Assembly (NCBI RefSeq): GCF_019059575.1
Contig: NW_024881626.1
Coordinates: 558,001 to 622,000 of the forward strand
From: Amphibalanus amphitrite
Taxonomy: Eukaryota > Arthropoda > Thecostraca > Balanomorpha > Balanidae
Length of the DNA stretch: 64,000 bases
Direction of reading: 5' to 3'
Shown piece by piece: positions 1 to 64,000 of the stretch (positions are counted from its first letter, which is position 1; every line of letters begins with the position of its first letter). Position numbers and translations under genes: made by a program. A model generated the notes under the pieces. The model saw only the letters and a list, made by a program, of their open reading frames with translations, was not told where the DNA came from and did not search any database.

Positions 1-816
1 ACGAAAATATTATATCATGCGTCGGTCACGTGACACATCTTTGATGGTCCATTTAGGCCAAAGATTTCGAATTTGATGTCGTCTGTGTCATTCGAGGTAA
101 TTTTGAGTCGAATTTAGCTTAGGTCAGGTCACTTTCAGGTCAAAAAAGGTCAAATTTTGAAGTTATATTTTTCAACAGAAAAGGTGTCTGTTGGATGCAG
201 TTTGAGCTCAGGAACACGATGGTGCTATTCATATTGGCGTACGATGTCAAATACGTGGTTAAAATTGATTTGAAAAATTTATAATTGTTAATTTTTTGCA
301 ATAATGCGTATAACTTGGCCATTTTTGAAGATATTTAGCTAAAACTTGCTAGAGTTAGTCATAATAACGCATTCTATCACATATATTCCGGTTTTTTTCG
401 AAAAGTCAAAAACTTTTTGAACAAAAAAAAATGTAAGAATGTAAATTTTGAATTTTATTATATAAAACTTTCCAAATTTTCAAAATTTCGAAAATCCGAG
501 ATAGCAGTTTGATAGCGCAGTCTATTCTGAGTCCTCTCATGCAAAGAAATTAGATCTAGCTTAAAAACTGAGCCCTTGGGAGCGATTGCCGTGGTTCAAT
601 GTTTTGCGTCGAAATCGACCGAACATGACGTCACTCTGACGTCATTTCCGGCCGACCTATGGTAGCTACGAAGTTCAAATTTTGACACAAGGTGTCAAAT
701 TGATGCAGCCGAAGTTACTGAAAGTTTGGCGTCGATACGTCAAGCGGTTTGGAAGTTATTGCAGAAAAACGGGAGGGGGGGGCTATAAATAGCCCCCCCA
801 GTGGGGCGCGGGTTAA
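1..816 (-). mobile_element. TTAA-flanked MITE (piggyBac-like), partial at window edge
   Basis: The segment is a close copy, in opposite orientation, of 20238-21052. It ends with a G-run/C-run hairpin (near 774-799), then a terminal repeat CCCCAGTGGGGCGCGGG and TTAA at 813-816. The other end lies outside the window. It has no coding capacity. The TTAA flank with a terminal repeat starting CCC fits a non-autonomous piggyBac-type element; the superfamily is inferred because no transposase is present. Confidence 0.8.
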
Positions 817-1579
817 AGCCTTTGGCGTTGCAGATAATGCGATGATGGGATGTCGGATGTCACCAAGTAGCTGCCGATTTGTATATCGCTATGCAACCAT
901 CGAACAACGCAATAATTAAGTTTATTGTCTTCGCTTCACATCATTCGGCTCGCTCGTATTTCAAACAGATATCCTACATCGAAAATCGTATTTGTTAAGG
1001 ATCGTTAACGTTTATTCGAAGCACGTGTGAGCAGTAGGTTGAGGAGTGATGGTCCTCTTGGTCCTATCCTATATACAAGAGTCAACAAGAGCCAACATTT
1101 ACTTGACCGTCTGCTGCAATTGATTCATAGCACGTGAAGCGTCAGCGAAATTCATAGTCCTTTGCAGATGGCAGGGGCGTCGTTTGTACAGAGGTCGCTG
1201 ATGGGCACGGGTCAATGCCGCAGTCGTGGGCGGAGTCTAATGTCCTATGACGTATGAAAGCCTCTATCCAGGATGGAAAAAAGTTAACATCACGAGCCAA
1301 TGACAAGTACCACAAATATTTAAGTGACAACAAAATGTATTTGAAGAAAAAGTTTCGGCAGGTCTTGAAACAGCTGCTTTCTAAATATGGTTGAAAATAT
1401 TCCACGCATTTAAAAACAATCGCGAAAAATTAGGGTCTCAAGGGGTCTGGCGTTAACAGTAGTAACTTTTCGAAGTAGAACTCTAACTTCAGCTGTTCCT
1501 AAAATAGGATACTTTAAAATGGGGCCTGCTGGAACATCTACGTAGAGTCGCCGCGGTCAACCAAGGCTGATTCACTTAC
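817..1579. other. Non-coding stretch, probable intron or downstream part of the Tc1-like gene
   Basis: No convincing exon was found. The next exon of the minus-strand transposase-like gene should lie here or beyond the left edge, because the donor at 1575-1579 is intact, but none was recognised. Confidence 0.4.
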
Positions 1580-4500
1580 CGGGATACGATCAGCTTTCCT
1601 TTGGTCACAGTGAACGTCCTCTCGTCGGAGAAAGCGACGCGCCGCCACAGCTCCGGCTCGTTTTGTAGCACGGCGTCGGCCTGCAGCAGCCACGGTGTCT
1701 CCGTCCGTGCGACGCAGCTGGGACGCGTGGCGGTCGACGGTGCTCCGAAAACACCCGCCTCGTGCAGGCGTCTGGAACACATGGTTGGCGTGTCACCTTC
1801 AGTGCGCTTCACAAGTTTCAGTAATGTGGGCCCTTGCACACTTCGGTAAGTTGTAACTTGAATAATCTGGGAACATTAACAGGTTATGGCAAAAGAGGCC
1901 TTTTCTTTGCAAACGGTTCATCAAGTAACTTCCTTTAAACGTCCAGTGTATAAAGGAAAGTGTTGAGGCACCCAGTCACTTCGTTTCAAGCACTGACATC
2001 TAATGTTGTAGGCAGAGCCCTTGTATGATGTATCACTACGTGCTATGCATCCTTATCTCTAACAAGTTACAAATAACTTACTCGATAGGTGTACCATTAC
2101 AAATTTGTTATCAGATCATGCTATCAATAACTAAATCATAGCACAAAAAGCGAGACATCCCAACTCTGTCCATTTTTGCCTCAACAGGCAAAAGTTGTAT
2201 AAGTCCAAAATAACTACTGTCACCCCGCGCGGGGACTTTATTCAATAAATGTGTTAATCCTGGGTGTCGCGCATCGTTCGTCTCTCTTATGATTTTCAAG
2301 GACTGATAATAAGAAAACATGTGGACCTTCGTTAAACTTACAATCCCTAGCACGTAGTGAGCTAAAGGCTGTATGTAGCTTTATAGCATAGAAAACGTAC
2401 CTCATGATAAGCCCTTCGGTACAGACGAGACCGAGCTCTCTCTTGATCACGGCAGGAGTGCTGAGCGGATGCTGGGCTGCGTATTCCACTATCCTGGCAT
2501 CATCTTCCTTTGAAGTCCATCTTCGGCGCCCTTTGTTCGACTTTAAATCTTTCAGCGGGTCATCCGTTTTGTCCTTACCCTTGCCCTCCACAGTATTTGT
2601 TTTCATTTCGACAGCCTCCACTTTGTTATCTTCTTCCGAGCTGGTATCATCATCGCCCTCCGAGATCGGCTCGGGGTCCATGAGATTTATTCCACCCTGT
2701 TCAGCCTGTCTCTCGGGCGGTTTCCAGCCGGTGGTCTCCCGCCAGCGCCTCCACCAGCGAAGGACACTACGCTGATTGCAGCCAATGAGCCGGCTGGCAG
2801 CCGTCGATGAGTAGCCCAGCATCATGAGCGCTACAGCACGCTCACGCTCTTGTCGGGTCAGCCGCCCTTTCAGCGCTCCGCCGCGCTCCCGCTCTTGGCA
2901 GCCTGTCTGCGACCCTTGCGCCTCGCCACTCTCCCGTTTCCCGCCACGCTTACGTTCTTGGCGCTTTAACTGCGTTTTTTGAGCCACACCACGCTCACGT
3001 TTTTGGCGGCCTGAGCGTGACTTTGTCACCACGCCACGCTTCCGTTCTTGGTAGGTCATCTGTGGTCCTTGCGAGACACTACTCTCACAGTCTTGGCGCA
3101 CCAACCTCGATTTTTGCGCCATGCAACGTTCCCGTGTTTTACTATTCAGTAGAATTTTTCCCGCGACGCCGCGTTGACGTTCTTGGCGGTTTGGCTGCGA
3201 TCTTGGCGCCACGCCGGCTTCAGGATCCCGGTGGCTCCGCCGCCTTTGTGTGCCTGACCGAACACAAGGCAGATGGACCAGACAACAGCTGAAAGAAGGA
3301 ACTGAAGAGTGGATGGACTGGGATATGACTGTAAAGACAAACGTGATACTTTAAAAGAAAATGAGGAAACAATTTGAAAATACCAATCGGTCAACTGTCC
3401 CATCGATGCACAAGACGACACTAGACACAACCCGACATAATGTGGAGGAACATAAATTTAAATGCACATGTCTTCTTTATGCGTTTACCACTACCACTAT
3501 TTAACAGCATTGATCCCAGTGTGCATTTATCTGGCATTTCCTGTTTCACGTAAATGTATCGACAGTCAGGCGGCGGCCGTTCAACACAACCATGCAAAAT
3601 ATAGGTACAACAGAACAGAAAGCCGAATCTTTGGCTGGCGAAAGAGCGCTCTTGTAGAGTCTCTCTTTGAAAGTGCCGATGCACATTGCACGGGAAAGGA
3701 AGCACCGGTGAACTAACCACTAAAATCGGTTCGACCATGCCTCCCTTCCTTCCCGACATCCGCATCCATCCCCCAGGTCAAGTGTTTTGGTGACTGAAAC
3801 TTAGCAGCCCTCCCTCGGTCGGGCTTGATGGTACCGCCGCCCCTTGCATCGGTACTTTCAAGAAACACTGCACAAACAAGCAAAGAAGCAAACATCTGCG
3901 ACCAATAAAGCAGGGTAAATGTTTCGATTAGCGCCCCCCCCCCCCCCCAAGCTTGAAGCTCGCTGAAGCACAGCCTATCTTTTCATTTGTACCGTTTTTC
4001 ATTTTCATTTGTACTCCAGCAGTTTTTTTGGCAATAACTTAGGTATGATAAAATCATATGCAGCATGACCTTTTCCTGTCAGGTCATGCTGCAGGAATGA
4101 CCTTGACCGTAGGTAATTTTTTTTCTTCAAAATCACCTACTATTGTCAAATTATCGTTCATTGGCGTCTCGACGAGCGACACGCGATCCTGGTAAAGTAA
4201 AAGTCGTGCCTTTCTGGAGTCAAATTTGTTCCAGGAAAAACATTGTTCGTAAAAACGGCTATTTTTAGAGTTTTTACCCTCTGGAGGCTAAGCCATTGAT
4301 TCCAGGTCAAATCTGTGAGTTCACTCCAGAGACAGCGTTATGGAATGCGATTTTTCCGCGGCGCTGTCTATTGGTATCCGAGTTTTGCGCTAGCTTTTTT
4401 TGTTGAAATAGGCAAAATTTTACCTTTGATGACCTCTGGTAACTTAACCTTCGACCTCACCTAAGATGACATAGGTATTTTCGTCATGATTTTTGACACT

Positions 4501-7288
4501 CTTTCGAATGCCGCTTACCGTTTGTCGCCACATGGCCCAGGAGCCGAGTTAGAGGGGGGGGGGGGAGGTGAACACCCACGACCGGGCGCTGTTGGCGCCG
4601 AGTACTGCACCGGCCCGGGTTAAATGGTTAGGTACAGGTCTCGCGAGATTAAGCGGTAGGTTTTGCACTTTTACATTTCCGGTCATATCTCAGAAACTAA
4701 TCGATCTACGATGAAGCCATTTTACACGCTCATGGCCGGCTTGTTACCCAACAAGTCGATCGCATCTTCAACACTTAAAAGCTTAAGACGACGAAGATAT
4801 AGCCTGAAGTACACTAAATTTTCTAGGTGCAAAACCTACCGCTAAAACCCGCGAGACCTGTACGTACAACAAATTTATCTATAACGGCTTAGAAGTTCCT
4901 ACCCCAGTCCTACTCGCTTAACCCGCGCCGGGCCGGGGGGGGGGGGGACTGTTTGAACACCTCCCCCCATGCGGTTTTTCGCAAATATCTCAAAAACGGC
5001 GGCGCAGACCCAGGGCTTTCAAGGTCAGGTCACCAGGTCACGTCAAGTGACCTCACCTAAGAAAAAGTTTCAATCCTCGTCAGAGCTACAGCGGCTGAAC
5101 GATCGCCTTGAAACTTTCAGCGATTGATAGGAGTAACAGTATGTACAAAATGTATATCTCGGAATTTTGATATCGGTGACCTAAGGTCACGTCAATTTTG
5201 CGACCTCTCCATTACCTATCAGTCAATGGGAGAAAATGGAAATGCGCCTGTTGTGGACGAATGGTTCTCAAAACCCTCTCAAACATCGGTTCATGGGTAA
5301 ACATGTCACACTGAATCGGAAAAATGCACTTGTGACCCCTCTGTGTGGCGTGTGCCCCTGAGGTAATCTCAGGTAACGAACGGTCACCAACAGTTTTTTG
5401 GCTATAACTTTTGATAGAGACGTGCTAGAGCGATGAAAACACGTCAGATGTATTCAGCTCGACGATACGGATCGACCGATATGCAACATGACCCTTTCCG
5501 GTCAGGTCATGACCTTGACCTGGGGTCAAATTTTCAAAATGACCTTTCAAGGTCAGCGAATAGTTCACTCGACGCGTCTCGACGAGAAAAACACGATGCT
5601 GGCAAAAGTAATGTCGTGGCTTGCTTGATCAAAAGCTATTACTGAAAAAAAACTATTTTTGGTGAAACGGCTATTTTTACAGTTTTTGCTCTCTGCAGGC
5701 TAAACCGTTGACCTGAGGTCAAATCTGAGAGCAATACTCAGAAAGGTCTGTAAAAGGGCTATCGAATGCGCTTTTCCGCGGCGCTGTAGCTCTATTGGTT
5801 CCCGAGTTAGCCGTTGGCAGTTTCCAAAATTGTTGAAATGGCCTACATTTGACCTTTGATGACCTCTGGCGACCTGACCTTTGACCTGACCCGACAAATG
5901 ACCGAAGTGTTTCCGTCATTATTTTTGACGTTCTTTCGAATGCCGCTTACCGCGTGTCGCTACGTGGCCCAGGAGCCGAGTTACACGGGGGGGGTTCAGA
6001 CACCCCCCCCCCCCCCCCCCGGCCCGGCACGGAAGTCGCGGAGCACCGGCCCGGCGCGGGTTAAGAGGTAGTGATGTCAATTACAGAAAATCGGAATACC
6101 GATACCAAACCAAACACCAACCAAAATAGTGGGGAAATACCGAAACCGAACCAACTCTGGAACATAGTGAAATGCCAACTTTTTACCAATTTCCTAGCCT
6201 CTTATATATTAGTGAGGGTTCATAACACCAACAAAATACCAAACACATTAGGATTGAAATACCAAATACCGAGTTGGTATCGGTTTGGTATCGGTATACC
6301 AAAAAGTTGGTATCCGATTGACATCTCTATTAAGAGGGCTGGGTCGCAAATTGGGAAGGGTCGCTAATAGAAACATTTACCCTACTTTAATAGCATAAAT
6401 ATTGCAAGCAAATTGAATCAATATTTTTGGGGCAGGGGGCCTAACTAGAAAGATATGCATTAATACGGTCTATGCACAGGTCACGAAATTGCGCACATGT
6501 CGGATATACGTAATCTCAAAGTGAAAATTCACTTACCAAGTGAGTTCGATGGTCCTAGGTTTTCTTCTTTGACCTCGACGGCCATTACAACACCGGGTGT
6601 GTCATCCCCAGCGCCGTCTGAAACAATCGCCGGACTCCTTTCTTGTACCAATGGACGCCACGCTGACCAGTTAGGTGCCACACCACAACAATCATCGAGA
6701 TAACATTCGATGCTGCCTCACTGCTAGCCTTGGTCATTTTTTGCTAGACGCTTAGCTTGATCAAAGTTCATTTCGACTCTGGAATGACTAACTTTGTCTT
6801 GTTGTTGATTTGCATATATTTCTTTTTTTCTAAAATCGAATGAAAAAACATAAAAAACAATAACGTACTTCTTAACGCCATAATCGCTTAACAAATAAAC
6901 ACATTTAACCCACAACTCGTCTGCCTGCAATAAAAAAGTATGTCCAAAAATGAGAATCCAATGCTTTATTCCGAGTTTAACAACAATTCGCCTTTGTGTA
7001 ACTGCCTGAAATGTCCAATACATTTTAGCTCCTAATTTATCGAGCTGGCAGCTGCTTTGGTATTTTGTGTAATAAATGCTTAAAGAATGCCTAGAAACCT
7101 GCATAAAGGTAGATTAATTAAACAGATCCTTGCATCCTCGTGGCATGACGACTAAGATACCTGTTCAAATCCTATCGTCACGCAATGGATATACCTACCT
7201 TCTGTTGAAGTGCCACATGATTCAGATGATTTGTTTAGGAGTCTGTTCAGCTCATTGATGTCAGGCTTCACATCCTCAGGCGGGTCAC
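1580..7288 (-). CDS. Tc1/mariner-like transposase-derived gene, four partial exons
   Basis: Four minus-strand exons join in phase through GT-AG sites: 7199-7288, 6537-6716, 2401-3253 and 1580-1840. Exon 3 encodes about nine 15-residue repeats (QERERG-like), then two helix-turn-helix regions: LTRQERERAVALMMLGYSST with RSVLRWWRRW, and RRRWTSKEDDARIVEYA. The fourth encodes RRLHEAGVFG and ELWRRVAFSDERTF, where FSDE matches the first catalytic Asp region of IS630/Tc1/mariner transposases. The second Asp and the final acidic residue were not found and may lie past the left edge. The first two exons give acidic, unrecognised peptide. The gene could be a spliced transposon or a domesticated one. Exon 3-4 homology is clear; the exon 1-2 assignment and the acceptor at 1841-1842 are predictions from splice phase. 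No start codon was identified. Confidence 0.55.
2828..3222 (-). repeat. 45-bp tandem repeat inside the transposase-like exon
   Basis: About nine units of 45 bp, diverged but in register, read on the plus strand as cacgctcacgctcttgg-type units. In the minus-strand frame they give 15-residue blocks centred on (R/Y)QER(E/K)RG. The final unit merges into the first helix-turn-helix, so the array looks like an expansion of the first helix of the DNA-binding region. Confidence 0.75.
3254..3934. other. Intron sequence with a diverged Tc1-type MITE half
   Basis: No gene was recognised. Around 3795-3880 a stretch (CGGGCTTGATGGTACCGCC and following) resembles one arm of the Tc1-type MITE at 28405-28616. 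Confidence 0.4.
3935..4623. mobile_element. Degenerate TTAA-type MITE
   Basis: It has a C-run near 3941-3958, internal AGGTCA/TGACCT motifs shared with 4918-6064, a G-run near 4553-4566, and ends CCGGCCCGGG followed by TTAA at 4620-4623. The left terminal repeat is not preserved. Confidence 0.6.
4633..4862. mobile_element. Short MITE with TACAGGTCTCGCG terminal inverted repeats
   Basis: The ends are inverted repeats of about 35 bp (TACAGGTCTCGCG...AGCGGTAGGTTTTGCA and its complement). It has no coding capacity. A lone half end occurs at 21575-21603 and a 5'-truncated copy ends at 37268. A target duplication could not be assigned; superfamily unknown. Confidence 0.75.
4918..6064. mobile_element. 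TTAA-flanked MITE (piggyBac-like)
   Basis: TTAA at 4918-4921 and 6061-6064 brackets inverted termini CCCGCGCCGGGCCGG / CCGGCCCGGCGCGGG. Subterminal G-run/C-run hairpins lie at both ends. Many AGGTCA/TGACCT half-sites occur inside (for example 5033-5070 and 5500-5560). No ORF resembles a transposase. Confidence 0.85.
6069..6329. mobile_element. hAT-type MITE with 8-bp target duplication
   Basis: The termini are TAGTGATGTCAAT and the complement of TAGAGATGTCAAT (12 of 13 identical). The 8-bp direct repeat TTAAGAGG lies at 6061-6068 and 6330-6337. Length is 261 bp and the interior is repetitive (GGTATCGG, ATACCAAA). Eight-base duplication and this terminus are typical of hAT elements. The insertion site includes the TTAA scar of the neighbouring MITE. 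Confidence 0.88.
6717..7198. other. Intron of the transposase-like gene
   Basis: AT-rich sequence between two predicted minus-strand exons; nothing else recognised. Confidence 0.4.
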
Positions 7289-7733
7289 CTGTAAGCAGAA
7301 AAAGAGGACATCATTCACATGTTATACTCTCATTTCGTTTGCGGATGAGTCAACATTTACATTACACTTCACAGTCGTTTCTCTTTCCTTCTTTGCAAAG
7401 CGTTAGCACCAACTAAGGTAGACTTAGTAGAGTTTTCACAACAATTCACATGTAGACGCACACAACCAATTCCCAGACTCAAAGTCCCACCCACTGGTCC
7501 CAGCTTGTGTCCAGCTACATCCACTGAAATTGGCGCGTCTCTGAACGACTTGGGTTTCCCTCCTTGTCATTCCTCTTCTTAGAGAAAGGCTGAGGAAACC
7601 GGACAGGTGAGTATCGAAGGTCTAAAACTTGGCAATTGTTCGGTAATTGGTAAGCACATATACCTACATACCTGTGGCAAATAATGCGTAATGTGCAGGC
7701 TTTTCCGTTGTAAAATTAATACAGCAGCAGTCC
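7289..7733. other. Non-coding stretch upstream of the most 5' predicted exon
   Basis: No exon, repeat terminus or RNA gene was recognised. Confidence 0.4.
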
Positions 7734-7897
7734 TTAACCCTCGCCGGCCGAGGGGGGGGGGGGGTGCCGCCCCCCCCCCCATAGGGTTTTTTCGCGATAG
7801 CTCCGAACACGCTGGCGATAGAGAGCTGAAACTTGGCATACCTGACCTTTGATCCAAGCCGCATCTTTTGACACCAACCGCATTTTTGGGTCAGGTC

Positions 7898-7910
7898 AGG
7901 TCACTGACCT
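7898..7910. promoter_or_regulatory. Perfect IR-1 nuclear-receptor element in MITE
   Basis: AGGTCA-C-TGACCT is a perfect one-base-spaced inverted repeat, the consensus bound by EcR/USP (ecdysone receptor) heterodimers. A further AGGTCA overlaps directly upstream. Function here is inference. Confidence 0.5.
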
Positions 7911-8102
7911 ATGACGTCATAAGTGAATCTCTGCACGGTCTTCAGATGTCGCAACTTCGCAACGCCCTCACTGCCAGAGGAGATGTCACAGGGAAATGAA
8001 ACTTGCAGGATCTAGTATCCATCATGAGTCTCACAACTTGTATATCTCGGATTTTTCCTAAAGGTCATATGAGGTCAGGTCATTTTCGTGACCTCACCAT
8101 TA

Positions 8103-11100
8103 GTGTTCTACTACTTGCCCTGCATCTGCATTGAAGTCACCAGACCTGTGAGTGAACTGATCTGGATATTATTCATTGTTTAAAATTTTTGGTACCCGTC
8201 ACCCGTGCTGCTGTCGTGAAGCCACCAGAAAATTCATCGTAGAGACGCAATCATTGTCAGTTGAAGATTGATGCATTTTTGAAAGACGCATCCAACGGTG
8301 TTATTTTTATGCGTCTATCTGCTCTTGCTTGCAAGAAAATCGCCAATATCTGCAGGACTATTTCCTTTCCGACGCGGATGCTTTCAACGACTTCTCCGCC
8401 CTCTGCCAACCGTCCTCGGTTGTCATGGCGACCAACCCCTACCGGGACCGGCCGGCGCCTGAGACGCCGGTAGCCGGCTAAACGAACAATGCCGGCCGAC
8501 CCTTCCCCCCTGCCCCGGCGGCCCGCTCGGCGCGGGCTGGCGCGCTCGGCGTGCGAGGGGACATGGGAGCAGCGGACATCTGACTGCTTCCGGCACTGGG
8601 GCCCCGAACGGGTCTCGCCGTGTAGAGTGCCAAACACCGGCCAGCGACCACCGACGGGACGATCACACTGCTGAATCTGCCAGACGTGCATACGACCGGG
8701 CACATCTGATGGCGGTGCGTGACCGACTAAGCAACGACACCACTCGTGAAGTAGCCGAGACTATCCGGCGCAGTCTTCCCGCGTATCTCATCCGCTGTCT
8801 TAATCGATCACGCCCCCTCAGCCCTGCGGAAGCGGCATGTGGACCCCGCCCCGCATCGAGGACTCTCCAGTCCAGCCGGCCGACCGACCCGCCCAAATTG
8901 CTGATCGGCGCCCTAAATATTCAAAGTATCAAACCCAAACTTCAAGAGCTGACCTGCGAACTCGCTCGTCGCAACTACGACGTAATGGTGCTTTCCGAGA
9001 CCTGGCTACGTCCGTCTACCCCGAAACGCCTCCTGGTCATTCCGGGCTACTCGCTCAGTCGTGTGGACCGCCCAGATGGCAGCGGTTATGGCGGCGTAGC
9101 CATCATCACTAAAAACAGTTTGACGTCAATGACACTGAAGATCCCCGGCAGCGGGAGCTCCGAAAGCAAGCTGGAGTCGCAGTGGGCGCTGCTGAAGCTG
9201 GACAAGGGCCAACAGATAATCATCTGCTCCCTTTATCGGCCACCCCGACACTCTGAGGCTGCCCTGCTCGCCGACTTCACGGACCTCGAGGCCCAGCTGC
9301 AGCGGGTCCTCATCGATTACCCCAGAGTTCCGTTCGTTCTCTGCGGGGACCTCAACTGTGACCTATTGAAGGGGCCGAATTTCCGCGCGTCTCAACATCT
9401 GATCAGCTTCTTATCGAATTATTCTTTAGATCAACTAGTAACAAATCCAACTTTTACCTCCGGCTCTCTATTGGATGTGTGTATTGTTAACAAACGCGAA
9501 CTTGTGTGTGACACCAGCGTTAATTATTGTCACTTCAGTCCCCATAAAATCATCGACGTGATTGTCAATGTGCCGAAAGTGCGTCAAAAGCCCGCCGTTA
9601 TCTCATCTCGCTCTTTTAAGCGCCTAGATCACCCTGCACTGTATCACGACTTACTCGATGTCGACTGGGATTATGTCTTCTCTGCCGAAACTGTCAGTGA
9701 CAAGTGGCATGCTTTCTTGTCGTTCTTCGTACCTGTTTTTGATGCCCATGCCCCAATCAAGCGTGTGTCTATCCGTAACCCGACCGCTCCTCCCGTCTCC
9801 GCCGCCACCCGTAACCTCATGTCTCAACGTCGCGCAGCGCTTCGCCATCTAGGCCGCAACTCGAGCGAATACAGAGACCTAAACCGCTCAGTCCGGGCGG
9901 CAGTGCGTCGAGACAGGCGAATAGAGATACGGAGGGAAATTGGGGAGCGGGGCCCCAACAAAGTTTGGCAGTGCATCAGGTCAGTGGTAGCCGCGAAGAA
10001 GGACGGCCCAGACGTCCAGCCCGATCTATCTGCCGATGATTTAAATTCATTTTTTGTATCTGTCGGTCCTCGTGTCGCTGACGAGATCCGAGCCCAAAAC
10101 ACTCCCACCGATTTGGATGTGCGTCTCACCCGTGTCGGCGCATGCAGTTTTCAACTTCGTGAGATAACACTGGGGGAGCTCGAGCGGATTATTTTCAGCA
10201 TGCGTAACTCGAGTGCCTGCGGCTCCGATAACGTCTGTGTCCGCATGCTGAAATTCGGATTCCCCGCTATTGGTGGTGTCATCCTGCATATTATCAATAC
10301 CTGCTTAATCCAATCTGACATCCCCGATTCATGGAAACATTCCATAGTTCACCCTCTGTTCAAGTCTGGTAACCCTTCAGACCCCGCAAACTTCCGACCC
10401 ATTTCCCTAGTTCCTGTAATCATGAAAGTAGTTGAACGCATTGTCCATCAGCAGCTCTACGCCTACCTCTCCCATAATCACCTTCTGGCATCCTCCCAGC
10501 ACGGCTTCCGCCCCCGGCACTCCACGGAAACCGCGTTGCTGTCTGTCACTGAACACATCCTGGCCGCCACTGATAGGGGGGATTTGTCAATGCTATGCCT
10601 TCTCGATCTCAGTAAATGTTTCGACGTGATTGACCACGATCTTCTGATGCAAAAACTGATGTTACACGGCGTTGAAATTTCCTGGTTCGCCGCCTATCTA
10701 CATGGACACACTCAGAGCGTGTCTTTGAAAGATGTATCCGGACGTAGAGTGCTGTCTAGGCCTCTTTCTAATGCCATGGGTGTCTTCCAGGGCTCTGCGT
10801 TAGGGCCGCTTCTTTTCACCATTTTCTCTAACAACTTATCGCTATACGCGGGCGACGCAAAAGTGTTTCAGTATGCCGATGACACTCAAGTATTGGTTAG
10901 CGGTCCAGCTCGGGACCTCGAAGTTCTCATCTCGCGCATGGAGGACTCGCTCGCGTCTCTCAACGACTGGTTTTGCGCTAACGCCCTCAAAGTGAACGCA
11001 AGTAAAACACAGCTTATTGCATTTGGCACTCGTCAAAATCTTCGTAAATTACCAGACTTTAGAGTACCATTCCGCAACGCAGCGTTGCAACCGTGCGCAC

Positions 11101-11918
11101 AAGTCGGGAACCTTGTCCTTGGCGTCACTTTTGACAGCACTATGTCATGGGACGCACACGTCTCTGAACTCTGCCGCCGGTGTACGGGACTGCTGATTGG
11201 TCTTTCACATGCACGCCACTGTCTCCCAGATGGCATCATTCGAACGCTCGTGACGGCACTCGTTGTATCGCGTATCCAGTACTGCCTTTCAGTTTATGGT
11301 AATGGGTCCCAAAAAAATTTCGATCGACTCCAAAAAATTCTTAACTTCGCCGCTAGAGTTATTTTCGGCCGCCGTAAATTTGACCATGTCTCCGACCTGC
11401 GAACAAAACTCGGGTGGTTGTCCCCGCGCGGTATGTCCGATTTCCACACCCTTGTCATCGCACACAAGGTCATACAGCGCCGTGAACCTGAGCAACTAGC
11501 AGCCCTGTTCGTCGCTAATAGCGCTATCCGCGAGAGACCATCCAGACAAGATCACTTCTTCCATCTTCCCCGTCCACGGCTGGAAACGGGCAAGCGGCGG
11601 TTTGGCTATCGAGCTGCAGCTCTGCTGAACAGCCTGCCACCTCACCTGTCGCAGCTGCCTCCCGCCCGCTTCGCCCGCGCTGTTAAAGCCGCAATCGTGG
11701 ACGATGAATCAGCACATCGTCGCTGACCAATAGGATAGGGGTGGGTAAAAGCGATGAGGCTGTCCTGAGAGTGTTTTGTCCTTGTTTTGACGTGAGTGAA
11801 TGTGCAACTGTTTTGAATGATTAGATTAGCAACCGCGGATACGGATTCTGAGCAGTAATCGCCACGCACTTTGTATGTGGATCGCTCTTAAATGTAAATA
11901 CAATACAATACAAATACA
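8103..11918 (+). mobile_element. Non-LTR retrotransposon (CR1/L2-like), near full length
   Basis: The boundaries come from interruption of the host MITE. There is a ~600-bp 5' region, one long ORF, a short 3' UTR and a tail of imperfect (ATACAA)n repeats at 11895-11918. A TTA-type short target duplication is possible. No separate ORF1 was recognised in the 5' region. Confidence 0.85.
8709..11726 (+). CDS. Endonuclease-reverse transcriptase of non-LTR retrotransposon
   Basis: The intact 1005-residue polyprotein would nick target DNA and copy the element RNA. An AP-like endonuclease spans about residues 60-290: LNIQSIKPK, SETWL near 96-100, GYGGVAI and a GDLN motif. The usual SDH position reads SPH, a possible defect. 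A reverse transcriptase follows, with NFRPISLVP, HGFRPRHSTE, the QGSALGPLLF block and the catalytic YADD at 722-725. The C-terminus has the CR1/L2-type conserved tail (GYRAAALLNSLPPHL). The start is the first in-frame Met; translation could start upstream. Absence of stops over 3 kb suggests a recent insertion. Clade assignment below CR1/L2 is uncertain. Confidence 0.92.
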   Translation: MAVRDRLSNDTTREVAETIRRSLPAYLIRCLNRSRPLSPAEAACGPRPASRTLQSSRPTDPPKLLIGALNIQSIKPKLQELTCELARRNYDVMVLSETWLRPSTPKRLLVIPGYSLSRVDRPDGSGYGGVAIITKNSLTSMTLKIPGSGSSESKLESQWALLKLDKGQQIIICSLYRPPRHSEAALLADFTDLEAQLQRVLIDYPRVPFVLCGDLNCDLLKGPNFRASQHLISFLSNYSLDQLVTNPTFTSGSLLDVCIVNKRELVCDTSVNYCHFSPHKIIDVIVNVPKVRQKPAVISSRSFKRLDHPALYHDLLDVDWDYVFSAETVSDKWHAFLSFFVPVFDAHAPIKRVSIRNPTAPPVSAATRNLMSQRRAALRHLGRNSSEYRDLNRSVRAAVRRDRRIEIRREIGERGPNKVWQCIRSVVAAKKDGPDVQPDLSADDLNSFFVSVGPRVADEIRAQNTPTDLDVRLTRVGACSFQLREITLGELERIIFSMRNSSACGSDNVCVRMLKFGFPAIGGVILHIINTCLIQSDIPDSWKHSIVHPLFKSGNPSDPANFRPISLVPVIMKVVERIVHQQLYAYLSHNHLLASSQHGFRPRHSTETALLSVTEHILAATDRGDLSMLCLLDLSKCFDVIDHDLLMQKLMLHGVEISWFAAYLHGHTQSVSLKDVSGRRVLSRPLSNAMGVFQGSALGPLLFTIFSNNLSLYAGDAKVFQYADDTQVLVSGPARDLEVLISRMEDSLASLNDWFCANALKVNASKTQLIAFGTRQNLRKLPDFRVPFRNAALQPCAQVGNLVLGVTFDSTMSWDAHVSELCRRCTGLLIGLSHARHCLPDGIIRTLVTALVVSRIQYCLSVYGNGSQKNFDRLQKILNFAARVIFGRRKFDHVSDLRTKLGWLSPRGMSDFHTLVIAHKVIQRREPEQLAALFVANSAIRERPSRQDHFFHLPRPRLETGKRRFGYRAAALLNSLPPHLSQLPPARFARAVKAAIVDDESAHRR

Positions 11919-12598
11919 ATTATAAGTCAATGGGGAAAAATTCAAACTGCTATTCTGGCGCCGGGAACGATCTCCAACTATCTCAAGCACACATAATCGT
12001 GATTTGATGCACTCCTTGCAAGGTTAGATGCGTCACTTTTGCAATGTTGACCTTCCGTGACGTCATTTATGACGTCATCAAGGTCATATTAGTTTTTCGT
12101 CAATAACTCCCGATCAAATTGAGCTAGCGAGTCGGGAAAGCCACCAATGGACTCAGGAAGACCTGCCGAATCGAATGATATGCGACATGACCTCTTTCGA
12201 CCAACTTCGTGACCTGGGGGTGCTGACCTGACCTTGACCTGAGGTCAACACCCTAAGTTGACCTGACCCGAACAAAAAGTATATCATTCGACGCGCCTGA
12301 TCAAGGCGAACACGATGCTGCCAAAATCGCGGCTCTGCGGCCGTTTTTTGCGAAGTTATTCACCAAAAACTGAACCGTACCCTGGGGCACTTGACCTGAC
12401 CTCAGAGGTCACCGGTTGACCTAGGACCTTAAAATCGGGCACCAATCTCTGCGTCTCGTAACGGCGCACACGCTCGTTTTTTCCGCGACGCGCTAGCTCC
12501 ACCAGGGGCGAAACGGCGAGGGGGGGGGGGTCGTACCCGCCCCCCCCCCCCCTCGGCCGGCGCGTATGTAGAAAACCAATAGGTCCGGCGAGGGTTAA

Positions 12599-13535
12599 AG
12601 GAACTATCCCACCTTCTAAAATGTTGTTAAAACCAGTTAAATTGTGCCCGACTTTATAGATTGGATGACCAGGAACACGGTTCTGGCATTTATTTTTCAT
12701 TAAACATCTTAGGCTAGTCAAAAGACTTCACGCCAGTTTTCGAATCATTCTAAAGTAGAACGCATGATAATACGACACGGGCACCTCGATGCGATGTATT
12801 TTTTTTGTTTTATTACAAAATGTTTGGCCGTCAAAAAGCAATCGAACGAAATGGATACCAACCAAATCGACAAAGACCAACCCAATACCCACGGGTCAAA
12901 AATAACCCTTCTTCGCGTTGCGGAGCACGCGGGTAGCCCTAGTCCAATGCTATTTGCATCCAGCTAAAAGCAATATCCAGCTATGATGTAAGTTAGACTA
13001 TTTTATATTCTTAGTAATGCTTAGGTACCAAAAAATGTCTGGAAGTGTGTCAGTCATCAATGGCATGGCCGTTAGGTGTTGGTCTATCTTCAGCTTCTCT
13101 ATGCTCTTGCATCTCTTCAGCTACATCAATTCAAGCCTTTCAGTCTGCTGTCCTCTGAAAATTTATCTTTCAATATTTTAGAAACTTGCTGACTATAAAT
13201 TCACAACCCATCTGAGCGAAATTCAATTCAACTTTTATAAAAATCACCAAAATTCAATCCCTTGAACCAACTGCAGGGACTCCACACAGCGCAAAACACA
13301 GTGGGCGCAACTGGCACATTCGCAGCCACATTTTATGTGTCCAAAGAAGACAGTCCTGCCACCTGGTGAGGAACTCAGCACAATTAAAAAGCCTTGATCA
13401 AATTGCCCCAGACAGCAGACGCCATCTTTTCAGATTCCCCCAAATCAACTTCATGCTGATTTTCTGTTAATTGGCCTCTGTCATGTGGCTTCATTCTTGG
13501 CATTCTAGAGTAAAGGAATTGATTTTGGTATTAGT
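12599..13535. other. Intergenic, nothing recognised
   Basis: AT-rich unique-looking sequence without exons or repeat termini that could be supported. Confidence 0.4.
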
Positions 13536-13998
13536 AGAGCAGTCACACAAAGGTTTTGCAACCAAGGAGAGGCGCTATACCCGGAGGTGCTTCGGTATTC
13601 TCTTAGCAGACGTCACCCGAGCTGCCATATCCAGTAAGGTAGGTTAGGTTGTAGGTTGGTAGGTTAGGTTGTGGGTTGTAGGTTGGTAGGTTAGGTTGTA
13701 GGTTGTAGGTAAGGTTAGGTCAGGTTAGATTATGTTTTGTTATATATTTAACCGTGAAAAGACAATTGTTGCGCACGTGAGACGTAGATATGGCAGCTCG
13801 GGTGATGTCTGCTAAGAGTACCGGTGCTTCTTTCTAACAAAACCTAAACAAACCTAAACTAACCTGACCTAACCTAACCTACAACCTACAAACCAAAACC
13901 TACAACCTAAAAACCTACAAACCTACCCTACAACCTACAAACATACAGCACCTCTCCTCAGTTGGAAAACCTTCATGTGATGTCTGCTCTACTAATGC
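13536..13998. mobile_element. Fold-back element with TAGGTT-rich arms
   Basis: The outer inverted repeats are about 45 bp (AGTAGAGCAG...GGAGAGG and complement). An inner near-perfect pair of about 30 bp (CTTAGCAGACGTCACCCGAG and complement) sits at 13603-13634 and 13788-13820. Between outer and inner arms are imperfect GGTAGGTTAGGTTGT repeats on the left and their complement on the right. No ORF. Superfamily unknown. Confidence 0.8.
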
Positions 13999-14436
13999 CT
14001 TAATTCATCCATAAGGGAATGACTTTGGAATTAAACTACATCTTTTTGCCTAGGGTGATCCAATTTGATGGCCAAAAACTAAATCCTTCACCATCAACAC
14101 CAAACACAACACCAACACTAACACCCAAATTGAAATTGTGAAATTATTCCTGGCTTACTTTCATATCATCACAGATAAAACTTACCAGGTAGTATATATT
14201 CCGGCTCAGTGGAAGCCATTTTTAATCACAAGCAGATATTAAAAGAATCTTTATACAACAGTCAACAGCATAGTCATTGCGCCCGTCTTCAAGGTATCTT
14301 GTCGCCCGTCTTCCGCAAGTCTTCCGTCTTCACAAAAGCGGGACGCCGGTGGGACGGTGGGACGACGGTGAAAACAGGGCGCCTGAGGCGATTTGATCAA
14401 GGTTCGTGAAATTCACACGTGATGTTTAGCATGTGG

Positions 14437-14582
14437 AAGGCCCACAAAGGGGGAGAACTTCCAAATGTCACGTGACTAATATGCCCTCCGGCGCCCTGTT
14501 TTCACCGACGTCCCGCCGGTGGGCACCGGAGGGCATATTCGTCACGTGACATTTGGAACTTTACCCCCCTCCGTGGGCCTTT
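14437..14582. repeat. Inverted repeat with ~56-bp arms
   Basis: Arms 14437-14491 and 14526-14582 are near-complementary (AAGGCCCAC...ATGCCCTCCGG), separated by about 34 bp, and each contains GTCACGTGAC. Confidence 0.85.
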
Positions 14583-16599
14583 TCATGGCGTATTTGGAAA
14601 TTCCGACCTCGACGAGCATCTGTGGTAGAAAACCACCACTTTGGTAGGGGAAACTACTGCTGTCTGCTACCATTTGCACTGCATGTGTCGCTATAGCTGC
14701 GACACATATGCGACATTATATGCATATACATATGAACCACGACATCTGTGGACTGTGTGCGCTGATTATAGCTAGCGATTAGCTAGGGCACCAGGGTGGA
14801 TCCAGACTTTTAGTTTGAGGCAGGGCCGGGGTGCGGAGCCGGAGCCGGAGCTGGAGCCGGAACCGGCATATTTTGCCCGTGTAAGGGCAAAATTGAGCGC
14901 GTCAGAGAGTGTGTAGAGCGGTGGGCCGGAGAACCAGAGTGCGCGTTAGGCCAGTCCGCCGTATGTTTGCCTCCGGCGGGAAAGGCGTGCCCGCCGGTTG
15001 AAAGGCAGTGGCTGGCCGGCACCTGGGACTCGCTGGCCCGTCTCTCGTGGCATTTGCCTCTGCGGTGTCGTCGGGGCAACATCTTTCGGTAAGCGAATCC
15101 TTTTCCACCCCCCCCCCTAAATTAATGCCGCAACGCCCAGGCGCTGCGGAAGTCCCCGACATTTATGTCCTGGATCTTATTTGGCTCTCCGACCCACCGC
15201 AAATAGCGGTGGGCACTCCCGTTTATATCCAGGACGGTCCCATCTAAATTATAACTAGATGCCGGCAGAGCTCGTGCGTTGCCTTGGGCCAGAATTGGAG
15301 GATCCATAGCCCAATGAAATGTGCATTATTTTGGAGGCCTTGCCTGGGACTACCATTGAACCGATTTTGAGGTTGATAGCTTAAAATTTCTTTGAGCCAG
15401 AGGACCTCACGTCAAAACGGTTTTCCGACCCCAGCACGTGCAGCCTGCACCCCTCGCAGACGGTGACCCCCCTGGAAACTGGTTCAAGGTGTTACCGATG
15501 TGTCCCGCCAGTATGGCTTTGCCCGTGACCTCGGGTTGACCTGTAGCCTTGACAAAAAAAAATCGTGTCACCGAAACTTTGAAGCGGAATAGCATGTGCC
15601 ACGAAGCACCGAGCGAACCGAGGCCAGCACCAAAAGTTTACCTCGCCGGAGACGAATCAAACGGTCCCACTTCCGTCCCGATCAGTCCACCCATTTTGAC
15701 TCCAGGTCCAAAAAAGCTTGGACAAACTCACTCACATACTCACTCACTCACTGACAAACAGGTTCAGTCCAAGGCCATGTTCAGCCCAAGATTACTAGAT
15801 ACTAATTACTAGATACAAGATACCAGGGCATATTTTAAGGATTTTTTTACTGCGTCCCAAGGGTGGCATATAGGGCACATGCTTCGATCGGAAAGGGCAC
15901 ATACCACATTGCAAGCGAAATAGTATAAAATGCAGGTAAGATACACGTGTCATTGTGTAATGTGCCGCGGTGCACTGACAGGTGTTAATTTGCTATCAGT
16001 GCGGTGCAGAGGGACAGCAAGCGCCAAGCGGGATATTGGGAGCGGGCTGTGATTGCTTTTGGCCAGTCTCGAAATTCGCCCAATCATAGCGCGTTCTTTT
16101 TCCGCATTCAAAGGACGGACTGGCGAGTAAATGATATATCCATTGCTGTTAGTCATTCGTTTTCCTGAACGTCGTTGGGTGTGTTTGACCTCCCTTGATG
16201 CACCTAAATGTACCTATGTTTAGAGAATAAAAATGAATATGTACATGATTATCAAACTATGATACATTACACACGTCTTTTCACGTGTTTTTCACCCTTA
16301 TCAATCTAGTCAAAAGAGAGCTTGACGTGTGAAATATTGTCAATTCGCATTTAAGATATTATGTGTTGGAATTATTAGATGACTTTGGGTCAAACAGTAG
16401 GTACCCACTTAGCCTGTGACAAGAAAACATCGGATTTTAAAGCTATTTTAAAAATAATCATAGATGATAGATGAATGTTTTGGATGAACAGTTTAAATAA
16501 ATTCACATTAAAATTCATACTCAAAGAAAAATAACTAACAAAAAAACATAACATTTCAACAGATACAGTGGTTAGTACTTAGTACACATACATGTATTT
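14583..16599. other. Intergenic with small repeats and hairpins
   Basis: No gene recognised. It contains a GGAGCC hexamer tract (14829-14866), a two-part hairpin (GTCCTGGAT 15167-15175 with ATCCAGGAC 15227-15235, around CCCACCGC 15193-15200 with GCGGTGGG 15206-15213), and a segment near 15785-15860 that is an inverted relative of 37435-37530. Confidence 0.5.
14829..14866. repeat. GGAGCC hexamer tract
   Basis: Imperfect (GGAGCC)n; the same hexamer occurs at 48426-48497 and 48813-48912. Confidence 0.8.
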
Positions 16600-17482
16600 A
16601 CCAGTAAAACGCCTTTTGGGCGAAGAACGAGCGAGCGAGATAGTGAGCCCTGCACGTGCAGAAGGGCGAGAGGGTACTTCCAACGGGCTTGTGCAATTTG
16701 CAAAGCACCCTTCTAACCGGTCGCTAGCGGTGTACCAAATTTGAACGCAATCGGCCCAGCCGTTCCTGAGATCTGGAAGCCGCATTCTGCACGTGCGCAC
16801 GTGCAAACGGGGTCCAAAATGACTTTTGCACGGCACCCTACTAACCGGTCCCCAACCGTGTACCAAATTTGAGCGCAATCGGCCCAGCCGTTCTCGAGAT
16901 CTGGAAACGCCCCCTGCACGTGCGCACGTGCAGTAGCACCCTAACCGCAACACATGGGAATGCATTGCCTGGTGGGTGCCTACCTGTATGCCAAGTTTCA
17001 GCGAAATCGCCCCAGTAATTACCGAGTTACTGAAATGGGAACAAATTTGGCACCTCTTATTGTTGTATTTTGCACGTGCAGTGGGGGTCACTCACACAGA
17101 TGAAGAGTATCCGACCTTTGGTAGAAGGGATGCAGCTACCCTATAAAAATGACCGCAAGACAATCGCTCAAGCCGCTGCTGAGATATGGGCCTCTCAAAA
17201 TCATTACTTTTGCAAAACTGCTTGAACACCCTTGACTTTTCACGTGGCACGTGCCACCGCGGTCACTGAGAAGTATCAAAAGTGGTCAATTACGGGGTAG
17301 AAGGGATGGGGCTACCCAGCAAAAAAGACCGGAGGCCATTCGGTCCAGCGGTTGCTGAGATATAAGCCTCTCAAAAGCGTTACAGGCCGGGCCGGGCCGG
17401 GCCGGGCCGGGCCGCTCATACTGAGATTTTTCCGTTATATTGAAAAGACTTCGCTTCGCTCGCTGCGCTCGCTCGCTCGTAA
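16600..17482 (-). mobile_element. Interspersed repeat, 883 bp, copy 1
   Basis: Nearly identical in inverted orientation to 52962-53837. On the minus strand it runs from TTACGAGCGAGCGAGCG to a hairpin CGCC-caaaa-GGCG followed by TTTTACTGGT. It holds two blocks with CACGTGCGCACGTG palindromes and GCCGATTGCG(C/T)TCAAATTTGG. The hairpin followed by CTGG|T resembles a Helitron 3' end, but the expected 5' TC was not seen. Open frames across it are repeat-derived and not counted as genes. Confidence 0.8.
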
Positions 17483-17586
17483 CAACAGATCACGTGCCCG
17501 CCCTTTAAAGTACCGTACCTGCGACAACTTGTCTACGATACGTTCTCACATTCAATATGAAGCATCTTAGCTTCCAAGATATCGTA

Positions 17587-18512
17587 TTAACCCTCGCCCA
17601 TGTAGGGGGGGGGTGCAACCCCCCCCACCCTGAGGTTTTTCTTAGCTACACGCCGAACCGTTTCAGATAGCCTGCTCAAATTTTCAGTATCCTATGGGGT
17701 ATGGGGCATCCTTTGCGCAACTTTTGGTATTTTTTTTGTCAAGGTCATGTCAGGTCACGGAGTTATGACGTCATAAAGGGAACAACCTCCGGCCAGATTT
17801 ACGCTAAATTGGAGATTGCTTCACATTGGTATAAATGCCGACTGACCTGACACACTGATGGATTGTTTTAGATCATAACTGGCTGATTTGACATTGGCAC
17901 AATGTCCGTTGACCTTTTCAAGGTTACTAAAGGTCAAGGTCAGGTCAGTGACCTCGGTTGACCTGTAATGACTTCTTGCACTTGTATGCCTTTTCGGGGT
18001 ATTTTGATGCCCTGAATTCGAATTTGCTATCCATTTCAGGCATCTTCGGTTGTTTCTTGTAGTTCATTTTGGGTCAGGGTCAGGTCAGTGACGTCACACG
18101 CCTGACGTGACCCAATGCACAAATGACCTTGCAGACTTCCGATGCTCCCGACCCAACGCATCATTTTTAGAGTTATGACATCGAAATATACACCAAACGA
18201 TAGAGAATTGGTCAAGGATCACGATAGTGAAGGTTTCAAGTCGATATCTCTTACCGTTTTGCCGCAATCGGCGCGGAAATCTAAAAAAGTTAGAGTTTTC
18301 CGAAAATTTGACCTTTGACCGGTCATAAGTAGGTCAAATGTTGACCTAGGGCCAAAAAATATACCACCAATCGCGAGATCTCGTTGAGAGCAATCCGTTG
18401 GTCTTTTCCGCTAAGCTCTACGACGCTCCGTTTTCAAACGCCAGGGGGTTCGCACCAACCCCCCCCCTGCATGGGCGAAGGTGGCAAAACACCGTTCACG
18501 GGCGAGGGTTAA
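17587..18512. mobile_element. TTAA-flanked MITE (piggyBac-like)
   Basis: TTAA at 17587-17590 and 18509-18512 flanks termini CCCTCGCCCATG and CGGGCGAGGG. G-run/C-run hairpins follow each end (17604-17628 and near 18448-18468), and the left hairpin leads into GAGGTTTTTCTTAGC. Length is 926 bp; no coding capacity. Confidence 0.88.
17942..17954. promoter_or_regulatory. Perfect IR-1 nuclear-receptor element in MITE
   Basis: AGGTCA-G-TGACCT, with two further AGGTCA-like half-sites immediately upstream. Binding is inferred from the EcR/USP consensus only. Confidence 0.5.
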
Positions 18513-18699
18513 TACCCCATAGCAATTCATATATCGGTTCATAGTTCATAGTTTATTCGTGGTTGCATCCACTGAGAAGTGGCTCTTCCAGCGCCCGAGT
18601 CACACATACAAGTCATAAGATATAAAACAGTGATGACATAAAATGAAGAGGAGAAACACGCGATAAGACATGGCACTTTTGTGTTTCGGTGTGGGTGTG
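18513..18699. other. Spacer before minisatellite
   Basis: Short sequence with no recognised features. Confidence 0.3.
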
Positions 18700-19260
18700 G
18701 GACCCTTAGAGCTGCTGGCTCGAACCCTTTACAGGCCGACAGGGGCTCTCAGAGACCGACAAGGGGCTCTCAAGAGGTCTACGGTGCCTTCGGGAGCCCT
18801 GTGGAGTCCTTAGAGACCAGCAAGGTACACTCAGACGCCAGTGGGGCCCTCAGAGTCGTCTGTAATATGGGGCCCTCAAAAGTCACCGGTGAGTGGCCGT
18901 CCGATGCGGCTCCGGCGTTGAGCCCCCAGAGCCGCCGATATATGGCCTTAAGAAGCACTGGTTCGGGACCTCATTCAGGGGTGCCGGTTGCACTCAGAGG
19001 TGGCAGTGTTGGGCCCTCAGCTAGGCACCGGTGTGGGGCATTCACAGCCGCCGGTGAGGGCCCTCGCAGGCGCCGTTGTGGGGGCCTTCAACCATTGGTT
19101 TAGGGGGTCATCGCAGGCGTGTGTGGAACCCTTAGAGCTGCTGTTCCCTGATAGGCCGGTAAGGGCCCTCAGAGGCCGGCAAGTAGCCCTCAGAGGTCGC
19201 CAATAGGCCCTGAGAAGCCGGCAAGGGGCCCTCAAAGGCCGACAAGGGACACTAAAAAGC
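18700..19260. repeat. Degenerate GGGCCCTCAGAGGCC-type minisatellite
   Basis: Many imperfect units of roughly 20-30 bp built on GCCCTCAGAGGCCGGCAAG. The same unit family occurs at 28960-29420. Open frames through it reflect the lack of stops in the repeat. Confidence 0.75.
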
Positions 19261-20237
19261 CGATGTGGGGCTCTTATGGAGAGAAGTGTGGCTCTTTGGA
19301 GCACATAAGGTGTTATTCCGAGCCCTGTGGGGCCCTTCTGAGTCGAAAGATGCCAGCGTGGACCCTCAGCCGCCAATTGGCGTCGCAAGGCCCCTCTGGC
19401 CCGAGAGGCCCCCTGATCCGATGGGGGCACGTGCCCCTGCTTCCCCTCCCCCGGGTGCAGATAGAGAATGCAATCGGCGGTTTGGAACACAACAATTGCA
19501 ATCGTTCCTCCTCCCGTCGCGAGGTCGCCCATACGACCCATATCCCATGATTGTCAACCCTGGGGCTCGGATCGGCAATGTACCGGCAAGGAAATCAGCT
19601 TAAGGTGAGTAAAAAAGTTATTAAGAGTCATTAGTTGTCGTTACGTTCGTCGTTCAGTAATAACAACTATACGGTGCCAAATGTACCCGACGTACAGCTT
19701 GGAGCCGGGCGCCGCCCGGTCTCCACCAGTGACGTCACGCCAATGCTTAGCGACCGGTCCATTGGAAATCGCGGGATGATTCTACCTCTCTTATACGGCC
19801 TTGGTTTCAACGGCCGGGAATCCCCGGAAGGGTGGGCGCCGATTCCGCCCGGGTCAGCCTAACATCCAGGCCCGCACGTCCGCCTCGGCTCCGACAGGTC
19901 CAGCACGGCGACTACGCGAATGTGAATCATGAATGGGTGTTGGGCGGCGGATGGTGCCACAGGGGAGGGGAAGCGGAGGGGATTAAAGGTGACACTTATG
20001 TTGCTTGAGATAACTCGCCTCGCCTCCCTGGGTTCCGCCCAGGTCCAGGGATAATCTTCTCCAGCTTTAGCTAAAGTCTTATATTTGATTTTTTTATCAA
20101 TAAGTATTATTAAGTATTATTGAGTAATATATAAGTATTATTGGATCTGAGGGCAGGGCAAGGAACAGAACTAGATATGCACAATTTTCCCGAAATCCGG
20201 GCCCAGCACCGAACCGGCAGCAGCACCGAACGGGTCC
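19261..20237. other. Intergenic, GC-rich, no gene recognised
   Basis: Short open frames exist on both strands but none shows a domain, splice structure or codon bias that supports a gene. Confidence 0.4.
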
Positions 20238-21424
20238 TTAACCCGCGCCCCACTGGGGGGGGGGGCTATTTATAGCCCCCCCTCCCGTTTTTCTGCAATA
20301 ACTTCCAAACCGCTTGACGGATCGACGCCAAACTTTCAGTACCTTCGGCTGCATCAATTGGACACCTTGTGTCAAAATTTGAACTTCGTACCTACCATAG
20401 GTCGGCCGGAAATGACGTCAGAGTGACGTCATGTTCGTCCGATTTCGACGCAAAACATTGAACCACGGCAATCGCTCCCAAGAGCTCAGTTTTTAAGCTA
20501 GATCCAATTTCTTTGCATGAAAGAACTCAGAATTGACCGCGCTATCAAACTGCTATCTCGGATTTTCAAAATTTTGAAAATTTCGAAAATTTTATATAAT
20601 AATATTCAAAATTTATATTTTTATATTTTTTTCAAAAAGTTTTTGACTTTTCGAAAAAACCGGAATATATGTGACAGAACGCATGATTATTACTAACTCT
20701 AGCAAGTTTTAGCTAAATATCTTCAAAAATGGCCAAGTTATACGCATTATTGCAAAAAATTCACAATTATTAATTTTTCAAATCAATTTTTCAGTACGTA
20801 TTTGGCATCGTACACCAATATAAATGGCACCATCGTGCTCCTGAGCTCAAACTGCATCCAATAGACACCTTTTTTGTTGAAAAATTTCAACTTCAAAATT
20901 TGACCTTTTTTGACCTGAAAGTGACCTGACCTAAGCTAAATTCGACTCAAAATGACCTCGAATGACATAGACGACATCAAATTCGAAATCTATGGCCTAA
21001 ATGGACCATAAAACATGTGTCACGTGACCGACGCATGATATAATATTTTCGTGACCTGTGATGACCTGACCCTGACCTGAAAATCAAAGTACAAGTTTGG
21101 TACCCGCAAGGTATCTAGAGCATCTGTTCACGAGTGTGGAAACCAAAAATGAGCCTGATCTGACTTGTAAGACGGCGGCCAGAGCCCAAAATGTGAACAA
21201 GCCAAAGTGCTAATAATTTTTACTTTGACCTGACCTGTGACGTCATCGGTGACCTCGAGGTCAATGAAATTAGGTTTCGCTCGACAGTTTTTCCGGGGCT
21301 ATCAGACGCCGTTTGAATTTTGACGATCGGCCCAGTAGTTTCGGAGTTAGGAGGGGGGGCTATGAATAGCCCCCCCCCCCCAGTAGGGTGTGTTATACAC
21401 AGACCCCAGTGGGGCGCGGGTTAA
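20238..21424 (+). mobile_element. TTAA-flanked MITE (piggyBac-like), complete
   Basis: TTAA at 20238-20241 and 21421-21424. The inverted termini CCCGCGCCCCACTGGGG / CCCCAGTGGGGCGCGGG are perfect over 17 bp. Hairpins GGGGGGGCTA..TAGCCCCCCC follow at both ends. Length is 1187 bp with no transposase. Positions 1-816 are an inverted copy. Confidence 0.92.
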
Positions 21425-22205
21425 GACGGGAAGACAACAAGGTATCGGGTTTGAGGGCACTGGGCAGGGCAGAGGGTCACAGGGCCTGAATGCAGAGCAG
21501 GGCGCAGGGCCTGAAGGAAGGGTAGGGCAAGGTACAAGACCTTAGGGCAGGGCACAAGGACTGGAGAGTGCATGTACAGGTCTCGCGGGTTTTAGCGGTA
21601 GGTCGCTCGGCGGGCGGGAGGGCAACTAGTTCCGCCCCTGTATCGGCGACCCTTTGCTCCGCCCAGTTACGCACGAGCGTGTACTACATCACGTAGTAGC
21701 GTGGGGGAGGGGAGGGCTAGGGTGCCAGCGTGTGTAGAGGCTAGAACCGGTTTCTACCGCCTGGGCCGGCGACCCGTCATGTGGTCAGGAGACAGGGAAA
21801 GGTCAGAGGTCGCATACAATGTGCGGTGCGGTGCCCCGTCCTCCCTGCGTGCTGACCAGCAGCGCACGACCCCGTTCGTTGGCCAATCGGTGTTGAGCGG
21901 TCAAGGTCGCCCGTAGCCAGCGGGCTGAGTGAGCCGGCAGCGTGCCGATCCAAGGTCGCGAATAGTATTAGCCGGTTACCAATGGGGCCGGCAGACGACT
22001 GTTTAGCGCTGTTATTTCTTGGGGACCTTTCTGATAAATATCCGTGACCTGATGAGGCCGGATATCGTGTCACACTACAGTTTTATTTTCTGCCGCACTG
22101 TAGTTCCAAAACTACCAGACACAAAGCTTGCCGCAGAAAATGTTGTATGAATTTTTGACATCATTTTTAAAAGATAAGCATTTGGGTTCTAGTTACACCA
22201 ATGTT
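21425..22205. other. Intergenic with a lone MITE end
   Basis: GGGCA-rich imperfect repeats occur near 21425-21560. One half of the TACAGGTCTCGCG repeat family lies at 21575-21603. No gene recognised. Confidence 0.4.
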
Positions 22206-22483
22206 ATTTGTTGTTATCTTTATTTATTTATTTATTTATTCAAATAAATCGCCAACAGGCTCATGGCCCATTAACAGGCGAAGTCATACCACAACATAAA
22301 ATACACACACAAGGTAAACACTAAGCACTCATTCGCAATTAGATGACACTTAAAAATACAGAGATCCATGAAAGAGATCCATTAAATAATAGGATATATT
22401 ATAAAAGTACACAGTAAAAATAAAATTAAATTAAAAGAAAAAAACAATAAGAAAAGGAAAAGTACAAACAAACTTTAAAATCT

Positions 22484-25400
22484 CTAAGACACGGTTCTCA
22501 AAGGCATGTTCCTGCAGTGGACCACGACGAATGATTTAAAAGAGATAAAGGTATCCGACGTGAAATCCACCTGAGGATTCCTGGCGATAAAATCATTTGC
22601 CTGGGCCGCCAGCCTTGTAAAAGTTCCTGTCTTTACCGTCGAGACTCGAGCAAACGGCACATTAAACAACTGGACGTTCCGTGTTGGACGACTTGGTACA
22701 TGTAGTGCGAACGAGGCTAATAAAAAAGACGAGTCGATACGTCCAGAGTAAATGCTTTTCAGGAATAAAAGATCGAACTGAGTGCGCCGCGCCTCGAGTG
22801 ACGAAACATGGAAGAAGTGTAAAAGATGACAGTATTCCAGGCAAATTGATCTGTCCGTGCCACCGGCCCGAGCTGCTAACCACATTAGGAATTTGTGCTG
22901 GACTCGTTCTAACCGTTTTAAATGAACTTTGGCTGCGCCAGACCACACAACACTACCGTATTCAAGAATAGATCGGACGTTTGCGTAATATGTAGCTATC
23001 AGAGCCCTCTGATCAAGTTTTTGTCTGGGCAAGCCGGTCTGGAAAGATCTGAATAGCTGTCCGAGGGCTCTGTTTGCTTTTGCTATTGAACTGGTAATAT
23101 GAGCCGAAAACGTTAGTTTAGAGTCCAGCACAATTCCAAGATCGCGAACTTCTGCGACACGCTGAAGGGGGAAACTGTTGACAAGGTAGGTGTGTAAGAT
23201 GGGTGCTCTTTTGAGAGTGACCGTGAACGAAAGGCACTTCTGAGCGTTGAGAGAAAGACACCAATCGGTGGACCATTTGCAAATGTTGATGAGGTCGGTT
23301 TGAAGGAGGCCGCAATCAGCAGGAGTTGAAATTTGCCGGTAGATTTTGACGTCGTCCGCATACATGACGCATTTGGACGACGACACAACCGTCGGCAAAT
23401 CATTGATGAAGAGAGAAAAAAGCAAAGGGGCCAGAAGGGCCCCTTCCGGAACTCCGGATTTTACTTTAGCCCACTCAGAAGTTCTTCCATTCACGATCAC
23501 TCTCTGCTCTCTCTCCGACAGGTACGAGACGAACCAATCCAAAATTTTGCCGCTAATACAGTAAGACTCGGATAGTTTGAACAGGAGTAATTTATGATTA
23601 ACACTTTGGAAAGCCGCAGAGAAATCCGTGTATATTGTGTCCGTCTGGCACCCGTCGGAGATCGAGCCCCAGGCAGTGTGAAGGTAGGTGGTAAGGTTGG
23701 TGATACAGGATCGGCCAGGCAGGAAACCGTGTTGTGCTGGGGATAGCACTGGGGCAGCGTGTCGCAGAAGCTCGTCAACAACAATTTTTTCAATAACCTT
23801 GCCAAAAAGTGGAAGAAGAGACACAGATCGATAATTTCGGGGATCTTTTTTGTCACCCTTTTTGTGTATCGGCACAATGTTTGCCTGTTTCCATTTGGAT
23901 GGAAAAATGCCTTGTCGCAGTGACATGTCGCAGAGTTTGGCCAGTGGCACGGACAGCTCTGAGGCACACTCATGAACAATACGAGCACTGATCCCGTCGG
24001 GCCCGCATGCCTTGGTTGCTGGTATAGATTTCAGAATCGCACACACTCTATCCGCGGATACAGCGATACGGTTCAGGGCCGGCAGGTCGTGTCGCGTTAC
24101 AGCGGGGTAGGTCGACACGTTGGGATCAGTGAACTTAGATGCGAATACCCTGTTCAGTAGGGAGGCTCTGCCAATATCGTCTGAGATGAGCGTTTCACCG
24201 TCTCTTAAAATTGGGTGTAAAGATCCCGTTTTCCTAAAACATTTCAGAAACGTCCAATATCTTTTCGGGTTCGACTTAAAGCTATCGACTAGATCACGCA
24301 GATACATGGCATAACGCCGGCTACAAATGTTTTTAAACGCCGAGCGCTTGTCCGAGTAACCGCGTCGTGATTCATCACTGGGACTCCGGCGAAGTCTCCG
24401 GAAAGCAGTCTCCTTCGCTTTGAGAGCCTGCCGCGCAGCGGCGCCAAACCACGGCGGAAACAAACGACGCAGAGTCACACGTGGTACATGATCACATATA
24501 GCAGCCCTTAATAGTGAGTAGAACAAATCAACTGCGCTGTTCAGTTCCAGATCATCTAGCATGGACCAGGGCGTAAGTGCCAGAACTCTACGGAGTCCTT
24601 CAAAGTCTGCCCTCTTATAATTAAAAACTGTGGTCCGTGTGACTAAGAGTGGTGAAAATGCCGGTATCGGTATACTAGTGAAGACCTCCAAGTGATCGGA
24701 ATCAAGCCAGCCGTCCCTAGCCACAGCACTGCAGGTAAGACCACGGGTAAACACTAGGTCGAGGGTGTTCAGTCCTCGTGTTGGCTGTAAGACCCACTGT
24801 TTCAGTCCAAGGAGGTCACAATTGTCCAAAAACACGCACGCGCGGTCAGTTCGTCGCTGCAACACCGGTGTCGCCGAGGAGTCGTCCGCTGGCCGCCATT
24901 GGACCTCCGGCAGGTTAAAGTCGCCGACCAGGACCAGGCTGTCACACCCCGATAAGCCGCTGATCGCCTCGGTCAGCCGCACCAGCGACACGTCGTCATC
25001 AGGCGGCCTGTAGCACACCGCCACCGTGACGGAGACGGCCGCCAGCCGAAGGAGCAGCATCTCTGAGCCGGGCGGGTCGGGCAGGCGGAACGGCTGCAGC
25101 TGAGAGCGGACCGCGCAGGCCACGCCGCCGCCCAGCGAGCCGCGGTCGCGGCGGAACCAGGTGTGATTCGGTAGCCCGGCCGACAGTTCAGAATCCGAGA
25201 CGGTGTCATTGAGCCACGTCTCCGTTATGGCGATGAGATCCAGGCGGCTCAACTCAGGGCTCGCAGCTCTGAGCTCTCCCAGCTTGGCTTTGATGCTGCG
25301 AGCGTTTAGCAGAGAGGCAGTCAGAGTCCGTTGCTGCGTGCCGCCGCGCGGTGCTCGGGATGGCCGGCCGGTGTCTGTGGCGGGCTGAGAGGGCCCGGGA

Positions 25401-25744
25401 TTGATCTCGACATCACCACATCGGATCAACAATCGGCAACCTTGATAGGTGGCATCGGTCTTGGAGTCGTACGGGACTCGGGTGCGGCAGTAGTGACCAC
25501 ACCTTACCGCCCGGGTGACCGTGATCCGTCTGCTGATGATGGGTGGCGCCGCCTGGCGATCCGGGGCAGCTGTGCTCAGCAGTGCCAGCAGCAGGAGAAC
25601 GGCGACCGTGGTAAGCTGCACCCACGTGCGTCTCCGATAGATGGCGCCACCGTCGAAGCGGAGCGGCGTGACCCCGTGGCATCCGCGGTCAGCATTGTAA
25701 ACAATCGAGCGGCGGGCAGACGAACGTGGCGCGCCTGACCCCAT
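22484..25744 (-). CDS. 2A-containing endonuclease-reverse transcriptase polyprotein
   Basis: Intact 1086-residue ORF. The N-terminus has a hydrophobic segment (about residues 41-60, TTVAVLLLLALLSTAA) and a 2A-like motif GDVEINPGP at 110-118. Known 2A sequences cause ribosomes to skip the Gly-Pro bond, which would release a ~117-residue leader from the enzyme. The endonuclease follows (LLNARSIKAK, ITETWL, VGDFNLPEVQW, SDHLEVF). The reverse transcriptase has NYRSVSLLPLFGKVIEK, GVPEGALLAPLLF (Glu instead of the usual Gln) and catalytic YADD. The CR1/L2-type C-terminus follows. The start is the first in-frame Met. 2A motifs are established in APE-type non-LTR elements of some marine invertebrates; activity here is inference. 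Confidence 0.92.
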   Translation of the reverse strand: MGSGAPRSSARRSIVYNADRGCHGVTPLRFDGGAIYRRRTWVQLTTVAVLLLLALLSTAAPDRQAAPPIISRRITVTRAVRCGHYCRTRVPYDSKTDATYQGCRLLIRCGDVEINPGPSQPATDTGRPSRAPRGGTQQRTLTASLLNARSIKAKLGELRAASPELSRLDLIAITETWLNDTVSDSELSAGLPNHTWFRRDRGSLGGGVACAVRSQLQPFRLPDPPGSEMLLLRLAAVSVTVAVCYRPPDDDVSLVRLTEAISGLSGCDSLVLVGDFNLPEVQWRPADDSSATPVLQRRTDRACVFLDNCDLLGLKQWVLQPTRGLNTLDLVFTRGLTCSAVARDGWLDSDHLEVFTSIPIPAFSPLLVTRTTVFNYKRADFEGLRRVLALTPWSMLDDLELNSAVDLFYSLLRAAICDHVPRVTLRRLFPPWFGAAARQALKAKETAFRRLRRSPSDESRRGYSDKRSAFKNICSRRYAMYLRDLVDSFKSNPKRYWTFLKCFRKTGSLHPILRDGETLISDDIGRASLLNRVFASKFTDPNVSTYPAVTRHDLPALNRIAVSADRVCAILKSIPATKACGPDGISARIVHECASELSVPLAKLCDMSLRQGIFPSKWKQANIVPIHKKGDKKDPRNYRSVSLLPLFGKVIEKIVVDELLRHAAPVLSPAQHGFLPGRSCITNLTTYLHTAWGSISDGCQTDTIYTDFSAAFQSVNHKLLLFKLSESYCISGKILDWFVSYLSEREQRVIVNGRTSEWAKVKSGVPEGALLAPLLFSLFINDLPTVVSSSKCVMYADDVKIYRQISTPADCGLLQTDLINICKWSTDWCLSLNAQKCLSFTVTLKRAPILHTYLVNSFPLQRVAEVRDLGIVLDSKLTFSAHITSSIAKANRALGQLFRSFQTGLPRQKLDQRALIATYYANVRSILEYGSVVWSGAAKVHLKRLERVQHKFLMWLAARAGGTDRSICLEYCHLLHFFHVSSLEARRTQFDLLFLKSIYSGRIDSSFLLASFALHVPSRPTRNVQLFNVPFARVSTVKTGTFTRLAAQANDFIARNPQVDFTSDTFISFKSFVVVHCRNMPLRTVS
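25391..25414 (-). other. 2A-like ribosome-skipping motif (DVEINPGP)
   Basis: Codons 111-118 of the preceding ORF match D-V/I-E-x-N-P-G-P exactly. The skip would fall between Gly117 and Pro118. The upstream residues LLIRCG are hydrophobic followed by Cys-Gly, typical of invertebrate 2A sequences. Confidence 0.9.
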
Positions 25745-25800
25745 CAGAAGTTGTCAGTGTCGAAATACCGAGGGATGCACGGCGACCAGACCATCACCAC

Positions 25801-26299
25801 GAAAACGACGGCACTCCACTACACCGAAAGGTAAGTCACGGACCCTGCGGCACTTCAATACGCCTCACACTTTGTTATTATTAAAGCCAAATCCATATGA
25901 GTCGCTTGAAGAAGCATAAAACCATATGATAGGAGATAAATATGCCTTAGCCTTCGACTTTTAGGGGGAGAGGGGTCCGAAACGTCCTTTCTCCCTTTTT
26001 CAATCCATGTCTCCCTTATCCCTAAGTATTGTAGATATCGTAAGTCGTCAACAAACTTTCATGGACCCCCTGGGCATCAATTTTACACCATGCGGAGCCG
26101 TCTTTTTCCAGAGAGTATGATAGGTTGGCCCAAAATTAACTTGGAATAACGTCATGGGTCTGCAATTTTCGACACCAAAAAAAAAAAAACTTTTGCGGAA
26201 ATAGCTGCCACGCCTATACAGTTTTGAATTAGATAAAAATGTGTAACACAATAAGATGTATATCATTAAAGCATATTATTTCAGCAATCACCATATTAT
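25801..26299. other. Diverged TTAA-MITE-like sequence and Gypsy flank
   Basis: Positions ~25950-26230 are a diverged relative of 35140-35335 (shared TGTAGATATCGT...ACAAACTTTCA). No complete termini were found and no gene. Confidence 0.5.
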
Positions 26300-26559
26300 T
26301 GTTCCAGATACCGGTTGAGAGAAGTGCCTGTGTATATTTCTCTCGCGGACGGCTAACTACTCATGCAGGAAAGACTATTGGGATTGAAGGGGTGATGGCT
26401 TGGAAGTGGTGTGTGCAAGGCCATATATAGTGGTGTGTGTAGTGATATATGGCCGAGAAGAAAAATGGGCATGTTTTGTGTAGATTAGCGTGTCGCTATT
26501 TTTAATTGCCGGTACAGTCTTTTGTTCATTGTGCAATAAACGTTCACTTAATTGTAACA
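26300..26559 (+). repeat. 5' LTR of Gypsy element
   Basis: 260 bp, TG...CA ends, with AATAAA at about 26536-26541. It differs from the 3' LTR mainly by 24 extra bases around 26413-26436, a local duplication of the GTGGTGTGTG segment. Confidence 0.92.
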
Positions 26560-26561
26560 AC

Positions 26562-26580
26562 TGGTGTCAGAAGTGGGATT
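26562..26580 (+). other. Primer-binding site, tRNA-Leu type
   Basis: TGGTGTCAGAAGTGGGATT begins two bases after the LTR. It complements a tRNA 3' CCA end of the form AATCCCACTTCTGACACCA, which matches leucine (CAA) tRNAs from memory of that family. Confidence 0.75.
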
Positions 26581-28404
26581 TAATGAACGTAATCCGGTTA
26601 ACTAGTGGTGAAGAACAACTGCGCTAATTTCAATAGACAATCTAAGGAACTTAAAACCCAAGTACTAAATACCGGCGTAATTTTTAACGTAAGCGTACCT
26701 AGTACCTACCTGCATAAGTTGACAATATATGAGTAAAGGGACAATGTCTACCGACAACGTAAGCTCTAGAACACGGTCGAAAAGTCGTCAGCGTAGAAGT
26801 GACGGAAATGAGGTCCATAACTCAAGGAATTCTGCTGTGGTGAACGTTCAAATTCCCGGACGAAGTGAGGATAACGTAGAGACTGCCACATTAGACGACT
26901 TAGAAGAGTGGAGTGATGCGAATGGTGGAATGCCGACATCCGCTGATGAAAACCTCAGAGGTCAAGATCACTGTGCGACTACGTCTTCCGATGACGCGGC
27001 TGGCCTGGCCTCAGAGACATCGAGTCAACATGACTTAGTGCAAACGATAGTAGCCATCATCACACCACTACACAAGAAAATGGACCTAGTCCGGCAGGAA
27101 GTCTCGAACATGAAAACGTCTATCAGAATGGAGTTTCAAGAGGAGTTACAGAAGTTAGAGAGCCAGATCACCGCCACCAACGACAGAATGGATAGAATCG
27201 ATGAACTACTACTGGCTCAACAACGGCATCAGCAGGATAAACAGACGGTTTTTTCCGTCGAAGCGACACCGTTCGAGCCGATGGAAACACCTACACTGAT
27301 GACTACACACGAACCGGTGAGATACCAACAGCGGGTACCAAGGTACGATGGAAGTGCTGTATGGGAAGCGTACCTCGCTCAGTTCAGCATCCTAGCGCAG
27401 GAACACCGCTGGTCTGATGAGGAAAAGGCGTTTTTCCTTAGCACCAGCCTCGACGGGAAAGCGCTCACGGTGCTGGCCAACATGACACCGCTGGACAGGA
27501 AGGTCTTCGTGAAGCTAGTGGATGCGCTAGAAAACCGTTTTGGTGCGCGCCATAAGCAACAGCAGAGCAGGATGTTTCTCAGCACTAGCAAGAGGCACGA
27601 AGAACCTCTGCAAGAGTTTGCGGAAAGTCTAAAGCGACATGTCATGCTAGCCTATCCAAGCGCGGCCAGCGACATGCAGGACGCCTTAGCACTACACCAT
27701 CTTACTGACGCAGTGGACGCAAGAGCGCGGTCGGAAATCATCAGGCAGAAGCCAAAAACACTCCAAGAAGCCCTTGAAATCGTAGCAACCGAGGACGCGA
27801 TCAGGATTTGCTGCAGTGAATCGAACAAATCCAGGCGCGCACACAGGATTTTTGAATGGGGGGGGGGGGGCACGACCTTCGAACTGGGCCCCCCCATGCC
27901 GAAGGCCCCCCCCCCAAAAAAAAATACGGCCCACGGGGCTATATTTCGGTTGGTTTGAAGCTTGAGCAATTGGTTTGTCAATGCATGGTAAAACAATTAT
28001 TTCGGTACCAGCATAATTTTCAAAACATACATATTTTTACGCTAGGCTGTTTTTTTCTCAAATGCGACTCAGAGCCGGTACATATCCTAATCATCTAATT
28101 TATTACGTAAAACATTTCATTAATAAACATTTTTGCAGGTCCCTCAGAAATCAGCCCCGGGCAGCGACTGACTGCCGGCCGGCCGACCGGCCCCGGGTGG
28201 CTAGAAGCAGGGGCCGGTCACTGTTTGGCCCGGATGCGTAGGAGCGGGAGCAGCACTCCATTTTCACGTATATTCGCATATTTTTTAGGCACATCGACAT
28301 GAAATGTCATTATACCTGATACGATGCGGGATCACAGACTAGAGATCCAGCTTATAACTTATATTTAATGCTTAACCAATGAATCAAATCAACAGGACTA
28401 TGTA

Positions 28405-28616
28405 CAGTCTGTCTTAAAAGTACCGCGCAAAGTAACGGTGGATCCATCAAGCCTGACCGAGGAAGGGCCTGCTTAATTTGAGTCAGCGAAGCGATTGATA
28501 TTCTCGTCCATTCCTCAGGTCAATTGGTTCGGTGACTTTTAAATTAAAGCAGGCCTTTCTTCGGTAAGGCTTGATGGATCCACCGCCACTTTGCGCGGTA
28601 CTTTTAAGACAGACTG
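28405..28616. mobile_element. Tc1/mariner-type MITE, 212 bp
   Basis: A nearly perfect palindrome with ~83-bp arms starting CAGTCTGTCTTAAAAGTACC and flanked by TA at 28403-28404 and 28617-28618. TA target duplication and CAGT termini are typical of Tc1/mariner. It is nested in the hAT-like element. Confidence 0.88.
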
Positions 28617-28905
28617 TACTATGCATGTCGGACACGTACCCAGAATTTCGCCCAAGAGGGGGTCACCTGCTGGTCACCTGACCCCGGGCCCGCGAGTCAC
28701 CCGGGCGCCCGGGGTCAGCTCAGGCAAGGATGTACCCAGGACCTTTCGATGGGAGGAGGGAGGCACGGTGGGTCCAGTCTCACTGGCAGACGGGTCTCTT
28801 TAAAACGGTCTTTGCATGAGAAAATGTGGAAAATTGGCAAGCAAAAGTATCATTTATGCCCGAGGAGTGTGCCTAATGTACACTAATGCCAAATTTACAT
28901 GGTAT

Positions 28906-29420
28906 TTTACGAGCGAGCGAAGCGAGCGAGCACCTCAGAGTCACCGGTGTGTGGCGCGTTCAGAGGTGCCAGTGAAAGGCCGTCAGATGCGCTGGTGTTG
29001 GGTCCTCACAGGCGCCGTTGCGGGGTCTTAGGGCTTAGAGACACTGGTGCGGCCATCATTGGCATGTGTGTGGCCCTGCAAAATGGCCTGCAAGTGGAAA
29101 GTGGCCCGTCATAGGCTGGCAAGGACACTCGGAGGCTGGTAAGAGGCCCTCAGAGTCACTAGTACGTGGCCCTCAGAGGCGTCGGTGTAGGGACTCTCAG
29201 AGCCGCCGATGTAGGCCCTTAAGATGCGCTGGTGGGGGTCCCTTGGAGGTGGGGCGAGGAGCCTCGCAGTTGCCGTTGTGGGCACCTTTAGAAACACTGG
29301 TGTGGACCGTGTGTATATCACAGACGGATGTGGAGCCATAGCAGCCAATCCCTCGTTGGCCGTTACTACTTAGGGCCCTGAGCGGCCGGCGAGGTCTCTC
29401 AGAAACCGGCATTGGGCCTT
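28906..29420. repeat. Degenerate GGGCCCTCAGAGGCC-type minisatellite
   Basis: Same unit family as 18700-19260. It is preceded by a TTACGAGCGAGCGAAGCG tract at 28906-28931 like that bounding the repeat at 52962. Confidence 0.7.
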
Positions 29421-29689
29421 TATGAAGATAATTGTGGCTACATAGGAGCCAATAACGTCCCCCCACAAGCCCTGTGGTGTCCTTCCGAGTTGAAGTGCGG
29501 CCAGCGCGAACCCTCTGCTACCAACTGGCGCCGCAGGGCCCCTCGGTTTCGAAGGAACCCTATACCCGAGAACGGGCACGTACCCCCTCGCTCCCTTGCT
29601 ATGTCACTGAATCCAAGTGATGGGACTCTTTAGGTAATCAGGGGAGTTTCAGATGACCAGGGGTTTTCAATTGATCAGGGGCCCACCAG

Positions 29690-30680
29690 GTGACCATGGG
29701 CCCCTCTGGTAACCAGGCGCCCCTTAAGTAACCAGGGACCCCATCAATAACCAGGGCCCCTCAGTCAACGGGGGCCACTCATGTAAGTGTAGGAGTCCCG
29801 CAGATAACCAGGGCCGGCAAGGTTTCTCAGGTCCGTTTTTTGACAAGGCTCTTATTGACTCAGGTGCGAGCCCTTTGCCATCAGCGGAGGGCCCTTTCAA
29901 GCTTTTTGAGGGCCGTTTAACGTCTCTTGAGTTCCCATTGAGGCCATCTAAGGGCCCTTTGAGCAGTCGAGGGGCCTTTGAGGCCTTTTGAGGGTCTCTT
30001 GACGTCAGCTGAGGACCGTTGGACGCCAGCTGAGGATCGTTTTTGGGCCTTCTGATGGCCATTAGACGCCAATGGATGACCCTCTGACACCAACTGGGGC
30101 CCTCTGACACCAGCTAAGGGCACTTAAGTTTGACGCTAGCTCAGGGCCCTCTGACATTAGCTGGGGGGCCTCTGACGCTAGCTCAAGGCCCTTTGACGCT
30201 CTTTAAGGCCTTCTGAGGGCCCCTTGAGGTCTTCTAAGGGCCCCTTGAGGCTTTTTGAGGGCCGCTTGACGCCAACTGAGGACCGTTTGAGGCCTTCTGA
30301 TGGCCATTTGGCGCCAGCTGGGGGCCCTCTGTCACCAGCTAAGGACCCTTTAGAGCCTTCGGAGAGCCATTTGACGCAAGGGCATGGCCCTCTGATGCCA
30401 GCTCAGGGACCTTTGACACCCTTTAAGGCCTTCTGACGTCCGTTTGACGTTAGCTGAGGGCCCTTTAAGGCCATCTGAGAGTCCTTTGAGGTCATCTGAG
30501 GGCTCCTTAAGGCCATCTGAGGGCCCTTTGACACCATCTAAGGGCCCTTTGACACCAGATGAGGGCCCTATGACGCTAACTAAGGGCCCTTCGAGGCCAT
30601 CTGAGGGCCTTTTGAGACCATCTGAAGGCCCTTTAAGGCCATTTGAGGGCCGGTTGTACACGGTCTTCGGTGGTCTAAGG
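29690..30680. repeat. ~24-bp minisatellite (GGGCCCTTTGAGGCCATCTGA)
   Basis: About forty imperfect units, most regular at 30430-30660 where the period is 24 bp. The period is a multiple of three and the unit lacks stops, so both strands are open (plus: S-E-G-P-L-R-P; minus: L-K-G-P-S-D-G). It is treated as non-coding. Confidence 0.8.
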
Positions 30681-31131
30681 ATTAGTTAGAGGCCCATTTG
30701 AGGCGGCCTTCGGCCGCCTCAAATGGGCCCCTTCCTTCGAGTTGGGCCCCCCAACTCGAATGGGGGGGGCACGGGCCCGTGTGCCCCCCCCCTTGTGTGC
30801 GCCCTTGAACAAATCGAGCGCCAGCGCGCCAGTACGCACCATTCAGGAAGACATGGCGGAGGTCGTCGAACCAGGCGGCACAGGAGCTTCTGAGTCGGAT
30901 ATCAGTAAAATAGCAGGTGTAGTGAACGAAATCAAAGGAGTACTGCAGCTTCTAAAGCAGCAAGTTCCCCAAAACGCCAGTCAAGCTGGGCCCCGTCCGT
31001 ACAGCTTCAGAGGGTCCTGCTGGTATTGCCAAAAGGCGGGCCACATGAAGCGAGACTGTCGCAAATGGCAGTCAGATTTGAAAAGGGGAGCTCAGCCCCG
31101 CCAGTCAGAACAAGGAAATGCGGAAAACTAA

Positions 31132-34100
31132 AACGAGTCGAGTTTGATGAGCGGAGCTCGACTTCTGGTGACAATCAAGCTCAGTCTTGTATGTACGTCC
31201 ACAGTGCATTCAGTCAACGGAAAGAGTGACGATGCGTTATTTATTGACGGCAAAATCGACGGGGTACCAGTGCACTTGCTCATCGACAGTGGAGCGGCTG
31301 TATCCGTGATCAGTTCCAAGACTTGTTCGAAGATTACCTCAGCCACCGGAAAAAGTGTCAGTCCTACAACGTGGCAAGTAAAGTCTGCTTCTGGCGACAA
31401 ACTTACCGTGTATGGTCAGCTAGAAGTGCAGCTGGCAGCTGCCCAAGAGAACTGGCCTCTCACAGCACTTGTGGTAGACGTCAGCGAAGACGGAATCCTG
31501 GGAATGGATTTCTTGGGTGAGGCCATCATTGACTGCAAACGGAAGTCCCTGAGCTTGAATAAAAAAACGGTGCCACTAGTCGGAAAAAACGAAACCGAAT
31601 CCTACAAGCCCTGCTACAAGATTTACCTGGATGAAACCGTAGAGATGAAAGAACACAGCGAGCTTTTGGTGACGGCGAAGATTCATTGTGATGAGAGAAT
31701 ATCAGGACCAATAGTCGTAGAACAGAGCAAGTTCAAAAGTGATTTCATCGTAGAAGATGCCATAGTAGACACAGACGACGATAGAACGGTGACACTTAAA
31801 CTACTGAACACACAAGATCAACCCCTGAAAGTAAAGAAAGGTACTCAAGTGGCGCAGTGTGAAGAGCTGACCGACCCTGTGGTGGAAGTAAAGCTCATAA
31901 AAACGGCGGGAAAGGAGAAGAAAAATCTTCCAAACCATCTCACAGATCTGTTCGAAAAAAGCACCGAGTTTCTAGTTGACAGTGAAGCAGCAAAAGTCAG
32001 GAGAATTCTGCTTCAGTTTCAGCAAGTTTTCTCTGCCGGCCCAAGTGATCTAGGAAGAACGGAACTTGTCCAGCACAAAATCGACACAAGTGACGCTCGC
32101 CCCGTGCGCATCGCTCCGCGGAGGATTCCGTTGGCAAAACGAGCTGACGCACAACAATGTGTGGAAGAGATGAAAAAACAGCAAATTATCGTGCCATCGA
32201 ACAGCCCATGGTCGGCGCCTATCGTCTTAGTGAGGAAAAAAGACGGCACCACGCGCTTCTGCGTGGATTACAGGGGGCTAAGCGAAGTTACCAAGAAAGA
32301 TTCGTTCCCACTGCCCAGAATCGACGATGTGTTGGACTCTCTGGCGGGCTCTTCCTGGTTCAGCATCCTGGATTTAAAGAGCGGCTATTGGCAGGTCGGG
32401 ATGGACTCCAGAGATCAAGAGAAAACGGCCTTTTCAGCCCTCAACCAGCTGTGGGAATTTTGCGTGATGCCCTTTGGACTCTGCAACAGTCCTGCTACAT
32501 TCTCAAGGCTGATGGAGCAGGTGCTACGGAATGTCCCACGACTGCCTGCCTCGTTTACCTGGATGATCTAATTGTGCACGGCAGCACGTTCGATGAAATG
32601 GTTGTCCATCTTCAACAGGTGTTCCAGAAGCTGGAGAGCGCCGGACTGAAACTTAACCCCAAAAAGTGCAGCTTGTTTCAGCGGCAGGTCAGCTATCTCG
32701 GCCATACGATCAGCGCAAAGGGTGTCTCCACAGATCCGGCGAAAATCCAGGTGGTCATGCAATGGCCCCAGCCTAAGAACAAAAAAGAAGTGAAAAGCTT
32801 TTTAGGACTCTGTTCTTACTACAGGAGGTTTGTGCCAGAATTTGCGGATGTCGCGAGGCCTCTGCACGAAGTGGCTGAGGAGCGCAGCTCCTTCGTCTGG
32901 ACAGAGAGATGTCAAAAGGCCTTCGAAGAGCTGAAGAGCAGGCTTACTAGCGCGCCGATCCTGGCACTCCCTGGAGATGGGGAATTCATACTGGACACCG
33001 ATGCCAGCGATGTCGGAGTGGGGGCAGTCCTGTCCCAGTTGACAGATGGACAGGAGAGGGTGGTGGCGTACTACAGTCAGGCGCTGAACAAGGCGGAGAA
33101 AAACTACTGCGTCACCAGACGAGAACTTCTTGCAATGATAAAGGCCATAAGACATTTTCATCATTACCTGTATGGAAGGAGGTTTGTCATCAGGGTAGAT
33201 CCTTCAGCGCTTCAGTGGCTAATGAAGTTTAAGAACCCTGAAGGTCAAGTAGCCAGATGGATCCAGGCGGTTCAAGAATATGACTTTCAGATCATCCATC
33301 GAGCTGGACAGAAACATAGCAACGCTGATGCTATGTCGAGGAGGCCATGTCCTGAAAACTGTAAGCATTGCAACCAGGCTGAGGCGAGCCAATCGACAGA
33401 ATTGAAACGGAATGAGACAAAACTGCAAATCAATAGAACGGCACTGCTCCCGGAGGTGAAGTCTACTCGCTCTCTGGAAGAGTTAAGAGTGCATCAGCAA
33501 CAGGATCCAGCACTGAAAGCAATAATTTCATTGATTCAAGAGAGACAAGAGCGGCCGGACTGGAAGGAATTAGGACCGCAAAGTCAAGAATTGAAAAGCT
33601 ATTGGAGGCTATGGAACTCATTGCAGCTGTAAGATGGAGTGCTCTTCTACCGGTGGGAGTCTGCATCTGGCACCCGTCCTGTACTGCTCCGAATTCTACC
33701 TGAAACGATGAGGCACGACGCGTGGGAGCAGCTTCACGCTGATCCTGTGGGAGGCCATCTGGGGGTCCAAAAGACAATGAGCAAACTCAGAGCTCGGTTC
33801 TTTTGGGTTGGACAGCGCCTTGACGTCAAGAAATGGTGTGAATCTTGTCAAATTTGTCAGTCAAAGAAGGGTCCGTCAATCAGGAGAAGAGCGCCAATGC
33901 AGCAGTATAATGTGGGCTTTCCCGGGGAACGCATAGCCATTGATGTGCTAGGACCCCTGCCAGAATCCAATGCAGGCAACCGATACCTGTTGGTTTTGAT
34001 GGATTATTTCACTAAATGGCCCGAGGCCTATGCATTGCCAAACCAAGAGGCTACTACGGTGGCGACAGCGATCCTACAGGGATTTGTGTCACGTTTCGGG

Positions 34101-34772
34101 ATCCCCCATGAATTACATTCCGATCAAGGGCGTAATTTCGAATCAGCGGTGTTCAAGGGGATGTGTGATGCGCTGGGCATCACGAAAACAAGGACAACGC
34201 CACTCCATCCACAATCTGATGGGATGGTCGAACGGTATAATCGAACCATTGGCAATCAACTGGCTATGTACGCTCAAGATAACCCTGCCGACTGGGACCA
34301 GCATGTACCACTATTGCTACTGGCGTACCGGTCTGCCATGCACGAGACTACGGGGGAAACACCTGCCAAGCTTATGCTGGGCAGAGAACTGACACTTCCC
34401 ATTGACATCTTCTATGGTCTGCCAGAAAACAAAACAATGCAGACCATTCCTGAGTACGTGCAAAATTTGGATGAAACGATCCGGAAAGTCCATGAATTCG
34501 CAAGAAAGAACATTGTGAATATGAGTAACAGGGCGAAGGGACGGTATGACCTGCGAGCATCAAGCCGGCAGTTTGACCCCGGTGATCATGTCTGGTTGTA
34601 CAGCCCCCAGCGCAAAAAAGGAGTCAGTCCAAAGCTGACGTGTCCATGGAAGGGACCCTTCCTGATCGTCACCCGCATAAACGACGTCGTTTACCGAGTG
34701 AAAGAAAATGGCGGCAAGAAGCCGTTGATTGTACATAGTGACCGATTGAAGAAGTATGTCGGACCTGGTTAG
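31132..34772 (+). pseudogene. Gypsy pol (protease, RT, RNase H, integrase), frame lesions
   Basis: The enzymes would process, copy and integrate the element. An aspartic protease DSGA motif lies at 31285-31296. Reverse transcriptase runs from about 32130, with FCVDYRGLSEVT and FGLCNSPATFSRLMEQ. Its catalytic YLDD lies near 32559-32570 but in a different frame, so a 1-base loss falls near 32540. RNase H follows (DTDASDVGVGAVLSQ). An in-frame stop at 33630-33632 precedes the integrase. The integrase has an HHCC zinc region, catalytic D, D and E (residues 102, 162 and 198 counted from 33639) and a C-terminal HxSDRLKKY-type end. The segment 31115-31225 may carry two more compensating shifts. The lesions may be mutations or assembly indels. 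Confidence 0.88.
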
Positions 34773-34807
34773 AGCTTTCTCCGGGACGGTTAGAAAGCTT
34801 AGAGTGG

Positions 34808-35043
34808 TGTTCCAGATACCGGTTGAGAGAAGTGCCTGTGTATATTTCTCTCGCGGACGGCTAACTACTCATGCAGGAAAGACTATTGGGATTGAAGGGG
34901 TGATGGCTTGGAAGTGGTGTGTGTAGTGATATATGGCCGAGAAGAAAAATGGGCATGTTTTGTGTAGATTAGCGTGTCGCTATTTTTAATTGCCGGTACA
35001 GTCTTTTGTTCATTGTGCAATAAACGTTCACTTAATTGTAACA
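34808..35043 (+). repeat. 3' LTR of Gypsy element
   Basis: 236 bp. It matches the 5' LTR apart from lacking the 24-bp segment. AATAAA lies near 35020. Confidence 0.92.
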
Positions 35044-35096
35044 TTATTTTCCAAAAATAACCGAAAGTTTTCTAAACTTCGAGAAAATCTTGATGT

Positions 35097-35925
35097 TATA
35101 GCCCGCGCCCCGTAGGGGGAACGCCACCTTGTCCTTTTCCGTATATATCTCCTAAACGACTGTAGATATCGTCACAAACTTTCAGGGCCCCTCCGGTTAT
35201 CAATTTTACACATTGTGACCAAAAATTTATCCAGAGGCTATGATAAGTTGGACCGCAAATTTGACTTCATGTTCTGCCATTTTCAACAAAAAAAGGTTTC
35301 CCGCGAAGCGCTGTCAGGCCTACAGTTTTGAAGACAAAGAAAAATATTCCGAAAATACTCCGGCTTCAAAAATTGACTCCGACTTCGACTCCGACTCCAG
35401 CTCCGACTCCGGGCATTTCCCTATAAGTCCATATCATGATAGAAAAGTTCATGTCGGAGGCCAGAGACAACCATTCGCGCGTTCCATCGCCTTACATCGC
35501 AGTTATAGATTCTCTAAAAATAGCATTCAGATAAGCAGTTTCTAGCACAGCCGGTCTTCTGGTTTTTCGCTGAAAATGATCGTCCAAAACAGAAACCTTG
35601 CCTTAGCTTCGACAAAGTCTGGTTTGGAAACATCAACGAGCATAATATTTCCAAGCAAACGTGTCAAGGGCATGACTGAGCTATGCCAAATTAACTCCGA
35701 CCCCGGAGTCGGTAAGATTTTGGCGACTCCGACTCCGACTCCGGTTAAAACTATCGACTCCGACCGACTCCGACTCCGACTCTGCAGCCCTGGCCGGCTA
35801 TCCAACGCCGTTTAAATTTTGAAAATCGGCCGGTAACTTTCCGAGATCTTGGGGGCGGGGCGAAACGCCCCCCCCCCCCCACGGGTGGTAGGGTCCGCCG
35901 ATAGCCCTACGGGGCGCAGGCTAAC
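35097..35925. mobile_element. Old TTAA-type MITE with GACTCC tracts
   Basis: Ends AGCCCGCGCCCCGTAGGG and the complement of AGCCTGCGCCCCGTAGGG. G/C-run hairpins occur near 35851-35880. The flanking TTAA is mutated (TTAT on the left, TAAC on the right). Two (GACTCC)n tracts lie at 35370-35412 and 35730-35790. No ORF of note. Confidence 0.65.
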
Positions 35926-36288
35926 GCGCGGTCCATCGATATGCCTATCAAATCAATAGCTCGACTTTTTGGAAAACTTATGGTGAAAAATTCACAATTG
36001 ACATCAATTTGTCAAACTCCCATTTTCGGCCGATCTATGCCGATCTATGACAGCTACGATTTTTTTTTTAATAGACATACGTGGCGATCCGCCACTTATG
36101 GCGAGTTGTTCGAGAAAAATGAGGGGGGGGGGGGTTCGTTCGACCGTCCTTTCAAATGCAAATAATAATTGTTATAAAAAATGGTAACATCGGAAAAATA
36201 CAATTCATTGTATCTTTCTCAATAAATTATTGTGGATTATTTCGTAATGATAGATGCATTTTAATAAGCAAAATATATTTTTAGTTGA
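35926..36288. other. Intergenic, nothing recognised
   Basis: AT-rich sequence with one G-run at 36122-36132. Confidence 0.35.
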
Positions 36289-36719
36289 TCTGAGGCCAGT
36301 TTTACCAACAGCAAAATCACCGGCTGCCGGAATATGTTGCCCATAGCGGTTACTTTTTCCGATCATTATAATGATATAATATATAATGATAAGTATAATG
36401 ATGAAAGAAAACCGAAGCCTCATAATAATGAATGTATTCTAAATTATGACCGAGAAGAAAGAGAAAGAGATAGGGGTTATCTCTTTCTTCTCGGTCATAA
36501 TTTAGAATACATTCATTATTATGAGGCTTCGGTTTTCTTTCATCATTATACTTATCATCATGAGCCTCAAACAAGCGCTTTCTCATAATATATAATGATA
36601 TAATATATCATAAATAATTATCTATTATATATTTAGGGGTTATTAGTTGACCTTGAAGAAGACTTCTAAAAAAAATACTGGCAGCCGGCTATTTTTCTGT
36701 TGGTAACACTGGCCTCAGC
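36289..36719. mobile_element. TIR element containing a ~170-bp palindrome
   Basis: The outer inverted repeats of about 40 bp start CTGAGGCCAGT and include TTACCAACAG and CCGGCTGCC. Inside, 36388-36557 is a near-perfect palindrome with arms of almost 80 bp around a loop near 36467-36480. The palindrome is flanked by ATATAATATATAATGAT repeats. No ORF; superfamily unknown. Confidence 0.85.
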
Positions 36720-38340
36720 ACACTTTCATTCTATTCTATGCCTAAACCTATCACCCTGTTCCAGCTCTTCCCAACCCCTGCTTTCATAGACATGCCACAC
36801 CGGCCGAGCTACAAGGCTGGCGGCGAGCGCCTCACCCCTCCCTACACGCCAAACAGCGCCGGGCTCTCGTGACCTCTGGCCTCACCGCCCGAGGTCTCGG
36901 CCGTTGTCCAAGGACGCCCTGCGCGGCGGGCCGCAGTGATAGCCTCTGCTGAGTCCCGCTTCCATTCACCGTTTACTACGCGCTGGGTTCATTCATGCCT
37001 CTGTGTTTCAGCGTCCTACTCGTCGGGTGGCGCCACTGTAGTCATAGGCGACTGCAGGGAAGCCGCGGTCAGAATGCCCCAAACGGGGAATTTTGAGGTT
37101 TTCTTTAAATTTCTCCGAAACTATCCGGCATACGGTTAAGCCTTTTTCCGTGATCATGGTAGGGAGCTATACGAATAAATCGGTCACATCTTCAAGCCTA
37201 CAAAGCTGACGACGAAAAAGCTATAGCCGGAAAGGCAAAACCTACCCTTAAAACCCGCGAGACCTGTACGTGCTTAGGTGCATAGTAAATCAGGGCACAA
37301 AGCAATCAGAAAGGCAACACCTGTTGCATAGTAAAAGACCGAGCCATGCTAATTATTTTTGCTTGCACTTTTCCGCTGAAACCGTGACATTTCAGTGTGG
37401 GACGCAGTGGTCCAAATTTCGCGAGGGCTACGTCCCAAAGGCAGGGGGCTGCGTCCCAAAATGGGACGCAGTCAGTATGTTAAAATATGCCCTGCAAGAT
37501 ACTAGATTACTAGATACAAGATTACTAATCGCTGCACGTTTTAAACCGATTGTTCAGTCTGTGTAGCTATGACGGGAACTATAACTTTTCCTAAGGTAAT
37601 GTCACTTGGACGTAACCTGATGACCTAACCTTGAGTGACCTAAGTCTGAAAGTTACGCAGCATGTGTGAAAAAGATGTATGAAAAGGTGTGCCAAAAACG
37701 GCCGCGCTACACAGCGCCGTTTTCGAGATATTTACATAAATCCACATAGGGTGTCCAAGCATCCCCACCGCCCGGCGCGGATAATTTTTTGCACGTGCAG
37801 AGCGCACCTTTGGGGGCCACCAGGAGATGGATATGCTCAATAACTATGCTGGAATGCATTCTGGGTGGCCTGTGTAAAATTTGGACTTTGAGCTTGCCAG
37901 CGCTACCCGCCCTACCCGCATATGTGACACCTGGAGTGCAACCAAGGCTATATAAACCAGGTAGAACGCTCCCGACGAAAAAGTGGTGACAAGCGATAAT
38001 TAGTAGCCGCGACCCTCTTTTGTTCAAAACTATATCCGCAAGCAGCATTTACAGGCTAGCGGAAATCGACCAATCGGCGTTCGGCAATACTCAACGCTGA
38101 TTGGTCCGATGCTCGTGACGAAATTGCGGGGGACTGCAGCTATTCCCCTATGGCGTTTAATAGACTTACGGCTTTTGAAGGGGATTTATACCAGTTTTTG
38201 TTGGGTTTGAGGCCATTTTTGAGCTTGGATATTCTTTTTGTGACTTTTGACTGTGTAATAACGACATTTAATCATGACATTTCTATAAACTACCGGTGTC
38301 ACATCGGCCAAAAAGACCGTAAGTACATGGGATAGACGGA
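36720..38340. other. Intergenic with diverged repeats
   Basis: 37100-37268 is a 5'-truncated copy of the 4633-4862 MITE ending ACCCGCGAGACCTGTA. 37435-37530 is an inverted relative of 15785-15860. 37640-38140 shares blocks in inverted orientation with 47170-47500 (CGCTGATTGGTCC, TTGCACGTGCA). No gene recognised. Confidence 0.5.
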
Positions 38341-39065
38341 CCACTGCTGATGATGGGGCCAGTGCCACACATGCCGGCGTGTGGTCATCGAAGGCCCATG
38401 AGAGCTCGACATAAGCCCTTCATGGGTCGGTATAGGCCCGGTGGGTCCAGTGCAAGCCTATCAGGGGCCGGTGCTGACCCAACAGGGCCCAGTGGCATAT
38501 AATGTAAGGCTGTCTAGGGACGTTGAGGGCTCATGGGGGCCATACCTATAGGACCAATAGGGACCACATAAGCCATATCAGGGGCCATTTAGGCCAATAA
38601 AGGCACTTCAGGGGACTTGAAAAGGTCATTCAAGAGCTGTGGTGGGCCCATGAGAGGACGGCACTGGTCCAGCAGGTGCAGTCAGGGGATGTTGTACGGG
38701 TTTCTCAGTGGCCCATTTGGGCATATCAGTGACCAATTTAGACCCAGCAGGGGGCTTTGTAGACCAACCAGGGGCTGGTGATGGTTCATCAGGGGCCAGC
38801 GTTAGTCCATCGGGGCACGGAATATGTCCATCAGAGGTAATTGCGAGCCCACGCTGAACAATGATGGCCCTTCAACGGCCCCTAATGGATCTACATTGAC
38901 CCATGGGCCATGATGTGTCATGTATGCTCCTATGACAGGCCTACTCAGACCCCTGATGGACGTTCCCGGCCTCTGATGACCCTATACTGAATGCTGATGG
39001 GGCTCTAAGAGTCTCCAATAACCCTTCGTCAACCCATTATTACCATACGCTGGCACTAGGGGAGG
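38341..39065. repeat. Degenerate GGGCCAGT-type minisatellite
   Basis: Imperfect units of about 20-30 bp around CATCAGGGGCCAGTG; the orientation changes near 38870, after which CCCCTGATGG-type units predominate. Related in style to 18700-19260 and 28906-30680. Confidence 0.7.
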
Positions 39066-39147
39066 GGCCTCACATCAGCCGCAGGGCAGTGCAGTCCGTG
39101 CCATGACAGCATGTCTTTTCGGCCGATATTCATATTACATCGGTAAT

Positions 39148-39306
39148 TGCAGAGATGCTACCTGAGCGGTACTTAGGTAAATGGGGCACGTGCTAATTAC
39201 TGAACAGTGCTAATTAGTTTAGGTGCCATCCTATTGTTACTAACGGGCATTTAAGATGATTTGGTCATCGTTCTAATACATGTTTCACGAACGAGGAGTT
39301 TCTTCA
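39148..39306 (+). repeat. 5' LTR, 159 bp
   Basis: TGCAGAG...TTTCTTCA. Contains TTTAAGATGATTTGGTCA (39250-39267), the predicted primer segment. Confidence 0.92.
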
Positions 39307-39324
39307 TGACCAAATCATCTTAAA
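39307..39324 (+). other. Self-complementary primer-binding site
   Basis: TGACCAAATCATCTTAAA abuts the LTR and pairs perfectly with 39250-39267. It lacks the TGG start of a tRNA-primed site. The geometry (the 3' end of the pairing segment meeting the first base after U5) is that of Tf1/sushi-type self-priming. Confidence 0.8.
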
Positions 39325-39372
39325 AAATGTAAACTTTTAGTAAAAGCCGGCTATTGATTCTTATGAGACAAA

Positions 39373-40449
39373 ATGGTGATCGTGACCTGCTCAGTGCCGT
39401 CATGCGAATTTCGTAGTGACGATGTATCGGAAGCCCTAGCCATCGCCATCCTCACCAATCATGGCCTAGCTCACCAATCCAGATCGGAGACTGCTCGCGC
39501 GCCCGTCAGACAAGGACCAAAGCTCGAGCGCCCGAGAGTGGATGTTGGCGTCACCACCGAAGAATGGAACGTGTTTGTTCGGCGGTGGGATGTCTTCCGG
39601 ACAGGGTCTGGGATAGATGACGCATCAGCGCCATCGCAACTCTTCCAATGTGCCAGTACCGAGCTTGGCGACAGCATGCTGAAAGCAAATGCTTCAGTCG
39701 TGAATGGGTCGCTGTCCGATGTGCTCGAGTGCATGCGGTGTCTAGCAGTGATCCCTGTCGCTCTTGGAGTCTTGCGCTCAGAACTGCTGCAACTGCGACA
39801 GGAGCGCGACGAACCTTTCAGATCGTTCGCTGCGAAGGTACGCGGTAAGGCTGAAACGTGTAACTTCAAGGCTGACTGCAAATGCGAGCGTCAGGTGGAC
39901 TATACCGATCACGTGATCCGGGACGTCCTTCTGAACGGAATATCGGACTGCGACATTCGGCGCGAGGTGATAGGCGATCGCACAATTCACTCAATGGCCG
40001 TAAATGACGTCATCGCGCTGGTGGAAACCAAAGAAATGGCCCGCAACGCTCTTCCCCCGTCGATGTCAGCGGTATCGACCCTCCGACGGCAGCGCAGTGC
40101 CCCAGGGCCTCAGGTGTCGACACCTGTCCCATCTGCTGCAGATCGGACGAGACAGGTCAACTGTCCAGACTGCAACAAACGCTATTGCGTGTTCACTGAA
40201 GGCCCTCGTGGGTGGAACGCAAAACCTCACCCTCGTTGTCTGGATTGTTTCCGTGCAAAACGTCGAGATAAACGCTCACCGACGGCCCAGCCTCAGACTG
40301 AGCTTGCCGCACAGACGGTAGAGACCGACACGGTCTCTCAGATGACCACTGAAGAAGCCTGCTCAGTGGGCCGGGAAGCACAAAAAACAGGACGGAAGAA
40401 ACCTTCACACCGGAAGAACACTGTCAATAGCTGCAGAGATGCTACCTGA
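39373..40449 (+). CDS. Gag-like protein of a gag-only LTR element
   Basis: 358 residues. Begins with a Cys/His motif (CSVPSCEFRS ... HGLAH, residues 6-34, C2H2-like). It continues with a capsid-like region (WNVFVRRWDVFRTGSG, LFQCASTELGDSML, VDYTDHVIRDVLLNGISD) and ends in a basic region with a Cys pattern (CPDCNKRYC ... CLDC, about residues 263-297). This layout resembles gag proteins of metazoan Gypsy-type elements with an N-terminal zinc finger. The stop lies 18 bases inside the 3' LTR. No purine-rich tract before that LTR was obvious. The ORF is intact, unlike the larger Gypsy copy, so it may be translated. Confidence 0.82.
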   Translation: MVIVTCSVPSCEFRSDDVSEALAIAILTNHGLAHQSRSETARAPVRQGPKLERPRVDVGVTTEEWNVFVRRWDVFRTGSGIDDASAPSQLFQCASTELGDSMLKANASVVNGSLSDVLECMRCLAVIPVALGVLRSELLQLRQERDEPFRSFAAKVRGKAETCNFKADCKCERQVDYTDHVIRDVLLNGISDCDIRREVIGDRTIHSMAVNDVIALVETKEMARNALPPSMSAVSTLRRQRSAPGPQVSTPVPSAADRTRQVNCPDCNKRYCVFTEGPRGWNAKPHPRCLDCFRAKRRDKRSPTAQPQTELAAQTVETDTVSQMTTEEACSVGREAQKTGRKKPSHRKNTVNSCRDAT

Positions 40450-40590
40450 GCGGTACTTAGGTAAATGGGGCACGTGCTAATTACTGAACAGTGCTAATTA
40501 GTTTAGGTGCCATCCTATTGTTACTAACGGGCATTTAAGATGATTTGGTCATCGTTCTAATACATGTTTCACGAACGAGGAGTTTCTTCA
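40432..40590 (+). repeat. 3' LTR, 159 bp
   Basis: Same length and sequence as the 5' LTR as far as read. Confidence 0.92.
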
Positions 40591-41221
40591 GTAATATTGA
40601 TTAAAATCATGATTTTATGGTGCCATTATATAGCATATAGCACCATTTGGTGTTCGTTGGTTGCGGACCCACGGACTGGGCCACTGCCCAGTAAGTGGTT
40701 CGTTGTTTGGAATTCTTTCATGTTTGCTTCATATAGTTTGCATGAGACTTACGCCAACCTAATAACAGATATGTGGCCGAAAATATTGTGTTCATTTTTA
40801 ATTAAATACTGAGTTAGAGTACTTCGTTTGTCATGTGACATCCGTGGCGGGTCGAAGACGAGATTTGGCGCTCACTTTCAACCTGGTTGTCTGATCTTGC
40901 AAGCCCCTTTTATCGACTATCTTGATCACTGCGCTGCTGTGCAAGGTATTTTCTTTCATGGGCCGGGAGAACAGCATCGCTGGACGACAATTTCGGATTA
41001 AATGACTACGTTAATGATGTTCTCTTTTATATCATTTTTGAAGCACGCAAGCAAATCTCATGCTGTTTTGAATTTCAAGAACGTGACGTTTTGAGCTAGA
41101 CACCTTAGATTATTCGGAACATGTCTCGATCACCCAACAGTACTTCAAAACTGAGGAGTTCGATGCATGAAAACATTCGATAAAATGAATCTGACTTTCT
41201 GCCTGCACTGCTATTAGCGTT
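40591..41221. other. Region between LTR element and the RT-USP ORF
   Basis: AT-rich; no promoter or repeat end could be assigned. It may contain the 5' UTR of the RT element. Confidence 0.35.
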
Positions 41222-44200
41222 ATGAGCGACGAAACACTTATCTCACCAGAGGATGGACGCGCAACAATGGGTGGAAGCACACCTCGCTGTTGCAAGTGCG
41301 TATCTAACCCGTGTAGAACCTGCCGCTGCGTGAAACTGGGAAGACGGTGTGCCACCTGTCGATTCGGAGACAACTGTCCGAATTCAGTACCAAAGCTCAC
41401 ACAATTATGCGACATTGCTACAGAAATCGCTACTTTGAAGCAAAACAGTCGGGTTCTACCGCACATCCCAAAAGGAGCGCGTATCGCGGTAGCAGACGAG
41501 CTTGCTCACCTTATCAACGACGCTGTCGAACAGGGCACTGAGGAAGCGTGGCGCAGGCTCACGTGCTTTGGATACTCTACGCTCAGTATCAACAGAGAAG
41601 CGCGAACAGCAGAAAAGACCTCTTTGGCCACACAAGTGCGCCTAAACCTATCACAGAACAGTGACACCAACAAGGTCCGTCCTTCCAAACCATCCAAACG
41701 CTCACATGCACATCGCCCGGTGGGCGAGATGACAGCGATGTCACGACGCGTGGCCTCGAAACTGACGGACGGCGATACCCGGGGAGCGCTACGAGCTCTG
41801 ACCTCAGATGACTCCTTCGCATCTCCAACAGAAGAAGTCATCAAAAGGATGCAAGAAAAGCACCCAGAACCGCCCACTGACCTGCGAAACGTTCCGCTAC
41901 CTGACGACATCCACGTGCCGTTAGTGGCTTCCGAGGCCGACGTTTTGAAGGCGATCAACTCCTTTCCGCCGAGCTCCAGTGCAGGTTTGGATGGGATTCG
42001 CCCCGCCCACCTGCGCTCCCTCCTCACTAAACACACCGCCGAGGCTGGAGCTCGCCTACTCACAGCTCTGACAGCGCTCACGAACTTGGCGCTCAGCGGC
42101 CGTCTTCCGGAATGCGCAACACCAGCTTTCTTTGGCGCGTCGCTGATTGCTCTTCGAAAGAAGGACGGCGGCCTGCGTCCCATCGCTGTCGGCAGTGAGT
42201 ATCGCCGAATCGCAGGCAAGGTCGCCGCCACGGCCGTCTCGGCGGCCATCGGAGCTCAGCTGCGACCAGTACAGCTTGGTGTGGCCACGAGGAACGGCTG
42301 CGAGGCGGCAGTATACGCCACCAGAGCATACATCGACGAATGCGAAGCGTCCGAAAACAGCAGAGTTATCGTGAAGCTGGACATCTCCAATGCCTTCAAC
42401 ACCGTGCGCAGAGATGCGATGCTGGAAGCTGTGAAAAGTCGTGCGCCAGAGATATACCCGTTTGTATGGCAGGGCTACAACAACGCCGCGCCACTTTTCA
42501 TCGGCGACAGTAAAATCCTTTCTCAGACAGGAGTCCAGCAAGGCGATCCGTTGAGCTCCCTGCTGTTCTCTCTGACAGTGGATTCTGCCACCAGGGCTCC
42601 AGACACAGAAATAAACACCTGGTACCTGGATGATGGAACGCTGGCTGGCCCACCATCTGACGTCATCTCCAGTATCAAACAAGTGAAGGCAGAAATGAGC
42701 GAAGTGGGGCTCGCCATAAACGCAGGCAAGTGTGAAGTCACCTTCCTGGGAGGCTTCACCGACGATACCAAGCTCAGCGCCCTGCACATGCTGCAAAGTG
42801 TTCTTCCCGACATCCGGGAAGTCCCCGTGGATGAGTTAGAGCTGCTTGGTGCGCCTGTACATGACGCTCAAACAAGACGTGCGCTTCTACAAGGCCAGCT
42901 CCTGGTAGAGAAGCTTATCAAGCGCCTTCAGGCTCTGGACGAGGCACATCAGGCGTTCTTCCTACTGAAGAACTACGTGTCCCTTCCTCGCCTGTTGTAC
43001 CTTCTTCGAAGCTCTCCAGCCTACCGCCACCCCGCCCTGCTCAACAGGATTGACGAAGCAGTTCGCCGTGGCATGGAAGTGATCACAAACGTCCAACTGC
43101 GTGACATTTCATGGCGACAAGCGACATTGCCAATCAGCCTCGGTGGGCTAGGCGTAAGGAGAGTAACAGACGTTGCCCTTCCTGCTCACCTCGCATCTCA
43201 AGTAGCATCCGCTGACACGATCGCATCCATTAACGGCTCCGCCGCTAATCGCGTCAGTGAGCTAACGAGGTGCTTGATCTCAGAGTGGGAGCGTCGCACA
43301 GGCTTGCCTCCACCGGAAGCGCACAGGCGGCGCTACCAAAGAGAATGGGATCGAGCTGAGACAGCAAGAATCAGTGAACGGCTGCTGGAAGACAGCAAAA
43401 CCGATGTTGACCGAGCCCGACTCCGAGCTGCCGCACAACCACACTCTGGTGCCTGGCTGAACGCCTTCCCAGCCGCCAGCGTGGGCACGCTGCTCGACCC
43501 TGACACCCTGCGGACGGCCGTCGCCCTGCGGGTGGGAGCAGATATATGTGCTCCTCACCGCTGCCGCTGTGGAGCCGACTTTGACGAGCGAGGCCTGCAC
43601 TGCCTGTGCTGCCAGATGAGTGCTGGCCGGTTCCCACGCCATGCGGAACTCAACAGCGTCATCAAGCGTGGACTATCAACCGCTGGAATGACGTCTGTTC
43701 TCGAGCCGGCCGGCTTAGACCGCGGAGACGGACGTCGCCCTGACGGCATGACGACCTTCCCCTATGCAGAAGGGAAGTGCCTCGTCTGGGACGCTACCTG
43801 CGTCGACACGTTCAGCGTTTCGTCAGTCAAGGCATCCGCGGCCCGTGCGAGCTCAGCTGCAACCGTCGCCGAGAGGCGTAAGCGCCATCGCTATGCCGAC
43901 ATAAGTCGACGCTATCTGTTCCGCCCTGTCGCCGTAGAGACATCCGGAGCGCTCGGCCCGGACAGTTACTCCTTCTTGAAGGAGCTCGGCCGCCGTATTG
44001 TGAAGACCACAGGAGACCGACGGGACTTTGAACGCCTCATGCAGCGCGTGTCTGTGGCGGTGGTGCGCGGCAACGCCACAGCCGTTCGACTTGCGAGCGT
44101 CAATGTAAGGCCGAGTCACAGAGCCAACATTGAGCCAAAATCACTTCCATGGCCACCCACAAACTCAACTGGCACCGAAGCAAAGCTCCCACCGGAGCTA

Positions 44201-46996
44201 CCAACCACCACGTCTCCTACGACCAGACCAGCAGAACAGGAGATACTGGATCCATTGAACATGGGACTTCCCAACAATGGTATAAGCATGTGCCAGCACG
44301 TGGGCAAGAGCGTCAGTCTGGCTGACATTAAGCGGCAGCTGAAGTCGAACCGGCGGATCGGCGCCTGCGACAAGAAGGTGCCGACCCCGTGCACGGCACC
44401 CGCGGATGGGGAGGAGCGGTCGGTGCCGTCGGGCGCGCAGCTGCCGCACGGCGTCTGGCTGTGCATGCAGTGCGGCCACCAGGGTTGCGCGAGGCACGCC
44501 ACGCAGCACTTTAACACGCCGCGCTCCGACTCGCACACGCTGGCCGTCAATGCCGCCGCCGACTGGGGCGTCTGGTGTTTCACATGTAACGAGAAAGTGT
44601 CACTGAAGAGTAATAAGAAACTTCACGAAGCTGTGCAGTTTGTCAAGAAAAGGCAGGGAACTCTACGTCCCGGGGCCACGCCATCCAAGGAGGACACTCC
44701 GCCTCCCAAGTCTTCCAAGGGCGCCTCCGCTAAGGAGAAACAGGCTCAAGCGGACTGTGATAACGAGTCACTTCCGAAGGTCAAGGGTCTGATCAACCTG
44801 GGCAACTCGTGTTACCTGAACTCGGTGCTGCAGTGTCTGAGCCAATGCCACTACCTGACGCACTACCTAGACATCAGCAGCCGCCCAGGACGAAAGGTCA
44901 CAGTCAGCGCTGACGGCGAGACCATGGAGCTGGTGCTGCCGGAGGGCGGGCCCATCACCGCCTCGCTGTGCGACTTTCTCAAGAAGATGCACATCACGGG
45001 CACCGGCTCCACCGTCTCCCCCAGTCATCTGCTCAGAAAGATCGCCCTGAAGGTGCCCCAGTTTGTGGGCTGCGACCAACAGGACGCACACGAGCTGCTG
45101 CGAGCGCTCATGGAGCAGGCGCGGCTTGAGGATCTCCGGCGGCACCAGAAGCAGATCCTGCTCGGTCTGGGGCTGCCGGCCAAGGCCGACCCCAAGGAAG
45201 TACCCGACGACATGAAGGCGCGTGCCAAGGCGCTGGGCCACCAGGTATCGCATACGACCATCGACTCCATCTTCAGCGGCCAGCTGGTCAGCCTGGTGGT
45301 GTGTCAGGCCTGCATGGCCTGCACACACCGCATGGAGCCCTTCCTCGACCTCTCGCTGCCCGCCGCCGAAGATATCATCTTCAGCCTGCTGTCGGAGCTC
45401 GACCCGCCGCCGGCCTCGGTCAGTGGGGATTCGACGGAAGACGAGCTAAACGAACCGCCGGCCTCAGTCAGTCCGGACCCGCCGGCTGACGAGCCGCCCG
45501 CCTCGGTCAGCCCCGACCCGCCGGCTGACGAGCCGCCTGCCTCGGTCAGCCCCGACCCGCCGGCCGACCTGGCCGCGGAGGAGCTCTCGGAGCGGCTCAG
45601 CGCGCTGATTGTGGACAGCGCCGGCGCCGCGGCCGCTGCGGACTCGTGTGGGGACGAGCCGGGCCCGCTGACGGTGAACGGCCGGCCGTCGTCACCGGTG
45701 GAGGCGGACGCGGCGCCGGCCGGGCTGGTGCCACTGGTCGGGGAGAGTGCTGACAAAGCCCCGAACGGTGCGCCGGAGACGGCGGGAGCGGACCAGGTGG
45801 GGGAGAAGCAGAGCTCTGTACCGGCGGAGAACTGCGGAGAGGCTGTGGAGGCGCATGAGAACAGTCTGGGCGCTCCGAACGGTCACTGCGGAAGGGCAGC
45901 CGAGGAGGCCCCGCGGGAGGGCCAGTCGCCGTCACCCGGTGAGGTGCCGGGCGGTGTGCCGACGGAGGCAGTGGCGAACGGCCAGAGCTCAACGACAGGG
46001 GTGGCGGACGGCGGCGAACTCCAGTCTGCGCCGAACGGCGGGACCTGCGCGCCAACCGAGTCTGCCCCGGCCGAAGGGACGGGGACCCCCTCACCGGCGG
46101 CTGAGCCCTCGGACGGCCCGCCGCCGCCGCTGAGCCGCTGTGAGTGGCTCAGTCGAGCGCTGACCACCCTGGCGCCGCGCTACCAGGCGGCCGCTGGCGA
46201 GTGCAGCCTGCTCACCTGCCTTAACCAGTACACGGCGCCCGAGCTGCTCACCGGCAACAACAAGCTCGGTTGCGACAACTGCACCGAGCTGCGCAACAAA
46301 CGGCTCACGGCGGCTGAAAAAGCAGCTGAGAAGAAACTCGGCACAGTATACAGCAACGCCAGCAAGCAGCTGCTCATCTACAGTCCGCCGCCGGTGCTGA
46401 CCATCCACCTGAAGCGGTTCGAGGTGTGCAGCTTCAGCCTGCGGAAGATGAACCGGCACGTGCAGTTCGGCGAGCGGCTCGATCTGGCCCCCTTCTGTTC
46501 CTCCATCAGCCAGGACCTGCCTCAGATGCGGGCCGGCCAGCGGCGGGTGCTCTACTCGCTGTTTGGTGTCGTTGAGCACAGCGGTCGACTGACCAGCGGC
46601 CACTACACAGCCTACGTGCGCGTGCGCCGCCGTCACGACCAGCTCACCGTCAACCCTGCGCGACTCACCACACTCGTCACCGACGCGTTCGCCGTGGCGT
46701 GTGAGCGGGCGAGGCAGCGCGCCGAGCAGACCCGACCGGAGACCACGGACGGACCGTCCCCGGTCAGGCCCGCAGAGGAGGGCCGGGAAGACGGGGAGGG
46801 CGAGGACCCCGCCGCCGCGCCACAGGAGTCACAGACGGATCAAAAACAGCCCGCCCCGGAGCCCGAGACGGAGCCGGAGCCGCAGCCGGAGGCCGGGCGG
46901 TGGTTTTACGTGAGTGACACGCACGTCACAGAGGTGACTCTGGACAAGGTGCTCAAGGCGCAAGCTTACATGCTGTTCTATGAGCGAATTGTGTAA
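41222..46996 (+). CDS. RLE-type reverse transcriptase fused in frame to a USP16/45-like deubiquitinase
   Basis: One 1924-residue ORF without an intron. Residues 23-52 form a cysteine cluster. The reverse transcriptase spans about 210-560: SSAGLDGIRPAHL, KLDISNAFNTVRRDAM, QQGDPLSSLLFSL and YLDD at 468-471. A zinc-knuckle-like CRC...H..CC (781-797) and RPD (839-841) with EGK and D857 follow, matching the R2-type restriction-like endonuclease. From residue 1023 the protein is USP16/USP45-like: ZnF-UBP (to ~1145), Cys box GLINLGNSCYLNSVLQCL with Cys1197, a Pro/Ala/Gly-rich insert with repeated PPASVSPDPPADE (about 1400-1635), His box SGHYTAYV with His1794, and Asp1899. Codons after ~44290 are much richer in G/C at third positions. 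It could be a chimeric gene, a retrotransposon that captured a host gene, or a 3'-truncated RT element lying in frame upstream of a separate USP gene. Confidence 0.85.
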   Translation: MSDETLISPEDGRATMGGSTPRCCKCVSNPCRTCRCVKLGRRCATCRFGDNCPNSVPKLTQLCDIATEIATLKQNSRVLPHIPKGARIAVADELAHLINDAVEQGTEEAWRRLTCFGYSTLSINREARTAEKTSLATQVRLNLSQNSDTNKVRPSKPSKRSHAHRPVGEMTAMSRRVASKLTDGDTRGALRALTSDDSFASPTEEVIKRMQEKHPEPPTDLRNVPLPDDIHVPLVASEADVLKAINSFPPSSSAGLDGIRPAHLRSLLTKHTAEAGARLLTALTALTNLALSGRLPECATPAFFGASLIALRKKDGGLRPIAVGSEYRRIAGKVAATAVSAAIGAQLRPVQLGVATRNGCEAAVYATRAYIDECEASENSRVIVKLDISNAFNTVRRDAMLEAVKSRAPEIYPFVWQGYNNAAPLFIGDSKILSQTGVQQGDPLSSLLFSLTVDSATRAPDTEINTWYLDDGTLAGPPSDVISSIKQVKAEMSEVGLAINAGKCEVTFLGGFTDDTKLSALHMLQSVLPDIREVPVDELELLGAPVHDAQTRRALLQGQLLVEKLIKRLQALDEAHQAFFLLKNYVSLPRLLYLLRSSPAYRHPALLNRIDEAVRRGMEVITNVQLRDISWRQATLPISLGGLGVRRVTDVALPAHLASQVASADTIASINGSAANRVSELTRCLISEWERRTGLPPPEAHRRRYQREWDRAETARISERLLEDSKTDVDRARLRAAAQPHSGAWLNAFPAASVGTLLDPDTLRTAVALRVGADICAPHRCRCGADFDERGLHCLCCQMSAGRFPRHAELNSVIKRGLSTAGMTSVLEPAGLDRGDGRRPDGMTTFPYAEGKCLVWDATCVDTFSVSSVKASAARASSAATVAERRKRHRYADISRRYLFRPVAVETSGALGPDSYSFLKELGRRIVKTTGDRRDFERLMQRVSVAVVRGNATAVRLASVNVRPSHRANIEPKSLPWPPTNSTGTEAKLPPELPTTTSPTTRPAEQEILDPLNMGLPNNGISMCQHVGKSVSLADIKRQLKSNRRIGACDKKVPTPCTAPADGEERSVPSGAQLPHGVWLCMQCGHQGCARHATQHFNTPRSDSHTLAVNAAADWGVWCFTCNEKVSLKSNKKLHEAVQFVKKRQGTLRPGATPSKEDTPPPKSSKGASAKEKQAQADCDNESLPKVKGLINLGNSCYLNSVLQCLSQCHYLTHYLDISSRPGRKVTVSADGETMELVLPEGGPITASLCDFLKKMHITGTGSTVSPSHLLRKIALKVPQFVGCDQQDAHELLRALMEQARLEDLRRHQKQILLGLGLPAKADPKEVPDDMKARAKALGHQVSHTTIDSIFSGQLVSLVVCQACMACTHRMEPFLDLSLPAAEDIIFSLLSELDPPPASVSGDSTEDELNEPPASVSPDPPADEPPASVSPDPPADEPPASVSPDPPADLAAEELSERLSALIVDSAGAAAAADSCGDEPGPLTVNGRPSSPVEADAAPAGLVPLVGESADKAPNGAPETAGADQVGEKQSSVPAENCGEAVEAHENSLGAPNGHCGRAAEEAPREGQSPSPGEVPGGVPTEAVANGQSSTTGVADGGELQSAPNGGTCAPTESAPAEGTGTPSPAAEPSDGPPPPLSRCEWLSRALTTLAPRYQAAAGECSLLTCLNQYTAPELLTGNNKLGCDNCTELRNKRLTAAEKAAEKKLGTVYSNASKQLLIYSPPPVLTIHLKRFEVCSFSLRKMNRHVQFGERLDLAPFCSSISQDLPQMRAGQRRVLYSLFGVVEHSGRLTSGHYTAYVRVRRRHDQLTVNPARLTTLVTDAFAVACERARQRAEQTRPETTDGPSPVRPAEEGREDGEGEDPAAAPQESQTDQKQPAPEPETEPEPQPEAGRWFYVSDTHVTEVTLDKVLKAQAYMLFYERIV
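44288..46996 (+). CDS. USP16/USP45-like ubiquitin hydrolase portion (possible own start at 44288)
   Basis: This is the host-like half of the preceding ORF, listed separately because it could be its own gene. An in-frame ATG at 44288 begins MCQHVGKSV, which corresponds to the usual start of the ZnF-UBP domain in USP16/45. The ZnF-UBP domain would bind the free ubiquitin C-terminus and the USP domain would cleave ubiquitin conjugates (USP16 acts on histone H2A). Catalytic Cys, His and Asp are present. The whole catalytic domain lies in one exon, which suggests either a retrocopy or a lineage that lost introns. No clear polyadenylation signal was seen downstream. Confidence 0.8.
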   Translation: MCQHVGKSVSLADIKRQLKSNRRIGACDKKVPTPCTAPADGEERSVPSGAQLPHGVWLCMQCGHQGCARHATQHFNTPRSDSHTLAVNAAADWGVWCFTCNEKVSLKSNKKLHEAVQFVKKRQGTLRPGATPSKEDTPPPKSSKGASAKEKQAQADCDNESLPKVKGLINLGNSCYLNSVLQCLSQCHYLTHYLDISSRPGRKVTVSADGETMELVLPEGGPITASLCDFLKKMHITGTGSTVSPSHLLRKIALKVPQFVGCDQQDAHELLRALMEQARLEDLRRHQKQILLGLGLPAKADPKEVPDDMKARAKALGHQVSHTTIDSIFSGQLVSLVVCQACMACTHRMEPFLDLSLPAAEDIIFSLLSELDPPPASVSGDSTEDELNEPPASVSPDPPADEPPASVSPDPPADEPPASVSPDPPADLAAEELSERLSALIVDSAGAAAAADSCGDEPGPLTVNGRPSSPVEADAAPAGLVPLVGESADKAPNGAPETAGADQVGEKQSSVPAENCGEAVEAHENSLGAPNGHCGRAAEEAPREGQSPSPGEVPGGVPTEAVANGQSSTTGVADGGELQSAPNGGTCAPTESAPAEGTGTPSPAAEPSDGPPPPLSRCEWLSRALTTLAPRYQAAAGECSLLTCLNQYTAPELLTGNNKLGCDNCTELRNKRLTAAEKAAEKKLGTVYSNASKQLLIYSPPPVLTIHLKRFEVCSFSLRKMNRHVQFGERLDLAPFCSSISQDLPQMRAGQRRVLYSLFGVVEHSGRLTSGHYTAYVRVRRRHDQLTVNPARLTTLVTDAFAVACERARQRAEQTRPETTDGPSPVRPAEEGREDGEGEDPAAAPQESQTDQKQPAPEPETEPEPQPEAGRWFYVSDTHVTEVTLDKVLKAQAYMLFYERIV

Positions 46997-48425
46997 GCGA
47001 CTGCGGTAGCTTGGGATGGTGCTCTGTGCACGGGGCTGTGACGGCGCGCGAATCGTGTCCCTCAGTCTGACCGAGGTGTGATTTCGGAAAGGTCGTTTTT
47101 GAATTTGCTTTAATGTGTGTTCATATTATATAGCTGACAGTCATAAGAAATATATTTCAACTCGAAAACAGCTCGAAATAGCATATCATTTTAAAGAAAC
47201 GAAACCCCTCCGAAATCCAAAAGCCTATTCGGGTCCATAGAGAAAAACTGTGGTCCCCCACAATTTCGTCACGAGCGTCGGACCAATCAGCGTCGAGTAC
47301 TGCTGAGCGCTGATTGGTGAATTTTCCGCTAGCGTGTAAGTACCGCTCGCGGAACAAGAGTTCGTCGACAATCCTCCACAAACGTCTGTCACCATTTTTC
47401 GTAATGCTAAACAGCCGGAGCGTACCCCCCTGAGTGCAACATCAAAAGGTTTGCACGTGCACAGCACGTGCACCGTGTACCCCAGCACGCTTATTTGTAC
47501 AGCACCTTAAAGCGCGTGTCCAGTAGTGTCAGTGTGCCAAATTTGGTGTGCCTAGGTCAAGGTTTTCCGGAATCGGAGGATGCCTCCTCAAAACATGTTT
47601 TTCGCCACTAGCGCGTGCATTCCGCACCCCCTGATGCCGAGCATACCATATGTTAGTGGTCGAACACTGGGACATGTGACCTGTGAGTTTAGCACCTGTG
47701 CCGCCCTTCGTTTGATTTGAGGCGTCGCTTAAAGGTTTTTGCCCTTTGTAAGTTTGTTGGCACGTGGCACGCGCCATGTGACACCGGGTGACATGTGACA
47801 TCCATCATCACCTGCCTCAAGGAATTACCCGTCGAACGGTACCACCAGCATCTCGATCCGATCATGCGTTTGGACGCAATTCTAATTGTATTGGCTCGAT
47901 GACCTTCCAGAGCACGGTTTTTTGGCAACGTAAAATGGCGCCTCGTCGGCTTCACCTGAATGGAGGTGGTTACGGGTCCAGTTTATTTATACGTCCGTGG
48001 GGCTGGTTCAGCCGAACTTTTTTTCAGCGACCCACCAATGGGAATTTCCGGATGCAAAAGCATGCTATCGCATGCTTTTGATCCTCCAATTCTGGATTAA
48101 CCGGCGAGGCGCGTGGCGTATATGAGTGAGCGATTGTAAGTGTGATGTGTATAATGTGCGTGAGAGAAAGGATCCGAGAGATTAATACTTTGTCCCGCAA
48201 GACCAAAATACAGTGTAATGGGAATGTGAGTCAAATCTTTGAATTGGGTGAAGGCAGATGCCGGGCTGATACACGGTGAACGTGAACGAACAATCGATAC
48301 GGGCCGCTTAGTTTAATGCACCCGGGTGGCAGGCGGGCATTGTAGAGTAACTTTGTGTAACGTAATTTCTGTACATGGGGGGAACCAATAAAAGGTTGCC
48401 GGTTCCGATGCGTGAAACCCCTTCA

Positions 48426-48497
48426 CCCGGAGCCGGAGCCGAAGCCGGAGCCGAAGTGAACAATATAAACCGGAGCCAGAGCCGGAGCGGGAGCTGT
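48426..48497. repeat. GGAGCC hexamer tract
   Basis: Imperfect CGGAGCCGGAGCCGAAGC units. Confidence 0.8.
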
Positions 48498-48812
48498 CAA
48501 AAACAGGGGCGCGGGAACTACTTTCAGACTGGGGGGGGGGGGGGGGGCACACCATGATAGAGATCAACCTAGGGTACCCCCAAATTTAGTTTTCTCGCCG
48601 GTTTTGCTCCTTTTTGAAGAGAAAACAATTATTTATTGACCTAGTTCGGTTTGTCAAACCGAACTGCCTTGAACTTGCAGTTCCAGGTGCAGTAAAACAT
48701 GCTGTATTCAAAATATGAAAATGGCCTTGTTATGCAAATGCAGAAGCAACGTGCACCAATCCCGTCTTCTTTTTTCGGCCACCCGTATTTAATATGCCTA
48801 CCTACTGAGCAT

Positions 48813-48912
48813 TGGAGCCGGAGCCGCCGGAGCCGGACCATTTAACTCGGAGCCGGAGCCGGAGCCGCAATGGCATTTCACCCGGAGCCGGAGCCGGAGT
48901 CGGAGCCGTCTG
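48813..48912. repeat. GGAGCC hexamer tract
   Basis: Two clusters of GGAGCC units separated by a short spacer. Confidence 0.8.
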
Positions 48913-48945
48913 AAATTTCCACCGCTCCGCATCCCTGGTTAGTGG

Positions 48946-49428
48946 TTAAAGGGACCCTTCCACCTTCAAAAAAGTTAATGAATATGCATGAAAGTGATGT
49001 CGCTCGTTCAGAAAGAGCAAAAACGAGAATATACCAAATTTCTCCGAAAAATATTCACCGGTTTTCAAGATATTAGACTTTTACTTTTGTTTACTTTTAG
49101 GGATCTCCGCTGTTCCTGCGACTTCATTTTGGAAGTGCGGCGTTTGCGGCAGATGTTGCGCGCAAATAGCATATATCCACCACTGCTTCACAAAGATATT
49201 AGTATAAAGTTTTAAAATCGTTGGATCACCGCTGACGTCACAAATTCTAAGGGGGCATCTCAATGCATTAGCCCCTTAGAATCCGAAAACTGCAAGTTTG
49301 AAATTCCATATCTCCGAATTAAAGCATTTTTCGATGCTGTGAGTGCCCAAACCGGTATTTGCAGGCCATGGCCACCAATTTGGCTATCTCAACTCAAAAC
49401 TAATGTTAAGGTGGGATGGTCACTTTAA
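48946..49428. mobile_element. TTAA-flanked MITE, AGGGACC termini (Kolobok/T2-like)
   Basis: TTAA at 48946-48949 and 49425-49428; ends AGGGACCCTTCCACC and the complement of GGTGGGATGGTCACT. It is an inverted relative of 51823-52298 across most of its length. TTAAAGGG termini are those of T2/Kolobok-type MITEs; assignment is by termini only. Confidence 0.8.
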
Positions 49429-49523
49429 ACTCGCGCCGTGCTGGGGGAAGGGCGTTTTAAACACACATTCGCCACCTGGCATCCCAAGGAATGCTATTCA
49501 GAAGTAATACAATCATTGAAACG

Positions 49524-49529
49524 TTTATT
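49524..49529 (-). promoter_or_regulatory. Polyadenylation signal of cuticle gene
   Basis: TTTATT on the plus strand reads AATAAA on the minus strand, about 100 bases after the stop codon. Confidence 0.55.
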
Positions 49530-49626
49530 TTGTTCATGACGTGGACAATGATGAATGCATAAATTACACACAAACATCAAATAAATACAATAAATGAATC
49601 ACTACTATTGTACTCCATGGGTGACC

Positions 49627-52398
49627 TTAGTTGTAGGCGGGCTGGTAGGCGGGCTTGCCGTAGGCAGGCTCGACGTAGGCGGTGTCCACCTCGGGGGTCG
49701 GGTACTCGGTGGGCACCGGGGTGGGCAGGATGTCGCTGGACGGCTGGTAGCCGTTGTCGTCGGCGACAAATGTCACCTTGACGGGGTTTCCGTATCCGTC
49801 GGTGTAGCTCCAGGAGCCCTCCTGGCGGTAGCTGCCCTCGGGCTGTCCGTAGGCGTTCTTGCCGTAGCCGGGCAGAGGCACGCCGTTCTCAGACCTGTAC
49901 GGTAGAGAAAAACCTTAGTACTGCATGGCTAACTGGGTGACTTGGGTATGGAAACATTTATACCACGCCAGAGCAACGTGGCCGCCAATTTGTACCTAAA
50001 TGTAAGCATATCCAGTACCTACTGACCTGTAGATGCCGTTCTCGGTGCTGAAGTGGAAGTTGTAGGTGCCATCTCCGGGGTGGACGCTCTCCTCCTCGAG
50101 GATGGCGATGGGCTTGTAGCTGCCGTGAGCCGGGGCCGGGTAGGCGGGCCGGGGGCCGTAGGCCGGGGTCGGGTACGCCGGCCGGTCGGCGGCGGCCACC
50201 AGCGCCAGAGCGGCAATGATGAACTGAAGGAAAATCATTCCATTGAATAGTGAATATGACGTTTCGTAATTTGTAGCTGAAGCGTACCAGCAATTAGGTA
50301 CATATGAGTGTTTTATGTATAGCTACAACTTAAGAATGGTAATAAAACTGATTTAAAGGGACAGTACCATCGAAAAAAATCAATGTATGGAGCTGATTTT
50401 TTTTTTACTAGCATTTCTCATTTTTCTGAATCAGAAAAACATAGTTTGAGGACCGAACTCGGTGAAAAATATTTTTTCATGAGCGAGTCATTTTCATGAG
50501 CGAACCACCACTACAAGCATGGCCGCCACTTTGGAAGCCTGCGAAATTACTACAGAACTGGCGCAGATAATACATTATTGACGCTACGCTTACGCGGAAG
50601 CTCTTCTGAGGCCTGTTTCACTAAAAACTTGCGATTACAAGTGTTTGAACTTTACAATTCATAAGTATTTTTGCAAACTATGTAAAATCGGGTTTCACTA
50701 AACTTCATCACCAGCGGCACCTCCGATAAAAAGAGTTGGTAAATAAACTTGTAAACAATAAAATTGTTTTTAATCAAGAACTTTAACATGTTACAGATAT
50801 TGCTTCTTTTTATCAAACTATGTCTAGCTTTCATGTCAGAAATTGCAGGAATAAATTAAAAATAATGATGCTGTTTCTGAGTGGTATAAATGATAGTTCA
50901 CAATATCTTATTATTGAAAGAAAATAACACGTAAAACATTTGACAGCAGAAGACTGTTGAATGCAATTATGGCGCGCGAATGACAAAACATGACGATATT
51001 TATTTATTGCTCGTAGCTGGTTCGTAGGGAATGTGCTAAGTGAAAAAGAGCATATAATGACTCAGCATATCATATTTGTTTTAAATAATTGATTGCTTTG
51101 CATCATTGCACAAAAAGTATCAAAATTCCGAACGTCAGGACCACTGGAATTTCAGGTTTGTAATTACGATGTTTTCTTTCAAGTTTCTGGTCTTCGTGAA
51201 ACAGAAAGTTTGCGATTCCCGTGTTTTCTAGCAAACTTTTTCTTGTAAAAAAGTTTGCAAATTTTAAACTCAAAATTCATGCCCGAAGGTTTCGTGAAAT
51301 CCAAATTTCAAATGTTGGTAATTATTTCTTTTAAACTCAAGTTTTTTCTTTGTAATTACACACTTTATTTGTTAGTGAAACAGGCCTCTGATTGAGTTGT
51401 CGTTAGGGAAAGGCAGCATTAGGTATTGCCCAGAAGATATCACGTGACAAGCTGAAGGAATTCCTTCAAGCTGAAGGAATTCCTTTGTTGAGCCGCTAGA
51501 ATCCGAAGGAAACAGCGGAAATTGCCTACGACTATTTAATGAATTTAACGGTGATGAATAAGTGCGAAAACGTTTTGGCTTTATAAAATTTGATGAAATG
51601 ACCAGGGTAAAAGTTTTATTACTGGCGGTCAATTCAAAACGGCGCAAACATTTAAACAGTGAAGATAGTGAAGCACGATTCAAAGTGTAGTACACCTTTC
51701 TTACTTTGAGCGGCGATAGCGGGATAACGGTGTGGAGCTTCGAGGATCGGTCTTCAGTTCCCGGACCAGAAAGGTGGGGCCTATGCAATGTCAAATTTCA
51801 TCAAAATGGTGATACTGTCCCTTTAAAGGGACCCTCCCAGCTTAACATTAGATTTGAGTTGAGATAGCCAAAATGGGGTCCCTGGCTCACAATTACCGGT
51901 TTCGGCACTCACAACATCGAGAAATGCCTTAAATCGGAAATATTGAATTTCAAAATTGCAGCATTTTGATTCAGAGGGGCTAATGCATAGGAATACCCCT
52001 CTGAATGTGTGACGTCAGCGCAGATATCTAACGATTTTTAAATGTTGGACTAAAACGTTTTGTAGCACGCGGTGGTAAATGCTGCTTTGCGCGCAACAAA
52101 TGCCGCACTTTCAAATAAAGTCGCTAGGAACAGCGGAGATCCCAAAAAGTAAACAAAAGTAAAAGTCTAATATCTTGAAAACCGGTGAATATTTTTCAAT
52201 GAAATTTGGTAGATATTCGTTTTCGCTCTTTCTGAACCGAGCGACATCACTTTCGTGCCAATTCATTAACTTTTTTGAAGGTGGGAGGGTCCCTTTAAGC
52301 ACAACCTGATGCTAAACACGCTGCAAATAGTTTCATACTAAATCAAGGTTCTCAAGAAGCCCTACTCTGCAAAAAGGGCGCATACTTACGGCCTTCAT
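49627..52398 (-). CDS. Cuticle protein with Rebers-Riddiford chitin-binding domain
   Basis: Three coding exons on the minus strand (52390-52398, 50027-50223, 49627-49894) join in phase at GTAAGT/CAG and GTCAGT/CAG sites to give 157 residues. Exon 1 encodes MKA; exon 2 continues FIIAALALVAAAD, a secretion signal. A Pro/Ala/Tyr-rich stretch (PAYPTPAYG) is followed by the chitin_bind_4 (RR) domain, from GTYNFHFSTENG to VKVTFVADDNGYQP, with the conserved G.Y/F and aromatic residues that bind chitin. The tail is YxxPAYGKPAY-like. The product would be secreted by epidermis into the exoskeleton. The first intron (2.17 kb) holds two TTAA MITEs. A TATA box lies upstream. The 3-codon first exon is typical of arthropod cuticle genes. 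Confidence 0.95.
50353..51826. mobile_element. TTAA-flanked MITE in cuticle intron (T2/Kolobok-like)
   Basis: TTAA 50353-50356 and 51823-51826; termini AGGGACAGTACCAT and the complement of ATGGTGATACTGTCCCT. About 1.47 kb, AT-rich, no transposase. It shares its right TTAA with the next element. Confidence 0.75.
51823..52298. mobile_element. TTAA-flanked MITE in cuticle intron, second copy
   Basis: TTAA 51823-51826 and 52295-52298; termini AGGGACCCTCCCA and the complement TGGGAGGGTCCCT, perfect over 13 bp. Inverted relative of 48946-49428. Confidence 0.85.
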
Positions 52399-52453
52399 GT
52401 TGCTGCGAACTGGTTGTGTGTTGAACTGGTGCCGCTAGCGGTGGTGGCCGCCG

Positions 52454-52461
52454 TTATATAG
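52454..52461 (-). promoter_or_regulatory. TATA box of cuticle gene
   Basis: CTATATAA on the minus strand, about 55 bases before the ATG; an initiator-like CCAGTTC lies about 30 bases downstream of it. Confidence 0.7.
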
Positions 52462-52678
52462 GAGTGCCTGCCCGCTGACCGACTGACCACACCCTCATGG
52501 TCAGCTCCGGTCCGCGACATTGTGCCAGCCCTACCGGAGGACGCGGATGACCGCAACACCGCGCGGTCAGACAGGCGTTGGCGGGTGCTCGTTTCAGGAG
52601 CGGCGTCTTGATCTATGGGCTCTTAATGAATTGGGCATTTGAGTAGCTTGTAGCTTTTTAAATCGCTAGGTATATGTA

Positions 52679-54565
52679 TTAACACGCGCACCGACGGGGG
52701 GGGGGCGGATATCCGCCCCCCTGAGGTTTTTCGCGGATAGCGGAAAAAAACGCGGCGCGTAGCGCCGCGAAATTTGGTACGACTATTTTCTCATCAATTT
52801 TACACATGGTGTGCAATTTTGAACCCCCTAACTTTTAAGGTTAGGTCACCAGGTCACTTTGAATGACCCAACCTCAAGCCACTTTTTTGCAACTTTGTCA
52901 CCGTGCCAGAGCTACAGTAGATGTCGGAGGCCTTTGAAAGTCGCAGGATGTGATTAGGTCATTACGAGCGAGCGAGCGCAGCGAGCGAAGCGAAGTCTTT
53001 TCAATATAACGGAAAAATCTCAGTATGAGCGGCCCGGCCCGGCCCGGCCCGGCCCGGCCTGTAACGCTTTTGAGAGGCTTATATCTCAGCAACCGCTGGA
53101 CCGAATGGCCTGCGGTCTTTTTTGCTGGGTAGCCCCATCCCTTCTACCCCGTAATTGACTACTTTTGATACATCTCAGTGACCGCCGTGGCACGTGCCAC
53201 GTGAAAAGTCAAGGGTGTTCAAGCAGTTTTGCAAAAGTAATGATTTTGAGAGGCCCGTATCTCAGCAGTGGCTTGAGCGATTGTCTTGCGGTCATTTTTA
53301 TAGGGTAGCTGCATCCCTTCTACCAAAGTTCGGATACTCTTCATCTATGTGAGTGACCCCCACTGCACGTGCAAAATACAACAATAAGAGGTGCCAAATT
53401 TGTTCCCATTTCACTAACTCGGTAATTACTGGGGCGATTTCGCTGAAACTTGGCATACAGGTAGGCACCCACCAGGCAATGCATTCCCACGTGTTGCGGT
53501 TAGGGTGCTACTGCACGTGCGCACGTGCAGGGGGCGTTTCCAGATCTCGAGAACGGCTGGGCCGATTGCGCTCAAATTTGGTACACGGTTGGGGACCGGT
53601 TAGTAGGGTGCCGTGCAAAAGTTATTTTGGACCCCGTTTGCACGTGCGCACGTGCAGAATGCCGCTTCCAGATCTCAGGAACGGCTGTGCCGATTGCGTT
53701 CAAATTTGGTACACCGCTAGCGACCGGTTAGAAGGTCGCTTTGCACAAGCCCGTTAGAAGTACCCTCTCGCCCTTCTGCACGTGCAGGGCTCACTATCTC
53801 GCTCGCTCGTTCTTCGCCCAAAAGGCGTTTTACTGGTTAGTAGCTGCAATTTGTATATCTCGGAATTTTGGTGTCGGTGACCTAAGGTCAGGTCAATTTC
53901 GCGACCTCCCCATTATAAGTCAATGGGGGAAAAATCAACTCCCTGTTTTTACCACTAAAACGGGTCGGAATGGCCCCATATACCATACATGACTTCATAT
54001 ACGATCAACCTTCACTACCTTGAGGTCTGTTTTGCTGTTGGGCAGCTGTAAGGTCATGTGACGTCATCAAAGGTCACCAAAGGTTTTTTGCCAATAACTC
54101 CGTACAGGAACAAAATACAGCCGCGCGGACGGTCTCATTGTGTTCAGCTCGTCAAGACGCATCGAATGATATACATGATGACCTCGAGGTCACGTGACCT
54201 GAGGTCAACCTTTGACCTTGACCTTTCGAGGTCAACATATATATCATTCGATGCGGATTGACGAGAGGATCACGATGATGCCCTTAGTTTGCTCCTATCT
54301 TGGCTAATTCGAAAGTTATTCGAGAAAAACTCTCTCCATATCTAGCGCCGCCATTTTGACTTTTTCGACCCCTGTGACGTCATCTTTGACCTGACCTGAA
54401 AATGACCTTTGTAAAAATTGTAGACCTTGTCCGTGCGTATCCGATGCCGTTTACCGGTTGTCGCTATCTTGCTTCGTTCTCGAGATCTCAGGAGGGGGGG
54501 GGGGCGGTCATCCGCCCCCCCGTCGGTGCGAAGTTGGCGCAGACCCCCGTCGGTGCGCGGGTTAA
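52679..54565. mobile_element. TTAA-flanked MITE (piggyBac-like) with nested repeat
   Basis: TTAA 52679-52682 and 54562-54565; termini CACGCGCACCGACGGGGG and the complement CCCCCGTCGGTGCGCGGG (one mismatch). Hairpins GGGGCGG-atat-CCGCCCC and GGGGCGG-tcat-CCGCCCC lie inside each end. Interrupted by 52962-53837. A palindrome AGGTCA-CG-TGACCT lies at 54187-54200. Confidence 0.88.
52962..53837 (+). mobile_element. Interspersed repeat, 876 bp, copy 2
   Basis: Inverted, nearly identical copy of 16600-17482, inserted within the TTAA MITE. It contains the CTGCACGTGCGCACGTGCAG palindrome and ends with a CGCC-caaaa-GGCG hairpin plus TTTTACTGGT. Confidence 0.82.
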
Positions 54566-56225
54566 CTTATTAACCTAACTTACTCATTTATATGCCACGC
54601 ACTTTTTGCCTATATCTTTCACCTACGCAAAATATAGGTACCTAAGCATAAATGTGAATAACTAAATTCAGTTAGGTTTAGGTATGGGCGCAAAATGACC
54701 TTGCAGTCGGCGCGCCCTTTACCCCCAACAAACAAACAACAATCTCAGTTAGGGTCTAAATTCTAAAACTTATTGAAAAAGAAAAATCGACTAGCTGACA
54801 TTTTTCACATCGACTGTTATCTTCTCGGGTGGCTGGTGAAGCTCATGGACAACGTTTAGCCTAGAAAATCACCACTGCCGTGTTTTTTTTCTCTTGCTGA
54901 AACGAGCTTGGGTTTAAATTCATGGTATTTACATAAAAAGTTGGTATACATGTATGTTTCATTGTTTATAGAGCTTATGACGGATCATGTCTTTCCGTTT
55001 TGATCATTCGTAATTGTAGGGAGATACTTAAAGATCCTACATAGACGTGCAGATTATGTTTTTGAAGAAGACGAAAAGATCCTCATATCTGAGAGGAGAT
55101 CCACGACCACCAAATTTGCATGGTAGCTTGTTGCCCACTCATAATGGAGCTAGAGCACTAAAACTGGCACCAAACGACTCGCGAGGACTGGAACCTACTT
55201 TCTTACTATCGTTTAAACTACTAAAGGTTAGGCGATGACCTTAGGTCGTTTACGAGTCAGGTCCAAAAACCACTTGCACTGCAGCTCTGGAATATGCGAA
55301 CGGGAATAATTGCGATAAAAAAGCAGCATCATTCGGTAGTTCAAAGAGAAAGACCATTGTAGCTTTCACCGCAAACCACCAGTAGATATGTGACCTCGTG
55401 TGACCTGGGCAGCGTTGGTAACGCTCAGGAATTCAGCGCGCTAAAGGCCTCCGCCCGGATCCAGCCCGGGTTCGGGACGCCTCGGATCCACTTGGTTTGA
55501 CCTGGACAGCGAGAAACGTTCACAATTTGATGTTCTGCCCAGGTCAGACGAGTTCACATTTGTATTTAGCAGCGGCTCGCGGCGAAAGTTACTACATAGT
55601 CTATATTGGCTACCGAATGATATGCTTTTGATCGCAGTTGCTCTTACATATTCATGTGTTCAACAACTGCTGTGCAAGTGTGTGTTTGTTTACCTAATCC
55701 TTAACTACGCCCTTTTGGGCTACATCACCTAAGGCCATTGCGTGACATATGAATTAAAAAGATAGTGGGAAAGTAGGTCCATTCCCAGCAGGTCGTTTGG
55801 TACCATTTTCGGAACTCTAGCTCCATTGGATGGGCCACAATCTGCTGTGCAAATTTATGGTCGTGATCTTTGTTGACCTCTGTAGCCCAAACGGCTGGGA
55901 GTGACAGCGATTGATATAGGTCACGTGTCCGACACCCAAGGGATGCATCGAGTCCAAGTTTCAAATGGATCTGGGGCGTCCCAACTGAGTGCGAGCTAAA
56001 TCCGGGCTGAATATGGGCTGCCTTGGCGGACAGGGTCAGCGGCAAGTCGTTCAGACTCCACTCGCCCTCTGTCGTCTTCTGTCGGTGTCGGCATGCCTCC
56101 CGACGAGCTCACGAGCTCTTTGGTACGGAATACGGAGCGTAATCACCCAACAGGTGAGGCTATGGTACCTCTCCCCTCCCTCTCTTTACTCGACTCCTTC
56201 TTCTTTCTCTCTCCCTCTCTCTCTT

Positions 56226-56228
<3 letters not shown>

Positions 56229-56296
<68 letters not shown>
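56229..56296. repeat. (CT)n microsatellite
   Basis: About 34 uninterrupted CT units; imperfect CT-rich sequence precedes it from 56168. Confidence 0.95.
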
Positions 56297-56298
<2 letters not shown>

Positions 56299-58221
56299 CA
56301 CCTCTTCTACAGACGTCCTTGCTCTGTCTGTTCCTCTGACGGAGGACTAGCCGGCCCGCTCCGGCCCTCGCCGCTCTGTATCCAGACCAGGGCGTTGCCG
56401 TGTCTGTGATGAACGCCCCACCGCCGGCCGGCCGGCCTTGCCCCAGGCTCGGCCCGGCTCGCTGCCGGGTACGTCGGCCGTCGCCCCGAGCACACAGTCG
56501 GCACGTCTCGGCCACACTGGAGCACTGGTGCGCAGACCGAGACACGCGGCACGCGCGTGAACGGCGGGCCGTGAGCCCGCCGCCGCCGGCAGTGGCGCTG
56601 CTGAGTGGCCCTGCAGATAACCGTCAGATGGCGGACGGGACGGGTCAGAGGGACCGCTGCAAATGAAAGACGGGAGAGGCGCTGCGGATAGGGGACGTGG
56701 GGAAAGGGGTCCCCTCATGCAGATAGTGAATAGGATTAGTGGCCACTTGAAACTTGCAAAACGTCCCCCAAGTAAGCCCCACGCCCTGCCACTGACCGCT
56801 GACCACTGACCGCTGACCACTGACCGAAACCTCGCCGCCACGTCCCACGGTCAGGCTAGTATCTACCACAAACGCCGTCACAGCAACCGGCTTGGGAAAG
56901 TTTATTTACACCAAGGAACAAAGTGGACTAGATATTTGTATAAGCAACAATGATATAATAACTGCATAATTCGTACACATGGTCATCAAAGGCTAGGACG
57001 AACCACAAGACACACGCACGCACAGTGGACTGGACTGGACCTGGCGCACCGGCTGCGGGCCGGAGTCCGAGGTGGGGCCGGGGCGGGGGCGCGGACGCAT
57101 TCCGCCGCCGCCGGCCGACCCACTCGCACCAACCATGTGAAAAATACCGGAACACACGCGCGCCTGTGTTTAACACATACAAATGCTTTTCTGTTTTACC
57201 CAGAAATCATGAACAGCTACGGACAGCTACGAACGAATGGAATTCGCTAGCCCGACCGCCGGTCCAGACGGGCCAACGGTGACGTCATATGCAGTGTCGG
57301 GTCGTGACGTCACCGTCGTCTGTCGGTTGGCCGGGACGGCGCCAGTCAGCCAGCCGAGATGGCGCTATGTACAGGGGCGTAGCTGATAGAAAACCGACTT
57401 CCAACGAATCGCCGACAACAGACGACATGGACAATAAGTCAAAACACGTCGAAACGCTGATGTCGCCGCACACCTAGCTTGGTCTGAGACGCCGCCACGC
57501 CGGGGAAGGAGCGCCGGTGGAACTGGAGGAGAACCAAACGGCGGACGATGGGCGCCCGTAGGGGAAAGGACATGAGCCCTGTGTCCTTTCTCCTAGTTGA
57601 TGCGCCATCGCCCAAGATCATTCACCTTTGTACTCTGCACTAGAGATTCTCGTCAACTGAACAACTCAGCGAGCCTGCCCGAGCCGGGGTGGGCGCGGCG
57701 GCCGGCGGCCGGCGGAGCGGGTTCGCCGGCCGGCGCGCCGCCGCTGTGCGCACCGCGTGTGCGTGGATGGAGGGGCAGGTGAGGTCGGCACCGTCACCGC
57801 AGTGAAGGTGCAGAGCGGCAGCGAAAAGTGAGGTAAGTTGCACGGGTGAAAATGGCCGCAGCGAGGCGTGAAAATGGCGCTAAGCTCACGAAGAACACCG
57901 CCAGGCTGCTTGTGCGCTAAATAAAACACAAAAGGAAAGTAGTTTGGTCCTGCAGGTATCTAAAGGGTGACCTAGCAAAAATGAGTAATGGTTTATAAAA
58001 TGGTAACGTCGATAGGATAACACGAATAAAAAGTACCTGTTAAAAAGGTAGTAAAAAGTAGACTACAGTTATGAACATAGACAGCGTTTTGACTGATTTT
58101 ATCATTTGACTATTTTTGCGCAAAACGCACAACTTTAAAAGCCCTGATAGTTTGGCACAAGCATTTCACATCGCTGACCGCCACACCAGCGCGCGGCACA
58201 GATGTCACCTGTGTGCCTGTG

Positions 58222-58288
<67 letters not shown>
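58222..58288. repeat. (CT)n microsatellite
   Basis: About 33 CT units with one interruption near 58279. Confidence 0.95.
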
Positions 58289-58289
<1 letters not shown>

Positions 58290-58788
58290 ATTCACACACT
58301 CGCGGCCCAATCACGCCCGTTCTGCAGCCCACGGCGAGGCGCGGTCCGCTCAGAAGAGACGTTGGTTACCCGGCGTCTTGGCACAACACCAACAATAATG
58401 GACTACAAGCTCCCACAGATAATGATTAAAGATGGACTCTGGATAGAAACCCTAGGTCAGCTCGCGCACATTGGGCGCCCTACGGCGCTGCGACTCTGCG
58501 ACAGTACAAAACCCGGCTGACGATAAACCAGTGCTGGCCCACTAGACGCGCACGCAGGCGGGGCGCGCGGCCGACCGGCCGGCCGGCCCTGCCGGGGTGT
58601 CTGTCAACGGGCGCTCGCGAGCTGGTCCCACTCTGAGGTAATCTTTCAGCGCAAAGTGCATTCACTCTAGATGTCTAAACTCCCTGGTCTCGCGCGCGCG
58701 AGGACCCCCTCTAGGTCGGTGGTAGCTGAAGATAAGCGTAGTCTTGGCTGTTGGTCGACAGGTGCGCGCCCGGCGGGCCCAACGCGGC

Positions 58789-61482
58789 TCACTTGCTGCG
58801 GATGAAGCGGAGCAGGCCGCTGGCGCGCGATGTGGAGGGAGGTGCCATCAGCATGGGCACCTGGTTCTTGTGGGTGATCTGGATCTGTCGGAGGAACGGA
58901 GGAGGACGCCTGTCAGACGGGGAAGTCGTCGGTCACGGCTCCGTCAGAGGCGGGCGGTAAACGGGTCGCGGTGACGGCCGGAGGCCTGTCCTTCCTACTC
59001 CGTGATCATTCCTCCCTTAGAATAGGCATGATGCTTGCAGTCGAAACGCAACGTGTATATTCCAAAAGGAAAATCTTAGACCGCTGTCTAATTTTAGGCA
59101 TAACTATATCAAGGACGACCTTGTTGAGCATCACTTCTGACGAGCAATCAGTATTCGGTCTAGCACACTAATGCACTTGATATGGTCAGTGTGACGTCAC
59201 CGACTAGCCTACATATGGTCAATGTGACGTCATCGCGTAGCCTACATATTGTGTCAGTGACGTATCTTTCTACTACAGACTTCACCTCCTCGAAGGATTA
59301 CAAAACAATGCCTAGCAATTACAGGAAGATGACCTGGCTGCCGCACTTTTCCACCGGCTCAATGAATGTAAAAGTTGGCAAGGTCGGCGCTGTCGAGCGT
59401 GTCAAAAACCGGTCGGCCGTGCAGAAGCCACTTGAGACCAGAGTGGCTAGTTTTTGCACTCGTGTAAAACAGTGGCTGGCGGTGGAGCGTACTATACAAG
59501 GCACGCCGACAGGATTGTGCAGATTGCACGAACTAAACGGGCGGCATAGTATGCAGTTTGTACGTAAAAATAGGACAAATGATGGACAAAAACGCCGAGA
59601 GGTTCTATGACGAAGGCTCGCTAATTGGCGTTTGATGCTCCAGTACATTTCACAAGTTGAACATCATTGAAATTCAGTACGTTTTAAATTACCCTAAAAA
59701 GCAATAACTCAAGAAAGAGTTACTGTGCTGGAACTGTGCAAGAAATTAAACAGAGGCATCTCACGAGTCGATTCAAACCCACATAATTTGCTATCTGCCT
59801 CTGTCAATTCCATTCACTTTATTCAGCCAAGGGCATTACCGGTGACCTGTTGGAGTCAGTAGGTACGCTCCCAGCGCCGGGTACCAGGGTGTCGGGCTGG
59901 CTCACCGTGCACGGCGGCTGCATCCACGGCTCGCCGTCGATCTGCATCGGGAAGCGTTTGCGCGTGCGTACCACCACCGACGAGCACTGGGCCAGCCGGC
60001 GGCCGGAGGCACGCAGACCCGTCTTCACCTGACCCATGTGCAGGCAGTTCTCCAGACCAATCACCTCGATCATTTTGTCGCCGATGTCTGCGCACAGGCG
60101 AACGCAAGTTCAGGTTCAGAGAACATCGTCAGCCAAGGCAGCTCGTTACTACGAGCAGTGATATTCATTACGTGAAGATATATCTAACAAGATCGGATTA
60201 TCTCTTATCGTGAAAATAACAATCAAATTCAAAGCAAACCTTTTTTCGTTTTCGCAAGAGAACACCTCCGACTAACCGCACCTTGTATGGCAGAGTTGAG
60301 ATCGAGCGAGTTGAACGAGTTGCTGCTGAGTTCGCGGTCACGGTCTTGCTTTTTCCGCTTCTTGGACTTCTTTTTGCCCTGGTCACCCCAGAGGTTGGAG
60401 CCGCCGTGAGTGTATGGAATGTTGAGCAGGAGGATGCCCTGCAGCGACGGTCCGTTCGCCAGGTCCAGCGACACGCCGTCACACTGTCGGCGACAGACGG
60501 GAACGAGAGTAACACACTGTCGGCGACAGAAGGGAACGAGAGTAACACACTGTCGGCGACAGGAGGGAGTGTGAGAAACACACTGTCGGCGACAGAAGGG
60601 AGTGTGAGGAACACACTGTCGGCGACAGGAGGGAGTGTGAGGAAACGCTGCAGTGTCGGCGACAGGGTTGCAAGGTATCAAGAACACCGAGGTGTCGCGA
60701 CAGGACGGGGGTGAAAATCCATACACTAGAGAGAAGTCTTACTACGAGGAAACTCAGAGAAAGGGACGGTCGTAAGACTTTGAATGGTAGTGTGAAAATA
60801 AAAGTGAAATAGAATGGTACTTGTCGATTAGTGGGAGAGTGCAATGATGTCATATGAAGGGAACTGGCGTCTTGTCTGGAAAGTGGGTCAGATAATTGAC
60901 AACTGACGTAATTTCTAATTTTCCTATCGAGTCAGATTATTAGACAGAGCACAATAGCCAAAAGTTTGTTCTTACCATGATATCGATTTCTTCATGAAGG
61001 TTCTTGCACGACGCCGTGAACGTTTCTGATGTGGCGAACTCGAAGTACCAGAGCTTGTTTTTTACCCGTGAATTGAACTTTTCTGGATTCTTTTCTCGCT
61101 CTAGATGAAATTTGACGCATATTGCTGCATCCTGAAACCAAGGTGGAACATTTCCTAACGGTACTTTGGAGGTACAACCCGGGCTCGCAGCCTGCCAAAC
61201 CAAGCGAAGTTGGTTACGTTATCGCCTCGGATGGCCCAGCCAATCAGAGACCAACGCAATTCGTCTAGCACGGGCAAACACTGAGAATCAAGGCCAGATC
61301 GATAAGACACCAGTAAACTGTCCAAATTTGAGGCTTGATTGTTTTAAACACCGGAAGGTCACGCCCAGGTCTGGCTGGTCTGGCATCATTGTAGAAATGA
61401 ATGGAGATGACGTAACACACGTCACGAACTTAACTACCCAGACAAGGCCACCGGCAGTGTCACCGGTAATGACTACATGCGG

Positions 61483-61541
<59 letters not shown>

Positions 61542-62007
61542 AGTCGTGAATGTCGATTAGATGACCCCGTGAGCATCGCGCGATCCCTCCCGACATGCCC
61601 CGCCCACCCTTTTAGCCCCGCAGTGGCAGTTACCTTGACGCTATGAGATGCGTCATTTTCGGTAACGAATCGAGAGCGTCGGTAATCACGTATGCCAGGC
61701 GGGGAGGCAGCGCAGCCTTGACCGCTAGCCGGTAGCAGTAGGGCTATACACTACCGCGATTACATCTCAATGGGAGGTCGGCGGCTGGCGAAATCCCGGC
61801 TCTAATTGCCCTGACGGGGGCGGAGGAGCGCGTCCGGCGGGGCGGCGCCGCGCGGCGCGCTCGGTCGCTCACCACGCCTATGGAGAAGTAGTTGTTGATG
61901 ATGTTGTAGGGAATGGGCTCGCCGGGCGGGTCGTCCTCCTGCATGCGGCTGTCGGACACCTCGATCCTCCAGCGGTCCATCATCACCGTGGAAGCCAGCT
62001 CGATTTT
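58789..62007 (-). CDS. DGK: Type I diacylglycerol kinase, C-terminal five exons
   Basis: Minus-strand exons 61873-62007, 60976-61131, 60282-60483, 59906-60087 and 58789-58884 join in phase at GT-AG sites. Together they encode the end of the catalytic region and the diacylglycerol kinase accessory domain: [10 protein letters not shown] and [13 protein letters not shown], then [79 protein letters not shown] and [14 protein letters not shown] short tail GLLRFIRSK ends at TGA 58789-58791. The enzyme phosphorylates diacylglycerol to phosphatidic acid at membranes, ending DAG signalling. The THKNQ..MLM tail matches the alpha/beta/gamma class. The EF-hand, C1 and GDGT parts were not found and should lie beyond the right edge. 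A basic insert [15 protein letters not shown] interrupts the accessory domain. Introns carry arrays that abut two acceptors. Confidence 0.95.
60478..60664. repeat. 33-bp tandem array at a DGK splice acceptor
   Basis: Five full units plus a partial one (ACACTGTCGGCGACAG + GGGA + variable + AAC). Each unit on the minus strand contains the acceptor context GTCGCCGACAG|TGT. The repeat overlaps the first bases of exon 60282-60483 and stays open in that exon's frame, reading [15 protein letters not shown] blocks. Confidence 0.9.
61484..61539. repeat. (CT)n microsatellite in DGK intron
   Basis: About 28 CT units. Confidence 0.95.
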
Positions 62008-62009
62008 CT

Positions 62010-62283
62010 GCCGTCACACCGTCACATATTGTCACACATCGTCAGATACCGCCAAATACCGTCACAGCGTCATATATCGTCACACCGTCATATACCGTCA
62101 CATACCGTCACAGAGTCACATACCGCCACGTAGCGTCACAGCGTCATACCTATATCACAGCGTCACATACCGTCACAGCATCACGACACATACTCTCACC
62201 TACCGCCACAGCATTATATACCGTCACATACCAACACATGCCGTCACGACGACACATGCAGCGACACACACCGTCACAGTGTC
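62010..62283. repeat. CCGTCACATA decamer minisatellite in DGK intron
   Basis: Roughly 25 imperfect units of about 10 bp (CCGTCACATA, GCGTCACA). The array runs up to the splice acceptor at 62008-62009; on the minus strand it reads TGTGACGG immediately before CAG. Confidence 0.85.
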
Positions 62284-63003
62284 ACATACCACGCCATAGG
62301 CATCGCCACTGCATCGTCTCGGTTAGCAGATATCGTGCTGACAGCGTTGAAGTCAATGTCCCATCGCCACGACCGGAGAATGCAGCGGGGAGTAGAAACG
62401 TAACACCATGAGTCTGAACGGTAACTGCAATGACTCACAGCAGAGTAACCAGAACTCTTCACCCGAGAAATGAACGCCGAATAACTCAGCGGTCAAAACT
62501 TGCTTGGAATGAAATTTTAGCGCAATTTAGCGCAATATTTACAGATTGCATTAAGTTATATATAAATGTGTCTTACGAGTATAGTTGTATGATATCGGAC
62601 ACTGGTAAATGGCACTTAGGTACTATGTAAATAGGATTCACTAAATGCAAATTTTAGTTTAATAACGGACACTAAATTTCCCACTCCAAGCTTAATGTAA
62701 ATGTGTGATACGTGACATTTCACTGGCAGTTCTTACTATAAAAAGCACTTGTCTCGCTTATAAAGTATTCAGGAAACACGCCGACCGTACAAAGGATTAT
62801 ACCGTAAACGGGGGTGACTTTGCCATGTTTTCAACTTTAGACGCTTGTATTCTTCACACTTCTTAACTTGTTGGGATGACTCTATGTTCAAAACACGGAT
62901 GAAGGTTAACTAGCTCTTTTGGTTTTGCTATTATCGTATTTATATCTTGCCAAAAAATATAATTTTTAAAGAAAATGAGTCGTGGCAAAGTTAAACTGAA
63001 AAA
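62284..63003. other. DGK intron or upstream region, partial TIR element
   Basis: No kinase exon recognised. 62811-62990 begins GGGGTGACTTTGCCATG and ends near CGTGGCAAAGTTAAAC, which looks like a diverged relative of the next element. Confidence 0.45.
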
Positions 63004-63677
63004 GGGGTGACTTTGCCACTATGTCAAAAAATGGTTTTTTAACGCTTGCAAATAATTTCTAAGCATTTTTGTTCCATTGTATGGGGGAGGGCAACCATCT
63101 TTAATTGTTTAATAGGAAAAAAATGAAGCAATTCAAAGTTTTTTGCTCTTAAATGATGTACAAAAAAGGAGAGATACATTACTTTTATAATACATTATAT
63201 TTGTTGAAAATTATTGACATTGATAGTAAATAGAAACTGAAAAATGGTTCAGAATAGAAAAATAAGAAAAATATGATTGTATCGGTACTCTAGGACCGTG
63301 CCACATTCCTCCAGCGGCATTGAGAGGAACAGAAAGAAGATGTTCTTGCGGCAACTTACCGGCACCCTTATTATCAGCGTTTTGATCTATAAAATGATAC
63401 CGATTTCTTCAGCTAGTCTTACTGGCAAACTCAGGAGTTGTAGATGATCATGACTGTGCTGAAAAGTTGGGTCCAGCTTCATTCATTTTTTGAGTTTGGT
63501 AATTTTTGCCTTTCTATACTCCCACTGTGCATTCCTGTGCTAATTGTAAACGTATAAACTCTCACTTTTTTAAAAACCAGTTTGGATGTCAAAATGATGC
63601 TACATTAAAAATTATTTTGAATTGCATCGGATAAGTATTCAATTTTTGCATAAATAACATGGTGGCAAAGTCACCCC
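63004..63677. mobile_element. TIR element, GGGGTGACTTTGCCAC termini
   Basis: Inverted ends GGGGTGACTTTGCCAC and the complement GTGGCAAAGTCACCCC, with the adjoining five bases also matching apart from one. 674 bp, AT-rich, no ORF. No target duplication could be set; superfamily unknown. Confidence 0.75.
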
Positions 63678-64000
63678 ATGTGGCCTGCTATTCAGCTGGA
63701 AAAATCGCCACCAAAAATTTTAGCTAAATGAAGTGACAAATGCCAGTTTTGTTGGATATGCTAACTTAACAGCCTTGTCATGATCAACCATACCAAGCTT
63801 CAGCATCGCAGGTGGTCTAAGACATGGTTAGATAATAAAAAGTTTGGAGCTCTTCAAATTTGACCATTTCAATGACTCTAATAAAATGGAGCCCAGTTAG
63901 GTATTTAGTGGTAACTTACATACCTATCAGTGTTAGTTATATTGGGAGGCCCATCAATTACCTTTCATTTGTGCATAAAACATCACTACATTCCTCGTAA
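63678..64000. other. Right edge, nothing recognised
   Basis: AT-rich sequence, no exon or repeat end supported. Confidence 0.4.

Follow-up and report, generated by a model that had tools for sequence, protein, structure and literature searches.

What is a deubiquitinase doing in the reading frame of a retroelement, and how did it come to be there? The question arises from a 64,000-nucleotide stretch of the Amphibalanus amphitrite genome (hereafter the window), in which one forward frame runs for 1,924 codons without a stop; when its bases were shuffled 200 times by mononucleotide, the longest open frame among the three forward ones was 344 codons. The initial annotation read this frame as an R2-like reverse transcriptase (RT) and endonuclease joined to a USP16/45 deubiquitinase. 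That reading is borne out by the ORF itself, by Pfam, which finds UCH, RVT_1 and zf-UBP and no other families, and by the PDB, where USP16 is the best match to the USP half at 313 bits and the next USP scores 93 bits. The catalytic and signature residues that it had picked out, namely YLDD, RPD and the USP Cys, His and Asp, are all where it placed them (Table 1). It had also reported a rise in third-position GC, and in 75-codon steps it lies at 0.47-0.68 as far as codon 1050 and beyond that at 0.76-0.92, apart from codons 1126-1200 at 0.64.

Table 1. Features of the fused reading frame (positions in the window, residues in the predicted protein).
Feature	Position	Strand	Basis
RT-RLE retroelement protein joined in frame to USP16/45 deubiquitinase, 1,924 aa	41222..46996	+	ORF, Pfam, PDB
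N-terminal Cys-rich block CCKCVSNPCRTCRCVKLGRRCATCRFGDNCPN	41288..41383	+	sequence; without Pfam match
Reverse transcriptase domain RVT_1	42155..42772	+	Pfam E 2.7e-19
YLDD (residue 468)	42623-42634	+	motif position
Zinc knuckle CxC-x9-HxxxC	43562..43612	+	45-sequence alignment
Restriction-like endonuclease core RPDG...WD	43736..43792	+	45-sequence alignment, motif position
Variable linker/tail, 3' of conserved VVRGNA block	44078..44281	+	comparison with sister proteins
Joint, element tail / host-derived USP16/45 sequence	44279..44290	+	alignment with P0109, P0110
ZnF-UBP domain, residues 1076-1128	44447..44605	+	Pfam zf-UBP E 1.2e-10
USP catalytic domain, residues 1189-1924	44786..46993	+	Pfam UCH E 9.7e-49
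USP Cys1197 (GNSC)	44810-44812	+	motif position
In-frame absence of 107 residues (394-500) of host P0109	45373..45374	+	alignment with P0109
USP His1794 (SGHY)	46601-46603	+	motif position
USP Asp1899 (SDTH)	46916-46918	+	motif position

The retroelement half of the protein was modelled with AlphaFold as residues 1-973 together with 44 relatives, with a mean pLDDT of 90.1. The best PDB structures for this model are R2 target-primed RT proteins (9nl3, E 6.6e-23; 8gh6, E 6.1e-22), and LINE-1 ranks below them. As modelled, then, this half is an R2-group element with a restriction-like endonuclease (RLE), and we leave its clade within the group unassigned; by sequence its RT is only distantly related to R2, the highest-scoring R2 chain in the PDB reaching 38.6 bits. 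In the 45-sequence alignment, C781, H793 and C797 of the zinc knuckle are invariant and C783 is kept in 90% or more of the sequences, while in the endonuclease R839-P840-D841 are kept in 90% or more and D857 is invariant. The Cys-rich block at the N-terminus, which by eye we take to be CXC-like, has similar counterparts in the relatives P0005 and P0006. Two relatives, P0059 from Chionoecetes opilio and P0149 from Nymphon striatum, are named 'Retrotransposable element SLACS protein'.

According to the accessible parts of PMC4640811 and PMC3636483, the R2-group RLE non-LTR retrotransposons comprise the R2, R4, NeSL, HERO and CRE clades. Like the window ORF, these elements have a single ORF with an N-terminal Zn-binding motif, an RT, a zinc knuckle and a C-terminal restriction-like endonuclease; unlike them, the window ORF continues into a USP after the endonuclease. 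The R2 clade proper inserts in 28S rDNA, whereas at the Rfam gathering score the 64-kb window has no match, whether to rRNA, another RNA-gene target or a ribozyme, and with E values up to 1 there is neither a ribozyme nor an RNA-gene target in 39000-49000. The NeSL clade carries an N-terminal Ulp1-like protease, and in the window protein Pfam finds none. Around the ORF we recognised no element 3' end or poly(A) tract, and among direct repeats at least 14 bases long, judged by eye, there was no convincing target-site duplication. When the final 200 residues of each of 13 tailed relatives were used in tblastn, no convincing remnant of a tail came to light downstream of the USP, where the sole matches were to P0002 at 47443-47658 (E 0.054) and to P0005 at 57361-57393 (E 0.71). 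A further copy of the element part probably exists, because the A. amphitrite RefSeq model P0087 contains near-identical RT fragments, one with 1 difference from the window RT in 44 residues and a second with 0 differences in its first 80 residues before it departs from RT, and the other exons of P0087 have no significant match within the window.

Proteins of the same construction are found elsewhere. In a first homologue search, 12 of 107 RT homologues had PF00443 in the same protein, and in a second search it accompanied the RT in 18 of the 120 matches listed (180 found), 6 of them new. One additional fusion, P0113, has an RT part that is cut at the record start and recognised by BLAST, with Pfam finding the USP only. 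There are consequently at least 19 fused RT-RLE/USP proteins besides that of the window, all known as protein records, and in 8 of them the USP is incomplete. The USP is C-terminal in 19/19 of these relatives by Pfam scan, and, counted from the end of the conserved RGN block, the USP or ZnF follows after 34-215 aa (median 95-97 over the 20 proteins). A. amphitrite itself contributes P0029 ('USP38') and P0035 ('USP2') to the 19. Many USP-less relatives stop near the endonuclease block, where the C-terminus is not scorable; we labelled 13 proteins with some other C-terminal sequence as 'tail' and the USP-less new matches of the second search as 'open'. When a profile of the fused family was run against viral contigs, 138 pattern stretches matched and 0 encoded a relative. 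The recurrence of USP capture across the lineage, with different USPs, lies beyond the origins that the initial annotation had considered.

The USP half of the window protein has its nearest relatives in two further A. amphitrite entries, P0109 and P0110. P0109, entered as 'USP45-like isoform X2', is an independent entry that has an N-terminus of its own and an internal segment of 107 residues (394-500) that is missing in the window and present also in its close relative P0111. Judged from these features, P0109 is evidently the authentic A. amphitrite USP45-like gene, and the 'isoform X2' in its name would imply that the host gene is spliced. Homology of the window to the host begins with 'ISMCQHVG', which is residue 31 of P0109, at 44282, and the element part extends to 'EILDPLNMGLPNNG', so that on alignment with P0109 and P0110 the joint lies nearer 44282 than 44130. 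Beyond the joint the USP half is intronless and lacks, relative to P0109, both the 107-residue segment and a further 29 residues; its differences in length from the host are in-frame ones only. The absence of the 107 residues likely reflects a skipped exon. By this comparison, the USP half is evidently an intronless copy of an A. amphitrite USP45-like host mRNA. It resembles the USP16/USP45 deubiquitinases in having a ZnF-UBP and a split USP domain with Cys, His and Asp, a long low-complexity insert dividing the catalytic domain of the window protein, and differs from that family in being without its own N-terminus and the 107-residue internal segment and in being joined to an RT-RLE. For the USP half, AlphaFold with 9 sequences gave a poor model (mean pLDDT 42.5), from which we draw no conclusions.

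P0110 is a distinct A. amphitrite sequence, 95.7% identical to the window over 854 aligned residues, with differences at private positions. It has the same joint as the window, 'MGLPNNGISMCQHVG', and shares with it the 29-residue gap relative to P0109. It is annotated as 'Sphingosine kinase 1' and its gene model, which omits and shifts pieces of the USP, continues into a kinase part that has no significant match within the window. Misassembly at the joint, which the initial annotation had named as a possible refutation, is unlikely because this distinct sequence repeats the joint. The same annotation had offered three origins without ranking them. Capture of a host deubiquitinase by a retroelement is the one that our results support, and the landing of an RT copy upstream of an authentic USP gene is unlikely, because the authentic gene, P0109, stands apart, with its own N-terminus and the extra 107-residue segment; the third origin, a host gene with an RT-derived N-terminus, is weighed below.

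The fused USPs are not all of the kind seen in the window. We assigned kinds from PDB scores and BLAST, the proteins other than those typed directly against the PDB being typed by BLAST to the PDB-typed ones. The best PDB chain is USP2 for P0019 (363 bits; next USP15, 278), USP8 for P0020 (305 bits; next USP15, 258), USP35 for P0010 (166 bits; next USP36, 79) and USP30 for P0123 (172 bits; next 64). P0124 was typed by similarity to P0123 (83% over 70 aa). P0015, a fragment of 66 residues, is closest to USP8 and barely above USP15 (48 vs 47 bits). P0113 is without a close PDB chain (60 bits), and together with P0041 and P0043 we presume it to be 'USP37-like' from a motif and a UIM-like stretch. 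By these assignments the lineage holds at least six kinds of USP: USP2, USP8, USP16/45, USP30, USP35/38 and USP37-like, this last a presumptive label.

We compared these C-terminal kinds with the phylogeny of the RT-RLE part, using as the main tree a careful IQ-TREE analysis of 35 chosen rows (20 fused proteins, 13 tailed ones, P0058 and P0009). With tail and open included as states, the C-terminal label changes 18 times on this tree, where the minimum possible is 8; shuffled labels give a mean of 20.4 changes and were as low as observed in 12/200 shuffles, so the C-terminal label tracks the RT tree weakly. USP2 accounts for 4 changes, USP37-like for 3, USP35/38 for 6 and USP16/45 for 2, and each of these four kinds forms one clade in 0/200 bootstrap trees. 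The USP30 pair forms one clade in all 200, the sole kind to do so among the five with at least two members. Two larger quick trees with other row sets give the same picture: USP2 has 3 changes, USP35/38 4 and USP37-like 3 on the one with 76 rows (14 fused), and USP2 has 4, USP35/38 6, USP37-like 3 and USP16/45 2 on the one with 93 rows.

Individual pairs illustrate the discordance. Adjoining RTs carry unrelated USPs in P0019 (USP2) and P0128 (USP35/38), and in P0020 (USP8) and P0113 (USP37-like). In local identities, the RTs are the more similar part in P0041/P0043 (RT 70%, USP 43%), P0010/P0029 (70%, 36%) and P0012/P0125 (75%, 46%), and the USPs are in P0041/P0113 (RT 59%, USP 71%) and P0012/P0013 (42%, and 64% over 138 aa). 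Short tails behave in the same manner, with P0002/P0026 at 49% in the RT and 82% over 83 aa in the tail, and P0016/P0018 at 55% and 86%. Other pairs are concordant, such as P0019/P0039 (RT 82%, USP 74%) and P0123/P0124 (RT 88%, USP 83% over 70 aa); the P0123 module in this comparison included about 60 linker residues, and its PDB query was cut separately and is unaffected. From the discordance between RT and C-terminus, we infer that the segment after the endonuclease has been refilled from hosts and traded between families, so that the C-terminus appears to be a cassette open to exchange. The RTs closest to that of the window belong to the sister proteins P0002 and P0003, in which the linker after VVRGNA leads into a short non-USP tail, and for this reason the window USP16/45 is a newcomer, a recent replacement.

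A second protein, P0138, joins a USP16/45 to an RT of another sublineage, 47% identical to the window RT. Its USP is 84% identical to that of the window over 70 aa, the joint is a different one and there is no ZnF match; the record stops inside the USP. In P0138 the host gene was probably captured a second time.

Catalytic residues have been kept. The Cys/His/Asp-Asn triad is present in 12/12 complete USPs, the window's included, as judged by eye; in P0007 the alignment places the catalytic Cys within ENTCY and not GNTC. Since identity between the RTs of these triad-keeping proteins falls to 43% (P0010/P0012), the lineage appears to have been under selection for catalysis. At the level of single copies the picture is different: over 444 conserved columns of the ZnF and USP, private changes number 5 in the window protein and 5 in P0110, where one lies at the edge of a modelled exon, with 1 shared between the two, against 0 in the host P0109. 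For this reason the window and P0110 copies seem to be under weaker constraint than the gene of the host. A mobile element decaying after insertion would look so, and equally would a dead chimera.

We consider it highly probable that the window holds an R2-group RT-RLE protein in which a processed copy of a host USP45-like mRNA has taken the place of the C-terminal tail, within a lineage that has repeatedly acquired and exchanged USPs. What counts against this account is that no second whole copy of the window's fusion appeared among the sequences compared, along with the private changes, the lack of recognised insertion ends and the concordant pairs. A different account would have an RT copy meet a retrocopy of USP45 in frame on a single occasion in A. 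amphitrite, at a locus that never moved as a unit. It concerns the window copy alone and is compatible with the fusions across the family, so that its probability overlaps with that of the account just given; we regard it as a serious possibility, though one we doubt. The private changes of the window protein (P0001) and P0110 at otherwise conserved USP positions speak for such a chimera, as do the lack of a USP in the closest RT relatives and the P0110 gene model, whose omitted and shifted USP pieces are what a damaged copy might give. Against it, the joint is located where the lineage carries its USPs, all 1,924 codons are open with length differences from the host in frame only, and the near-identical RT fragments of P0087 point to a probable further copy of the element part.

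The remaining explanations fare worse. That the locus is a domesticated host gene with an RT-derived N-terminus would agree with its intact frame and with the recurrence of the joint in a second A. amphitrite sequence, but the authentic USP45-like gene exists apart from it and is better conserved, the RT and endonuclease motifs are intact and the pattern is repeated across the lineage with unrelated USPs, and we consider domestication improbable. For the lineage as a whole, one ancient acquisition of a USP followed by divergence and loss, instead of repeated capture, is very improbable: USPs and tails are indeed spread over the whole of a single well-supported RT clade and the labels show slight clustering on the tree, but the tested USPs are closer to different cellular subfamilies than to each other, and the USP30 pair alone forms a clade. 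The 19 relatives are known as protein records, which might suggest an artefact of assembly or gene prediction; with the USP at the same point in 20 proteins, one open frame in the DNA of the window and the joint present in a second, distinct sequence, an artefact is scarcely credible.

If the USP was captured by the element, capture would have taken place at the level of RNA or cDNA. The RT could start on a host USP mRNA and switch template to the element RNA within the flexible linker, and such a switch would yield one cDNA with the 5' part of the element and the 3' part of the USP. Read-through transcription and DNA recombination are alternatives to template switching, and swaps of the same segment between elements may have used the same switching or recombination. 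Retroelements would in this manner have a route for building new multidomain enzymes from host mRNAs, and in the case of the window the donor gene is still recognisable within the same species.

What the USP might do for the element is suggested by its turnover. USPs of different kinds have different substrates in cells. Because USPs with different substrates interchange in this lineage, a generic tethered deubiquitination is likelier to be the selected function than action on any single host substrate, and because at least six kinds have been acquired at the same place, ubiquitin removal itself may be the selected trait. This suggests that removing ubiquitin aids the survival or movement of these elements. 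A tethered USP might act in cis on the RT-RLE protein, on its RNP partners or on the chromatin of the target site, and deubiquitination could shield the complex from proteasomal or silencing factors. To a broader proposal we give slightly less than even credence: an R2-group lineage would keep a C-terminal socket that its own RT refills with host USP mRNAs and that is traded between elements, the tethered deubiquitinase serving as a counter-defence against restriction that depends on ubiquitin and the turnover of kinds being the trace of an arms race. The lineage makes the question of selection testable, since the same RT-RLE scaffold occurs in it with many natural deubiquitinase tails and, in sister elements, without any.

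Proteases directed at ubiquitin or its relatives have been described in other RLE elements. In the accessible part of PMC4640811, nematode NeSL elements and Utopia-1_TSP carry Ulp1-like N-terminal proteases. Like the window element, they are RLE elements whose ORF includes a cysteine protease directed at Ub/SUMO, but the protease is of a different family and N-terminal, where that of the window is C-terminal (PMC4640811). The protease-bearing elements in that part of the paper are nematode ones, and it does not mention exchange of protease type, unlike what we see in the USP lineage. Exchange of one ORF end has been inferred for the R2-like BLAG elements of cockroaches (BLAG 2 and BLAG 6, 5' part), as given in the part of PMC7650587 that we drew on; unlike in the USP lineage, it concerns zinc-finger regions moving between elements, without a captured host enzyme. 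The words 'ubiquitin' and 'protease' do not occur in the accessible part of PMC3636483. The initial annotation knew of no USP in non-LTR elements, and within the portions of the open-licence literature that we covered we likewise found no USP in a retroelement; a prior description is possible in Repbase, which lies outside that scope.

OTU domains occur in non-LTR elements, and we know of no explanation for why some of these elements carry Ulp1 or OTU proteases. Among the relatives of the window protein, the Pfam scan places an N-terminal OTU domain in one, P0166.

Several relatives of the window's RT, the R2-group reverse transcriptase fused to a USP16/45 deubiquitinase, carry additional domains at the N-terminus. 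In two of these homologous proteins, P0028 (residues 13-80, 56 bits) and P0032 (residues 3-71, 34 bits), Pfam places a nuclear-receptor type zinc finger (zf-C4, PF00105) at the N-terminus, followed on its C-terminal side by a PHD finger, which was detected by Pfam in P0032 and recognized by eye in P0028. These two proteins thus seem to have captured a DNA-binding domain at the end opposite the USP. In another relative, P0166, an N-terminal OTU cysteine protease (PF02338, residues 21-115, 39 bits) stands in place of the C-terminal USP.

A pattern scan found the motif D[VI]ExNPGP, which we take to be "2A"-like, starting within the first 140 residues of 11 of 201 proteins (P0013, P0015, P0018, P0021, P0030, P0069, P0074, P0075, P0078, P0123, and P0127), and this motif suggests that these proteins have a separate leader peptide. 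At the other end, the C-terminal tails of the non-USP relatives P0002 and P0003, the nearest RTs to that of the window, and P0016, P0018, and P0026 have in common a short motif of the form RP(N/M)xLxxYxxLLAE(M/L), kept even between RTs of just 46-63% identity.

Besides the RT-USP ORF, Pfam identified three further retroelements in the 64-kb window (table). The LTR-type pol is split over three overlapping or adjacent ORFs, and its dUTPase match is weak. Upstream of the fused ORF, the segment 39148-40590 resembles, in its repeats and reading frame, a short LTR element of recent origin that encodes Gag alone; its ORF has no Pfam match.

Retroelements and a putative LTR element in the window
Feature	Position	Strand	Basis
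Non-LTR ORF, 1,005 aa: exo-endo-phos endonuclease, RT	8709-11726	+	Pfam
Non-LTR ORF, 1,086 aa: exo-endo-phos endonuclease, RT	22484-25744	-	Pfam
LTR-type pol: protease, RT, RNase H, integrase	31144-34772	+	Pfam
Direct repeat pair, 159 bp, 100% identical	39148-39306, 40432-40590		
358-aa ORF flanked by the direct repeats, Gag-like	39373-40449		By eye

Degenerate arrays were also observed at 13639-13947, TAGGTTG-type on one side and AACCTAC-type on the other, with ~115 bases between them.
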